Positions 1 through 64,000 of a stretch of 64,000 bases of DNA are shown in pieces. Position numbers and translations under genes: made by a program. Source of the DNA: Sitta carolinensis (lineage: Eukaryota > Chordata > Aves > Passeriformes > Sittidae); contig CM063309.1 of assembly GCA_032173965.1 (NCBI GenBank), positions 3,028,779 through 3,092,778 on the forward strand. Direction: 5' to 3'. The notes beneath the pieces were generated by a model. The model was not told the DNA's origin, did not search any database, and saw only the letters and a program-made list of their open reading frames with translations. How positions within the stretch are numbered: the stretch's first letter is position 1; each line of letters opens with the position of its first letter.

Positions 1-1580
1 GGGAGGAAAAGGGGGGGAAAAAGGAGGAGAAAAAGGGGGGAAAAGAGGGGGAAAAAGGGAGAAAAAGGGGGGGAAAAAGGAGGAGAAAAAGGGGGGGAAA
101 AGTGGAGAAAAAGTGGAGAAAAGGGAGGAAAAGGGGGGGAATAGGAAGAAAAAGGGGGGAAAAAGGGAGGAAAAGGGGGGAAAAAAGGGAGGAAAAGGGG
201 GGAAAAAGGGAGGAAAAGGGGGGAAAAAGGAGGAGAAAAAGGGGGGGAAAAAGGGAAGAGAGAAGGGAAAAATAAGGTAAAAATTGGGGGTTTTAAGGGA
301 GGGGTGGAGGAGAAAAGGGGGGAAATATAAGGGGGGAAAAGGAGGAGAAAAAGGGAGGAAAAGGGGGGGAAAAGGGAGGAAAAGGGGGGGAAAAGGAGGA
401 GAAAAAGGGGGGGAAAAAAGGGAGGAAAAGGGGGAAAAAAGGGAGGAAAAGGGGGGGAAAGTGGGGGAAAAAGGGAAGAGAGAAGGGAAAAATAAGGTAA
501 AAATTGGGGTTTTTAAGGGAGGGGTGGGGGGGAAAATATAGGGGGAAAAGGGAGAAAAAATGAGAAAAAATGGGGAGAAAATAGGGAAAAAATGGGGGAG
601 AAAAGGGGGGAAAGAAGGGGAGAAAAAATGGGGAGAAAAGGGGGGAAAAAGGGAGAAAAAAGGAGAAAAAATGGGGGGAGAAAATAGGGAAAAAATGGGG
701 GAGAAAAGGGGGAAAGAAGGGGAGAAAAAGGGGGGAAAAAGGGGAAAGAGCAGAAAAAAAAAAAGGTAAAAATTGGGGTTTTAGGGGGGAAGGGTTGGGG
801 GAATAGGGGGAAAATATAGGGGGAAATAGGGGGGGAAAAGGGAGAAAAAAGGAGGAGAAAAAGGGAGGAAAAAGGGGGAAAAAAGGGGAAAAAAAGGAGG
901 AAAAAGGAGAGAAAAGGGGAGGAAAAAGGGGGAGTAAAAGGGGGAAGAAAAGGGAAAAAAAGGGAAAAAGCGCAGCCAAAGTCGAAGGTAAAAATGTTTT
1001 TTTTTTTGGAGGGAAGGGTTGGGGGAAAAGGGGAAAAAGAGGGAAATAAAGGGGATGGGTTTGGGAAGGAAAAGGGGAAAAAAAAAAGGGGAAAATAAAA
1101 GAGGATGAAGGAGAAAAAGGGGGAAATAGGGGGAGAAAAATGGGAGGGGGGAAAAAATGGGGAAAAAGGGAGAATGGGGGGAAAGGGAGAAAAATGGGGG
1201 AAAAAGAGAAAAATAAACGGGGGGGAAAGGGAGAAAAATGGGGGAAAAGAGGAAAATAAATGGGAGAAAAGGGAGAAAAATGGGGGAAAAAGGGAGAAAA
1301 ATGGGGGAAAAAGAGGAAAATAAATGGGGGGAAAAGGGAGAAAAATGGGGAAAAAAGAAGGGAAAAAAAAAATAAAAGGGGGGAAAAAGGGAGAAAAATG
1401 GGGGGAAAAAAGGAGAAAAATAAATGGGGGAGGAAATGGGAAGGAAAAATGGGGAAAAGGAAAGGGAAAAGGAAAAAATGGGGGAAAAAGAGGAAAAAGG
1501 GGAAAAAAGGAGGAAAATAAACGGGAAGAAAAGGGAGAAAAATGGGGGAAGAGGAGAAAAGGGAAATAAAGGGGGGGAAG
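1..1580. repeat. Polypurine G/A minisatellite field with ~220-270 bp higher-order unit
   Basis: The + strand is almost pure A and G, built from short variants of GGGGGGAAAAAGGGAGGAAA. A marker containing GGTAAAAATTGGGG followed by a TTTTAAGGGAGGGG-like run recurs near 275, 495, 764 and 987, so the short units are organised into a longer unit of about 220-270 bp. Open frames on either strand (Lys/Gly/Glu-rich on +, Phe/Pro/Ser-rich on -) follow from this composition and are not genes. Polypurine-polypyrimidine mirror tracts of this kind can form triplex DNA. Confidence 0.9.
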
Positions 1581-1584
1581 CGGG

Positions 1585-2815
1585 GGCAAACCCACAGAAA
1601 TCAAGGGATTTCGGGGTGAAATCGATTCCTGGGGGTCCCCGAGACCCCCCGAGACCACCGGGACCCCCCCAAAAAAACCCCGGACCCGCCAGGACCCCCC
1701 AACCCCCCCCAGGACCCCCAGGATTCCCCCCCAAATCCCCCCAGTCCCCCCAGGACCCCCAATCCCCCCCAGTCCCCCCAAAACCCCCCCAAATCCCCCC
1801 CAAATCCCCCCCGGACCCCCCAGTCCCCCAATCCCCCCCAGGACCCCCAGGATTCCCCCCCAAACCCCTAGGATCCCCCCCAGTCCCCCCCCAACCCCCC
1901 CAAAGCCCCAGAAACCCCCCAAACCCCTTCAGGACCCCCCAATTCCCCCCATACCCCCCCAAATCCCCCAGTCCCCCGCAGGACCCCCCAAACTCCCCCA
2001 AGCACCCCCAATCCCCCCCAGGACCCCCATCCCCGCAGAGGACCCCCTCCAATCCCCCAACTCCCCCCAATCCCCCCAAAAACCCCCCAGCACCCCTTCA
2101 GGACCCCCCCAAACCCTCCGAGACCCCCAGGACCCCCCAAACCACCCTAGGACCCCCAAGACCCCCCAGGACCCCCAACTCCCCCCCAAATCCCCCAACC
2201 CCCCCAACCCCCCCCTCAAATCCCCCCCATACCCCGCAGGACCCCCCAAATCCCCCCCAACCCCCCAGGACCCCCCGGTATCCCCGAGACCCCCGGGACC
2301 CCCAAATTCCCCCCAATCCCCCCAATCCCCCCATACCCACCCCCAGGACCCCCCCAAATCCCCCCCAACCCCCCCAGGACCCCTCAGGACCCCCCACAAA
2401 CCTCCCAGGACCCCTCCCGGTATCCCCGAGACCCCGGGACCCCAAATTTCCCCCAATCCCCCCCAAAAATCCCCCCCAAATCCCCCCCAATCCCCCCCAA
2501 TCCCCCCAATTCCCCCCCAATCCCCCCCAAACCCTTCAGGACCCTCAGGACCCCCCCAAACCCTCCCAGGACCCCTCCCGGTATCCCCGAGACCCCCGGG
2601 ACCCCCAAATTTCCCCCCAATCCCCCCCAATCCCATCCCCCCCAATCCCCACCCCCCAATCCCCCCCAAATTCCCCCCAACCCCCAACCTGGACCCTCAG
2701 GACCCCCCCAAACCCTCCCAGGACCCCTCCCGGTATCCCCGAGACCCCCGGGACCCCCAATTTCCCCCCCCCCCCAATCCCCCCCATCCCCCTCCCCTGT
2801 GCCCCATTCCCCACC
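1585..2815. repeat. C-rich minisatellite with 140-160 bp higher-order unit
   Basis: There is an abrupt switch from purine to C-rich sequence. The short unit is AGGACCCCCCAAATCCCCCC. A landmark, GGTATCCCCGAGACCCCCGG, recurs near 2277, 2418, 2579 and 2731, giving a higher-order period of about 140-160 bp. The minus strand holds dense runs of four to eight G and should be strongly G-quadruplex forming. The 494-residue Pro-rich and the Gly/Trp-rich open frames here are repeat translations. Confidence 0.9.
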
Positions 2816-4080
2816 CTCCCCCCTTCATCCCCTCAACCCCACCCATTTCGACATTACCTCCATTTTCCCCCAAATTTATCCCCTCCTCTTTCATTTCATT
2901 TTTTTTAATCTCATTTCGATTTTTTAATATTTTTCCCCCCTTTTTTAATTTAAATTTTCCCCTTTTTTTTTTTTCGTATTGGATGGGTAGGAAAATTCAG
3001 ATTTTTTATAATTTCCCCTTTATTTAATTTTTTTTTTTTTATTAATTCATTTTTTTTTTTTAAATCCTCTCTTGCTGGAAGGATTTTTCCTCTTTTTTTT
3101 TGTTTTTTTTTTTCCTCCTCGTTATTGATGCTCCTCACGTTCCCCGGGGGTGGAGAAGCAGAAAATAAAATTTTCCAGTGAAGGTCAGGGCAGGAAAAGG
3201 GAGGGAGGAGAGGGAAAAATCCGAGCGCTGAAACCCCAGAAATCGCCTCAAAAATCCCCCAAAAATATCGCGATAAACCCTAAAAAATTCCCCAAAAAAT
3301 CGCGATATTCCCTAAAAAAAAAAAAAAATAAAAATAAAAATAAACCCGAGACAAAAATCGAGTTTTTATCAGGAATCCTGGAGGGGATGGGAGGGAAAAG
3401 AGAAATCCTAATTTATTCCCTAATTAAAATGAGATTTTAATTATTTTTGGGGGTTTTAATTGAAGTTTTTTGGAGGGAAATCCGCGTTTTTATCCGATAA
3501 AAATAAAAATAAAAACCGGATCGCGGGGATTAAAAATCAAAATTATCGCTCAGGGAGGGGAAAATTCGCTCAGCGGGAATCGCGCAGCTTTAACTGCTCT
3601 TCCTTTATTTCTTAATTTTTATTTTTATATCGTTTTTTTAGGGTTAAAAATTGGAATTTCGGGTAAAAAAGAGCCTGAAAAAACAAAATTAAAAATATAA
3701 AAAATATCAGCGGGGTTTTTGGGGTGTTTTGAGGCGGAAAAGGCGGCGGGGTTGTTTCCAAAAATGTGAATTTTTTGGCGGCCGGGTGAAAATGAGTTCA
3801 TTGTCTGCTCCCAGCGCCGCCTTCGCCAGGGGGAAAAATGGGGAAAAAATGGGAAAAAAATGGGAAAAAAAAGGAAAAAAAAAGGGAGAAAAATCTGCTC
3901 CAGGTGAGCTGGGGTGCTGCTGTGCTGGGGGGGATAGAAATATATTCAAAATTAAAATTAAAAATTCCGATTTTTCACCATTCCGAGGGTTAAAAAGGGG
4001 GGGAATGGCACAGAAAATGCGAATTAATTAGAATTATTAAATGGGAATTAATTTATTGTGGAAATAATTTTTTTTGGGGG
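2816..4080. other. Intergenic, mostly T-rich or A-rich single-copy-looking DNA; no gene seen
   Basis: This is upstream of HOXC8. The sequence is low-complexity but without an obvious tandem period, apart from short A or T runs. A more complex stretch at about 3720-3930, including CTGCTCCCAGCGCCGCCTTC, could be a regulatory remnant, but I recognise nothing specific in it. Confidence 0.5.
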
Positions 4081-4084
4081 GTTA

Positions 4085-4445
4085 TTAATTAAAATAATTG
4101 TGGGAAATAATTTTTTGGGGGGTGATTATGAGGGGGTTTTGGGGATTTTTTGGGGATTTTGGGGGAATTTTTTGGGGATTTTTTGGGGGAATTTTTGGAT
4201 TTTGGATTTTTGGGGGGATTTTTTGGGGGGAATTTGAGGCATTTTTGGGATTTTTTGGGGGGGAATTTTTGGGATTTTTGGGGGGAATTTGAGGCATTTT
4301 GGGGGGATTTTGGGGGGAATTTTTGGGGATTTTTTTTTTTTTGGGGAATTTTGGGGGAATTTTGGGGATTTTTTGGGGGGAATTTGGGGAATTTTTGGGG
4401 ATTTTTGGGGGGGGGAATTTTTGAGGATTTTTTTGGGGGAATTTT
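4085..4445. repeat. GGGGGAATTTTTGGGGATTT minisatellite
   Basis: Tandem variants of a 15-25 bp G/T-rich unit, with runs of 4-6 G separated by T runs on the + strand. No coding signal. Confidence 0.85.
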
Positions 4446-4990
4446 TGGCATTTTTGGCGTCTCGGCAGCAAAAAAAAACCAAAAAAAAAAAAACCTTCTG
4501 GAATCCGAAAAAATAAAAATAAAGAAAATCGAGCTCGGATTTTGGGGCGATTTCGGCGCTTTTGAGGAATTTCGCGCCAAGGGAAAAGCTGAGCCCGAAA
4601 TGGGCGGAAAAAGGGGAAAAAAATCGGGATTTTGGGGTGGAAAAGCGGGAAAAGGGAGCGCAGTGGGGTTTTTTTTTGTTGTTTTTTGTTTTTATTTTTG
4701 GCGGCGCGCACAAAGGGCAGCCTGGATTTGCCTCAAAACGGATTTTTTAGACCCAAAAAAATCGGATTTTTTTTCCCCCTGGGGTGGGTTGGGCAGGGGA
4801 GGGGGAAAAAAATGGGAATAAATGGGAATAAATGGAATAAAACGCGGGGAAAAAATGGGAATAATGGGAATAAAACGGGGAAAACCGCGCGGTTTCTGCA
4901 GTTCTTGGCGGCCGGAGGATCCAAAGGGAGAAAATTCCCGGGATTTTCGCTCTGGATTTATTTTTTTTTGGGTTGGTTGGGTGATGGTGA
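4446..4990. other. Mixed unique island between repeats; no gene seen
   Basis: Less repetitive sequence with several GC-rich words, including an E2F-like TTTCGCGCC near 4569. It lies about 7 kb upstream of HOXC8 and could hold a regulatory element. No splice-bounded or family-recognisable coding sequence is visible. Confidence 0.4.
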
Positions 4991-4994
4991 CCTT

Positions 4995-5815
4995 GCCGAG
5001 CGGGAAAAAAATGGGGGGAAAATGGGAAAATAAGGGGGAAAATCGGAAAATAAGGGGGAAAATGGGAGAAAATAAGGAGAAAAATGGGAAAAATAAGGGG
5101 AAAATGGGAAAAAATAAGGAGAAAAATGGGAAAATAAGGAGAAAAATGGGAAAAATAGGGGGGGAAATGGGAAAAATAAGGAGAAAAATGGGAAAAATAA
5201 GGAGAAAATGGGAAAATAAGGGGGAAAATGGGAAAAAATAAGGGGGAAAATGGGAAAAATAAGGGGAAAATGGGAAAAAAATAAGGGGGGAAAATGGGAA
5301 AAAAAGGAAAAAATGGGAAAAAAAGAGAGATAAATGGAAATAAGGAAAATGGAAAAAAAAAAAATAGGGAAAAATGGGAAAAATAAGGGAAAAAGGGGAA
5401 AATGGGGAAAAAAGGAAAATGGGAAAAATAAGGGGAAATGGGAAAATGGGAAAAAGGGGAAAAGGGAAAAATAAGGAGAAAAATGGGAAAATAGGGGGAA
5501 AGGAAAAGGGAAAATGGGAAAATAAGGGGAAAAATGGGAAAAATAAGGGGAAAATGGGAAAAAATAAGGGGGAAATAGGAAAAAAAAGAAGGGGAAAAGG
5601 GAAAAAGGGAAAAAAATGGGGAGAAAGGGATAAAATAAAAGGAAAATAGGAAAATGGGAAAGAAAGGGGAAAAGGGGAAATCAAAGGAAATAGGAAAATA
5701 AAAGGGAGGAGAAAAGGAGAGAAAAAAAGGTGGGAAATGGGCAGAGAAATGGGGGAAAAATGGGGGAAAACGAGGAAAAAAAGGGAAAAATGGGGGGAAA
5801 AAAAGAGGAATTTGG
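4995..5815. repeat. GGGAAAAATAAGGGGAAAAT minisatellite
   Basis: About 18-20 bp purine-rich units with periodic TAAGG, drifting toward plain GGGAAAAA. Strand asymmetric (A/G on +). Confidence 0.88.
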
Positions 5816-5839
5816 GGCTCAGCCCCCCCCGATTTGCTC

Positions 5840-6285
5840 TAGGTGCAAACCCCAAAATAACAACAAAAAAATGACCAAAAATAGAAAAATAGCACCAAAA
5901 AAATGATCAAATGAAAAATAGCACAAAAAAAATTAAAATAGCACCAAAAAAAAAAATGCACCAAAAAATGCAAAATATAAAATAGCACCAAAGAAATGAC
6001 AAAAAATAATAAAAAAATAAAAATAGCACCAAAAAATGACCAAAAATGTAAAAATAGCATCAAAAATAATAAAAAAAAATTAAAAATAGCACCAAAAAAT
6101 GACCAAAAATATAAATAACAAAAATTGACAAAGTAAAATGCACCAAAAAATTGACCAAAATAGAAAATAGCAATATAAAATAGCACAAAAAAAATGACCA
6201 AAAATAGAAAAATAGCACAAAAATAATGACAAAAAAAAAATTTCCAAAAATAGCAACAGACCCAAAATAACCAAAAACTCCAAAA
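5840..6285. repeat. AAAAATAGCACCAAAAAATG minisatellite
   Basis: Tandem units of about 28-32 bp alternating AATAGCACCAAAAAA with ATGACCAAAAATA. The monomer is unrelated to the neighbouring arrays. The 326-residue Phe-rich minus-strand frame that crosses it is a repeat artefact. Confidence 0.88.
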
Positions 6286-6455
6286 ATCCCCCGGGGGTTC
6301 CGGGGTTGGGATTTGGGGTTTTTGGGATTTTGGGGTTTTTGGATTTTTGGGGTTTGGGGGTTCCGGGTTTTTATTTATTATTTTTAATTTCGGTCGTAAA
6401 TTCGCCCACCCCCCAAAAAAAAAAACCTCCAGAAATTTGGGGTGATTTGGGAGGA

Positions 6456-7400
6456 GGAATTGGGGGGAAAGGGAAAAAGGGGGAAAAAAGGGGGAAAAAA
6501 GGGGAAAAAAGGGGAAAAAAAGGGGGAAAAAAGGGAAAAAAAGGGAAAAAAAGGGGGGAAAAAAGGGAAAAAAGGAGAAGAAAAAGGGAGAAAAAAAAGG
6601 GAAAAGGAGAAGAAAAGGGGATTGAGGAAGGGATAAATAAAGAAGGGATGAAAAAATGGGATAAATAAAATAAAAAGGAGGAAAATAAAGGAGGAAAAAG
6701 GAAAAAAAAAGGGAGATAAAAGGGATTAAAAAAGAGATTAAAAGAGGGGGAAAAGGGATTAAAAAAGGGAGGAAAGAGGGAAAAAGGGGGAAAAAATAAA
6801 GAAGGGAGGAAAAAATCAAGAAAGGAGGGAGAAAAATAAGAGGGGGAAAATAAAAAGGGAGAAAAAAAATAAAAAGGGAGAAAAAATAAAAAGGGAGAAA
6901 AAATGAAAAGGGGAAAAAATGAAAAGGTGTGAAAAATAAAGAGGGAGAAATAAAATAAAAAGGGAGGGAAAATGAGAAGGGAGGGGAAAAAAAGGAGGAA
7001 AAAAAAGGGAGGGAAAAAATGAAAAGGGAGAAAGAAAAAAATAAAGGAGGGAAAAAATGAGAAGGGGAGGAAAAAAATTTTAAAAAAGGAGAAAAAAAAA
7101 GGGAGGGAAAAAATTAAAAGGGAGGGGAAAATTTAAAAAAAGGAGAAATAAAAAGAGGGGAAAAATTAAAAGGGAGAAATAAAATAAGAAGGGAGGGAAA
7201 AATGAGAAGGGAGGGAAAAAATAAAAAAGGATGAAAAAATAAAAGGAGGGAAAAAATAAGAAGGGAGGGAAAAAATTAAAAGGGAGAAAAAGTAAAAAGG
7301 AAGAAAAAATAAAAAGGGAGGGAAAAAATTAAAAGGGAAAAAAAATAAAAAGGGAGGGAAAAATGAGAAGGGAGAAAAAAAAGGGGGGAAAATTTAAAAA
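6456..7400. repeat. Polypurine GGGGAAAAAA / AAAAAGGGAGGG minisatellite
   Basis: Nearly pure A/G on the + strand. The first part is GGGGAAAAAA repeats. From about 6830 the unit becomes AATAAAAAGGGAGGGAAA-like. Confidence 0.88.
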
Positions 7401-7439
7401 ATAAAAAAAAAGAAAGAAAAAATAAATAAAAAATGGAAA

Positions 7440-7640
7440 AGAAAAAAAAACCCAACAACCCCCAAACCCTCCCCGCGGCGGGATTTTGAGGAATTCGGAG
7501 CGAGGGAGCGCCGGAGAAAAAGTGGAAGGGAGGAGGAAAGGGAGGGAAGAGGAGGAGGAGAGAGAGAGAGGAGGAGAGCGGCAGCGGCAGCGGCAGCGCC
7601 GAAACAAATCCCAAACAAGCCGGAATAACGGGGAGAGGGG
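7440..7640. other. Short GC-richer island with GCAGCG repeats
   Basis: A less repetitive 200 bp block containing CCGCGGCGGG, then GGCAGC triplets near 7580 and GGAGAG runs. It is a break between two arrays and has no recognisable gene. Confidence 0.4.
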
Positions 7641-8350
7641 AAAAAATAACAAAATACCAGGAGAGAGAGAGGGGGGAAAAAATTAAAAAAAAAAAAAATA
7701 GCGCGGAGAAAGAGGGGGGAAAAAATAACGAGAGAGAGAGAAAAAAAAAAAAGCGCGGAGAAAGAGGGGAAAAAAATAACGAGGAGAGAGAGGGGGAAAA
7801 AAAATTTAAAAAAAAAATAGCGCGGAGAAAGAGAGGGGAAAAAATTAAAAAAAAAATAGCGCGGAGAAAGACAGGGGAAAAAAAATAACGAGAGAGAGAG
7901 GGGGAAAAAAAAAAACAAAAAAAAAACCAAAAAAAAACGAGGAGAGAGAGAGAAAAAAACAACAAAGAAATAACGAGGAGAGAGAGAAAAAAAATAACGA
8001 GGAGAGAGAGGAAAAAAAAACCAACAAAAAAATAACGAGGAGAGAGGGAAAAAAAAACCAAAAAAAAACCCAAAAAAACGAGGAGAGAGAGAAAAAAAAA
8101 CCAACAAAGAAATAACGAGGAGAGAGAGAGGGAAAAAAATATAAGGAGGAGAGAGAGGAAAAAAAAACAACAAAAAAAATAACGAGGAGAAAGAGAGGAA
8201 AAAAAACAAAAACAAAAAAAAAAAAAAAACGAGGAGAAAGAGAGGGAAAAAAAACAACAAAAAAATATAACGAAGAGAAAGAGAGGAAAAAAAAACAACA
8301 AAAAAAAAATAACGAGGAGAAAGAGAGGAAAAAAAAACAACAACAAAAAA
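7641..8350. repeat. GCGCGGAGAAAGAGGGG / AACGAGGAGAGAGAG minisatellite
   Basis: Units of about 45-60 bp made of a GCGCGGAGAAAGAG or AACGAGGAGAGAGAG core plus a GGAAAAAAAACCAACAAAAA tail. The core stays recognisable across about 15 copies. Long Phe/Leu/Ser-rich minus-strand frames are its translation. Confidence 0.88.
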
Positions 8351-9235
8351 AAAAAAACCCGGTGGCTTTTTTTTTTTAAAAAATAAAAAATAAAGAGCAG
8401 AAAGCAAAGGAGCGCAGAATTCCGAGGGACAAACCTCGCCCGGGGTGAATTTTAATTTTTTTAGGGTTTCATTTTTTATTTTTTAGGATTAAAGCGATTT
8501 CTTTTTTTTAATTTTTGTGTGCGTGCGGAGCGAGCTCTTTTTGGGGTTAAAGGGTTTTTTTTTTGTTTTTTTTTTTCAGGATTAAAGCGGTTTTTTGGGG
8601 GGATTTAAGGAGGGGTTTTTAAAGAAGGAACGCGCGGTTTTTGCGCCGTCACACCGGGATTTTTTTTAATTTTTATTTTTTGGGTTTTTACCAGGAGCGG
8701 TGCGGGGCTTTTAGGACCAAACCTTTTTAATTTTTATTTTAATTTTTTTATTATTTTTCAAGAATTAACGCGGGGCTCTTTCAGACCCTTCCCACTTAAC
8801 CGGATATTTTAAATTATTTTTATTTTTTCCCGAATTTAACAGGATTTCCCTCAGAGTTAAACAACATTTTTTATTCTTTTTTCCCGGAATTAACCAGGAT
8901 TCTTTTGAACCTTCACCCGCATTTTTATTTTTATTTTTATTTTTATTTTTTCCCGGATTTCCCTCCGACTCCAGGCGGATTTTGCTCCGAGCTCTCCAGG
9001 AATTTTTCCCGCATTTTTCCCCAGCCTTAAATCTCATTTTTCCTCCGAACCAACCGCGGCTTTTAACCCTTTCCCTTCCTCTTTTGCTTTTTCATTTGCC
9101 GCTATTCCCACCTCTTTTTTCCCCCTGATTTTTGACTTTTTTTTTTTCCTCCCCCTCCGTCTTTTTTCGCTTTTTACCTCGATTTTTCTGCTTTTTTTCC
9201 CCTTTTTATTCCCTCCTCCCCCTTTTATTTCCACC
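8351..9235. other. Degenerate T-rich intergenic DNA; no gene seen
   Basis: Loose repeats of ATTAACGCGG or ATTAAAGCGG separated by T-rich runs. This is a diverged array of roughly 60-80 bp units rather than coding DNA. The frames are Lys-rich and family-less. Confidence 0.5.
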
Positions 9236-9775
9236 ACCATATATATATATATAATTTAAAACTTTCCTCCCTTTGTTTTTACCCCTTTTTGCCCTGATAT
9301 TTCCCTTCTTTTGCCCCGATATTTTTTCTTTTTTCCCCTTTTCCCCCTTTTATTTTCCCCACCATCACACATATATTTCAAATTCCCCCATATATATTAA
9401 ATTATCCGACCGCCATATATTTATTTTTCCATATATATATATTAAAATTTTTCCCCCATCACCACCGCTCACATATTTTAAATTTTCCCCAAAATAAATA
9501 TATATATTAATTCCCCATATATATATATATAAAAATATAAATTCCCCACCACCACACACACTCACACTTTAAATTTTTCTCCACACTACCACACATATAT
9601 ATTAAATTTCTCACCCGTACGGCTCCACCTATATTTTAAATTTTCCCCCACTTCTCCCCATATTATTAATTTCTTTTCCCCCACACCACCGCGCATATTT
9701 TAGATTTCCCCCCCTTGAACCCCGCATACATTAAATTTTTCCCCCCACACCACACGCGCATATTTTAAATTTTTC
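9236..9775. repeat. TA/ATATAT microsatellites within a degenerate CCCCACACCAC-type array
   Basis: Dinucleotide TA runs at 9240-9253, 9428-9443 and 9498-9535 are interspersed with TATATATTAAATTTTTCCCC and CACCACACACAC words. It is AT-rich and non-coding. Confidence 0.8.
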
Positions 9776-10215
9776 CCTCCTACCGAACCCCAAAATCGAT
9801 TAAATTTTCCCTCCTACCGAACCCCAAATCGATCAAATTTTTTCCTCCTACCGAACCCCATATATATATTAAATTTTTTCTCTTGCTGAACCCCACATAC
9901 ATTAAATTTTTTCCCTCCTGCCGAACCCCAAATCGATCAAATTTTCCCCTCCTACCGAACCCCAAATCGATTAAATTTTCCCCTCCTACCGAACCCCAAA
10001 TCGATCAAATTTTTCCCTCCTGCCGAACCCCAAATCGATCAAATTTTCCCTCCTACCGAACCCCGTATATATATTAATTTTTTCTCCCACCGAACCCCAA
10101 ATCGATCAATTTTTCCTCCCTGCCTCACCCCACGCACCTTTAATTTTCCTCCTACCTCCCCCACAGATATATTAAATTTTCCCTCCTACCGAACCCCCAA
10201 ATCGATTCCATTTCC
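9776..10215. repeat. 34-36 bp minisatellite (CCGAACCCCAAATCGATCAA)
   Basis: About a dozen tandem copies of a 34-36 bp unit, CCTCCTACCGAACCCC followed by AAATCGATCAAATTTTTC. In some copies the ATCGAT is replaced by TATATA. Copy starts at 9781, 9815 and 9849 show the 34 bp step directly. Each intact copy contains ATCGAT. Confidence 0.92.
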
Positions 10216-10285
10216 CCCTTTCCGCACCCCATATATACATTCATTCCCCATATATATATATATATATATATATTAATTAATTCCC
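10216..10285. repeat. TA dinucleotide microsatellite
   Basis: An uninterrupted AT/TA run around 10249-10273 follows the 34-bp array and precedes the next minisatellite. Confidence 0.9.
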
Positions 10286-10289
10286 CTCC

Positions 10290-11880
10290 ATACACCGGTT
10301 TTTCCGCGCACCTCCGCTTTCCCCGCACACACATTTTTTTCCAACCCCAACCCGCCGCAAATACAATTTTTTCTGAACCAACCCCGCCGCAAACACAACA
10401 TTCTTTTCTCACCCGACACAACATTTTTTTTTCCTGAACCAACCCCGCCGCCGCCAACACATTTTTTTTTGTGACCTCGCCGCCGCTCTCCCCGCACACA
10501 CAGCATTTTTTTCCGAACCCACCAACTCCTCCGCCGCACACAGAATTTTTTTTTTAAACCCACCAACCCCTCCTCAAACACAACATTTTTTCCTGAGCCC
10601 CAGCACCCCCTCTGCCGCCAATACAATATTTTTTTTCTGAACCCCACCAACCCCTCCGCAAACACATTTTTTTCTGAATCCCACCAACTCCGCCGCAAGC
10701 ACAACATTTTTTTCTGAACCCCACCACCTCCTCCGCCGCCAACACAACATTTTTTCCCGACCCCTCCGCACAAAGAATATTTTTCCCCCTGCCCCACCAA
10801 CTCCGCCGCGAACACAACATTTTTTTCTGAACCCCTCCGCCGCCAACACAACACTTTTTTCTGACCCCTCCGCAAACACAACATTTTTTTTCTGACCCAC
10901 ACCCCTCCGCAGCCAACACATTTTTTCCTGAACCCGCCACCCCCACCACCTTTTCCTCCGACCCCTCCGCACACAGAATATTTCCCCCAACCCACCACCC
11001 CCTCCTCAAATACAACATTTTTTCCTGAACCCCACCAACACAACCTTTTCCTCCGACCCCTCCGCACGCAGAATATTCCCCGGACCCACCACCCCCTCCG
11101 CGAACACAACCTTCTTTTTCTGACCCACCACCCCCTCCGCCAACACAACATTTTTTCCTGAACCCCACCAACCCCGCCACCCCCTCCGCCGCCGCCGACA
11201 CATTTTTTCCTGAACCCCACCACCCCTACCACCTTTTTCTCCGACCCCTCCGCACAAAGAATATTATTCCCCCTAACCCACCGCCCTCTCCGCGAACACA
11301 ACATTTTTTTCTGACCCACCAACTCCTCCTCGAACACATTTTTTCCTGAACCCCCCCCCCACCACCACCTTTTCCCCCGACCCCTCCGCACACAGAATAT
11401 CCCCTTAACCCACCACCTCCTCCGCAAACACAACATTTTCCCCCAACCCCTCCGCACACAGAATATTCCCCTAACCCACCAACTCTCCTCAAACACAACA
11501 TTTTCCCCAACCCCTCCGCACACAGAACATCCCCCCTAACCCACCACCCCCTCCTCAAACTCAACCTTTTCTTCTGACCCCTCCGCACACAGAACATCCC
11601 CCTAACCCACCACCCCCTCCTCAAACTGAACCTTTTTTTCTGACCCCTCCGCACACAGAACATCCCCCCTAACCCACCAACTCTCCTCCAACACAACATT
11701 TTCCCCCGACCCCTCCGCACACAGAAAACCCCCCTAACCCACCACCCCCTCCTCAAACTCACCCTTTTCTTCTGACCCACCACCCCCTCCTCGAACACAC
11801 TTTTCCTTGACCCCCCCCCCCACCTTTCCCCCCGACCCCTCGGCACAGGGAACATCCTTCCCCCCCCCAAACCCACCTCT
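10290..11880. repeat. 50-60 bp minisatellite abutting the HOXC8 start
   Basis: About 28 copies of a unit made of ACCCCTCCGCACACAGAATA, CCCCTAACCCACCACCCCCT and CAAACACAACATTTTTTCC segments. The copies become regular toward the gene. The final degenerate copy, with GACCCCTCGGCACAGGGAAC, ends about 70 bp before the HOXC8 ATG. The array therefore occupies the place where the HOXC8 promoter and 5' UTR normally sit. Gly/Cys/Val-rich minus-strand frames up to 416 residues are artefacts of it. Confidence 0.92.
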
Positions 11881-11925
11881 CCGGCGGAGCCTCCCCCAGC
11901 TCCCCGGCGGGTGCATGCGGCGGCG

Positions 11926-12355
11926 ATGAGCTCCTACTTCGTGAACCCGCTCTTCTCCAAGTACAAAGGCGGCGACTCTCTGGAGCCCGCGTACTACGAC
12001 TGCCGCTTCCCGCAGAGCCGCGGCCACGCCGTGCTCTACCCGGGCGCCGCTCCCTCCTTCCAGCACCCTTCGCATCACGTCCAGGATTTCTTCCACCCCA
12101 GCTCGCAGCCTCTGGCCAACTCGGGCTACCAGCAGAACTCGCCGTGCGCCCTCGCTTGCCACGGCGACGCCTCCAAGTTCTACGGGTACGAGGCGCTGCC
12201 GCGGCCACCGCTCTACGGGCAGCAGGAGCCGCCGGGCGCGCCCTACGGCGACTGCAAGGGCCAGGGACCGAGCCCGCCGGCCGAGGGGCAACAAGGGGCG
12301 CCCCTGGGCCAGGGAGGCTCGCCCGGCCTCATGTTCCCCTGGATGCGGCCGCACG
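11926..12355 (+). CDS. HOXC8: HOXC8 exon 1 (N-terminal region to the FPWM hexapeptide)
   Basis: This encodes residues 1-143 of the homeodomain transcription factor HOXC8, a nuclear DNA-binding regulator of thoracic axial identity. The ATG at 11926 begins MSSYFVNPLFSKYK, the conserved paralogue-group-8 N terminus. The in-frame GTG at 11911 is not a start. HVQDFF and DASKFYGYEALP separate HOXC8 from HOXB8 and HOXD8. The PBX-binding hexapeptide region LMFPWMRPH lies at the 3' end (about 12328-12354). The exon ends in phase 1 at CACG before a GTGAGT donor. Its length matches the usual exon 1 (about 143 codons). Compared with mammalian HOXC8 the middle is enriched in Pro, Gly and Ala and its codons are very GC-rich, unlike the surrounding DNA. 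The frame is intact. The last about 30 bp are repeated about 20 times in the intron that follows. Confidence 0.96.
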
Positions 12356-12361
12356 GTGAGT
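12356..12361 (+). promoter_or_regulatory. HOXC8: HOXC8 intron 1 splice donor
   Basis: A GTGAGT consensus donor directly after CGGCCGCACG. The same donor with the same flanks is duplicated at 12637 and 13022 inside the intron, and a variant occurs at 14552. Confidence 0.9.
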
Positions 12362-12369
12362 GACCGCGG

Positions 12370-15300
12370 CACTATTGGGGTTTATGGGGAATTTTGGGGG
12401 ATTTTATTGGGGTTTTTGGGGGTTATTTGGGGTTAGTTGGGGGTTTGGGGTTGGTCTCAGTGCCTTGCTCAGCCTCATGTTCCCCTGGATCTGGCAGCAT
12501 GGGGAGTGACTGGGGTTTATTGGGGTTTTATTGGGATTTATTGGGATTTTTTTAGTGATTTTTCGGGGTTATTTGGGGTTTGGGGTTGGTCTCAGTGTCT
12601 TGCTCAGCCTCGTGTTCCCCTGGATGCGGCCGCACGGTGAGTGACCGCGGGACTATTGGGGTTTATGGGGAATTTTGGGGGATTTTATTGGGGTTTTTTT
12701 CGGGGTTTTATTGGGGTTTATTGGGGTTTTATTGGGATTTTTGGGGGTTTTATTGGGGTTTATTGGGGTTTTATTGGGATTTTTGGGGGTTTTATTGGGA
12801 TTTTTGGGGGTTATTTGGGGTTAGTTGGGGGTTTGGGGTTGGTCTCAGTGCCTTGCTCAGCCTCATGTTCCCTGGATCTGGCAGCATGGGGAGTGACTGG
12901 GGTTTATTGGGGTTTTATTGGGATTTATTGGGATTTTTAGTGATTTTTCGGGGTTATTTGGGGTTTGGGGTTGGTCTCAGTGTCTTGCTCAGCCTCGTGT
13001 TCCCCTGGATGCGGCCGCACGGTGAGTGACCGCGGGACTATTGGGTTTATGGGGAATTTTGGGGATTTTATTGGGGTTTTTCGGGGTTTATTGGGGTTTA
13101 TTGGGGTTTTATTGGGATTTTTGGGGTTTTATTGGGTTTATGGGGTTTTATTGGGATTTTTGGGGGTTTTATTGGGGTTTATTGGGGTTTTATTGGGATT
13201 TTTGGGGTTTTATTGTGATTTTTAGTGATTTTTCGGGGTTTAGTTGGGGTTTGGGGTTGGTCTCAGTGCCTTGCTCAGCCTCCTCTTCCCCTGGATGCGG
13301 CAGCATGGGAGTGACCCGGGTTATATTGGGATTTATTGGGAATTTTTTGGGATTTTATTGGGATTTTTGGGGGTTATTTGGGGTTAGTTGGGGTTTGGGG
13401 TTGGTCTCAGTGTCTGCTCAGCCCCTCTTCCCTGGATGCGGCCGCACGGGGATGTGACCGGCGGAGGGTTGGGATTTTTTGGGGTTTTATTGGGATTTTT
13501 TGGGGTTTTATTGGGGTTTATTGGGGTTTATTGGGATTTTTTGGGGAATTTTTAGGGTTAGTTGGGGTTTGGGGTTGGTCTCAGTGTCTTGCTCAGCCCC
13601 GTGTTCCCCTGGATGCGGCAGCATGGGGAGTGACTGGGTTTTACTGGGAATTTTTTTGGATTTTATTGGGATTTTTGGGGGTTATTTGGGGTTAGTTGGG
13701 GGTTTGGGGTTGGTCTCAGTGTCTTGCTCAGCCCCGTGTTCCCCTGGATCCGGCCAGCATGGGGAGTGTGACTGGGGTTTATTGGGATTTTTGGGGGTTT
13801 TTATTGTGATTTTTTAGTGATTTTTCGGGGTTAGTTGGGGTTTGGGGTTGGTCTCAGTGTCTTGCTCAGCCTCGTGTTCCCCTGGATCCGGCAGCATGGG
13901 GAGTGACTGGGGTTTTACTGGGAATTTTTTGGGATTTTATTGGGATTTTTGGGGGTTATTGGGGTTATTTGGGTTTGGGGTTGGTCTCAGTGCTTTGTCC
14001 GGCCTCATGTTCCCCTGGATGCGGCCGCACGGGGAGTGACCGCCGGAGTATTGGGGGGGGGGGGGTGTTGTTGGGGTTTTATTGGGATTTTGGGGGGGGA
14101 TTATTGGGATTTTTTGGGAATTTTTGGGGAAATTTTGGGGATTTTTTGGGGTTATTTGGGGTTAGTTGGGGTTTGGGGTCGCTCTCAGTGTCTTGCTCAG
14201 CCCCCTGTTCCCCTGGATGCGGCAGCATGGGCAGTGACCGGGGTTTTATTGGGTTTTATTGGGATTTATTGAGATTTTATTGGGATTTTTTGGGGAATTT
14301 TTAGGGTTAGTTGGGGGTTGGGGTTGGTCTCAGTGTCTTGCTCAGCCCCGTGTTCCCCTGGATCCGGCAGCATGGGCAGTGACTGCCGGATTGGTGGGGG
14401 GTTTGGGGGGGTTTGTTGGGATTTTTGGGGGTTTTATTGGGGTTTATTGGGATTTATTGGGATTTTTTGGGGAATTTTTAGGGTTAGTTGGGGTTTGGGG
14501 TTGCTCTCAGTGCCTTGCTCAATCCCGTGTTCCCCTGGATGCGGCCATATAGTGAGTGAGAGGAACAGTTAGGGGGGTGGTGTTCCTGGGATTTTATTGG
14601 GATTTATTGGGGTTTATTGGGATTTTATTGTGATTTTTGGGGATTTTATTGGGATTTTATTGTGATTTTTTAGTGATTTTTGGGGGTTAGTTGGGGTTTG
14701 GGGTTGGTCTCAGTGCTTTGTCCGGCCTCATGTTCCCCTGGATGCGGCAGCATGGGCAGTGACCGGGGTTATATTGGGATTTTTTTTGGATTTTATTGGC
14801 ATTTTATTGGGATTTTTTGGGGTTTTATTGGGATTTGTTTGTGATTTTTGGGGGTTAGTTGGGGTTTGGGGTTGGTCTCAGTGCTTTGTCCGGCCTCATG
14901 TTCCCCTGGATGCGGCCGCATGGGCAGTGACCGGGGAGCATTGGGATTTCATTGGGATTTATTGGGATTTTGGGGGGGTTTATTGGGATTTTTTTGTGAT
15001 TTTATTGGGATTTTATTGGGATTTTTGGGGGTTACTTGGGGTCTCGTTGAGGGTTTGGGGTTGCTCTCAGTGTCTTGCTCAGCCCCGTGTTCCCCTGGAT
15101 GTGGCAGCATGGGCAGTGACTGGGGTTTTATGGCATTTGATTGGGATTTTATTGGGGTTTATTGCGATTTATTGGGATTTTTTGGTGATTTTTTGGTGAT
15201 TTTTTGGGGTTATTTGGGATTTTGGGGTCGCTCTCAGTGCCTTGCTCAGCCTCCTCTTCCCTTGGATGTGGCTGCACGGGGAGTGAGGAATGGGCTGGGG

Positions 15301-15850
15301 GCGTTACTGGGATTTTATTGGCATTTTTTGTGATTTTATTGGGATTTTATTGGGATTTTATTGGGATTTATTGGGTTTTATTGGGATTTACTGGGATTTT
15401 TTTGGGGTTATTTGAGGGTTTGGGGTCGCTCTCAGTGCCTTGCCCAGGTTCATGTTTCCCTGGATGCAGCAGCATGGGAAGTGACTGGGGGGGTTATTGG
15501 CATTTTATTGGGATTTTATTGGGGTTTATTGGGATTTATTGGGATTTATTGTGATTTATGGTGATTTTTTGGGGTTTTTTTGGGTTTTGGGGTTTTTGGG
15601 GTCGCTCTCAGTGCCTTGCCCAGGTTCATGTTTCCCTGGATGCGGCCGCATGGGCAGTGACTGGGGGGTTATTGGCATTTTATTGGGATTTTATTGGCGT
15701 TTATTGGGATTTTATTAGGATTTATTGGGATTTATTGGGATTTATTGGGATTTTTTTGGGTTTTGGGGTTTTTGGGGTCGCTCTCAGTGCCTTGCCCAGG
15801 TTCATGTTTCCCTGGATGCGGCGGCATGGGATGTGAGGGGCGGTTATTGG
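12370..15850 (+). repeat. Array of about 20 exon-1-edge copies (FPWM segment plus donor) in the HOXC8 intron
   Basis: Each unit holds CAGTGCCTTGCTCAGCCTC, then a copy of the exon-1 end GTTCCCCTGGATGCGGC, then G/T-rich filler such as TTGGGGTTTTATTGGGATTT. Copies of the CCTGGAT core lie near 12484, 12619, 12871, 13007, 13289, 13432, 13608, 13745, 13883, 14015, 14215, 14357, 14536, 14740, 14908, 15097, 15264, 15460, 15637 and 15813. The spacing is about 130-280 bp. Two variant classes alternate at first: CCGCACGGTGAGTGACCGCGG-like, identical to the real exon border, and CAGCATGGGGAGTGACTGG. Copies drift with distance (TTCCCCTGG becomes TTTCCCTGG). Open frames repeating WSQCLAQP and SCSASCSPG are translations of this unit. 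Confidence 0.93.
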
Positions 15851-18590
15851 CATTTTATTGGCATTTGATTGGGATTTTATTGGGATTTATTGGGATTTTT
15901 AGGGTTTTATTGGGATTTATTGGGATTTTTTGTGATTTTTTGGTGAATTTTTGGGGTTTATTCGGGATTTTGGGGTTGATTTTGGTGCCCTGGCCAGGTT
16001 TGTGCTCCGCACGCTGAGAGAGCAGAGGGATTGGGGCGGGCATGGGTGATATTTTTATTAATTTTTGTCATTTATTGCGGGGTTTGGGGGTTTATTGTGG
16101 GTTTTTCTGGGATTTATTTGGGTTTATTTGGCTTTATTTGGTTTTTTTTGGGTTTTTTTTTGTTTTTTTCTGGGGTTTATTTGGGGTTTTTTTGTTTTAT
16201 TCTGAGGTTTATTTGGGTTTATTTGGTTTTTTCTGGGATTTATTTGGGTTTATTTGGCTTTATTTGGTTTTTTGGGGGTTTTTTTGGTTTTTTTTCTGAG
16301 GTTTATTTAGGTTTTTTTGGGTTTTTTCTGGGGTTTATTTGGGTTTTTTGGGGTTTTTCTGGGGTTTATTTGGGTTTATTTATGGTTTATTTGGTTTTTT
16401 TTTTTGGTTATTTGGGTTTATTTGCTTTTTTGGTTTTTTTTTTTTTTTTTTCTGGGGTTTATTTGGGTTTTTTTTGGGGTTTTCTGGGGTTTATTTGTTT
16501 TTCTTTATTTTCTGGGGTTTATTTGGGGTTTTGGTTTTTTTTTCTGGGATTTATTTGGGTTTATTTATGGTTTATTTGTTTTTTTTTTTGTTTTGTTTTG
16601 TTTTGTTATTTGGGGTTTATTTGGGTTTATTTGTTTTTTTTTTTTTAGGGGGTTTATTTATTGGTTTTTTTTTTGTTATTTGGGGTTTATTTGATTTTTT
16701 TTTATTTGGGGTTTATGAGAGCAGAGAGTTTTTGTTGTTTTTTTTTTTTGGGGGTCTTTGTTGCTATTTTTGTGAATTTTTATGATTTTTTTCTGTTTTT
16801 CTGGGATTTTTTTCGGATTTATTTTAGGTTTATTTTATTATTTTCGTTTTTTTTTTTACACCTTCCCCATCCCTGCGCTCCCCTGGATTCAAACAATGAG
16901 AGCAGGGAGGGATTTTTTGGGGTCTTTGTTGCTATTTTTGTGAATTTTTATGAATTTTTGTGATTTTTTGACCTTTTTTTTGCGCTTTTCTGGGTTTTAT
17001 TTTGGTTTTTTTTAGGGTTTATTTTATTATTTTCGGTTTTTTTGCACCTTCCCCATCCCCGCGCTCCCCTGGCCGTGACCCCGCCGCGGTTTATTCCGAT
17101 TTTTATGGGGTGTTTGCTGATTTATTTGCCGTTTTATTCGCTGATTTATTGGGGTTATTTGGGGTTAATTTGGGATTTTTTGGGGTTTTATTTTAATGTC
17201 TCGCCAGCCCCTGGATGCGCCCAGAGGGGGAGAGATTTTATCCGGGGCTTTGTGATTTATTTTTATTTTTTTGGGGCATTATTTTTAATTATTTGGGGTT
17301 TATTTGGGGTTTATTTAGGTTTTAATTGGGTTTTATTGGGGTTTATTGGGTTTTATTTGGTTTTAATTGGGTTTTATTGGGGTTTTATTGGGTTTTATTT
17401 CGTTTTAATTGGGTTTTTTTTGGGTTTTATTGGGGTTTTATTGGGTTTTATTTGGTTTTAATTGGGTTTTTTTTGGGTTTTATTGGGGTTTTATTGGGTT
17501 TACTGGGGTTTATTTGGGTTTTATTTGGGTTTTATTTAGGTTTTATTTGAGTTTTAATTGGGTTTATTGGGGTTTTATTGGGTTTTATTTGGTTTATTGG
17601 GGTTTTTATTCGGTTTTTATTGGGTTTATTGGGGTTTTATTTGGGTTTTATTTGGTTTATTGGGGTTTTATTCGGTTTTTATTGGGTTTATTGGGGTTTT
17701 ATTGGGGTTTTATTTGGGTTTTATCGGGGTTTTATTTGGTTTTAATTGGGTTTTATTGGGGTTTTATTGGGTTTACTGGGGTTTATTTGGTTTTATTTGG
17801 TGTTTATTTGGGTTTTATTTGGGTTTTTATTTAGGTTTTAATTGGTTTATTTGGGTTTTATTGGGGGTTTATTGGGGTTTATTGGGTTTTATTTGGGTTT
17901 TATTTGGGTTTTATCGGGGTTTTATTTGGTTTTATTGGGGTTTTATTGGGTTTACTGGGGTTTATTTGGTTTTATTTGGTGTTTATTTGGGTTTTATTTA
18001 GGTTTTAATTGGGTTTTATTGGGGTTTATTGGGTTTTACTTAGGTTTTAATTGGGTTTTATTTGGTTTATTGGGGTTTTATTGGGGTTTTATTGGGGTTT
18101 ATTTGGGTTTTATTTAGGTTTTATTTGGGTTTTAACTGGGTTTATTGGGGTTTTATTGGGGGTTTATTGGGGTTTAATTTGGGTTTTATTTGGGTTTTAA
18201 TTGGGTTTTATTTGGGTTTTAATTGGGTTTTATTTGGTGTATTGGGGTTTTATTTGGGTTTTATTTGGGTTTTATTTGGGTTTTAATTGGGTTTTATTTG
18301 GTTTATTGTGATTTTATTGGGGATTTTTTTTTGTGACTTTTTCTCTTTTTTTGTGATATTTTGGGGATTATTTTGTGGGTTTTTATTATTCTGATTTTTG
18401 GGGACTATTCTGGCTTTTTAAAATTATTTATTCTGGGTTTATTTGTGATTTTTTGGGTTTATTTGTGGTTTTTTTTTGTTTATTTGTTATTTTTTTGGGT
18501 TTATTTGTGACTTTTTGGGGTTTATTTAGTATTTTTGGGGTTTGTTTGGGATTTTTTGGGGTTTATTTGGGTTTTTGGGGTTGGTTTTAG
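15851..18590 (+). repeat. Intronic G/T minisatellite (GGGTTTTATTGGGGTTTATT)
   Basis: The + strand contains almost only G and T with regularly placed A: units TTTATTTGGG, then TTTTATTGGGG. Diverged relics of the exon-edge array survive near 15995, 16870, 17060 and 17205 (CTCCCCTGGATTC, CCCCTGGATGCGCC), so this zone probably grew from the same array after the exon segment was lost. Aromatic and Gly-rich frames here are artefacts. Confidence 0.88.
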
Positions 18591-20470
18591 TGCCTGGCCC
18601 AGGGTTGGGTTAGGGCCGATCCTGGTGAATTTTTGGGGTGATTTTGGCGGTTTTTGGTTAATTTTGGTGATTTTGGGTTAATTTGGGTTTTTTGGTGATT
18701 TTGGTGTTTTGGGGTTTTTTTGGGTTGATTTTGGTGTTTTTGGGGTTCTTTGGTTGGGTTGGGCTGTTCTGGTTTTTTTGGTGGATTTTGTGGGTTTTGG
18801 GTTTTTTGGGTTTGGTTTTGGTGATTTTGGGTTTTTGGGTGGTTTTGGGTATTTTGGGTATTTGGGGTGATTTTGGGGTTTGGGTTATTTTGGTTTTTGG
18901 GTGGTTTGGTATTTGGGTATTTTGGGGGTTTTTGGGGTTCTTTGGGTTGGGTTTGGGCTGTTCCTAGTGGTTTTTTGGGTTGATTTTGTGGGTTTTTGGG
19001 TTAATTTTGGGGTTTTTGGGGTTGATTTTGGGTTTTTTTTGGATTGGTTTTGGGTATTTTGGGTGTGTTTTTGGGTTATTTTGGGGTTGTTCTTGGGTTG
19101 GGTTTGGGCTGTTCCTAGTGGTTTTTTGTTGGTTGTGGTTGGATTTTGTGGGTTTTTGGGTTATTTTGGTGGTTTGGTTTTGGGTATTTTTTGGGTTGGG
19201 TTTGGGCTGTTCCTGGTGGATTTTTGGGTTGGTTTGTGGTGTTTTGTTTTTTGGGTGTTTTGAGGTTTTTGGGGGTTGGGTGTTGGGGAATTTTTGGGTT
19301 GGGTTGGTTTAGGTTTTTTTTGGGTTTTGGTATTTGGTGGTTTGTTTTTGGGTGCTTTTGGGGTTGGTTTTGGTGTTTTTGGGGTTGGATTTGGGGTTAT
19401 TTGTGTGATTTTGGTGCTTTCCGGGTTCAGTTTGAGATTATTTTGGTGTTTTGGGGTTGGGTTTGGGGTTATTTCGGTGGGGTTTGGGTTATTTGGTGGG
19501 TTTGGGGTTATTTTGGTGTTTTTTTGGGGTTGGTTTTGGTGTTTTCAGCGTTGATTTTGGAGGGTTTTGGGTTGGATTTGGGGTTGGTTGTGTGATTTTG
19601 GTGCTTTTTGGGTTGAGTTTTGGGTTATTTTGGTGGTTTTAGGTTATTTTTTGGTGTTTTGGGGTCGGTTTTGGGGGTTATTTGGTGGTTTTTGGGTTAT
19701 TTTGATGTTTTTGGGGGTTGGTTTTGGTTTCGGGTTGATTTTGGTGTTCATGTGGTTGGGTTTGGGGTTATTTTGGTGTTTTTTGGTTTTGGTGTTTTGG
19801 GTCGGGTTTGGGGTTATTTTGGTGGTTTTGGGGTTTTTGGGTTGGTTTTTGGGGTTATTTTGGTGGGTTTTGGGGTTATTTTGGTGGTTTTGGTGTTTTT
19901 GGGTTGGTTTTTGAGTTATTTTGGTGTTTTGGGGGGTTGGTTTTGGGTTATTTTGGTGGTTTTGGGGGCTATTTTGGTGTTTTTGGGTTGGTTTTTGGGT
20001 TATTTTGGTGTTTTGGGGGGTTGGTTTTGGGCTTTATTTTGGTGGTTTTGGGGTCATTTTGGTGGGGTTTTTTGTGGTTTTTGGGTTATTTTGGTGGGTT
20101 TTTTGGGGTTTTTTGTGTTTTTCTGGGTTTGTGTTTTGGGTTATTTTGGTGTTTTTTTGGGTTATTTTGGTGGTTTCTTGGGTTATTTTGGTGGTTTTGG
20201 GTTGGTTTTTGGGTTATTTTTGGTGGGTTTTGGGGTTATTTTGGTGGTTTTGGGTTATTTTGGTGGTTTTGGTGGTTTTGGGTTGGTTTTTGGGTTATTT
20301 TGGTGGTTTTGGGGGTTGGTTTTGGGTTATTTTGGTGGGTTTTGGGGTTATTTTGGAGTTTTTTTTTGTTTTTTGGTGGTTTAGGGTTATTTTGGTGTTT
20401 TGGGGGTTGGGTTTGGGTTATTTTGGTGGGTTTTGGGGTTATTTTGGTGGTTTTGGGGTCATTTGGGCTC
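18591..20470 (+). repeat. Intronic G/T minisatellite (GGGTTATTTTGGTGGTTTTG)
   Basis: About 1.9 kb of near-pure G and T on the + strand. Units GGTTATTTTGGTGG and TTTTGGGTTGGTTTTTGGG recur every 35-55 bp. G runs are short (2-5) but continuous. It is transcribed as part of the HOXC8 intron, so the non-template strand and the nascent RNA are both G-rich. Confidence 0.88.
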
Positions 20471-20529
20471 TTCTGGGGGCTCTGGGCCATTTTTGGGGGC
20501 AGTTCGTGTGTGGTGGTGCCGAGTGCTGC

Positions 20530-20945
20530 GCAGAATTCCCACATTTTACCCCAAAATTCCCATTTTTTAACCCCAAATTCCAGCCTTTTCCCCAAATTCC
20601 AGCCTTTCTCCCCAAATCCCGGCCTCTTAGCCCCAAAATTCCGACCTTTTACCTCAATATTGTGACCTTTGATCCCAAATTCCGGCCTCTCCTGAAATTC
20701 AGACTTTTATCCAATGAGTTTATCCCCAAATTCCGAGGTTTTATCCCAAAATTCCGAGGTTTTATCCCCAAATTCCGAGGTTTTATCCCCAAATTCTGAG
20801 GGTTTATCCCAAATTCCGAGGGTTTATCCCCAAATTCCGAGGGTTTATCCCAAATTCTGAGGTTTTATCCCAAATTCCGAGGTTTTATCCCCAAATTCCG
20901 AGGTTTTATCCCAAATTCCGAGGTTTTATCCCAAATTCCATCACG
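20530..20945 (+). repeat. ~21 bp minisatellite (CCCAAATTCCGAGGTTTTAT)
   Basis: About 18 tandem copies of a 20-22 bp unit. The first copies are looser (CCCCAAATTCCAGCCTTT) and the later ones nearly identical. Intronic. Confidence 0.92.
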
Positions 20946-21074
20946 CCCATCCCTGCTTCCCCATAAATCTCTTTATATTCCTATAAAATTAATAATAACA
21001 GCAATAAAACCCTCGGGTCTCGCCCACCCCCTGCCAGAATTCCTTTTTTTTTACCCGGAACAAACTGAGGGGAT

Positions 21075-21432
21075 TCCCTGTAAAAATAATAAATACAATA
21101 AAATAAAAATAAAATAAAGTAAAATAAAATAAAATAAGAATAAAATAGAATGGAATAGAATAGAATAAAATAAAATAAAATAAAATAAAATAAAATAAAA
21201 TAAAATAAAAATAGAATAGAATAGAATAGAAATAAAAAATAAAAAAAAATAAAATAAAATAAAATAAAATAAAATAAGAATAAAATAGAATGGAATAGAA
21301 TAGAATAAAATAAAATAAAATAAATAAAATAAAATAAAAATAGAATAGAATAGAATAGAATAGAAATAAAAAATAAAAAAAATAAAATAAAATAAAATAA
21401 AATAAAATAAAATAAAATAAAAATAAAATCCA
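21075..21432 (+). repeat. AAAAT / AATAG pentanucleotide microsatellite
   Basis: Long AAAAT runs with interspersed GAATA variants. A segment of about 130 bp (GAATAAAATAGAATGGAATA and its flanks) appears twice, starting near 21138 and 21277, so the microsatellite has itself been duplicated. Confidence 0.92.
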
Positions 21433-21801
21433 AGCTGAAAGGGCAGTAAAAGTGAGAGAGCCCATTTTAAATTATTATTATTAATAATAATAATAATTTT
21501 TATTAGCGTGATTTCCTCTCGCCCCCACAGGGAGAATTCGCAGCAGGGAGGGGAGAAATTAAAAAAAAAAAAAAACTAAACTAAATCTGGGATTAAAAAT
21601 AAATAAAATAAAAAAGGAAATTCAAAACAAATCCGGGAGCTTCGAGCCTGGAAAAGGAGAGAGGGAAAAAAGAAAAAAAAGGGAAATAATTCAAATTACA
21701 GCGCAGGAAATTCAAACCAGGTGTGGGGCCAGCCCCGTGGCTTTTATTATTAAAAATAAAAATAATTCTTATTTTTATTATTTTACCCAAACCCCGCGGC
21801 C

Positions 21802-21851
<50 letters not shown>

Positions 21852-21904
21852 CAGAAAAATTCCAAGAATCCCCCAAAAAAATAAAACAGGGGAAAAAAAA
21901 AAAT
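21433..21904 (+). other. Intronic A-rich DNA with a poly-A run; no gene seen
   Basis: Short AT-rich stretches (AATTATTATTATTAATAATA near 21470) and an A run of about 40 nt at 21809-21850. No retroelement body or target-site duplication was recognised beside the poly-A run. Confidence 0.5.
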
Positions 21905-22165
21905 CGGAATTGTGGCTGCAGGCAGAGGAGGCTGCCAGAGGAAATCGCATTTTGATTTATTTATTGACTCTGCCCCGGCCGGATTTTCGCCCCAAATCAA
22001 TAAATCAATAAAATAAATTGATTTTCTCATTAGCGCCGGAGCCGCAGCTTCGGCTCGTTGAGGTTTTATTTTTTTTTTTCTCGTTTATTTCGATTTTTAA
22101 ATTATTTTTTTCCTGCCCTGATGTGGGATTTTGTGGCTGAGTTGTGAAGGGAAATTCGGATTTTT
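21905..22165 (+). promoter_or_regulatory. Candidate conserved HOXC8 intronic element
   Basis: A non-repetitive island inside an otherwise repetitive intron. It contains TTTTGATTTATTTATTGAC, a double ATCAATAAATCAATAAA, AAATTGATTTTCTCATTAG and a GC-rich core, GCGCCGGAGCCGCAGC. The ATCAATAAA, TTGATT and TTTAT words fit HOX/PBX-type binding sites. The function is inferred only from composition and from survival amid repeats. Confidence 0.45.
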
Positions 22166-22169
22166 GAGG

Positions 22170-23025
22170 AATTTGGGTGAAAATGGGGAATTTTTTTTTT
22201 TTTTCTTGTGCTTTCTGCGGGTTTTGGGGGGAGGGTGTGGATTTTGGGGGGAAAAGGGGAAAATGGGGGGAAAGGGGGAATGGGGGGGAAATGAGGGGAA
22301 AAAATGAGGGGGAAAAAAGGGTAAAAGTGGGTGAGAAAAGGGAGAAAAAGGGGGTGAAAAATGGGGAAAAAAAGGGGAAAAAAGGGGGGAAATCGGGTGA
22401 AAAATGGGTGAAAAAATGGGTGAAAAAAGGGAGAAAAAAATGGGTGAAAATTGGGTGAAAAATGGGTGAAAAAAGGGAGAAAAAATGGGTGAAAAATGGG
22501 GAAAATTGGGTGAAAAAATGGGTGAAAAATGGGTGAAAAAAGGGTGAAAATTGGGTGAAAATTGGGTGAAAAAAAGGGTAAAAAAGGGGTAAAAAATGGG
22601 GGAAAATGGGGAAAAAAGGGACAAAAAGGGTGAAAAAATGATGAAAAAGGGGTAAAAAAAGGGGTAAAAAATGGGGGAAAAAAAGGGGTAAAAAATGGGA
22701 AAAAGATGTAAAAAATGGGGAAAAATAGGTAAAAATGAGTAAAAAAATGGGTGAAAAAATGGAGAGAAAAAAAGGGATAAAAATGGGTAAAATTGGTAAA
22801 AAATGGTGAAAAATGGGGGGGGAAATGGGGAAAAAAGGGAGAAAAAAATGGGCGAAAAATGGGGAAAAATGGGCAAAAATGGGGAAAAATGGTTAAAAAT
22901 GAGGAAAAATGGTTAAAAATGAGGAAAAATGGGTAAAAATGGTTTAAAAATGAGGAAAATTGGTAAAAATGGTTAAAAAAAATGGGTAAAAAATGGGTAA
23001 AAATGGTTAAAAAAAAGGGAAAAAG
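22170..23025 (+). repeat. AAAAATGGGTG / GGGGAAAAAAGG minisatellite
   Basis: Units of 10-12 bp, mainly GGGTGAAAAAT and GGGGAAAAAT, shifting to GGTTAAAAATGAGGAAAAAT at the distal end. Purine-rich on the + strand, opposite in skew to the G/T arrays earlier in the same intron. Confidence 0.9.
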
Positions 23026-23089
23026 TTCTCGGGGTGAGAGCGAGGTGAACCCAGGGCCGAAAGGGTTAAAATGGGGAGGAAAAACGAAT

Positions 23090-23840
23090 TTGGGGGAAAT
23101 TGGGATTTTTATTGGGTATTTTGGGGTTTTGATCGATATTTGAATTATTTGGGGAATTGGGATTTTTATTGGGTTATTGGGGGGTTAATCGATAGTGGGA
23201 TCAATTGGAATTGGGATTTTTATTGGGGGATTTTTGGGGTTTTTAATCGATATTTGAATTATTTGGGGAATTGGGATTTTTATTGGGTTATTGGGGGGTT
23301 AATCGATAGTGGGATCAATTGGAATTGGGATTTTATTGGGGATTTTTGGGTTTTTAATCGATATTTGAATTATTTGGGAATTGGGATTTTTATTGGTTAT
23401 TGGGGGTTAATCGATAGTGGGATCAATTGGAATTGGGATTTTATTGGGGATTTTTGGGTTTTTAATCGATATTTGAATTATTTGGGGAATTGGGATTTTT
23501 ATTGGGTTATTGGGGGGTTAATCGATAGTGGGATCAATTGGAATTGGGATTTTTATTGGGGGATTTGGGGCTTTGATCGATATTAATTATTGGGAATTGG
23601 GATTTTATTGGGTTATTTTGGGTTTTTTTTTAATCGATATTTGAATTATTTGGGCAATTGGGATTTTTATTGGGTTATTTTGGGATTTTTTTTTAATCGA
23701 TATTTGAATTATTTGGGGAATTGGGATTTTTAGTGGGTTATTTTTTTGGGGGTTTTTAATCGATATTTGAATTATTGGGGGTTGGAATTCTTATTGGTTT
23801 ATTTGGGGATTTTTTATCGATATTTGGATTGTTTGGGGTT
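23090..23840 (+). repeat. ~110 bp minisatellite with paired ATCGAT sites
   Basis: Regular units of about 107-118 bp. Each has AATCGATATTTGAATTATTT followed by AATTGGGATTTTTATTGGG, then AATCGATAGTGGGATCAATT. ATCGATATTTGAATT recurs near 23132, 23247, 23356 and 23465. Distal copies (23580-23960) are irregular and lose the second half. The 171-residue frame with NWDFYW repeats is its translation. Confidence 0.93.
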
Positions 23841-24165
23841 GGGATTTTTGTAATCTTTGGGCTCTTTTGATCGATATTTGAATTATTTCGGGGGTTTTTC
23901 TGGTTGCGATTTTTGTTATTTTTGGTTTCTCGATCAATATTTGAATTATTTCCCGAGGTTTTTAGGCGGGGTTGGGGTTCGTTGCTGTTTATTGGAGTTT
24001 GGGGCTTTTTTGGGGTTTGGTTTTTTTAGGGATTTTTGGGGTTTTTTGGGTGATTTTTGGGTTGGTTTGGGCTTTTTGTGGCGATTTTTAATTTTGGTTT
24101 ATGTCTCAGGCGCTGCTCCTTTTCATCCCCCTCGAGTCTCATTCTTTACGGGGAAAATAAATGAA
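23841..24165 (+). other. Degenerate tail of the ~110 bp array; no gene seen
   Basis: Diverged copies with ATCGATATTTGAATTATT or ATCAATATTTGAATTATT persist to about 23955. G/T-rich DNA and a short complex stretch (TCAGGCGCTGCTCCTTTTCA near 24105) follow. No recognisable gene. Confidence 0.5.
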
Positions 24166-24169
24166 AAAT

Positions 24170-24310
24170 AAAAATAATAATAGTAATAATAGTGGCAAAA
24201 TAATAATAGTATAATAAGGTTATTATTATTGCTATTATTACTATTATTATCATTATGGCAATTATTATTATTATTACTATTATTATTACTATCGCTATTA
24301 TTATCACCAA
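24170..24310 (+). repeat. ATT/AAT trinucleotide microsatellite
   Basis: ATTATTATT and AATAATAAT runs with occasional C or G substitutions. Intronic. Confidence 0.9.
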
Positions 24311-24334
24311 ACAATTTTCATTTTCGACCCCTCC

Positions 24335-24660
24335 CACCCCGAACCCTTTATTTTATTTTAATTTTATTTCTATTTTTATTTCAATTCTATTTTAATTCGA
24401 TTTTCATTCTATTTCTATTCTATTTGCCTTCTATTTCCATTTAATTTAAATTGAATTTAATTTATTTTAATTTTAATTTTTATTTTTATTTTTATTTTAC
24501 ATTATTTTATTTTATTTTATTTTATTTTATTTATTTATTTTATTTATTTTATTTATTTTATTTTATTTTATTTTATTTTATTTTATTTTATTTTATTTTA
24601 TTTTATTTTATTTTATTTATTTTATTTTATTTTATTTTATTTTATTATTTTACATATATA
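24335..24660 (+). repeat. TTTTA pentanucleotide microsatellite
   Basis: Long near-perfect TTTTA runs from about 24495 to 24650, preceded by ATTTCTATTTTAATTC variants. Confidence 0.92.
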
Positions 24661-25095
24661 TTTGTAATTATTTTTTATTTTATATATATATTTATCTTTT
24701 TAAAGTATATATATTTTAATTTTATATATAATAAATTTTATATATATTAATTATATATGTATTTATTTTTAAATTTTATATATTAAATTTTATATATATT
24801 TAATTTTAATATATATTTTAATTATATATATTTTCATTATATATTTTTATATATATATTCTAATTTTATATATATTCTAAATTTATATATCTATAAATTT
24901 TATAGATATATTTAATTATATATATGTTTATATATATATAATTTTTTATATTTATTTTAAAATTTTATATATATATTAATTTAAAAATTTTTACACACAC
25001 ACACATTCATTTTAAAATTTTACACACTCACACATTTATTTTTAAACTTTTATACACCCATCTATATATATATATATATATATATATTTAATTTT
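24661..25095 (+). repeat. TATATA-rich AT minisatellite
   Basis: Units such as TTTTATATATATTTAATTTT with TA dinucleotide runs, a short CACACACACA stretch near 24993, and a final TA run at 25061-25087. This is the immediate upstream neighbour of the acceptor array. Confidence 0.9.
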
Positions 25096-25129
25096 TATTT
25101 AAAATTTATTCCCTTTCTCCCTTTTCCTA

Positions 25130-26040
25130 TTCAGCCCCGGGCCGGCGGAGCGGCCGCCAGACCTACAGCCGGTACCAGAATGAATTCAATTAATTTAATT
25201 TATTAATTTCTCTTTATTCCCAGCTCCGGGCCGGCGGAGCGGCCGCCACACCTACAGCCGGTACCAGAATGAATTTAATTAATTTAATTTATTCATTTCT
25301 GTTTATTCCCAGTCCCCGGGCCGGCGGAGCGGCAGCCAGACCTACAGCCGGTACCAAATAAATTAATTAATTTAATAATTTCTATTTTTCCTATTCAGCT
25401 CCGGGCCGGCGGAGCGGCCGCCACACCTACAGCCGGTACCAGACCCTGGAATTAGAGAAGGAATTCCTGTTCAACCAAAATAAATTGAATTTATTTTGTA
25501 TTTTTCTGCTCAGCCCGGGCCGGCGGAGCGGCCGCCAGACCTACAGCCGGTACCAGAATGAATTTAATTTATTTAATTTATTAATTTCTCTTTATTCCCA
25601 GCGCCTGGCCGGCGGAGCGGCCGCCAGACCTACAGCCGGTACCAAAATTAATTTAATTTATTAATTTCTGTTTATTCCCAGCGCCTGGCCGGCGGAGCGG
25701 CCGCCAGACCTACAGCCGGTACCAGACTCTGGAATTAGAGAAGGAATTCCTGTTCAACCAAAATAAATTGAATTTATTTTTTCCTTTTCCCTGTTCAGCC
25801 CCGGGCCGGCGGAGCGGCCGCCAGACCTACAGCCGGTACCAAAATAAATTTAATTTATTTTTTCCTTTTTTCTGCTCAGCCCGGGCCGGCGGAGCGGCCG
25901 CCAGACCTACAGCCGGTACCAAAATTAATTAAATTAATTTAATTTATTAATTTCTCTTTATTCCAGCTCCGGGTCGGCGGAGCGGCCGGCACACCTACAG
26001 CCGGTACCAAATTAATTTAATTTATTTTTCCCTTTTTCTG
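25130..26040 (+). repeat. Array of ten copies of the exon-2 edge (splice acceptor plus start of the homeobox)
   Basis: Ten copies precede the real exon. Each has a pyrimidine-rich tract ending in CAG, then the exon start CGGGCCGGCGGAGCGGCCGC, CAGACCTACAGCCGGTACCA (amino acids [12 protein letters not shown]), then an AATTTAATTTATTAATTTC spacer. Exon-like segments begin near 25135, 25224, 25313, 25399, 25514, 25602, 25682, 25799, 25880 and 25966. Spacing is about 80-115 bp. Copies at 25399 and 25682 extend further, through [11 protein letters not shown], to about 25474 and 25758. All copies read CCGGTACC where the functional exon reads CCGCTACC, so the array has been homogenised apart from the exon. 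Some copies keep a phase compatible with exon 1 and others are shifted by one base. Confidence 0.95.
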
Positions 26041-26045
26041 CTCAG

Positions 26046-26339
26046 GCCCCGGGCCGGCGGAGCGGCCGCCAGACCTACAGCCGCTACCAGACTCTGGAAT
26101 TAGAGAAGGAATTCCTGTTCAAACCCGTACCTGACGCGCAAACGGCGCATCGAGGTTTCGCACGCGCTGGGGCTCTCGGAGCGCCAGGTGAAGATTTGGT
26201 TCCAGAACCGGCGCATGAAGTGGAAGAAGGAGAACAACAAAGAGAAACTGCCCGGCAATTCCGGGAGGGCGAGAGGAACGAGGAGGAGAAGGACGAGGAG
26301 GAGGAGAAGACGAGGAGGACAAGGAGGAGGCAAGAGTGA
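26046..26339 (+). CDS. HOXC8: HOXC8 exon 2 (homeodomain), with frame-disrupting indels
   Basis: This encodes the HOXC8 DNA-binding homeodomain, about 26055-26235. Helix 1 is [10 protein letters not shown] and helix 3 is [17 protein letters not shown], with the invariant W, F, N and R residues of the recognition helix. The C terminus runs [10 protein letters not shown] and then an acidic run. GLSERQ has Ser where most HOX8 proteins have Thr. The reading frame is broken. An extra G sits at the acceptor (CAGGCCCCGGG against CAGCCCCGGG in array copies). An extra A lies in TTCAAACCCG at 26121-26123, between FLF and NPYLTRKRR. The Glu-rich tail (about 26271-26335) is in a different frame from the homeodomain, with TGA at 26337-26339. 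Exact stop and tail are therefore uncertain. Sequencing or assembly error is more likely than loss of an essential gene. Confidence 0.93.
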
Positions 26340-26344
26340 GCGCG

Positions 26345-27830
26345 CCGAGAGAATTTGGGATTTTCGGCACGGCTGTGAGCCGCCAGAAGAGCGGGAATAC
26401 GGAGATTTGAGTTTCTTTTGGGGTTGTGAGCCGCCCAAACCCACTGAAATCACGGCTTGTAATTTTATTTTATGGCTATGAGCCGCTAAAAGAGCGGGAA
26501 TACCGAGTTTTGAGTTTAATTTATGGTTATGAGCCGCTAAAAGAGCGGGAATACGAGTTTATTTTGGGGTTGTGAGCCGCCAAAACCCGCTGAAATCAGG
26601 ATTTGTTATTTTATTTTGAGGTTGTGAGCCGCCAAAACCCGCTGAAATCAGGATTTGTTATTTTATTTTGGGGTTGTGAGCCGCCAAAACCCGCTGAAAT
26701 CAGGATTTGTTATTTTATTTTGGGGTTGTGAGCCGCCAAAACCCGCTGAAATCAGGATTTGTTATTTTATTTTGGGGTTGTGAGCGCCAAAACCCGCTGA
26801 AATCAGGATTTGTTATTTTATTTTAGGTTTGAGCCGCTAAAAGAGCGGAAATCTGCATTTTGGAATTTTATTTTAGGGTTACGGGCCGCTAAAACCCACC
26901 GAAATCAGGATTTGTTATTTTATTTTGGGGTCGTGAGCCGCTAAAACAGCGGAAATACGGATTTCGGGATTTTATTTTATGGTTGTGAGCAGCCAAAAGA
27001 GCGAAAATACGGAGTTTTGATTTTATTTTGGGGTTATGAGCCGCTAAAACAGCGGAAATCTGGATTTCGGGATTTTATTTTATGGTTATGAGCCGCGAAA
27101 ACAGCGGAAATCTGGATTTGTAATTTTATTTTATGGTTATGAGCCGCCGAAACCCACTGAAATCAGGATTTGTTATTTATTTTGGGGTTGTGAGCCGCTA
27201 AAAGAACGGAAATCCAGAGTTTTAATTTTATTTTAGGGTTATGGGGCGCTAAAAGAGCGAAAATCCGGATTTTGGAATTTTATTTTAGGGTTGTGACCCT
27301 GCCAAAACAGCGGAAATCTGGATTTTTAGTTTTATTTTAGGGTTATGAGCCGCTAAAACAGCAATAAATCCGGACTTTCAATTTTATTTTAGGGTTGTGA
27401 GCCGCCAAAACTCACAGAAATCCGGATTTTTAATTTGACTTTGTGCTTGCGAGCCGCGAAAATCGCGATAAATCCGGATTCGGGGATTTTATTTTAGGGT
27501 TGTGAGCCGCCAAAACCCACAGAAATCGGGATTTTGGAATTTTATTTTATGATTGTGAGCCGGAAAACCGCGATAAACCCCTGATTTTTAATTTTATTTT
27601 ATGGTTATGGGCCGGGAAACGGCGATAAATCCGGAGTTTGGGATTTGTGAGCCACGAAACCCGCCAGAAACCGGGAATTTTCAAGTTTATTTTATGGGCC
27701 AGGAAAATCCCGAGAAATCGGGATTCTTTTATTTCGCGGGCCAGGAAAATCCCGAGAAACCGCGGGTTTAAAATTTGATTTTATGGTCCGGGAAAATCGC
27801 GAGAAATCGGGATTTTAATTCAGTTTTTTT
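26345..27830 (+). repeat. 52 bp minisatellite starting at the HOXC8 stop region
   Basis: About 28 copies of a 52 bp unit: GGTTGTGAGCCGCCAAAACC, CGCTGAAATCAGGATTTGTT, ATTTTATTTTGG. The 52 bp step is exact between 26641 and 26693. Variants carry TAAAAGAGCGGAAATACG. The TGAGCCGCC core resembles TGAGCGCGCC at the HOXC8 stop codon, suggesting that this array also derives from the exon edge. Degenerate copies (GGCCAGGAAAATCCCGAGAA) run to about 27810. Confidence 0.93.
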
Positions 27831-28925
27831 TTTGGTTTTTTTGGACGGCTCGCTGCCTTTGATGGCCGGGGGATTTCCCGCTGCTCCCTGCTAATTTTTA
27901 AAATTTTTTCAATTATTTTTTATTTTTAATTTTTAATTTTGATTTTATTGGTGAGGGAATTTCGCCTCAGGCCGGGGATTTGGGAGAGCGTTTGCTCTCC
28001 TGATTTTTTCCGCCTTTTCCCCCATTTTTTTCATCCGTTTTTCCTCCTTTTCCCCTCTTTTATTTTCTATTATTTTTCCCCTTTTACAATATTCCCCCCC
28101 CCCTTTTTAGAGGGGTTCATAACGGGAGGAAAAAATCGGATTAAAAATGAAATTATTCGTCTAAAAAAATTAAAAAATTCCTCCATCCAGGCTGGGAGAG
28201 AAAAATCTCATTTCTCGCCCCAAACCTTTTTTTTTTTATTGCCGCAGAAATTTCCTTTAGTCTTGGTTTTTTCCACCCTTTTTTTATTACCTCCATAAAC
28301 GCACCCGAAAAAGGGAGGGAAAAATCAAGATAAAAATTGAAATTATCGCTTCTTCCAACCCCAAATCGGGGGAAAAAAACCCCAAATTCGGGTTTATTTG
28401 AAGAGCTTGGATTTTTACCCCGCTTTTATTTGTGTTTTTTTTTTTTTTTTTTAATTTTATTTTTGGGGGTTTTTTTAAGGGATTTTTTTCCCGGATTTTC
28501 CTGGAATTCTCCCTTGGCAGGGCGAGCCTCACCTGCCCCCAAATCACCAATTTTTGGGGGGATTTTTGGGAATCCCTGCACAGGCCGAGCCTCGCATCCC
28601 CCCCTCTGCTTTTTCCCATTTTTTCCCGTTTTTTTCCTGTATTTTCCCCCTGATTTTTCCCAATTTTTTCCCGTTTTTTCCCCATTTTTCCCTATTTTTC
28701 CAGGCGCCTTTCCTGCGCTCCCCCCCAACTCCTCCTGTACTACCTAAAGGGAAAACCTGCAATAATTTAATTATCAAACCCTAATTAAGCAACCCAGGGG
28801 CTTTCAGATCTTGGAATTTCGCTCCGAAAAAAAAAAAAAAAAAAAAAAAAAAAGAAAAAAAAAAGAAAATAAAATTCATTTAAAAGGAAAAAAAAAAAAA
28901 ACAACAACCAAAAAAACAACAAAAA
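27831..28925 (+). other. Mixed T-rich and A-rich DNA, probably within the HOXC8 3' UTR; no gene seen
   Basis: This lies between the 52-bp array and the recognised 3' UTR remnant. It contains TTTTTTCCC-rich loose repeats near 28600-28700 and poly-A segments at 28827-28935. It may be transcribed as 3' UTR, but I see no conserved motif that proves this. Confidence 0.4.
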
Positions 28926-29082
28926 AAAAAGATAAATAAAGGAGAGGAGCGAGCTGCCCCGCCGCAGGCTACTAAGTAGCCAGAAAATGCTAATAATAAT
29001 TAATTAATAGTAATAATAATAATAAAAATAATTAAAAAAAAATTAAAAAAAAATAAAAATTCCACCTTGTATTGTACTTATC

Positions 29083-29090
29083 ACTACCTA
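29083..29090 (+). promoter_or_regulatory. miR-196 seed site (8mer) in HOXC8 3' UTR
   Basis: ACTACCTA is the exact complement of miR-196 positions 1-8. The terminal A rather than C distinguishes it from a let-7 site. Confidence 0.7.
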
Positions 29091-29256
29091 TAGAAGGAGT
29101 CATGCTTTGGAAGTATTTGTAATGCGGTTTTATTGTCGTTCGTTGCTGCTTATTTTCTTGGAAATTAATTAATGATGATGATGGGGAAGGGAAAAAAAAA
29201 TTTAAAAAATCAAAAAAAAAAAAAAAAATTTAAATAATTATTAAAAAAAAAATTTT

Positions 29257-29277
29257 CCCAACAACTGAAACTGCCTA
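29257..29277 (+). promoter_or_regulatory. Extended miR-196 target site in HOXC8 3' UTR
   Basis: The site runs CCCAACAAC then TGAAACTGCCTA. It is the complement of nearly the whole miR-196 sequence, with a G:U wobble at miRNA position 5 and one missing base opposite position 13. It closely resembles the classic extended miR-196 site of group-8 HOX genes. miR-196 genes lie in HOX clusters themselves, in HOXC between C9 and C10, outside this window. Confidence 0.8.
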
Positions 29278-29599
29278 GTTGAGAACGCACAGTATTGTTC
29301 TTATTTTATTATTTTATTGTGCTTATAAAGTAGCGTAGGAATCAATTGCACTGAATGTAGAGTTCGGATCTATTTGTCTTGACTTTGTTCATGCTCGGGA
29401 AACAAAACAGAAAAAATGAAATAAAAAATCAAAAGAAAAAAGAAAAGCGGAAAAAAAAAATAAAAGAAAAAAAAAAAAAGGGAAAAAAAAATCGTCGTTG
29501 GTTTTTATGTATCCGAAATGATGATGATGAGGAGAATATAATAATAATAAAAAAAATGGATTAAAAATGAGAAGCGGCCTCGGTGTTTTGTGGGTTTTG

Positions 29600-29905
29600 G
29601 CGTTGGGGGTTGGAGGGGGAATGATTAAAAGAGGGGGAAAGGGAAAAAAAGGAAAAAATGGTGAAAAAAAGGGAAAAATGGGAAAAAAGGGGGGAAAAAT
29701 GGGGAAAAAAGGGGGAAAAATGGTGAAAAAAGGGGGAAAAAATGGGAAAAAAGGGGAAAAAATGGGGAAAAAAGGGAAAAAATGGGGAAAAAATGGGGAA
29801 AAAATGGGGAAAAAATGGGGGAAAAATGGGGAAAAAAGGGAAAAAATGGGGAAAAAATGGGGAAAAAAAATGGGGAAAAAGTGGGGAAAGAAAAGAATAA
29901 AGCTG
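29600..29905 (+). repeat. GGGGAAAAAATGGGGAAAAA minisatellite
   Basis: A purine-rich 11-12 bp unit, GGGGAAAAAAT, in about 25 copies. It directly follows the HOXC8 3' UTR remnant. Confidence 0.9.
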
Positions 29906-30765
29906 AAAAAAGAGGAAAAAAAATAAAATTAAACCGCCCGTCTGTGTTCGTGTTGCGTCCGTGAGCAGCGGTGTAAAACCCGCCCAAAATGCCATTAAAA
30001 ATCCGATTAAATTCCGATTAAAATCCCGATTAAAACTGGGATTAAAGGAGAAAAGGAGACCCCTCCGCGAGCGCCTTTTTGGGGGAAAAATCCCCGAATT
30101 TGGGTCCTTTGGGAGCAGCCCCGGCGAGGGGAAAGGGAAAAAAAAACGAATTAAATTCGCTGTGAATTGTCCGCGCGGAAAAATCCCAATAAAAGCCAAA
30201 AATGGGGAAATTTCGTCGTCTTGGAGCTTTTTTTTGGGGGGAGGGAAATTTGGGAAATTTGAATTTTTTGGGGCTGGGGAAAAACCTGGCGGAGTTTTGG
30301 GGGGAATGGCGGCGATTTCGGGTGAAAATTGGAGTTTTGATCCCGTTCCCGGATTAATCAATAAATAAAATTATAAATTGGGAATGCGGCGTTGCCGTGG
30401 ATTTATTTGATTATTCATTTATGGGTTTATTATTTTATTCATTTGTTCGTCCCTCGGTTCCTTTCCCTGCGAAAAATCCTTTTTTTTTTTTTTTTTTTTT
30501 TAGTTTTTTTTTTTTTTTAATATAAATTCTCCCTTTTTCCACAGGTAATGAACAGAATTATTAATAATTAAAATTATAATTAAAATTATTATTATTAACC
30601 CCGCTTTTCCCCGCTGCTGCGCCTTTAGATTTTATTTCCTTCTCTCCCGTTTTTAAGGATATTTTGATTTTATTCCCATTAAAAAAAACCCCGGCGGGGC
30701 TCTCCCCTCCTTCTCCAAGGAGGGAAATTCCCAAATATTCCCAAAAATTCCCTTGAATTTCTCTT
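29906..30765. other. HOXC8-HOXC6 intergenic, mixed complexity; no gene seen
   Basis: Some single-copy text (for example 30060-30200), a short ATTAAAATCCCGATTAAA-like repeat near 29998-30040, and a T run at about 30478-30515. No coding family was recognised. Confidence 0.45.
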
Positions 30766-31850
30766 TTCAAACCGATTTTTGCTCGGTTTTCCCCCCGGTT
30801 TTTAAAGGATAAACGGAATTTCCTGCCGGAATTAAAGGGATTTCAAGGTCGGGAATTGCTGGCACTGGGAATGGGGAAGGAAAAAAGGAAAAAAAAAAGG
30901 AAAAAAAAAGGGGAAAAGGGAAATAGGGACGGAATTTGGGGCATTTCCAGCCCGATTTCGGCTCCGGAATGGGGCAAAAAACCCCCAAAATGAGAATTTC
31001 CAAGGAGAACTCCCCCAAAATTCGGATTATTCGCGGATTTTCCTCCTGGGGAAGGCGCGGGCGTTTCTCAACCTTGGAGGGGGCAAAAAAAAAAAAATCA
31101 GATTTTTTTGGGGAATTTCGTGCGGATTTTCCACCCGGGACCTTTTGGCTCTTGCCAAGCGAGGGGGAAAAGCGGCCGCAAAAAAAAAACACAAAAAAAC
31201 GGAAAATGAAAGATTTTCCCGCTTTGTCGCAGGGAAATAATAATAAAAAAAAAAGAGATGAAAACTTTAAAAGTGATTGAAGGCAGCGGCGGCCCCGGGG
31301 CGGGGAGGGCAGAGCGGGCGAACTCATCCAAGCGCAGCGGAATAATCATAATAAACCTGCGCAAAAAAAAGCGAATTTATCATCTTTAAAGCCCCAAATC
31401 CGCCGAGTTTCCAGCGCGGAAAATTCAACCCGCTTTCTTTAATTTTTATTTTAAGGAGGGGAGGAAAAAAAATAAATGTTTATTTTCCGAGGTGACAGCC
31501 GCGGGGATGGGGGGGGGAATTAAAAATGTGATTTTTTTTTTTTTTCCGCGCTTTTTATGGGGGATTTAATTGGAGGGAAATGAGGAATTGGCTGGGATGA
31601 GGGGTTGAAGTGAGGAATATCGCGTTTATGGAGCAATCGCGACTCGCTGCTGCTGCTGTAAAAAAATCTTTAATTGCGGAGAGCGCGGCGAAATTCCGAT
31701 TATTCCCCAATTCCGATGATTGTTCCCGATCTCGGCCACATCCCGGATTTCTGGAGCGTTACATTCCTTTGTTTTATTTAGATATAATTGGGGGTTTTTA
31801 ATTTATTTTATTTTGTAGGGGGGAAGGGGGAGTGCGGGAGGAGGGTTTGG
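30766..31850. promoter_or_regulatory. Intergenic unique islands, candidate regulatory DNA
   Basis: Two stretches look single-copy and complex. 31260-31400 has a GC-rich core next to AATAATCATAATAAACCTGC and GAATTTATCATCTTTAAAG. 31600-31795 includes CGCGTTTATGGAGCAATCGC and CATTCCTTTGTTTTATTTAG. TTTATGG and TTTATC words fit CDX/HOX sites. The assignment rests on composition and on survival between arrays; no gene is visible. Confidence 0.4.
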
Positions 31851-31854
31851 GGTG

Positions 31855-32345
31855 GCGAATACAAAATACAAAATGAAGAATCAAAATGCGGCGTACAAAA
31901 TATAAAATACAGAATATAAAATACGAAATACAAAATGCGGGCGTACAAAATATAAAATACAGATATAAAATACGAAATACAAAATAAAGAATACAAAATG
32001 CGGCGTACAAAATATAAAATACAGGATATAAAATACGAAATACAAAATAAAGAATACAAAATGCGGCGTACAAAATATAAAATACAGGATATAAAATACA
32101 AATACAAAATGCGGAGTACAAAATATAAAATACAGAATACAAAATACAAAATGCGGAGTACAAAATACAGATTACAAAATACGAAATACAGAATACAAAA
32201 TGCGGAGTGCAAAATACAGAATAGAAAATAGAAAATAGAAAAAAAAACTAGAAAATACAAAATACAGAAGACAAAAAGGGGAATGCAAAAGGCGGAATAC
32301 GAAATATAAAATGCAAAATATAAAATACAAAAACGAAAATGCGTA
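31855..32345. repeat. AAAATACAAAATGCGGAGTA minisatellite
   Basis: Units of about 55-70 bp made of AAAATGCGGCGTACAAAATA and TAAAATACAGGATATAAAAT segments. About eight copies, decaying toward 32340. The Tyr/Cys/Ile-rich frames (FCILYFV repeats) are artefacts. Confidence 0.92.
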
Positions 32346-32639
32346 ACGCGAACCAAACCCAAATAAAAATCCCGATAAATTAATTTTTTTTTTTTTTAAT
32401 CCAAAAAAGGGCGATTCCGCTTTTATTCGCTTTAACTGCGGGTTTATTTTTTTTTATATATATATTTTTAATTCCTCACTCCTGAATTTCCATCCTTGAT
32501 TTTCGGGGCATTTCGGGGAGTGGGGAAAATTGGCCACAAAAATTCGCTGCCGGCTAACTTTGAGCATCAAAATTTCCTTTTTTTTTTTTGGGTATTTTTG
32601 AAGTTTTTTTGTGTTTTTTTTTTTTTGTGTTTTTTTCCC
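32346..32639. other. Spacer with short T runs; no gene seen
   Basis: T-rich low-complexity DNA with a TATATATA run near 32456 and no recognisable element. Confidence 0.4.
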
Positions 32640-32995
32640 CATTTTGGAATTTATTATGGTGGAAACGCGGGCTGCCCCATTGTGCCGAGGTCGGAGCTTC
32701 CCCCCTCGTAACTTTTAATTACCTGTTATAAAATTTATTGGTGGTTTTAAAGGGAATAAAAGGAATTTCCTCTCCATCCGGTGGCGTTACAGCCTTTGTG
32801 TCCTTCGGGCGGCCCAGACACAAAACGGAAAAACAACCCCAAAAAAAAGCAAATAAATAAAGAAAATCCCAGCAATTCCTGCCCCGCCGCCGCCGCTCCG
32901 GGGTTGTTTTGGCAATTAAAATTAAATTAATTACCGGGGAGGAGAAGGGACGGGCGCTGCTGGGGGAGGAGAAGGGGGGAAATGGGAATAATTTG
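32640..32995. promoter_or_regulatory. Candidate conserved non-coding element in the C8-C6 spacer
   Basis: About 200 bp of clearly non-repetitive sequence (32645-32850). It contains CGTAACTTTTAATTACCTGT, AAAATTTATTGGTGGTTTTA and GTGTCCTTCGGGCGGCCCAG. TTAATTA, TTTATTGG and the mixed GC/AT text are typical of HOX cluster enhancers. A GC-rich block follows at 32880-32980. There is no open frame of interest. Confidence 0.5.
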
Positions 32996-33039
32996 AATTT
33001 TTGGGTTTTTTTTTAACGGATGGAGGTGCTGAGTGGTGG

Positions 33040-33615
33040 CGGGGTAGGGGGTGAGGTTGGGGAGGGTTTGGGGGATTTGGGGGGAATTTTTGGGGGTTTT
33101 AGGAGGATTTTAGGGGATTTTTGGGGGATTTTGGGTTTGGGGGATTTTCAGGGATTTTGAGAGGATTTTGGGGGAATTTAAGAGGATTTTTTTGGCGTTT
33201 TTAGGAGGATTTTTTTGGGGGGATTTTGGGGGATTTTAGAAGGTGTTTTTGGCGATTTTAGGACGATTTTTGTGGGATTTGGGGGGGATTTTAGGAGGAT
33301 TTTGGGGGATTTTTAGGAGGATTTTTGGCGATTTTAGGAGGATTTTTGGGGGTATTTTAGGGGGATTTTTTGGCGACTTTAGGAGGATTTTTGGGGCATT
33401 TTAGGGGGATTTTTTGGGGGATTTTGGGGGATTTTAGAGGATTTTTGGAGGACTTTTGGGGGCTTTTAGGAGGATTTTTGGGGGATTTTAAGAGGATTTT
33501 GGGAGGATTTTTGGAGGACTTTTGGGGGATTTTTAGGAGGATTTTTGGGGCATTTCGGGGGGATTTTTTTGGCCATTTTAGGAGGATTTTTGGGGTTTTT
33601 TTAGAGAGGCAATTC
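33040..33615. repeat. AGGAGGATTTTTGGGGGATT minisatellite
   Basis: Units of 18-36 bp built from TTTTAGGAGGATTTT and GGGGGATTTT. About 25 copies, G/T/A on +. Confidence 0.9.
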
Positions 33616-34475
33616 GGGTTTTTTAGGCGGAGGCTCCGTGGCCTCTGGTGCGGCCGGACAGGCCTGGACAGGACCAAAAAAAATGACATTTCCTACCCCC
33701 AAAAATCCGGATTTTCCAGCCCTTTCCAGGCCCCTGGATAAGGGGGAAAAACTAAATTAAAAAAAAAAAAAATCCGGCAAAAATAATAAAAATAATAAAA
33801 ATAAATAACCCCCCCCCCCCAAATCCTCTCAGCACAAAAAAGACCGAAAGAACCCCAAAAAACCGAAATAAAATCGGATTTTTTCGGGACAGCAAATCCC
33901 AGAGCGGGAAATTCGGGAACAGCGAGGGGAAAAAAAATAAACTCAAAAATCCCTCAGCGATTTTAGGGCGGAATTTGGGATTTTTGGGGACCCGGGAGGG
34001 GGAAAAGGGAAAAATGGGAATTTTGGGGGCGGTGGAATCGGCGGCGGCCACGCCCAGGGCGGGCAGGGAAGCGCGGGGGGGGCGAAATTCCCATTTTTTT
34101 TCCCCGCTTTTCCCACTTTTCCCAGGGAATTAAACGCCTTTTCGAGCCGCTTTTTTCACGCGGGGATTTTCTCCCCCTAGCAGCGCGCTGCGTTTTTTAT
34201 TTTTTTTTTCTCCTTTTTTTTATTTTCCCCCCTTCCTTTCCTCCTCCTCCCCATCCAAAAATTCTCACCAGAAACTCCAACTTTTTAAATTTCCCCCCCC
34301 ATAACGAATCCCCCACCCAAAAAAAAACCCTGAATTATTTTTCGCTTAAAAATTTAATTTCCCCCCTCCAAACACCAAACCTCCCCCAGCACCCAGCGCT
34401 CGACTCAACCCGAAAATTCAATATATTCCACACTCAAAAGGGGGGGAAAAAACCTAAATAAAAATATAAAATAAA
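33616..34475. other. Intergenic, mixed; no gene seen
   Basis: The start (33620-33730) is complex and GC-richer, followed by A/C and T runs. A complex segment at 34120-34190 includes CTCCCCCTAGCAGCGCGCTG. Not assigned. Confidence 0.4.
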
Positions 34476-34479
34476 AGGA

Positions 34480-34800
34480 AAAAAAAGCGAATTTCGGGGG
34501 CGGCTGGGCGCCGAACATGGCGACAGGCGGCCGCATTTGCGCTCGTCACCGAAAAAAAAAAAAAAATTGCATCGCATTCCCGGGTTGTTTGGGGAAAATT
34601 TACAGCTGGGCAATAAAAGTTTACGACTGGATGGCGGGTTGGATTGGCCGCGGGAAGTCATGTGGACTCCATCCGTGAACGTGAACTTTTTATTGTGGTT
34701 TCTCGCAGGACTCTTCCGCAGTTTCTGCCGCCTCGAAAAAGCGAGAGCTGCCAGGGAGACGTCGGGGGGATTTTTTATTTTTATTTTTTTTTTTTTAGGT
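34480..34800 (+). promoter_or_regulatory. Strong candidate conserved element or promoter in the C8-C6 spacer
   Basis: The longest clearly single-copy non-coding text in the window. It contains GGCGCCGAACATGGCGACAG, CAGCTGGGCAATAAAAGTTT, GGCGGGTTGGATTGGCCGCG, GAAGTCATGTGGACTCCATC and GTGAACTTTTTATTGTGG. Visible motifs are an inverted CCAAT box (GATTGG), TCATGTG, AATAAAAGT and TTTTTATTG. It lies about 24 kb before HOXC6. In mammals this spacer contains an upstream promoter shared by HOXC6, HOXC5 and HOXC4, so a promoter role is plausible but unproven. The 88-residue frame across it shows no HOX domain. Confidence 0.5.
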
Positions 34801-35900
34801 TAAAAAATATGTATTTTTAATTTATTTTTTTGTTAGAAAATTTAATTTTTTTTTTTCCGCCCCCCCCTGCGCGGCGCGGTGTTGTGGAGTTCGAATTCGT
34901 TTGTTTTTTAATTTGTTTATCTAGAAATAATCTGATTTTTATTTAATATTTTTAGGGTTTTTTTTTTTCTTAGAAATAATCTGATTTTTAATTAATTTTT
35001 TAGGGTTTTTTTTAGTTTTTTTTTTCTTATCGCGGCTTCTTCTTCTTCTTCTTCTTTTTTTTTTTTTTCTTCTTTTTTTTTTCCCCCTCTGGAATTTTGG
35101 GCATTTTGGCTTTTAATGACTTTACTGCCGTCGCCGCCTCCTCTCGCCCTCCCCTCGGGGCCAAACCCGAGCCGCGCTCCCTGCGCGCGCCGCGCTCCCA
35201 AAATCCGCTTTTTTCACCCTAAAAATCATAAAAAAACCCCTTTAATCCAAAATCAACTCCGAGCGCCGCGCTGTAATTTGAATTTTCCGCGATTTTTCCC
35301 CCTTTTTTATCTAAATAAACACCCGGCGCCGCGGTGTAATTTGAATTTTCGGGGTTTTTTTTTTGCCGTTTTTTTCGGGTTTTTTTGGTGTTTTTTTGGC
35401 GGAGCTCAGCGGTGAAGAGGAGGAAAAATAAAAAAAGGAGGAAAAAAGGAGGAAAAAGAGGAAAAAAAAGTCGGGCGAGCGGGAGAGGGGGAGCTCGGTA
35501 AGTGTTCGCTTATTGGTTCGCGTGTGCGGTTAATGAGGCAGAACCGGGAGGGAGGCGGAGAGAGAGGGGAAAAAAATGGTAAAAAAATAAATATATTTTA
35601 AAAAAAAAGCGAAAAAATCGGTGATTTCTGCTGGGAAAAAAAAAAAACCAACAAAAATCTCATTTTTCTCGCCGTGGCGGGGGGTGGAAAATGGAATTGA
35701 AATTAAAAATAAGCGTGGAAAAATGGGATTTTTTTTTTTTTTGGAGAGCGTGGTGGGGGGATGAGGGTGGAAAAAGGGGGAATGAGGGGGAAAATGGGTA
35801 AAAAACGGGGGAAAAAAAGAAAATAGAAATGAAATCATGAAAGGGGGCGCGCATGCGCGGAGGGAGGGCGGTAATTAATGAGCGGCTGTTAATTGGGGGC
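34801..35900. promoter_or_regulatory. CpG-rich intergenic region with a possible non-coding exon donor
   Basis: GC/CpG-rich blocks at 35125-35210 (CGAGCCGCGCTCCCTGCGCG) and 35470-35570 lie amid T and A runs. A consensus donor-like GAGCTCG then GTAAGT occurs at 35491-35503, followed by CGCTTATTGGTTCGCGTGTG with a CCAAT-type box. A duplicated GCGCCGCGCTGTAATTTGAA-like segment occurs at 35261-35285 and 35323-35348. Together with the element before it, this could be the start of a shared HOXC6/5/4 upstream transcript. That is inference. Confidence 0.35.
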
Positions 35901-35919
35901 GGCCCCGCCAAACCTCGGG

Positions 35920-36560
35920 AGATTTTGGGGATTTTTAGGGTTTTTTTAGGTTTTTTTTTAGTGGGTTTTTAAAGGATTTTTAAAGGGTTTTTATAGGATT
36001 TTTTTGGGATTTTTTAAAGGATTTTTAAAGGATATTTTTAGTAGTTTTTTAGGATTTTTTCCGGATTTTTTTAGGATTTTTTTAATTTTTTTAGGTTTTT
36101 TTTAGTATTTTTTAGTATTTTTTAGGGTTTTTTTAGTATTTTTTTAGGATTTTTTAGGCTTTTTTTTTAGGATTTTTAAAATATATTTTTAGGGTTTTTT
36201 TAGGATTTTTTTAGGATTTTTTAGGGTTTTTTAGGATTTTTTTAAATATATTTTTAGGGGTTTTTTAGGATTTTTTAAATATATTTTTAGGGGATTTTTA
36301 GGATTTTTTTAGGATTTTTTTAGGGGTTTTTTAGGATTTTTTAGCCTTTTCTTTTGGATTTTTTTAGGATTTTTTTTAGGATTTTTTTAGGGTTATTTTA
36401 GGGTTTTTTAAGGATTTTTAAAGGATTTTTAAAATATTTTTTGGGGGGATTTTTTTAGGATTTTTAAATATTTTTTTTAGGATTTTTAAAATATTTTTTA
36501 GGTGTTTTTTAGGAGTTTTTTAGGATTTTTTTCGGGTTTTTTTAGGATTTTTTTAGGAGG
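35920..36560. repeat. TTTTTTAGGATTTTTTTAGG minisatellite
   Basis: Units of 10-13 bp, TTTTTTAGGAT, with TTTTAAAGGATTTTT variants. About 50 copies and no G or C beyond the GG or GGG doublets. Confidence 0.92.
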
Positions 36561-36835
36561 TTTTTTTTTCAGCCCTAAAATCCCGATCCCGCTCGGCGTC
36601 AATCAATCAATAAATCGATCGAGAAATTAATTAATCAATAATTCATAATTAATAATTCAGCATTAACCCTCTGGGCCCCGAGCTGGTTTTAAAGGGGATT
36701 TTATTTTATTTTTTTGGGGGGGTTTGGCCATAAAAAGGGAATTTCGGGGGTTTTTTTTGGGTTTTTTTGGGATTTTTTGGGATTTTTTTGGGATTTCTCC
36801 CTCGGGCTCCATTCGCCCTCCCCTTTATTCCCTTT
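36561..36835. other. Short single-copy island with ATCAATCAATAAATCGATCG
   Basis: Contains tandem ATCAAT words (36600-36665) and TTAATTAATCAATAATTC. These could be HOX/PBX sites or simply a degenerate repeat. Confidence 0.35.
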
Positions 36836-37525
36836 TATTCCTTTGATTTATTGAATTCCTCCGGGGTTTTATTTATTTCTATGGTTTTATTCCTGTCTTT
36901 AAACGTCCTTTTATTCCTATTTTTTTTTCTGTTTGTATTTTTCATTTTATTCCTATTTTTATTCTATTTTATTCCTATTTTTAGTCCTATTTTATTTCTA
37001 TTTTTTTATTTCTATTTTATCCTATTTTATTCCTATTTTATTTCTATTTTTATCCTATTTTATTCCTATTTTATTTCTATTTTATCCTATTTTATTCCTA
37101 TTTTATTCCTATTTATTATCCCATTTTATTCCTATTTTATTCCTATTTATACTCCCATTTTATTCCTATTTTTATTCCTATTTATACTCCCATTTTTATT
37201 CCATTTTTATTCCTATTTTTATTCCTATTTTATATTCCTATTTTTACTCTTATTTTTATTCTCAATTTTTTCCTATGTTTATTTCCACATTTATTTCCTA
37301 TTTTTATTTCTCATTTTATTCCTAGTTTTATTTCTCTATATTTATTTCTCTTTTTATTTCTTATATTTATTTTCTCTATATTTATTTCTCTTATATTTAT
37401 TTCTCTATATTTATTTCTCTATATTTATTTCTCTATATTTATTTCTCTTATTTATTTCTCTATATTTATTTTTTATTCTTATATCCCTTATTTTTTCATA
37501 TTTATTTCCCTCTATTTTTCATCTA
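36836..37525. repeat. TCCTATTTTATTCCTATTTT minisatellite
   Basis: An 11-12 bp unit, TCCTATTTTAT, drifting to TCTCTATATTTATTTC in the second half. Confidence 0.92.
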
Positions 37526-38200
37526 TTTTAATTTCTCTTTCCATTTTATTTCTTATTTTAATTCTCATCATTCCCATCCTTTTTAATTTCCATTTATTTC
37601 CATTTTCTCTACCACATTCCCCTTCCTTATATTATTAATTCCATTTCATCCATTTATTTCCATTTTCATTCCTTTTATCATTCTATTCCTTTAATCCATT
37701 TTAATTCCATTTTATTCCATTTTCATTCCATTTTCATTCCATTTTAATTCCATTTTAATTCCATTTTAATTCCATTTTAATTCCTTTTAATTCCATTTTT
37801 AATTCCATTTTTTAATTCCATTTTAATTCCATTTTAATTCCTTTTAATTCCATTTTAATTCCATTTTAATTCCATTTTAATTCCATTTTAATTCCTTTTA
37901 ATTCCATTTTAATTCCATTTTAATTCCTTTTTAATTCCATTTTAATTCCATTTTAATTAATTTTAATTCCATTTTAATTCCATTTTAATTCCTTTTTATT
38001 TCCATTTTAATTCCATTTTCATTCCATTTTAATTCCATTTTCATTCCTTTTTAATTCCATTTTAATTCCATTGTCATTCCTTTTTAATTCCATTGTCATT
38101 CCTTTTTAATTCCATTTTAATTCCTTTTTAATTCCATTTTAATTAATTTTCATTCCCTTTTCATTCCCTTTTCATTCCCTTTTCATTCCCTTTTCATTCC
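37526..38200. repeat. 11 bp minisatellite (TTCCATTTTAA)
   Basis: About 45 copies of TTCCATTTTAA, with TTCCTTTTTAA and TTCATTCC variants. The purest part is 37690-37990. Confidence 0.94.
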
Positions 38201-38525
38201 CTTTTATTCCTCCCCATTTCCCATTCCCCTCGCCCTGTTCCTATTTCCCATTTCCTTTCCATTCCCTTTTTTCATTCCCTTTTCCCGTTCCCTTTTCAGT
38301 CCCTCTTTTCCAGGTTTTTCAGCTGTGGAATTCCCGGTTTTCCCGGGTTCCCGCTGCCCTCCCGCCCTCGCCTCGCGCCTCCTCTTTCCCAGCCCGACCC
38401 TTTTTATTCCCGAGCTCCTTCCCCACCCTCGCCTGAGCCCTCCCCTTTCCCACGCGAACAATTCCAACAAAATTCCCAAAATCCCAAAAAAAAACCCCAG
38501 GAAATCCCCGGCGCCGGGAATTTTA
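38201..38525. other. Short pyrimidine-rich island; no gene seen
   Basis: C/T-rich, moderately complex (CGCTGCCCTCCCGCCCTCGC near 38350). No gene or known motif recognised. Confidence 0.4.
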
Positions 38526-39175
38526 TCGGTGGATTTAATTTTATTTATTTGTATTTTATTTTATTTTTATTTTTATTTTATTTTATTTTATTTTACTTTT
38601 ATTTTATTTTATTTTTATTATTTTATTTATTTTATTTTATTTTTAATTTTATTTTATTTTATTTTATTTTTTATTTTTTTTAATTTAATTTTATTTTATT
38701 TTATTTTAGTACTTCATTGTATTTTATTTTAATTTATTTATTTTATTTTATTTTATTTTATTTATTGTATTGTATTGTATTTTATTGTATTGCATTTTAT
38801 TTTATTATTTTATTTTATTTTATTATTTTATTGCATTTTATTGTATTTTATTTATTATATTTTATTTTATTGTATTGTATTTATTTTATTTTATTTTATT
38901 TATTTTATTTTATTTTATTTTATTTTATTTTATTTTATTTTATATTTTTATTTTATTTTTATTATTTTATTTTATTTTATTTTATTTTACATTATTTTAT
39001 TTTACATTATTTTATTTTATTTTACATTATTTTATTTTATTTTATTTTATTTTATTTTACTTTTATTTTATTTTACATTATTTTATTTTATATTTTTATT
39101 TTATTTATTTTACTTTATTTTATTTTACATTATTTTATTTTACATTATTTATTTTATTTTATTGTATTTTATTGT
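38526..39175. repeat. TTTTA pentanucleotide microsatellite
   Basis: About 650 bp of TTTTA runs, with TTGTA and TTACA interruptions recurring in clusters. It follows the same motif class as the HOXC8 intronic run at 24.5 kb. Confidence 0.94.
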
Positions 39176-39279
39176 CTTTCATTCCCCTTTCCCTGGCCGC
39201 CTTTTCCTCCCAATGATCGGAATTCCCGGATGAGAAATCCGAGCCAGACCCGGGGGGGGAGAGGAATTGGGGGCGATTC

Positions 39280-40390
39280 CCGAATTTGGGGTGGAAAATG
39301 GGAATTTGGGGTGGAAAATGGGAATTTGGGGTGGAAAATGGGAATTTGGGGTGGAAAATGGGAATTTTGGGGTGGAAAATGGGAATTTGGGGGTGGAAAA
39401 TGGGAATTTGGGGTGGAAAATGGATTGGGGAGAAATGGAATTTGGGGTGGAAAAATGGGAATTTTGGGGTGAAAAATGAATTTTGGGGTGGAAAAATGGA
39501 ATTTTGAGGGAGAAAGAATTGAAGTTTTGGGGTGGGAAAAATGGAATTTTGGGGTGGAAAAATGAGAATTTTGGGGTGGAAATTGGGATTTGGGGGGAAA
39601 ATATGAATTTTGGGGTGGGAAATGGAATTTGAGGTGAAAAATGAATGGGTGGGAAAAATGGAATTTTGGGGGTGAAAATTTGGGATTTCGGGTGGAAATG
39701 GGAATTTTGGGTGTGGAAATGGGAATTTTGAGGTGAAAAATGAGATTTCGGGGTGGGAAAAATGGAATTTTTGGGGTGAAATTGGATTTCGGGGTGGGAA
39801 AAATGGAATTTTGGGTGGGAAAATGGGAATTTTGGTGATGGAAAAACGGGAATTTGGGTGAAAAATGAATTTTGGGTGGGAAAATGGAATTTGGGGTGAA
39901 AAATGGAATTTTGGGTGGGAAATGGAATTTGTGGTGGAAAACTGGAATTTTGGGTGAAAATGGAATTTTATGGTGAAAAATGAATTTTGGGGTGGAAAAA
40001 TGAGAAATTTTTGGGAAAATGGAATTTGGGTGAAAAATGGAATTTTGTGGTGGAAAATGGAATTTTGTGGTGGGAAAAGGGAATCTTGGGTGAAAAATGG
40101 AATTTTGTGGTGAAAATGGAATTTTGTGGTGGGAAAATGGGAATCTTTGAGGTGAAAAATGGAATTTTTGGGGGGAAAATGGAATTTTGGGGAGTGGTTG
40201 GGGATAAATGAATTTGGGAATTTTGGTTTGGGTGGAAAATGAGATTTTGGGGTGGGAAAATGGGAATTTGGTGTGTGAATTTTGGGAGATTTTGGGGTGG
40301 AATAAAATTGAATTTTGGGGTGGAAATGGAATTTTGTGGTGAATTTGGGATTTTGGGGTGATAAATGGAAATTGGGGGGAATGGAATTTG
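39280..40390. repeat. ~20 bp minisatellite (GGTGGAAAATGGGAATTTG)
   Basis: Begins with six nearly perfect 20 bp copies (39290-39370), then drifts to GGTGGGAAAATGGAATTTTG variants for 1 kb. The 415-residue His/Phe/Pro-rich minus-strand frame is its translation, not a gene. Confidence 0.93.
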
Positions 40391-40860
40391 GGGGGTTTAT
40401 CCCCAAATCCCGACCGGGAAAATTCCCGGAATTCTGGGATTGGGGAATTCCGGCGGCGCCGGAAGAAAACAGAATAAAAAAATAATTTAAAAAAAATTTA
40501 AATAATTAAAAAGTTAAAAAAAATTAAAATAAAAATAATAATAATAATAATAAATAAATAAATAATAAAAAAATAAAAATAAAAAATTTAAAAATTATAA
40601 AAAATATTAAAAAATAAAAATAAAAATAAATTAAAAATAAAAATAAAAATTAAACCTGGGTCGGGAGAAAAGAGAGAGAGAGAGAAGGGGGGGGAAACCC
40701 CAACGAACCCCAAAATAAACCCCGAAATTCCCACAAAAATCGGATTTTAGGGAAATCCTGGAGCCGACCTTGGGGAATTCTCGGGACCCCGACCCAACCA
40801 GCGCCGCCGACCCAGAAATTCCCCAAAATTCCCCAAAAATTCCCCAAAAATTCCCCAAAA
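40391..40860. other. A-rich spacer and short mixed island; no gene seen
   Basis: AAAAATTTAAAATAAT runs at 40480-40655, a GAGAGAGAGAGA stretch near 40674, and then about 130 bp of complex text (40720-40820). Confidence 0.45.
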
Positions 40861-41630
40861 ATCCCTTTTTTAGTCCCTTAAAATTCCCCCCAAATCCCCT
40901 TTTTATTCCCTTTAAATTCCCCTTTTTATTCCCTTAAAATTCCCCCAAAATGCCCTTTTTATTCCCCAAAAATTCCCTTTTTATTCCCCAAAAATTCCCT
41001 TTAAATTCCCCTCTTTATTCTCTTTTTTTTCCCTTTTTATCCCCTTTTTATTCCCTTAAAATTCCCTTTTTATTCCCTTTCAATCCCCATTTAATTCCCT
41101 TTTATTTCCCTTTTTATTCCCTTTCAATCCCCATTTAATTCCCTTTTATTTCCCTTTTTATTCCCTTTCAATCCCCATTTAATTCCCTTTTATTTCCCTT
41201 TTTATTCCCTTTCAATCCCCATTTAATTCCCTTTTAATCCCCATTTAATTCCCTTTTAGTTCCCTTTTAATTCCCTTTCAATCCCCATTTAATTCCCTTT
41301 TATTTCCCTTTTATTTCCCTTTTAATCCCCATTTAATTCCCTTTTATTCCATTGTTTTTTACTTTTTCTTCCCCTTTTTTTATCTTTTTTCCCCTTTTTT
41401 TGGGGGGGCGCTCCCAGCTCCTCCCACCCCCCGAATTTTATTTTTCTTCCTATTTTTCTTCCTATTTTATCCCTATTTTAATCCCCATTTTATTCCTATT
41501 TTTATTCCTATTTTTATCCCTATTTTAATTCCTATTTTATTCCCATTTTAATCCATTTTATTCCCATTTTAATCCATTTTATTCCCATTTTAATCCCTAC
41601 TTTAATCCTATTTTTTAACCCCACCAAGCC
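40861..41630. repeat. 44 bp minisatellite (CAATCCCCATTTAATTCCCT)
   Basis: Unit CAATCCCCATTTAATTCCCT followed by TTTATTTCCCTTTTTATTCC. Copies at about 41081, 41125, 41169 and 41213 give an exact 44 bp step. The flanks are looser TTTTTATTCCC and ATTTTAATCCC repeats. Confidence 0.93.
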
Positions 41631-41634
41631 CCGA

Positions 41635-42190
41635 CCGAACCCGAAACTTGGGGGTGAAAAAACCCCAAAAAATTCCCCAAAAAATCCGATTTTTTTTGCC
41701 TTTTCTGCCCCAAATATTTACAAAAAAAACCCCAAAAAATCCGATTTTTTACCTTTTCTGCCCCCAAAAAATCTACAAAAAACCCCCCAAATAACCCCAG
41801 AAAAATCCGATTTTTTTTTGCTTTTTCTGCCCCAAAAAATTTACCAAAAAACCCCAAAATAACCCCCAAAAATTCCGATTTTTTTTTGCCTTTTCTGCAC
41901 CAAAAAATTTACAACAAAACCCAAATAACCCCCCAAAAATTCCGATTTTTTTGCCTTTTCTGCCCCCAAAAAATCTACAAAAAACCCCAAAAAACCCGAT
42001 TTATTTTGCCTTTTCTGCCCCCAAAAATTTACAAAAAAACTCCCAAAAATCCGATTTTTTTGCCTTTTCTGCCCCCCAAAAATCTACAAAAAAACCCCCA
42101 AAATAACCCCAAAAATTCCGAATTTTTTTGCTTTTTCTGCCCCAAAAAATTTACCAAAAAACCCCCAAATAACCCCAAAAAAATCGGATT
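41635..42190. repeat. 55-68 bp minisatellite (TTTTTTGCCTTTTCTGCCCC)
   Basis: Eight copies of AATCCGATTTTTTTGCCTTT, TCTGCCCCAAAAAATTTACA, AAAAAACCCCAAAATAACCC. Starts near 41690, 41745, 41810, 41880, 41945, 42002, 42055 and 42120. FCLFCPQKIY in the + frame is this unit translated. Confidence 0.93.
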
Positions 42191-42345
42191 TTTTCCCCGC
42201 GTTTGGCGCGTCGGGCTGTGATTTATATCCTTGGAAATTGGGGTTTTCCTGCCTTTTTTTCCGGCGGTTTTTGGCGCCGAAAGCAGAGGAATTAATTTGG
42301 TGTAATTGGATTTATTGGGAATTCCGGGAAGAAAAAAATAAATAA
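42191..42345. other. Short single-copy island
   Basis: About 150 bp of complex text (GTTTGGCGCGTCGGGCTGTG, ATTAATTTGGTGTAATTGGA) between two arrays. A possible regulatory remnant. Confidence 0.35.
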
Positions 42346-43920
42346 AATTAAAGTACAATAAAAAGGTTTAAGGGAGGAAAAATAAATAAAATTAAAGTGA
42401 AATAAAAGATTTAAGGGAGGAAAAATAAATACAATTAAAGTAAAATAAAAAGTTTAAGGGAGGAAAAATAAATACAATTAAAATAATTAAAAAAAGATTT
42501 AAGGGAGGAAAATAAATAAAATTAAAGTTAAAAAAAAAAAGAGGTTTAAGGCAGGAAAAAATAAATAAAATTAAAGTGAAATAAAAGAGGTTTAAAGAAG
42601 GAAAAATAAATAAAATAAAATAAAGTAGAGGTTTAAGGAGGAAAAATAAATAAAATTAAAGTAAAATAAAAAGATTTAAGGGGGGAAAATAAGGAGAGAA
42701 AAAGGTTTTAATGAGAAAATTAAATTAAGAAAATAAAAAATTAAATGGGGGAAGTAAAGAAGAGAAAAATGATTTAATGAGGAAATTAAATTTAAAAAAA
42801 ATTAAGTGAGGAAAGTAAAGAAAAATGCTTTAATGAGGAAATTAAATTTAAAAAAATTAAGTGAGAAAAATAAATAAGAGAAAAAGATTTTAATGAGAAA
42901 ATTAAATAAAGAAAAAATAATTAAGGGAGGAAAATAAATAAGAGGAAAAGATTTTAATGAGGAAATTAAATAAAGAAAATAATGGGGAAATAAATGAGGA
43001 AGATAATGAAAATTAAAAAAATGTTTTAATGAAATAAAAAGAGAAAAAGTTTTAAGAAATTAAATAAAGAGAATTAAGGGAGGAAATTAAATCGGGGGAA
43101 AAGGTTAAAAAGAAAAATAAATGGAGAAAAATCTGAGTGGGGAAAATTCAATTAAATGGGAAATAAGGATTTAAAAAAAGAGAATTAAAGATTTAAATGG
43201 AAAATCCGATGGGAAATAAAGATTTAAATGGGAAAAATCAACGGAAAATAAAGATTAAAATGGGAAAAATCAATGGGAAATAAAGATTTGAGTAGAGAAT
43301 TAAATAGAAAATAGAGATTTAAATGGAAAATTAAATAGAAAATAGAGATTAAAATGGGAGAATTAAATAGAAAATCAAGATTTCAATGGGAAAATTCAAT
43401 AGAAAATCAAGATTAAAATAGGAAAATTCAATAGAAAATAAGATTTAAAATGGAAAATTCAATAGAAAATAGAGATTAAAATGGGAAAATTCAATAGAAA
43501 ATCAAGATTAAAATAGGAAAATTCAATTTAGAAAATCAGATTAAAATAGGAAAATTCAATAGAAAATAAGAATTAAAATGGGAAAATTCATTAGAAAATC
43601 AAGATTAAAATGGGAAAATTCAAATAGAAAATCAAGATTAAAATAGGAAAATTCAATAGAAAAATGGAGATTACAATGGAAAATTCAATAGAAAATGAGA
43701 TTAAGATGGGAAAATTCATAGAAAATCAGATTTCAGTGGAAAATTCAATAGAAAATCAAGATTTCAAAAGGATAATTATGTCAAGATAAAATCGGAAAAT
43801 TCAATAGAAAATCAAGATTAAAATCGGAAATTCAATAGAAAATCAAGATTTCAATAGAAAATGGAGATTTCAGTGGGAATATTCGATAGAAAATGGAGAT
43901 TTCAGTGGGAATATTCGATA
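42346..43920. repeat. A-rich minisatellites (AAATAAAATTAAAGT, then TTCAATAGAAAATCAAGATT)
   Basis: The first 370 bp is a ~50 bp unit with TTTAAGGGAGGAAAAATAAA. The middle is irregular GAGAAAATTAAATAAAG. From about 43200 the unit is 30-35 bp: GGAAAATTCAATAGAAAATC then AAGATTAAAATA. No coding signal. Confidence 0.9.
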
Positions 43921-44115
43921 GAAAATGAAGATTTCGAGGAGCCCGGAGGATTTCGAGGATTTTTTTCCCTTCCCGCGGGGTCAGGAGTTCGCCGGGGAAT
44001 TAAAATTGCGCAAGAGGAGGGAAAAAAAAAAAATAAATAAATTCCATTTTAATTGGAGTTTGTGCAGGGAAAGAGCGATGGGATCGGAGCGGGGGCGGGA
44101 AATCCAAGGAGCGGC
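43921..44115. other. Short single-copy island
   Basis: Complex sequence with CTTCCCGCGGGGTCAGGAGT, AATTGCGCAAGAGG and GATCGGAGCGGGGGCGGGAA (a GC-box-like GGGGGCGGG). Flanked by arrays on both sides and possibly a retained regulatory element. Confidence 0.4.
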
Positions 44116-44119
44116 TGGA

Positions 44120-44900
44120 AAAAAACCAAAATTAACCCGAAAAAACCAAATAAACCCAAAATAAATATAAAACCCACAAAATAAACACAAAAAACCCCCA
44201 AAGAACCCCCCAAAAACCCAAAATAAACCCGAAATAAACCAAAAATAAGCCGAAATAAACCCCAAAATCCCCAAATAAAAGCCAAATAAACCCAGAAAAA
44301 AACCAAAAAAACCCCAAATAAACCAAAATAAATCCCAATTAACCCAAAATAAACCCAAAAAACCCAAGAAAAACTCAAAAAACCCCAAAATAAACCCCCA
44401 AATAAACCCAAAAAACCCCTCAGAAAACCCAAAACCCCCAAAATAAATCCCAAAAAAGCCCCAAAAAACAAAATAAATACAAAATAACCCAAAATAAACC
44501 CAAAAAACCCAAGAAAAACTCAAAAAAACCCAAATAAATCACAAAAAAACCACCAAAAAACCCAAAATAAATCCAAAATAATCCAAAAACCTCCAAATAA
44601 ACCTAAATCAACTCAAAATAAACCCCAAATAACGCAAAATAAATCCAAAACCCCAAAATAAATCCCAAAACCCCAAATAAACCCAAAATAAACCCAAAAA
44701 TTTCAAATAAACCCAAAATAACCCAAATAAATAAATAAAAATACCAAAATAAACCCAAAATATCCCAAAATAAACCCAAAATAAACCCAAAATAAACCCA
44801 AAAAATATTTTTAAAAAAACCAAAAAACCCAAAATAAATCCCAAAATATCTCAAAATTACTCAAAATAACTCAAAATAAACCCCAGAATAACCCAAATTA
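44120..44900. repeat. AAAATAAACCCAAAAAACCC minisatellite
   Basis: A 10-12 bp unit, AAATAAACCCA, in about 60 copies. C/A on +, so the minus strand is G/T like the HOXC8 intron. GFILGLFWVYFG minus-strand frames are artefacts. Confidence 0.92.
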
Positions 44901-45250
44901 ATCCCTGGAAATTCAAATTTATCAAAAAGCGGCGATTTCCCAAATATTTTTGGCAGAGAAAATCCCCAAAAAAATCCCAAAATATTTTGATTTTTCCGCC
45001 CTGCTCGTGGTTTTGCTGGAAAATCGGAATTTTTTGGGGAGGGATTTGTGGGTTTGGGGTGAAAATTGGATTTTTTGGGGTGAAAATTGGATTTTTTGGG
45101 GTGAAAAAAGGATTTTTTGAGGGTTTTTTAAATTTTTTTTGGTCCTCCAGGTCTGAATTTTTGGAGCGGGAGGAAATAAAGGTGAAAAAAAAATGGAATT
45201 TAAAAATTTAAAATTTGGTTTGAGAGCAGGGAATTGGCCTGGGGGATTTG
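44901..45250. other. Mixed spacer with a short GGGGTGAAAATTGGATTTTT repeat
   Basis: Four copies of a 22 bp unit at 45055-45122, otherwise irregular. No gene seen. Confidence 0.45.
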
Positions 45251-45880
45251 GCCGATATTTGGAAAAAGGCGAAAAATGGGAAAAAAATAAAATGGGAAAA
45301 AATGGGGAATAAAAAAAAAAATGGAGAAAAATTAGGAAAAAACAAATAGGGAAAAAAATGCAAAAAATAGGAAAAAAATAAGGGAAAAAATGGGGAAAAA
45401 ATTGTAAAAAATAGGAGAAAAAAAAAAATTGCAAAAATAAGGGAAAAAAGTGGGAAAAAAGGGAAAAAATGGGAAAAAATGGGAAAATGAAAAAAAGGGG
45501 AAAATGCGAAAAAAGGAGAAAAGCTAAAAAACCAAAAATGGAAAAATTAGCAAAAAGTTAAAATGCAAAAAAGCGGAAAAAATGCCAAACCAAAAAAAAA
45601 ATAAAAAAAGAAAAATCAAAAAATGGCGAAAAAAAAAATCGAAAAAAAATAAAAAAATCCAAAATCCCCCCAAAAAATCCCAAAACCAAAAAAAACGAAA
45701 AAACCTTAAAAACCCCAAAAATAAAATACCCGAAAAATCCAAACAACCCCTAAAACCAAAATCGCCAAAAACCCAACAAAAATAACCAAAAACAAAAAGC
45801 CCCGAAAAAACCCCAAAAAATCAAAATCCCAAACCCCAAAACCCCAAAATACAATAAAAATCCCGAACAAGGCGACGGGA
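45251..45880. repeat. A-rich minisatellites (GGGAAAAAATGGGAAAA, then CCCCAAAAAATCCAAAA)
   Basis: Two adjoining low-complexity blocks. The first is A/G; the second, from about 45580, is A/C-rich with CCAAAACC words. Confidence 0.85.
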
Positions 45881-46184
45881 GCCAAAAATCCAAAATTCAC
45901 CGAGTTGGGAATTTGGAATTTTGGATTTCCGGCGCTGCGCGATCCCGGCGCGGACAAATCGGAATTTGGGATTTTTTCGGGAATTTTTTCAATTTTTTGG
46001 AATTTTGGCCCCCACGTGATCGCCCCTTAATTTTGATTTTTTTTCGGTTTTTTTTCTTGTTTTTTTTTTTTTTCGCTTCACCTCATTCAAATTCGGGATA
46101 TTTCGAATTTTTCGCCCCAAATCATTTTTCCCCCAAAATTCATTTTTCCAGCCCGAAATCCCCCATTCCATAAAATCCCTTTTT
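45881..46184. promoter_or_regulatory. Single-copy island with E-box; candidate regulatory
   Basis: Complex text including GCGCTGCGCGATCCCGGCGC and GGCCCCCACGTGATCGCCCC. The CACGTG at about 46013-46018 is a canonical E-box, followed by CTTAATTTTGATTTT. The function is not known. Confidence 0.35.
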
Positions 46185-46670
46185 AAAAAAATATATTTAT
46201 ATATTTAATTTTTTTATTGTTTATTTTTAATTTATTTTATTTATTTTATATTTATTTCTATTTATTTCTATTTATTTATTTATTTATTTTATATTTCTTT
46301 TATTTATTTTATATTTATTTTCATTTATTTTAAATTTATTTTTATTCATTTTTATTCACTTTCATTCCTTTTTATTTCTTTTACATTTATTTATATGTAT
46401 TTTAATTTATTTTTATTTTAATTTATTTTCATTTATTTTATTTCCTTTTATTTTTATTATATTTATATTCATTCATTTTAATTCAGTTTTAATTTAGTTT
46501 ATATTTATTTTTATTCATTTTTAACTATTTTATATTTATTTTATATTACTTTTTAATTTTAATTTATTTTAATTTTTTATTTTTACTTCAATTTATTTTT
46601 ATTTTCATTATTTTAATTTATTTTTAGTTTAATTTTTTTTTAATTTATTTTATATTTTTTTCCCCTTTAA
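46185..46670. repeat. TTTATTTTA-type AT microsatellite
   Basis: TTTATTTATTTTATATTTAT runs without a strict period. Confidence 0.88.
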
Positions 46671-46930
46671 AACATGAAATTATTCAAGGAAAAAATCCGA
46701 ATTATTGGGGATTTTTTTCCTCCATTAAAACGCTGGAAATTTGAGATTTCCTCCCTAAATTCTCACGGCCCTTAAAGCGATTTTTTTACGATTACGCGAT
46801 TATTTCCGGAGTTATTTTCGCTCTTCGCCTGCTCCGGGTGGAAAATAAAGCAGAAAAAATCCGATTTTTATTCAAATATTGATAACGGCGATTTTTATTT
46901 TTTAAGGGGGATTTTTGAGTCTTAACCCAT
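46671..46930. other. Short AT-rich single-copy island
   Basis: Complex, AT-rich (ACGATTACGCGATTATTTCC near 46789). No gene seen; possible non-coding element. Confidence 0.35.
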
Positions 46931-46934
46931 CAGC

Positions 46935-47432
46935 GGCAGCTGCGGAAATTCGCTTTTTTGGGTGGAAAATTCGCTTTTTTGGGTGGAAAATCCGCTTTTT
47001 TTTGGGTGGAAAATCCGCTTTGGCGGGGAAATTCGCTTTTTTTGAGGGAAAATCCGCTTTTTTATTAGGTGAAAAATCCGCTTTTTTATTGGGGGGAAAA
47101 TCCGCTTTTTGGGGGGAAAATTCGCTTTTTTTGGGGGGTAAAAATCCGCTTTTTCGGGGAGAAAAATCGCTTCTTTTGAGGGAAAAATACGCGCTTTTTA
47201 AGGTGAAAAATCTGCTTTTATGAGAGGAAAAATCTGCTTTTTTTGAGGGGAAAACTTGCTGCTTTTTTATTAGGTGAAAAATCCGCTTTTTGGGGGGTAA
47301 AAATCCGCGCTTTTTTAGGTGAAAAATCCCCTTTTTTTTTCAGTAAAAATCCGCTTTTTCTTAGTGAAAAATCCGCTTTTTTTGAGGGTGAAAAATCCGC
47401 TTTTTTTAGTAAAAAATTCCCTTTTTTTGGCG
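46935..47432. repeat. 23-35 bp minisatellite (GTGGAAAATCCGCTTTTTT)
   Basis: About 20 copies of GGTGAAAAATCCGCTTTTTT with spacer variants (GGGGGG, TTAGG). GCTTTTTT and AAAATCCGC stay constant. WKIRFFG and LGEKSAF frames are artefacts. Confidence 0.93.
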
Positions 47433-48845
47433 TTTTTCGCCCCCAAATCCGCGGTGACGTCACGGCCGCCCCTTTTTCCCATTCCCCCCTCTGGAATTTT
47501 GGGGATTTTCGGGAATATTCCCCCCAAAAATCTCATTTTATTCGGAATAAATCCATGATTTCCACGCAGGCAGGCGGGATTTTTATTTATTTCCTCCCGG
47601 CGGCTTTTGGACCCAAAAATTGGAATTTTCCCGCAGCAAAAAAACCCCAAAAAATCCAAATTTCCCCCAAAATTTCCCCCGCTCAGGAATTTCCCCCTTC
47701 CCAACCACAACCGAGGGGATTTCACCCAAAATAATCGGAATTTTCCTCATTTTTTCCCCCGCTTTTTGGGGGCGTTTAATCAGAAAATTAAATTAATTTA
47801 AACCCGAATAATAATTTAAATTTTTGTCGCATTTTTGACGCTTCTAAACTTTGATTTTTTTTTTTTTTGAGGGTGAAATTTTTATATTTTTTTTTATTTT
47901 GGGTTTATTTTGGTTTTATTTTGGGTTTTTTTGTTGGTTTGTTTTTTTTTTTTTTCCCGGCGCTGCTTTTCTTTTGTTGGATTCCGCCAATAAATCTGAG
48001 CAGGAGCAAAAAAAAAAAGGGAAAAAAATAAATAAATAAATCACGAAATAAATCATTCCCCTCCCCCTGCCCCAATTAAAATTCCCGATTAAATCCTCTC
48101 CAAACACCGCAAAAAAAATCAAAATATTTCCCTAAAAACCGCCCCAAAAGCGCTTTGAAACCTGGCGGATAAAATGCGAATATTCCGCATTTTTTCCCCT
48201 CCTCCTCCTCCCCCGGACGCGTTCGGGCAATTCCCAAAATTCCCTTTTTTAACTTAATTTTTTCCCCAATTATTTCAAGCCGCCGGGGATTTAAACAGCG
48301 AAAAAAGCGATTTTTCCCCTCTTTTTTCCCCCCAAATAATTCTAATTTTTATTCTAATTATTCCCCATTTTACCCCAAAAATCCAATGAGTCGCCCCAAA
48401 CTTTGGCTGCGCTTGCCCCAAACTGAAATAAAATTAAAATTTTCCTCCGGGAGGAGGAAAAAAAGGGGAAAAAAAAAACCCAAAAAAGCTGCAAAAATCC
48501 CTTTTTTTACCCTTTTTATCCCAAAATCGAGGCGCTTTAAATCCAGAATAAATTGAATTAAAGAGCGGGAGCGGCTTTAATTGAGATTTTTTGGTGTGAA
48601 AAATGAGGGTTTTTAAAAAAAATTAATTTTTTTCGGGATGGGATTTTGAGGTAAAAATCGCTTTTTTTTAGTGCCGGACCCTCCGCACAAAATAACTTGA
48701 AATTCTCCCCTCCCGAAAAAAATTAAAATATTCAAATCCCGACCTCCAAAATTCCGGGGAAAAAGGGGAATTTCGGCTCTTTATTAATTGGAATTATTGA
48801 ATTAAAAACCCCGAGGTTTTCACCCCAAATAATCTCAATTTTCCG
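47433..48845. other. Intergenic, mostly single-copy-looking; no gene seen
   Basis: About 1.4 kb with less tandem structure than its neighbours. Contains complex segments at 47440-47570, 47960-48000 and 48150-48290. A consensus CRE lies near its start. No coding family recognised. Confidence 0.45.
47455..47462. promoter_or_regulatory. Consensus CRE palindrome
   Basis: TGACGTCA in GCGGTGACGTCACGGCCGCC, immediately after the array at 46935-47432. A full-consensus CREB/ATF-type site in a CpG-containing context; function not shown. Confidence 0.4.
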
Positions 48846-48849
48846 CCTG

Positions 48850-49128
48850 GATTTTGGGGGTTTTCCCCCTTTTTTTCCCCTTTTCCCCCTTTTTTTCCCC
48901 TTTATTTTTTCTACTTTTTTTCCCCCTTTCCCCCCTTTTTTTTCCCCATTTTTCCCCCACTTTTTCCCCTTTTTTTCCCCCCTTTTTTCCCCCTTTTGTT
49001 TCCCCATTTCCCCCCTTTTTCCCCCTTTTTTCCCCCTTTTTCCCCCCTTTTTTCCCCATTTCCCCCCCATTTTTCCCCCTTCTTTTCCCCCTTCTTTTCC
49101 CCTTTTTTCCCCCCCTTTTTCCTCCTTT
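48850..49128. repeat. CCCCCTTTTTT minisatellite
   Basis: Pyrimidine-only tract of TTTTTTCCCC units, the complement of the purine arrays elsewhere. Confidence 0.92.
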
Positions 49129-49775
49129 TTTAAGGGGGCGCTGCTCCCCCAATTTTCGGGATTTTCCTGCCTTAAAAATAAAACGAAATTAAAAAGAAAT
49201 AGGTTTTTATCCCCTTCCCCAAAAATATTAATTAAAAAAAGGGAGATCTCAACAGGAAAAAAAATAAATGCGTCAAAATAAAGGCGAGAAAAACGGGAAA
49301 AAATTAAAATAAGAGGGGGAAAAAAGGAAAATAAAGGGGAAAAAGAGCAAAGATTTTTGGGAAAAAGGGAAAATGGGGAAAAATCAAAATAAAAATTCCC
49401 CTAAATTCCCATTTTTCACCCCAAAATGGGAATTTTCGGGAGGAGGGGGCGCCCTTGACCCCTCCCCCTGCGGGTTGACCCCAAAAAAACCCCAAAAAAT
49501 CGCGGATTTTGGGGTTTTTAAATCTCATTTTTCCCCCGTCCCTAAATCAGCTCCGGGCCGCGAGGAGGGGAGGAAAAAAAAATCTGATATTTTTTTGTTT
49601 TTTTTCCCCTTTTATCTTTATTTTCCCCCCTTTTTTCCCCGTAAAAAAAAAAAAAAATCAAAAATAATTAGAATTAAATTAAGGCGGCAACGCGGGATTT
49701 TTTGATTTTTTTGAGAGGTTTTATTTTTATTTTTTATTTTTTAATTTTTGTGGGTTTTTTTTCCCGGGAACAAAG
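49129..49775. other. Mixed intergenic spacer; no gene seen
   Basis: A and G-rich stretches alternate with short complex segments (49430-49480). No recognisable gene. Confidence 0.45.
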
Positions 49776-49905
49776 AGCAAACAACTGCGGGACTTGTCCA
49801 TAATTCCGGCACTTTTAATCCAACATCTGTTCTTGCTTCTGCTGATGAGTTCCCTTAATTACTTGCAGACCTAAATTTCTCCCCCTCCAGAGAAAAAACA
49901 AAAAA
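49776..49905. promoter_or_regulatory. Candidate conserved non-coding element
   Basis: About 120 bp of balanced, single-copy text: CAACTGCGGGACTTGTCCAT, AATTCCGGCACTTTTAATCC, TCTTGCTTCTGCTGATGAGT, CCCTTAATTACTTGCAGACC. It looks unlike any local repeat and contains TTAATTA. The best intergenic conserved-element candidate after 34480-34800. Confidence 0.5.
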
Positions 49906-50144
49906 AAAATTAAATATATATATTTTTTATAGCCTTAAACCCCCTCAAAACCCCCCTAAAAATCCGTTTAAACCCATTAAAAACCCCATAAAAATTCAGA
50001 TTTTTACGAGGTTTCAACGCGGCGTTTTTACAAGGTTTGCGTGATTTATTTTTTTTTTAATAAATTAAATTTTTAGGGGTTTTTTCGGTGGTTAAAAAAT
50101 CAAGGTTTGGAGGCTGGTGGTGTTTTTTTGGTGGTTTTTTTTCT

Positions 50145-50240
50145 TTTTTCCGGCAGCTGCTTTCTGCTCTCAATAAATCGCGCGGACTTTTAGGAGTCGC
50201 CCTCTGTTTCGAGAAGTAATAAAACACTTAAATTCCTCGA
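50145..50240. promoter_or_regulatory. Candidate conserved non-coding element
   Basis: Single-copy text: CGGCAGCTGCTTTCTGCTCT, CAATAAATCGCGCGGACTTT, GAGTCGCCCTCTGTTTCGAG. It has CAGCTG and CAATAAA motifs and is bounded by low-complexity DNA. Confidence 0.45.
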
Positions 50241-50284
50241 ACTTCCCCAAATTCCCCCGCCCCGCCGTCTTCACCCACCTTGGG

Positions 50285-50515
50285 AAAAAATAAAAATTGA
50301 ATTAAAGTGTAAAAAGCGCGAAAAAAAAGTGAAAAAAAAGCGGGGAAAAAGCGAAAAAAAAAGCGAAAAAAAGCGGAAAAAAAGCGGGAAAAAAAGCGAA
50401 AAAAAAGCGGAAAAAAAGCGAATAAAACCCGGAAAAAAAAAAAGAGGAAATAAAGAGGATAAAAAGTAAAATTAAAAAAGGGTAAAAAATGCGGGGAAAA
50501 ATAAAAATTCCAGAG
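50285..50515. repeat. AAAAAAGCGGAAAAAAAGCG minisatellite
   Basis: A 10-11 bp unit, AAAAAAAGCGG. The minus frame with FFRFFSRFF is its translation. Confidence 0.9.
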
Positions 50516-50990
50516 GGAAAAGGAGAAGTTGGGAACGGTCCCGAATTGCGGCTCCGAGCTCGGAAATTCGGGAATTTCCCCCCAAAAAAAATCCAAATTT
50601 TGGGGTCCCCGCTGGCCCAGGGTGGGGGAAGGACCCGAACCCGCCCGAAATTCTCATTTTTTTTCCCCATTCTGGGGCGAATTTGGAGCGCCGGGGGAAG
50701 GAAAGGAGGGGGAAAAAATTGGGAATTTTTATTTTTGGGAGAAAATTCCCGGAATTCCCCCCAAGACCCGAGGGGGGAGCGACCCCCGGGCGCCTTTTTG
50801 GGGGAAAAATTGGGATTTTTGGGGTGGGAAAATCGGATTTTTGTGTAAAAAATTGGGATTTTTGAGGAAAAAAATTGGGATTTTTGTGTCAAAAATTGGG
50901 GTTATTTTGCGTTGAAAATTCGGATTTTTTTCCCCCCGGGCTCTCCCCCTAAATGACATTCGGGTGGGTTTTTTTTTTTTATTTTTATTT
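50516..50990. other. Mixed spacer with short repeats; no gene seen
   Basis: GC-richer complex text at 50530-50800, then a short ~22 bp AAAAATTGGGATTTTTG-type array (50805-50905). No coding family recognised. Confidence 0.4.
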
Positions 50991-51029
50991 TGAGTGTTTT
51001 CGGTGTTTTTTGTGTGGTTTTTTTTTCCC

Positions 51030-51105
51030 CTCCAGTCGTTTATGGTTTTATTGGTGCCATTGATGACTTTGTTTTGTTAAAGGAGAGGAAAAAGAACATA
51101 AAAAA
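51030..51105. promoter_or_regulatory. Short candidate Hox/Cdx regulatory element
   Basis: CCAGTCGTTTATGGTTTTAT followed by TGGTGCCATTGATGACTTTG. TTTATGG and TTTTATTGG match CDX/HOX-type sites, and TTGATGA resembles a PBX/MEIS half-site. Single-copy between simple repeats. Confidence 0.4.
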
Positions 51106-52275
51106 AATTCCGGGGGCATCCGGGATCCGGGCAGAGCCGGGGGGGCGAAATATTCCTAAAAAAACACCAAAAAAAACCCAAAAAACCCCAAAAAACCCCA
51201 AAAAAAACCCGCGCCGGGCGCGTTCTTTGTCAGCCAAAAAAAAAAAAATCGCATTTTTTTCCTTTTTAATTAAAAATATATTTTAAAAAAATCCGATTTT
51301 TTCCGCACAAACCCGCCGCGCTTCGGAGCATTTCAAACCAAAAAAAGCGAGGAGGGTTTTTTTATTATTATTTACAAATTAAAATTAAATTTAAATTAAA
51401 AATGGAAATTAAAAAAGCCGCGGGGAGGAGGGGGAGGAAACCGAGAGTTTTCCCCGTAATAATCGGAATTTCGGGGTTTTTTTTTTTTACCTCCGCGGGT
51501 TGAATTTTGAGCTGAATTTTGGGGCGAATTTGGGATTTTTTTAGACGGGAGAAACTTTGGGAAAATCCCGGAACTCCGCGCGTCCTGCCCGCTTAAAATT
51601 CCCATTTTTTCCCCCCTTTTTTTCCCCTTTTTTTCCCCCCGGCAGTGCCCGAACCGCTCGGAAATGACCCCCAAATTCCCGACAAATCCCCGTTTTTTCC
51701 CCCGTTTGTTTTTTCCCCCTGGAATTCCCGGGTTTTCCCGATTTTTTCCCGCTTTTCCCGGACTTTTCCCATCCCGCCCGGAGGTCGCCATGTTTATCCC
51801 CCCCTTCCCCTCCCTTTATTTTCATTTTTTTCCCCTTTTTTTATTTCGTTTTTCCAATTAAAACCCGCAAAAACTCCAAGCGGAACCCAAGGAGGGGTGG
51901 GGAAAAAAAATAATAAAAAAGGAAAAAATGAATTTTTTCCCCTAAATATGAAAATAAAAAGATTAAAATAAAAATAAACGGCAAAGGCGGGGTAATTGAT
52001 GGGTTAATTTTGCGTGCGGGGCGCAGATTTATTGCCGGGAATTCGGGGATTTTTATTCGCGGGAATTTAAAGGCGGCTTTTCTTGGCAAGAATAATAATT
52101 GTGAGAATAATTTAGAGGGGAAAAATTAAAGGTAGAAAAGGGGAAGTGGCCGGGAAATAAAAAATAGGAGGGGGGAAAAAAAGGGGGGAAAAAAAAAAGG
52201 GGAATTAAAGGGAAAAAAAGGGAAGTTGGGTAAAAATAAAATTAATTTGGGGTTGGGGATTGGCGGGCGCGGCCC
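51106..52275. other. Mixed intergenic DNA; no gene seen
   Basis: Alternates A, T and G-rich runs with GC-richer patches (51420-51440, 51540-51600, 51640-51790). A complex stretch at 51985-52090 may be single-copy. Open frames lack domains. Confidence 0.45.
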
Positions 52276-52284
52276 CCCCGGGAG

Positions 52285-53270
52285 AACCGGGAGGGTGGTT
52301 ATAATTTTATTATTTTAATTTTATTATTTCTAGTTTTATTATTTGTTATTTTATTATTTGTTATTTTATTATTTCGAATTTTATTATTTCGAATTTTATT
52401 ATTTCTAATTTTTGTTATTTCGAATTTTATTATTTCTAATTTTAGTTATTTCTAATTTTTGTTATTTCTAATTTTATTATTTTATTTTTATTGGTTTTAA
52501 TTTTATTATTTCGAATTATATTCTTTTAATTTTATTATTTCAATTTTATTATTTCTTATTCTATTATTTCGAATTATATTCTTTTAATTTTATTATTTCT
52601 AATTTCATTATTTCTAATTTTATTAATTATTTCTAATTTTATTATTTCTATTTTTATTATTTCTATTTTCATTCTATTTTCATTCTTTCTATTTTCCTTC
52701 TTTACATTTTAATTCTTTCTATTTTTATTATTTGTATTTTAATTATTTATATTTTTATTTATTTTTGTTATTCTTTCTCTTTCGGGTTTTTTTTCTATTT
52801 TGATTCTTTACGGTTTTACTCTTTGTTTTTTTATTCCTTTATATTTTAAGTCTTTGTATTTTTATTCTTTGTATTTTTATTCTTTATATTCTTATTCCTT
52901 TATATTTAATTCTTTGTGTTTTTATTCTTTGTACTTTTTATTCTTTGTATTTTTATTATTTATATTTTAATTATTTATATTGTAGTTATTTATATTTTAA
53001 TTATTTAATTTTTTATTATTTATATATTTATTATTTTTACTTTAATTTTTTATACTTTAATTCTTTCTATTTTAATTCTTTATACTGGAATTCTTTATAT
53101 TTTTATTCTTTATATTTTAATTCGTTATACTTGAATTCTTTATACTTGAATTCTTTATACTTTAATTCTTTATTTTTTTTATTCTTTACATTTTAATTCT
53201 CTATATTTGAATCCCTTCTGTTCCCATCTCCACTCCTTTCATTCCCATTCCACAATTTAATATTTTTAAT
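52285..53270. repeat. TTATTATTTCTAATTTTA minisatellite
   Basis: Units of 14-18 bp, TTTTATTATTTCTAA with CGAA variants, drifting to TTCTTTATATTTTAATT in the second half. Confidence 0.92.
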
Positions 53271-53344
53271 TTTAATTTTTATTTTTATTTTTACTGGGAG
53301 GGGCTGCACTCACTTTCCATGGCCCCACTTTACTTTCGAGTGGG

Positions 53345-54295
53345 CTGTAAAAAAAAATGAAAAATTAAGGGGAAAAAAAAATGGAGAAAAAAAAAGTGAG
53401 GGGAAAAAACAGAGGAAAAAAATGGAGGGGGAAAAATGGAGAAAAAAAGGAGAAAAAATGAATAAAACAAACAAACAAACAAACAAAAACAAAAACAAAG
53501 AAAAGCAAAAAAAAAAAAAACAGGAAAAAAAAGCAAGAAAAGAAAAAAAATTATTAAAACAAAACAAAACAAAAAAGCAAGAAAAGAAAAGAAAAGAAAA
53601 GAAAAGAAAAGAAAAGAAAAAGAAAAGAAAAGAAAAGAAAAGAAAAGAAAAGAAAAGAAAAGAAAAGAAAAGAAAGACAAAAATAAAAAATAAATAATAA
53701 AAGAAAAGAAAGCCAAAAGTAAAATAAATAATAAAAGAAAAGAAAGCCTAAAATAAAAAATAAATAATAGAAGAAAAGAAAGCCAAAAGTAAAATAAATA
53801 TTAAAAGGAAATAAAGCCCTCAAAAAATAATAAAAGAAAATAAAGAACAACGAAAAAAGGAAAATAAAGCAAAAAAAAAAAAAAGGGAAAAATTGAAATA
53901 AATAATAAAAGAAAGTAAAAAAAAAATAATAAAAGAAAATAAAGCAAAAAATCAAAAAAAGAAAGTAAAGCAAAAAATAAAATAATAAAGGAAAATAAAG
54001 CAAAAAATGAAATAAATAATAAAAGAAAGTAAAGCGAAAAAATAATAAAAGAAAACAAAGCAAAAAATGAAATAAATAATAAAAGAAAGTAAAGCAAAAA
54101 AAATAATAAAAGAAATCAAAGCAAAAAAAATTAAAAAATAAAGAAAAAAATAAAATAAAGGAAAAAAAAAGAAATAAAATAAAGGGAAAAAAAAGAAAAA
54201 AAAAGAAAAAAAAAGAAAGGAAAAAAGAGAAAAAAAAAGAAAAAAAAAAAAAAAGAAAGAAAGAAAAAAATAAAGCCAAAAAAAAAGCAAAAAAA
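53345..54295. repeat. AAAAG microsatellite and ~40 bp AAAGCAAAAAATAATAAAAG minisatellite
   Basis: GGAAAAAAATGG units, then a pure AAAAG run (53575-53675), then 35-45 bp copies of AATAATAAAAGAAAGTAAAGCA (53690-54120). The 538-residue minus-strand frame that spans this and the next array is an artefact. Confidence 0.92.
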
Positions 54296-54299
54296 GCGA

Positions 54300-54485
54300 A
54301 TAAATCCCCGAAGCCCCCCAGCCCCAAATGCGGCTTTTTTGGGGTTTTTTTTTTGGTTTTTTTTTGTTTTTCGGCGCGCGCTCGGCTCGCCATTGGCCCG
54401 GCCCGGGTCAGCTGACGGCGCCGGCAGCGCGAGCGCAGCGGCCGCGCAGCTATAACTGCGAGCGAGCGAGCCGCCGGAGCCCGGG
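54300..54485 (+). promoter_or_regulatory. CpG-rich single-copy island upstream of HOXC6, candidate promoter
   Basis: Dense CpG text: CGGCGCGCGCTCGGCTCGCC, then an inverted CCAAT box (CATTGGCCCGG), a perfect palindrome GTCAGCTGAC (about 54407-54416), GACGGCGCCGGCAGC and CAGCTATAACTGCG. It is about 4 kb before the HOXC6 ATG, separated from it by four arrays. It could be the HOXC6 promoter pushed away by repeat growth, but no transcription start can be proved. Confidence 0.45.
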
Positions 54486-55145
54486 AACGGCACGCGGAAG
54501 AACCCGGAACGGCACCGGGAAGAACCCCGGGAACGGCACCGGGAAGAACCCCGGGAACGGCGCCGGGAATAACCCCGGGAACGGCACCGGGAAAACGCCC
54601 GGAAATAACCCCGGGAACGGCACCGGAATAACCCCGGGAACGCACCGGGAATAACCCCGGGAACGGCGGAACGAGCCCGGAATAACACGCGGGAAAACCC
54701 CGGGAACACCCGGGATACACCGGGAACGCACCGGTAACACCGGGAACAACCCCGGGAACAACCCGGAATAAACCGGGAACAGCCCCGGGAATAACACCGG
54801 GAACAACCCCGGAGCAGCCCGGGAACAGCCCGAACGACCCCGGGAATACGGCACCGGGAACGGCACCGGGAACGGCACCGGGAGCGGCACCGGGAACAGC
54901 ACCGGTAATAGCGCCGGGAATACCGGGAATAACCCCGGGAATAACACCGGGAACAACCCCGGGAACAGCACCGGGAGCGACCCCGGGAGCGACCCCGGGA
55001 GCGACCCCGGGAGCCCGGGAATAACCCCGGGAACAGCACCGGGAACAGCACCGGGAACAGCACCGGGAACAGCACCGGGAACACCGGCAATAACCCCGGG
55101 AAACCGGAATAACCCCGGGAATATCACGAGCGACCCCCGGAATAT
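54486..55145 (+). repeat. ~24 bp GC-rich minisatellite (CCCCGGGAACGGCACCGGGA)
   Basis: About 30 copies of ACCCCGGGAACGGCACCGGGAAT-like units with variants (AACAGC, GAGCGA). Nearly every unit holds CCGGG and two or more CpGs. It starts at the 3' border of the CpG island, so it may descend from it. The Arg/Cys/Ser-rich and Pro/Val/Gly-rich minus-strand frames are artefacts. Confidence 0.93.
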
Positions 55146-55192
55146 CGCCGCTATCGCCTGCGAGAGCCACGGATGAGCGGCAGCTGAGCAGG
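55146..55192 (+). other. Short single-copy remnant
   Basis: CGCTATCGCCTGCGAGAGCC followed by ACGGATGAGCGGCAGCTGAG. A possible fragment of the original HOXC6 5' region, too short to assign. Confidence 0.3.
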
Positions 55193-56140
55193 GGGGAAAA
55201 AGGGGGAAAAAGGGGGGAAAAGTGGGGGAAAAGTGGGGGAAAAAGCGGGAAAAAGTGGGGGAAAAAGTGGGGAAAAGTGGGAAAGGGTGGGGGAAAAAGT
55301 GGGGAAAAAGGGGGGGAAAGGGGAGGGAAAAAGGGGATTAAAGGGGGGGAAAAGGGGATAAAAAGGGGGGAAAAAGGGGGGAAAGGGGATTAAAGGGGGG
55401 ATAAAAAGGAAATTAAAGGGGGAAAGAAAGGGGATTAAAAGGAAATTAAAGGGGGGGAAAGGGGGATTAAAGGGGGAAATAAAGGGAATTAAAAAGGGGG
55501 GAAAAAGGGGGGAATAAAGGGGAAAGAGAAGGGGATAAAAGTGGAAATACAAGGGGATAAAAGTGGAAATTGAGGGGGAATAAAAGTGGAAATAAGGGGA
55601 AATTAGGGGAAAAAATAGAAGGAAAACTAAAAGGGAAAATCGAGAATATCACGCGAATAGATGGGAAAATAGAGGAATAAATAAATTTAAAACCAAGGGG
55701 AAAAAATAAAGGGAAAAATAGAGGAGCTCGTAGAGGGAATACCGGGAAAAGTGGAGGGAAATAAAGGGAGGACTGGGGAGATGGATGAGGAATAGGAAAA
55801 ATAGGAAAATAGAGCGGGAAAATAGAGGAAAAATAGGGAAAACCAGAGGAAAAATAGAGGGGGAAAGAGGGAAAAAAAGAGGAGAAAAAAAAGAGAAAAA
55901 GTAGAGGAGAAATAGAGGAAAAAAATACAAGAAAAATAGAGGAAAAATCGGAAGAAATAGAGGAAAATAGAAGACAATAAAGGAAAAACTGGAAAAAATA
56001 ACGGAAAATAGAAGAAAATAAAGGAAAAACCGGAAAAAAATCGAGGAAAAACCGGAAAAAAATCGAGGAAAATAGAAGAAAATAAAGGAAAAATCGGGGG
56101 AAAAAATCGGAAAAAATCGGAAAACTCCAGGAACTCCCAA
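55193..56140 (+). repeat. Polypurine GGGGGAAAAAG, then GGAAAAATAGAGG minisatellite
   Basis: A/G tract to about 55560, then AAAATAGAGGAAAAATAG units to 56110. The 425-residue Phe-rich minus-strand frame is a repeat translation. Confidence 0.9.
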
Positions 56141-56245
56141 GGAGGGAAGAGGAAGGAAAAGGCGAGGAATCCTCACCTCGCCCCCCGAGCAGAGAGACCC
56201 GCGGAGCCCCCCGAGAGGAAGAAGGCGAAAAACGCTTAAAAAAGA
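56141..56245 (+). other. Short GC-rich island with hairpin
   Basis: Contains GGCGAGG-AATCCTCA-CCTCGCC, a 7 bp stem with 8 nt loop at about 56161-56182, and CCGAGCAGAGAGACCCGCGG. Function unknown. Confidence 0.35.
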
Positions 56246-56249
56246 CTTT

Positions 56250-58375
56250 AAAAATCGCCAAAAAATCGCCAAAAATCCCGCAGAGCAATCGCAAGAAAAC
56301 CGCAAAAAACCCGGAAAAAAACGGCAGAAGAATCGCGGGAAAATTGCGAAAAATCCGGAAAAAACCTGCAAAAAATCGCAAAAAAATCGTCGGAAAAGCT
56401 GCAGAAAAAATCGTCGAAAATATTGCAGAGAAATCGCCGAAAAATCGCCAAGAAACTGCAAAAAGACTTTCAAAAATCGCCGAAAAAAATCGCCAAAAAA
56501 CTGCAAGAAAAACTGAAAAAATCGCCGAAAAACCGCAAAAAAACCGCAAAAGATTGCAAAAAAACCTTAAAAAACTCTTTAAAAAACGCCGAAAAATCGC
56601 CGAAAAGTCTCCAAAAATCCTCAAAAAACCCCTAAAAAACTCTTCAAAAATCGCCAAAAATTCGCGGAAAAACCGGAAAAAAAACTGCAAAGAACCCTTT
56701 AAAACCGCCGAAAAATCGGCAAAAAATCGCGGAAAAATCGGCAAAAAAATCTCCGAAAAATCGCCAAAAAATCTTCAAAAAGTCGCAAAAAATCGCCGAA
56801 AAATCTCTGAAAAACCTCTGGAAAAAAAAACTTTAAAAATCCTTAAAAAACCCTTAAAAGACCGCCGAAAAAGCGGCCTAAAACCGCGGGAAAATCAGCA
56901 AAAAACCGTAAAACGACTTTATAAAACCGCCGAAAAATCAACAAAAAATCGGCAAAAAATCAGCAAAAAACCGCTGAAAAAACTTTTAAAAACCACGGAA
57001 AAATCAGCAAAAAGCACCGAAAAAAATCAACAAAAAACCTCCGAAAACCACTAAAAAATATTCCAAAAATCAACAAAAACCCGCCGAAAAACCGCTAAAA
57101 GACCACTAAAAAATCAACAAAATATCAAAAAAAAAAAAAAAAAAAAACCCAAAAAATCAAGAAGAAACCACCAACAAAACACCGAAAACCCGCTAAAAAA
57201 TCTTCCAAAAATCGGCAAAAACCCACCACAAAACCACTACAAAATCAACAAAAAGTCAGCAAGAACCCACCGAAAAAACACTAAAAATCAACAAAAATCA
57301 GCAAAAAAACCCGCAAAACCCCGCCGAAAAATCAAGAAAGCATCAACAAAAAAACACCGGGAAATCAGAAAAAACCCACCGAAAACCGAAAAAAAATCAT
57401 CAAGAAACCACCGAAAAAACCGCTAAGAAATCAGCAAAAACCCTCCGAAAAACCACCAAAAAACCATCAAAAAATCCGCAAAAACCCAGGAAAAACCGCC
57501 GAAAAATCATCAAAAAATCCGCAATAAACCGCTAAAAAACCACCAAAAAATCCGCAAAAACCCAGGAAAAACCACCGAAAAATCAACAAAAACCCACCGA
57601 AAAACCGCCGAAAAATCAACCAAAAAATCCGCAAAAACCGCCGAAAAATCAACAAAAACCCCCCGAAAAACCATAAAAAAATCCGCAAAAACCCAGGAAA
57701 ACCCGCCGAAAAACCACCAAAAAAAACACCAAAAAATCCGAAAGACCCACCGAAAAACCATCAAAAAATCCGCAACAAACCGCTAAAAAACCACCCAAAA
57801 ATCCGCAAAAACCACGAAAACCGCCGAAAAACCATCAAAAAATCCGCAAAAACCCGCCGAAAAACCATCAAAAAATCCGCAAGAAACCGCTAAAAAACCA
57901 CCAAAAAATCCGCAAAAACCCACCGAAAAACCATCAAAAAATCCGCAACAAACCGCTAAAAAACCACCGAAAAAACCACCGAAAAATCCGCAAAAACCCA
58001 CCGAAAAATCAACAAAAACCCCCGAAAACCACCGAAAAATCCGCCAAAACCCGCCGAAAAATCAACAAAAACCCCCGAAAAACCACCAAAAAATCCGCCA
58101 TAAACCGCTAAAAACCCACCGAAAACCCATCAAAAAATCCGCAACAAACCGCTAAAACACCCACCCAAAAATCCACAAAAACCCGCCGAAAAATCAACAA
58201 AACCCCCCCCGAAAAACCATAAAAAAATCCGCAAAAACCCAGGAAAACCCGCCGAAAAACCACCAAAAAATCCGCAAAAAACCCGCCGAAAAATCAACAA
58301 AAACTCACCGAAAAATCCGCAAAAACCCAGGAAAACCCGCCGAAAAATCAACAAAAACCCACTAAAACACCGGAA
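56250..58375 (+). repeat. 18-20 bp minisatellite running to the HOXC6 start
   Basis: About 2.1 kb. First AAAAATCGCCGAAAAATCGC, then from about 57060 CCACCAAAAAATCCGCAAAA, CCCGCCGAAAAATCAACAAA and AAACCCAGGAAAACCCGCCG, arranged in 36-60 bp composite units. The last recognisable copy ends near 58345 and a degenerate one (CCGGAAAAAAATCGGAGTAA) at about 58390. This leaves under 40 bp of unique DNA before the HOXC6 ATG. Confidence 0.93.
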
Positions 58376-58408
58376 AAAAATCGGAGTAAAGCCGCGCTCT
58401 CCTCGGGC

Positions 58409-58843
58409 ATGAACTCGTACTTCCCGAACGCTGCCCTGCCTTGCCCGCTGGCCGCCGCCGGTAGCCAGGACGTGCTGCCCGCCGTGGGCTCGCTCGCCAC
58501 GGGCCCCTACGAGGCCGTGCGCGCCTTCCCGGGCTACGCGCAGAACCGCCTCTACTCCTCGCCATTCTACTCGCCCGGCCAGGACGTGTTCACCTCGGCT
58601 CGCCCGCCTTACGATTACACCTCGGGGGCTTTTTACGGCGACAAGGAGTTGAGCAGTTGTCGCCAAAGCGCGGCTCTCGGCGGGCCGCCGGCGGGGCCGC
58701 CCGGTAGCCACGGGGCGAGCGAGTTCGCGGCGGAAGCGGCGCGGGGAGCGCCGGGAGTTGAGCACAAAGGAGGAGGAGGAGGAGGAGGAGGAGGAGCAGG
58801 GATCCAGATCTACCGTGGATGCAGCGCGTGAACTCGCACAGCG
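58409..58843 (+). CDS. HOXC6: HOXC6 exon 1 (N-terminal region to the YPWM hexapeptide), with a one-base deletion
   Basis: This encodes the N terminus of HOXC6, a nuclear homeodomain transcription factor of anterior thoracic patterning. The ATG at 58409 begins MNSYF. QDVLP, AQNR-YS-PFYSP, PYDY-S--FY and SCRQ mark HOXC6 rather than A6 or B6. The 3' end encodes IQIY followed by the PWMQR-NSHS segment. Between them one C is missing: TACCGTGG at 58811-58818, where TAC CCG TGG is expected. The literal frame therefore runs into TGA at 58829. A GGA repeat (about 58770-58796) encodes nine Gly just before the hexapeptide, an expansion absent from mammalian HOXC6. Coding GC content is very high. Exon 2 with the homeobox is not in the window. 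The deletion is probably a sequencing error. Confidence 0.94.
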
Positions 58844-58849
58844 GTGAGT
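58844..58849 (+). promoter_or_regulatory. HOXC6: HOXC6 intron 1 splice donor
   Basis: GTGAGT after CACAGCG, in the position expected for group-6 HOX genes after NSHS. Confidence 0.88.
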
Positions 58850-58909
58850 TTGGGGGGGAAATTCAAAAAATGATGAAGGTGGGAAAGGGGGAGGGAAGGG
58901 GGGTGGTGG

Positions 58910-61690
58910 GGAGGGGGGGTGGGGGGGGTATTTTTATTTTTTGGGGTTTTTGGGTTTTTTAATTTTTTTTTTTTTTTGGGGGTTTAAATGGGGTTTAAAT
59001 GGGGTTTTTGCTTGGGTTTTTGGAGGTTAACTGATTTGTATTTTAGGGGGTTTGGTTTTTTTATATTTATTTTTTTTTTGGGGGTAAATGGGTTTTGTTG
59101 GGTTTTTGAGTTTATGATTTGTATTTTAGGTTTTTTGGGGTATTTTGGGGGGTTTTAAATTTTTTTAGATTTTGGGGTTTAAATGGGTAAATGGGTTTTT
59201 GCTTGGGTTTTTGGAGGTTAACTGATTTGTATTTTAGGGGGGTTTTTCTGCTTTTTTTTTATTATTTATTTCTATTTTGGGTTTTGGGGGTTAAAATGGG
59301 GTTTTTGCTTGGGTTTTTGGAGGTTTATTGATTTGTATTTTAGGGGTTTTTTGGGGTATTTTTGGGGGATTTTTAAAATTTTTTTTATTTTTTGGGGGGT
59401 TTAAATGGGGTTTAAATGGGGTTTTTGCTTGGGTTTTTGGAGGTTAACTGATTTGTATTTTAGGGGGGGTTTTCTGGTTTTTTTTATTATTTATTTTTAT
59501 TTTTTGGGGGTTAAAATGGGGTTTTTGCTTGGGTTTTTGGAGGTTTATTGATTTGTATTTTAGGGATTTTTTGGGGTATTTTTGGGGGATTTTTTAAAAT
59601 TTTTTTTATTTTTTTGGGGGTTTTGGGGGTTTAAATGGGGTTTAAATGGGGTTTTTTGCTTGAGTTTTTGGAGGTTTATTGATTTGTATTTTAGGGGGGT
59701 TTTTCTGGTTTTTTTTATTATTTATTTTTATTTTTTGGGGGTTAAAATGGGGTTTTTGCTTGGGTTTTTGGAGGTTTATTGATTTGGATTTTAGGGTTTT
59801 TTTGGGGGATTTTTTTAATTTTTTTTTAATTTTTTGGGGGTTTTTTGGGGGTTAAAATGGGGTTTTTGCTTGGGTTTTTGCAGGTTTATTGATTTGTATT
59901 TTAGGGTTTTTTTGGCGGATTTTTTGGGGATGTTTTTAATTTTTTTTTTTTTTTTGGGGGTTTTTTTTAGGGGTTTAAATGGGGTTTTTGCTTGGGTTTT
60001 TGGAGGTTTATTGATTTCTATTTTGGGGGGGTGTTCTGTTTTTTTAATTATTTTTCTAGATTTTTTGGGGTTTTTTTTGGGGGGTTTTAAAGGGGGTTTT
60101 TGCTTGGGTTTTTGCAGGTTTATTGATTTGTATTTAAGGGGTTATTTGGGGATTTTTTTAATTTTTTTTTTTTTTTTTGGGGGTTTTTTAGGGGTTAAAA
60201 TGGGGTTTTTGCATGGGTTTTTGGAGGTTTATTGATTTGTATTTTAGGGTTTTTTTGGGGTTTTTTTTTGGGAATTTTTTGGGGTTTTTTGGGATTTTTT
60301 TTGGGTTTTTTAGGGTTTAAATGGGTTTTTTTCGCTAGGTTTTTTGAGGTTTATTGACTTATATTTTAGGGGTTTTTAGGGGGGTTTTTTGGGGATTTTT
60401 TTGGATTTTTTTGGATTTTTTGGGGGTTTTTGGGGTTTTTTGGGGGTTTAAATGGGGTTTTTGCTTGGGTTTTTGGAGTTTTATTGATTTGTATTTTAGT
60501 TTTTTGGGGGATTTTTTTGGGTTTTTTGCGAGTTTAAGTGGGTTTTTTGCTTGTTTTTCCTGAGTTTTATTGACTTATATTTTAGGGTTTTTTTCGTGGT
60601 TTTTTGGGGATTTTTTTTTGGAATTTTTTTGGGGGTTTTTCAGGGTTTAAATGGGGTTTTTGCTTCGTTTTTTTGAGTTTTATTGACTTATATTTTAGGG
60701 GTTTTTTTTGAGCTTTATTTGGAATTTTTTGGGGGTTTTTGAATGGGTTTTGCTGGGTTTATATTTTTTGACTTTTATTGACCTATATTTTAGGGATTTT
60801 TTTGGATTTTTGGGGTTTTTTTGGGGGATTTAAATGGGTTTTCTGCTGGGTTTTGGGAGTTTTATTGACCCATATTTTAGGGTTTTTTGGGGGCTTATTT
60901 GTGATTTTTTTTTTGGAATTTTTTGGGGTTTTTGGGGGGGTTTAAATGGGTTTTTTACTTGGTTTTTTGGAGTGTTTTTGATCTATATTTTAGGGATTTT
61001 TTTGGAATTTTTTGGGGTGTTTAATGTTTTTTTTGCTGGTTTATTTTTTAGTGTTTTTGACCTATATTTTAGGGTTTTTTTGGGCCTTATTTAAGGATTC
61101 TTTTTTTATTTTTAAATGGCTTTTTGGTTGGGTTTTGGAGGTTTTATTGACCGATATTTTAGGGGGTTTTGGGGCCTTATTTACAGATTTTTTTTGGGGT
61201 TTAAATGGGGTTTTTCCTTGGTTTTGGAGGCTTTCTGAGCTGTTTCTTTTTTATTTTCTTTGGGCCTTGTTTAGGGATTCTTTTTGGGTTTTAAACGGGT
61301 TTTTTGCTTGGTTTTTGGACTTATTTTACCAATATTTTAGGGTTTTAAATGGGTTTTTTGCTTGGTTTTTGGAGTATTTATGAGCTGTTTTTTTGCTGAT
61401 TTTTGGGCCTTGTTTGGGGATTTTTATTTTATTTTTAAATGGGTTTTTTGCTTGTTTTTTGGAGTATTTATGAGCTGGGGTTTTAGGTTTTTTGGGGCCT
61501 TGTTTAGGGATTTTTTTTTTGTTTTGAATGGGTTTTTTGCTTGGTTTTTGGAGGGGTTTTATCTCTTTTTTATTATTATTTTGGGGCCTTGTTTAGGGAT
61601 TTTTGCTTATTTTTTTGCTTTTTTTTTTGCTTATTTTTGGGAATATTTTAATGGATTTTTCGCTTATTTTTTGTCCTTTTTTTTGCCTTT
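58910..61690 (+). repeat. 100-130 bp intronic minisatellite of HOXC6
   Basis: About 24 copies of TTTAAATGGGGTTTTTGCTT, GGGTTTTTGGAGGTTTATTG, ATTTGTATTTTAGGGGTTTT and T-rich filler. The G/T-rich + strand has the same skew as the HOXC8 intron, but the monomer is unrelated to exon 1. Each unit ends in TATTTTAG, an acceptor-like word. Later copies (from about 60580) lose order. FAWFLE and GFLLGFLEVY frames are its translation. Confidence 0.92.
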
Positions 61691-62560
61691 TTGGAGAGGG
61701 TTATTTTGCCTTTTTTCGGGCTTTTTTTTTTTTGAGCCTTTCTTGACTTTTTTCCCCCCTTTTTTCCCCTGCATTTTCTCGCTTTTTTATCAAAAAATTA
61801 ATTTTTTTTCCCTGCTTTTTCGCTTTCCCCCCTGCTTTTAAAACCCTTTCACCCTTTTTCTCTGCCTATTTCTCCTCTGGGGGTATTTTTGCCATTTTTG
61901 TTTTATTTTGTTTTGGTTTTTTTCCTGCTCTTTTTCTGCTTTATATTTGCTGGGGTTTTTCCTGCTTTTTTTTCCCCACTCTTTTCCCGCTTTATATTTG
62001 CTTTTAAATTCAAATAATATTTGCTTTTTTTCTGCTTTATATTTGCTTTTATTCTGGTTTATTTCTGCTTTTATTTTGCCTTATATTTTCTTTTATTCTG
62101 CTTAATTTTCTTTTATTCTGCTTAATATTTTCTTTTATTCTGCTTAATATTTGCTTTTATTCTGCTTATATTTCTTTTATTCTGCTTTTATTTTGCTTTA
62201 TTTCTTTTATTCTGCTTTTATTCTGCTTTATTTCTGCTTTTATTCTGCTTAATTTGCTTTCATTCTGCTTATATTGCTTATTCTGCCTTATATTTGTTTT
62301 TATTCTGCTTTATCTCTTCTTTATCTCTGCTTTTATTTCTGCTTTTATCCTGCTTTATCTCTGCTTTTATTTCTGCTTTTATTCTCCTTTATCTCTTCTT
62401 TATCTCTTCTTTATCTCAGCTTTTATTCTGCTTTATCTCAGCTTTTATTCTGCTTTATACTCAGCTTTTTATTCTGCTTTATCTCTACCCCATCCCTACT
62501 TTTTCCTCCTATTTTTTCCCAGTTTTTTTTTTCCCAGCTCCTCGCCGTCTCTCCCCCTTT
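61691..62560 (+). repeat. TTTTATTCTGCTTTATCTC minisatellite
   Basis: Pyrimidine-rich, 12-20 bp TTTTATTCTGCTT units, regular at 62030-62490. The Tyr/Leu/Ser-rich frames are artefacts. Confidence 0.9.
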
Positions 62561-62599
62561 TCCTTTTCTCCCTCCCTTTCCTCCTCCTGTTTTTATGGG

Positions 62600-62835
62600 G
62601 CCATAAAAACAATAATTTCTCTCCTCTCGCTGTTTGCGGCTGCCGGGGCCCCTTTTTTTATTCGCTTTGCCTCGTTAGGCTCGCCTCTAATTAAAAGCGC
62701 TTTTCGCCCCGCCGGTGAAATATCGGCGCTCGTAAAAAAGGCGATTAAATGATAAAATAAAAATAAAAGAGCGCTGCCGGCGGCGCTCCGGGGACTCGGA
62801 GCTCGCAGGGAAAAAAAAAACCAAAAAACGAGCGG
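62600..62835 (+). promoter_or_regulatory. Candidate conserved element in the HOXC6 intron
   Basis: Single-copy text: TGCGGCTGCCGGGGCCCCTT, CGTTAGGCTCGCCTCTAATT, AAAAGCGCTTTTCGCCCCGC, GATTAAATGATAAAATAAAA, GAGCGCTGCCGGCGGCGCTC. It contains AAAAGCGCTTTT, a 12-bp palindrome at about 62693-62704, and TGATAAAAT words. Not a homeobox and with no HOXC6 exon 2 features. Confidence 0.45.
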
Positions 62836-63004
62836 AGTTTTGGCGGCCAGGAGGGAAAAGTTTAAGGTTTAAAAGCGATTTTTAAAATTTTTTTTTCCGG
62901 TTTTTCGGGTTTTTCGCGTTGGTACGGGAAGGGGTAGGGGGGAGAAGTTGTTTCCTCCCCCCAAATCCGTGGAATTCCCCGGGAAATCCGCGATAAAAGT
63001 CGGG
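62836..63004 (+). other. Spacer before the terminal array
   Basis: Mixed short-complexity sequence (TTGGTACGGGAAGGGGTAGG near 62920). No gene seen. Confidence 0.35.
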
Positions 63005-64000
63005 GGTAAACGGCTGGAAAAAATCGGGTTTAAAGCCGAGAAAATCTGGGTTAAAAACCCTGCGAAAAATGGGTTTAAAGCCTCGAAAATCTGGGTTTAA
63101 AGCCGCGAAAATCTGGGTTAAAAACCCTGCGAAAAATGGGTTTAAAGCCCGAAAATCTGGGTTAAAACCTGCGAAATCTGGGTTAAAAACCCTGCGAAAT
63201 TGGGTTTAAAGCCTCGAAAATCTGGGTTTAAAGCCGCGAAAATCTGGGTTAAAAACCCTGCGAAATCTGGGTTTAAAGCCTCGAAAATCTGGGTTTAAAG
63301 CCTCGAGAATCTGGTTAAAAGCTTGAAAGTGGGTTAAAAACCCTGCAAAAAGTGGGTTTAAAGCCCTGCACGAAATGGGTTTAAAGCCGCGAAAATCTGG
63401 GTTAAAAACCCTGCGAAAAATTGGGTTTAAAGCCCCGAAAATCTGGGTTAAAAACCCTGCGAAATCTGGGTTAAAACCTGCGAAATCTGGGTTTAAAGCC
63501 TCGAAAATCTGGGTTTAAAGCCTCGAGAATCTGGGTTAAAAGCCTTGAAAACGTGGGTTAAAAACCCTGCAAAAAGTGGGTTTAAAGCCCTGCACGAAAT
63601 GGGTTTAAAGCCGCGAAAATCTGGGTTAAAAACCCTGCGAAATCTGAGTTAATACCCTGCAAAAAATGGGTTTAAAGCCGAGAAAATCAGGGTTAAAAGC
63701 CCTGCAAAAAAATAGGTTTAAAGCCTCGAAAATCAGGGTTAAAAGCTCTGCGAAATCTGGGTTAAAGCCTCGAAAATCTGGGTTTAAAACTCTGCAAAAA
63801 AAAATGGTTTAAAGCCCTGCAAAAAAAAAAATGGGTTTAAGCGAGAAAATCAGGGTTAAAACCCTGTAAAAATGGGTTTAAACCTCAAAATCTGGGTTAA
63901 AACCCTGCAAAATCTGGGCTAAAACCCTCAAAATCGGGGTTAAAAACCTTCAAAAAATCTGGGCTAAACCCTCAAAATCTGGGCTAAAATCCTGCAAAAT
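63005..64000 (+). repeat. ~22/44 bp minisatellite (GGGTTAAAAACCCTGCGAAA), runs off the window
   Basis: Dimeric unit: AATCTGGGTTAAAAACCCTG, then CGAAAAATGGGTTTAAAGCC with TCG or GCG. GGGTTAAAAACCC forms a short inverted repeat in every second monomer. A segment of about 250 bp (TCGAGAATCTGG to GCACGAAATGGG) appears twice, near 63300-63380 and 63530-63600, so larger blocks have duplicated. Order decays after 63640. The array continues past the window end. Confidence 0.93.

Follow-up and report, generated by a model that had tools for sequence, protein, structure and literature searches.

Tandem copies of both exon borders within intron 1 of HOXC8 in Sitta carolinensis

How does the splicing machinery pick the right border of an exon among near-identical decoys, and how do such decoys come to fill an intron? 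A stretch of 64,000 bases from Sitta carolinensis (GCA_032173965.1, contig CM063309.1), hereafter the window, offers a natural test of the first question and raises the second. Within it, a conserved gene of the body plan apparently tolerates thirty copies of its exon edges in a single intron. An earlier note on this DNA had described ten tandem copies of the acceptor and start of HOXC8 exon 2 in front of that exon. The array is indeed there, at about 25095–26045, and the description was incomplete: a second array, with 20 copies of the end of exon 1, had been overlooked. At either end of HOXC8 intron 1 stands an array built from the adjoining exon border.

The locus and its genes

The window contains no N. 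On its forward strand the coding part of HOXC8 exon 1 (11926–12355) extends from the ATG to the donor, stays open over all of its 430 nt and ends in phase 1. It is followed by the 5' splice site ACG/GTGAGT (12356–12361), intron 1 (12356–26045) and exon 2 (26046–26339), the only one of eleven similar starts that continues into the rest of the homeodomain. A HOXC6-like exon 1 (58409–58843) follows further downstream on this strand. We take these genes to be HOXC8 and HOXC6 on the basis of protein similarity and gene order. Within the comparison made, the earlier assignment to HOXC8 holds: of the two group 8 proteins considered, exon 1 is 68% identical to human HOXC8 over 148 aa versus 53% to HOXB8 over 149 aa, and the HOXC6-like exon stands where it fits this order. 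That exon shares 43% identity over 156 columns with HOXC6, the group 6 protein used for comparison.

The later homeodomain part of HOXC8 exon 2 is recognized by Pfam with 60 bits, and over 45 residues of this part and what comes after it the protein departs from human HOXC8 at two positions, both conservative (T>S and D>E). Neither HOXC8 exon 1 nor the HOXC6-like piece had a Pfam hit at an E-value of 0.01, and the same holds for the opening 25 residues of exon 2; no Rfam match was obtained at gathering scores. The region is rich in tandem repeats, which cover 67% of the window, 81% of intron 1 (TRF), 38% of exon 2 and none of exon 1; a similar setting has been described for the small chromosomes of chicken.

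Copies of the exon 2 border

The acceptor-side array consists of acceptor copies and AT-rich spacers on the forward strand, begins at approximately 25095 and ends at the true acceptor at 26045. Its ten copies of the exon 2 start lie at 25135–25178 (c01), 25224–25267 (c02), 25313–25356 (c03), 25399–25476 (c04), 25514–25556 (c05), 25602–25644 (c06), 25682–25759 (c07), 25799–25841 (c08), 25880–25921 (c09) and 25967–26009 (c10). The last bases of the preceding AG dinucleotides are 25134, 25223, 25312, 25398, 25513, 25601, 25681, 25798, 25879 and 25966, compared to 26045 for exon 2 itself, giving unit lengths of 79–117 bp from acceptor to acceptor. The word ACCTACAGCC occurs 11 times on the forward strand of the window, always within 25161–26082, that is, in the ten copies and the exon. 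The base difference that had been reported between copies and exon is also found: CCGGTACC occurs ten times, once in each acceptor-side copy, and CCGCTACC a single time, at 26081 in exon 2. The arginine codon is accordingly CGG in all ten copies versus CGC in the exon.

Each copy had been credited with a pyrimidine tract, a CAG and coding capacity for a peptide of 12 residues. The pyrimidine-rich stretch and the AG are present at all eleven sites, with 75–95% pyrimidine in the 20 nt preceding the ten copies, so that the count of eleven tandem 3' splice sites is correct at the level of predicted sites. The peptide is exact in only six of the ten copies; Q>H is found in c02, c04 and c10, and R>S in c03. 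Seven copies continue the frame of exon 1, while c03, c05 and c09 are off by one base, and exon 2 as assembled is out of frame with exon 1 as well, neither of which had been recognized before. The retention of AG in all ten copies is not read as a sign of selection, since divergence on the exon side is low in any case.

Two long copies, c04 and c07, run through a further stretch of 11 residues, as had been claimed, and extend through TTCAACC. When 36 bp between two ACCA words are removed from c07, its identity is 92.6% with c08, 85.2% with c06 and 84.0% with c10. Some short units, of which c06, c08 and c10 were compared, can be derived from long units by a 36-bp loss; the long form would then have come first.

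Are these copies evolving together? Among the ten, the exon-like parts are 90.9% similar and the 40 bp upstream of them 67.9%. A CTCC lead is linked to Q>H in three non-neighbouring copies, and two neighbours have CGCCTGG in common. On the intron side, c01 is 52.6% similar to the inner copies, which reach 70.9% among themselves, and exon 2 with 73.9% is no outlier. On the exon side the similarity to the inner copies amounts to 94.1% for exon 2 and 96.9% for c01, compared to 95.8% within the inner group. The proposal that the array was homogenised is plausible in so far as linked variants are common to several copies and the copy at the left edge is odd on its intron side. The CGG/CGC difference, however, is a single base, which taken alone fits homogenisation no better than a founder change or a mutation that struck the exon afterwards, and exon 2 does not stand apart on the intron side. 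That the units are not simple assembly copies of the exon is supported by this structured variation.

Copies of the exon 1 border

On the opposite side of the intron, the end of exon 1 and its donor region recur as 20 partial copies in tandem at approximately 12448–15840 on the forward strand, spaced by 132–286 bp with G/T-rich spacers. The copies span the last 30 or so bases of exon 1. All 20 carry the adjoining splice region, as do all ten acceptor copies. At the aligned donor position GT is present in three copies only, with GG in the other 17. GTGAGT is kept in d02 (12637–12642) and d04 (13022–13027), where the 9-nt site is that of the true donor, and in d13 (14552–14557), where it follows ATA and is weaker. 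The 17 copies without GT all have the form CA[CT]GGG, which fits one early change that was copied along; selection against decoy donors is not claimed, as this common form is compatible with such a single event.

The roughly 30 bp in front of the copies are 88.7% alike among them versus 41.7% to the exon. Because this segment is common to the copies, the 20 units probably go back to one founder junction. Two of them appear to have a different history: over 60 intron bases downstream, an ungapped comparison with those after exon 1 gives 59/60 matches for d02 and 43/60 for d04, and for this reason both look like later copies of the exon border itself. A gradient of age along the array was not found (Spearman −0.31, p 0.19). 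Near 15990 there is possibly a 21st, badly worn copy, which was left out of the count.

Similarity beyond chance

To what extent could such matches arise in any repetitive intron? We repeated the published screen for exon stuttering with blastn-short, matches of at least 20 nt and a threshold of 42.1 bits. In intron 1, 16 matches reach this threshold, namely all ten exon 2 copies (50–133 bits) and six exon 1 copies (42–68 bits), one of these six being exactly at 42.1. Three of the remaining exon 1 copies stay below the threshold and 11 lack any match of 20 nt. No shuffled intron out of 200 attains 42.1 bits: the top score in 100 mononucleotide shuffles is 32.2 bits, and 100 dinucleotide shuffles give no match of at least 20 nt. 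The 19 matches of at least 20 nt to HOXC8 exons are all direct and all inside intron 1, and none occurs in three other non-exon regions of the window. Even with any of three exons as query and no limit on length, the best among the matches listed for these three regions has 30.2 bits over 15 nt. Chance similarity is ruled out by the shuffles together with the other non-exon regions.

Of the six exon 1 matches, three end at the border, two stop 2 nt short and one 6 nt short. For exon 2, two of the ten begin at the first exon base, one at the second and seven 2–6 bases inward, the frequent inward start being due to variable leads. When the exons are compared with one another, a GAG-rich run in HOXC6 exon 1 resembles the tail of exon 2, which is GAG-rich as well (27 nt, 92.6%); this likeness is one of low-complexity coding sequence and lies outside the arrays. 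Stuttering of HOXC6 exon 1 into its own intron (58844–64000) was not detected, with no match of at least 20 nt and none at an E-value of 0.01.

Base accuracy of the assembly

The reading frame of exon 2 gives reason for caution. As assembled, it is open in the first frame up to EKEFLF, moves to the next frame for the stretch that follows, and has its acidic tail back in the first frame, judged by likeness to the reference acidic tail. The changes fall in the acceptor lead, which is one base too long for the frame of exon 1, near 26118–26120, where there is an extra base, and somewhere before the acidic tail. In HOXC6 exon 1 the hexapeptide reads TACCGTGG, one base short of YPW. Short single-base runs are found at or near the first two faults of exon 2 and the fault of HOXC6; HOXC8 exon 1 is free of frame faults. 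The faults in exon 2 and HOXC6 are likely consensus errors. Single bases and the exact copy number are uncertain as a consequence, which does not put the arrays themselves in doubt: these we trust in spite of the faults, because the variants among copies are linked and shared.

Predicted splicing outcomes

What would the splicing machinery make of thirty extra borders? Scored copy by copy, as the earlier note had suggested, the ten acceptor copies obtain 9.5–15.1 on a rough matrix. On the same matrix the acceptor of exon 2 has 16.4, the top value among all positions from 12400 to 26100, and an acceptor outside the arrays, at 16648, has 15.7. The margin by which exon 2 ranks first is not to be trusted, as it leans on the G after the AG, which may be the surplus base. 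On the donor side, the true site has a rough score of 9.9, with which d02 and d04 tie.

Read-through past the true donor would lead to an immediate stop (HGE*). If exon 1 as assembled is joined to the acceptors, the predicted products measure 159–231 aa when one of the ten copies is used and 172 aa when exon 2 is. A whole homeodomain is present in none of the 11, in the case of exon 2 owing to its frame changes, and from each of the ten upstream acceptors a stop is reached before the rest of the homeodomain. Two further roles were considered and rejected. Recursive splicing is disfavoured by the C or T, not GT, that follows the AG in the ten copies, and the CCG/GTACC word of the copies scores merely 1.7 as a donor. 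As for micro-exons in the donor-side array, the AG nearest upstream of the exon-like part never scores above 6.4, with 3.2 ahead of the two strong donor copies.

Exon stuttering and related systems

The closest parallel is exon stuttering in chicken, described by Hron et al. 2026 (PMC12954441) for 115 genes and 236 introns. There, dot chromosomes harbour 190 of the 236 introns and other microchromosomes a further 10, with 1–44 copies and exon parts of 20–187 bp; a strong length variation between individuals is given as a trait of the phenomenon, and chromosomes 22, 25 and 33 as carrying slightly more length-variable introns. The anatomy is shared: partial copies of exon edges with donor or acceptor, direct, tandem and imperfect, confined to the adjoining intron, and an intron full of simple repeats (here 81% by TRF). 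The copy numbers of 20 and 10 at HOXC8 fall inside the published range of 1–44. What differs from that account is the HOX gene and the presence of arrays at both borders of one intron. The main text of PMC12954441 makes no mention of HOX, its gene list being in a supplement outside our search.

The chromosomal setting of the chicken counterpart also differs. The chicken HOXC cluster is assigned to chromosome 33 in PMC8022956, and according to PMC9974502 this chromosome shares some features of dot chromosomes, although it is not among the ten. As 190 of 236 stuttering introns in the published set are on dot chromosomes, this position counts against the fit.

An older counterpart are the mirages of amphioxus, reported in PMC3087553 for Adh3 and the globins BflGb6 and BflGb9. 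There the inner units are homogenised and the edge units are not, a behaviour partly echoed at HOXC8. In contrast, mirages have fewer units (6 and 3 in two BflGb6 haplotypes), other unit lengths (150–160 bp in BflGb6, 157 in BflGb9 and 10–72 in Adh3, compared to 79–117 and 132–286 at HOXC8) and belong to another animal group. The Adh3 data and RT-PCR on the globins suggested that regular splicing is undisturbed by them. In the same gene cluster as HOXC8, the chicken crest duplication (PMC8022956) is an intronic tandem duplication as well, located in HOXC10. It is, however, a single 197-bp duplication that involves a conserved element and no exon edge; its example demonstrates that HOXC expression can be altered by changes of this sort.

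Among the papers listed in a literature search joining HOXC8 with exon stuttering, none contained both, the stuttering terms led to PMC12954441 only, and those on mirages and related topics gave no account of the HOXC8 case, judged by titles and the starts of abstracts. The case is thus likely unreported. The phenomenon and its anatomy are already known; the HOX setting and the occurrence at both ends of one intron appear to be new.

Weighing the explanations

We consider it highly probable that the arrays represent exon stuttering that has affected HOXC8 intron 1 from both sides. Units straddling an exon-intron border would have been duplicated in tandem, the exon 1 edge and its donor spreading rightwards (20 copies) and the exon 2 edge and its acceptor leftwards (10 copies) within the intron; these directions of growth we infer. 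The units may then have multiplied, lost pieces and exchanged sequence in the manner of a minisatellite, while the exon would remain the end unit as the only one under coding selection. The copies would be passive and presumably leave with the intron by normal splicing. That the published description is matched by the pattern here speaks for this reading. Several points speak against it: exon 2 itself is 38% covered by tandem repeats, the published screen alone passes only six of the 20 exon 1 copies, and the frame changes in exon 2 together with the HOXC6 fault show that either base accuracy is poor or the genes are damaged.

Could the arrays instead have been made by the assembly, with noisy low-complexity reads stacked into false tandem copies? 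The surplus base in the exon 2 lead, the extra base near 26118–26120, the further change before the acidic tail and the base missing from TACCGTGG are what such reads might leave behind, all the more with single-base runs at or near three of these faults. This would not account for linked variants in non-neighbouring copies, for one class of unit length that fits the other minus a piece between two ACCA words, or for the segment in front of the donor copies that is so much more alike among them than to the exon; exon 1, which adjoins that array, is moreover intact. An artefact is therefore quite unlikely. The frame breaks of exon 2 could also be taken as marks of a decaying gene, the arrays then belonging to a HOXC8 pseudogene. 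With an exon 1 that is open over 430 nt, a later homeodomain with two conservative changes and 60 bits in Pfam, and a similar one-base fault in HOXC6 that points to base errors, we hold this to be extremely unlikely.

A different idea is that the copies are used, either as alternative acceptors, which would yield HOXC8 proteins cut before the homeodomain helices, or as decoys that slow or steer splicing. The kept AG, the pyrimidine content, the scores on the rough matrix and the seven copies in frame are compatible with use, and since the stop codon lies in exon 2, early stops may escape nonsense-mediated decay if this is the last exon. On the other hand, Q>H in three copies, R>S in one and a shifted frame in three are as expected without coding selection, GT is absent at the aligned place in 17 of 20 donor copies, and amphioxus mirages seem not to disturb splicing (PMC3087553). 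Judged from sequence, use of the copies appears improbable. It is very unlikely, too, that the ten acceptor copies would give rise to decay-resistant HOXC8 messages that keep the hexapeptide and lack the homeodomain helices, with an array length that tunes dose and varies between individuals. Stuttering with a passive minisatellite that would be removed with the intron is most likely, as far as the letters alone can tell. This outcome is not guaranteed, because on the rough score d02 and d04 equal the true donor, and high-scoring acceptors also occur beyond the arrays, as at 16648.

Possible causes and neighbouring repeats

The paired arrays allow a comparison that bears on the cause of stuttering. 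Quadruplexes, repair under replication stress and meiotic exchange are the possible causes named in PMC12954441. The donor-side region (12357–16100) holds 26 G-quadruplex motifs and the acceptor-side region (25095–26045) none on either strand. As two arrays of one intron are opposite in quadruplex content, it is unlikely that quadruplexes inside the unit drive stuttering on their own. Microhomology and copy-to-copy exchange might be at work in either array. The locus makes a good test case: its arrays come as a pair, its donor and acceptor copies are unequally preserved, and the gene is a HOX gene.

Other repeats accompany the gene. A 52-bp unit is repeated about 24 times at 26374–27614, beginning some 35 bp past the HOXC8 stop codon (26337–26339), and probably fills the 3' untranslated region. 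ACTACCT, which we take to be a miR-196 seed match, occurs on the forward strand of the window only at 28739 and 29083, 2.4 and 2.7 kb after the stop; longer miR-196 complements are absent from the window. PMC8022956 places the conserved miR-196 site about 1.2 kb past the end of the HOXC8 coding sequence. In intron 1 of HOXC6, a unit of purely intronic sequence (tttgcttgggtttttggaggtt..tgatttgtattttag) was seen by eye to recur many times at 58980–60600, and no exon copies occur there. Upstream of HOXC8, tandem repeats at 10733–11825 reach to about 100 bp from the start codon.
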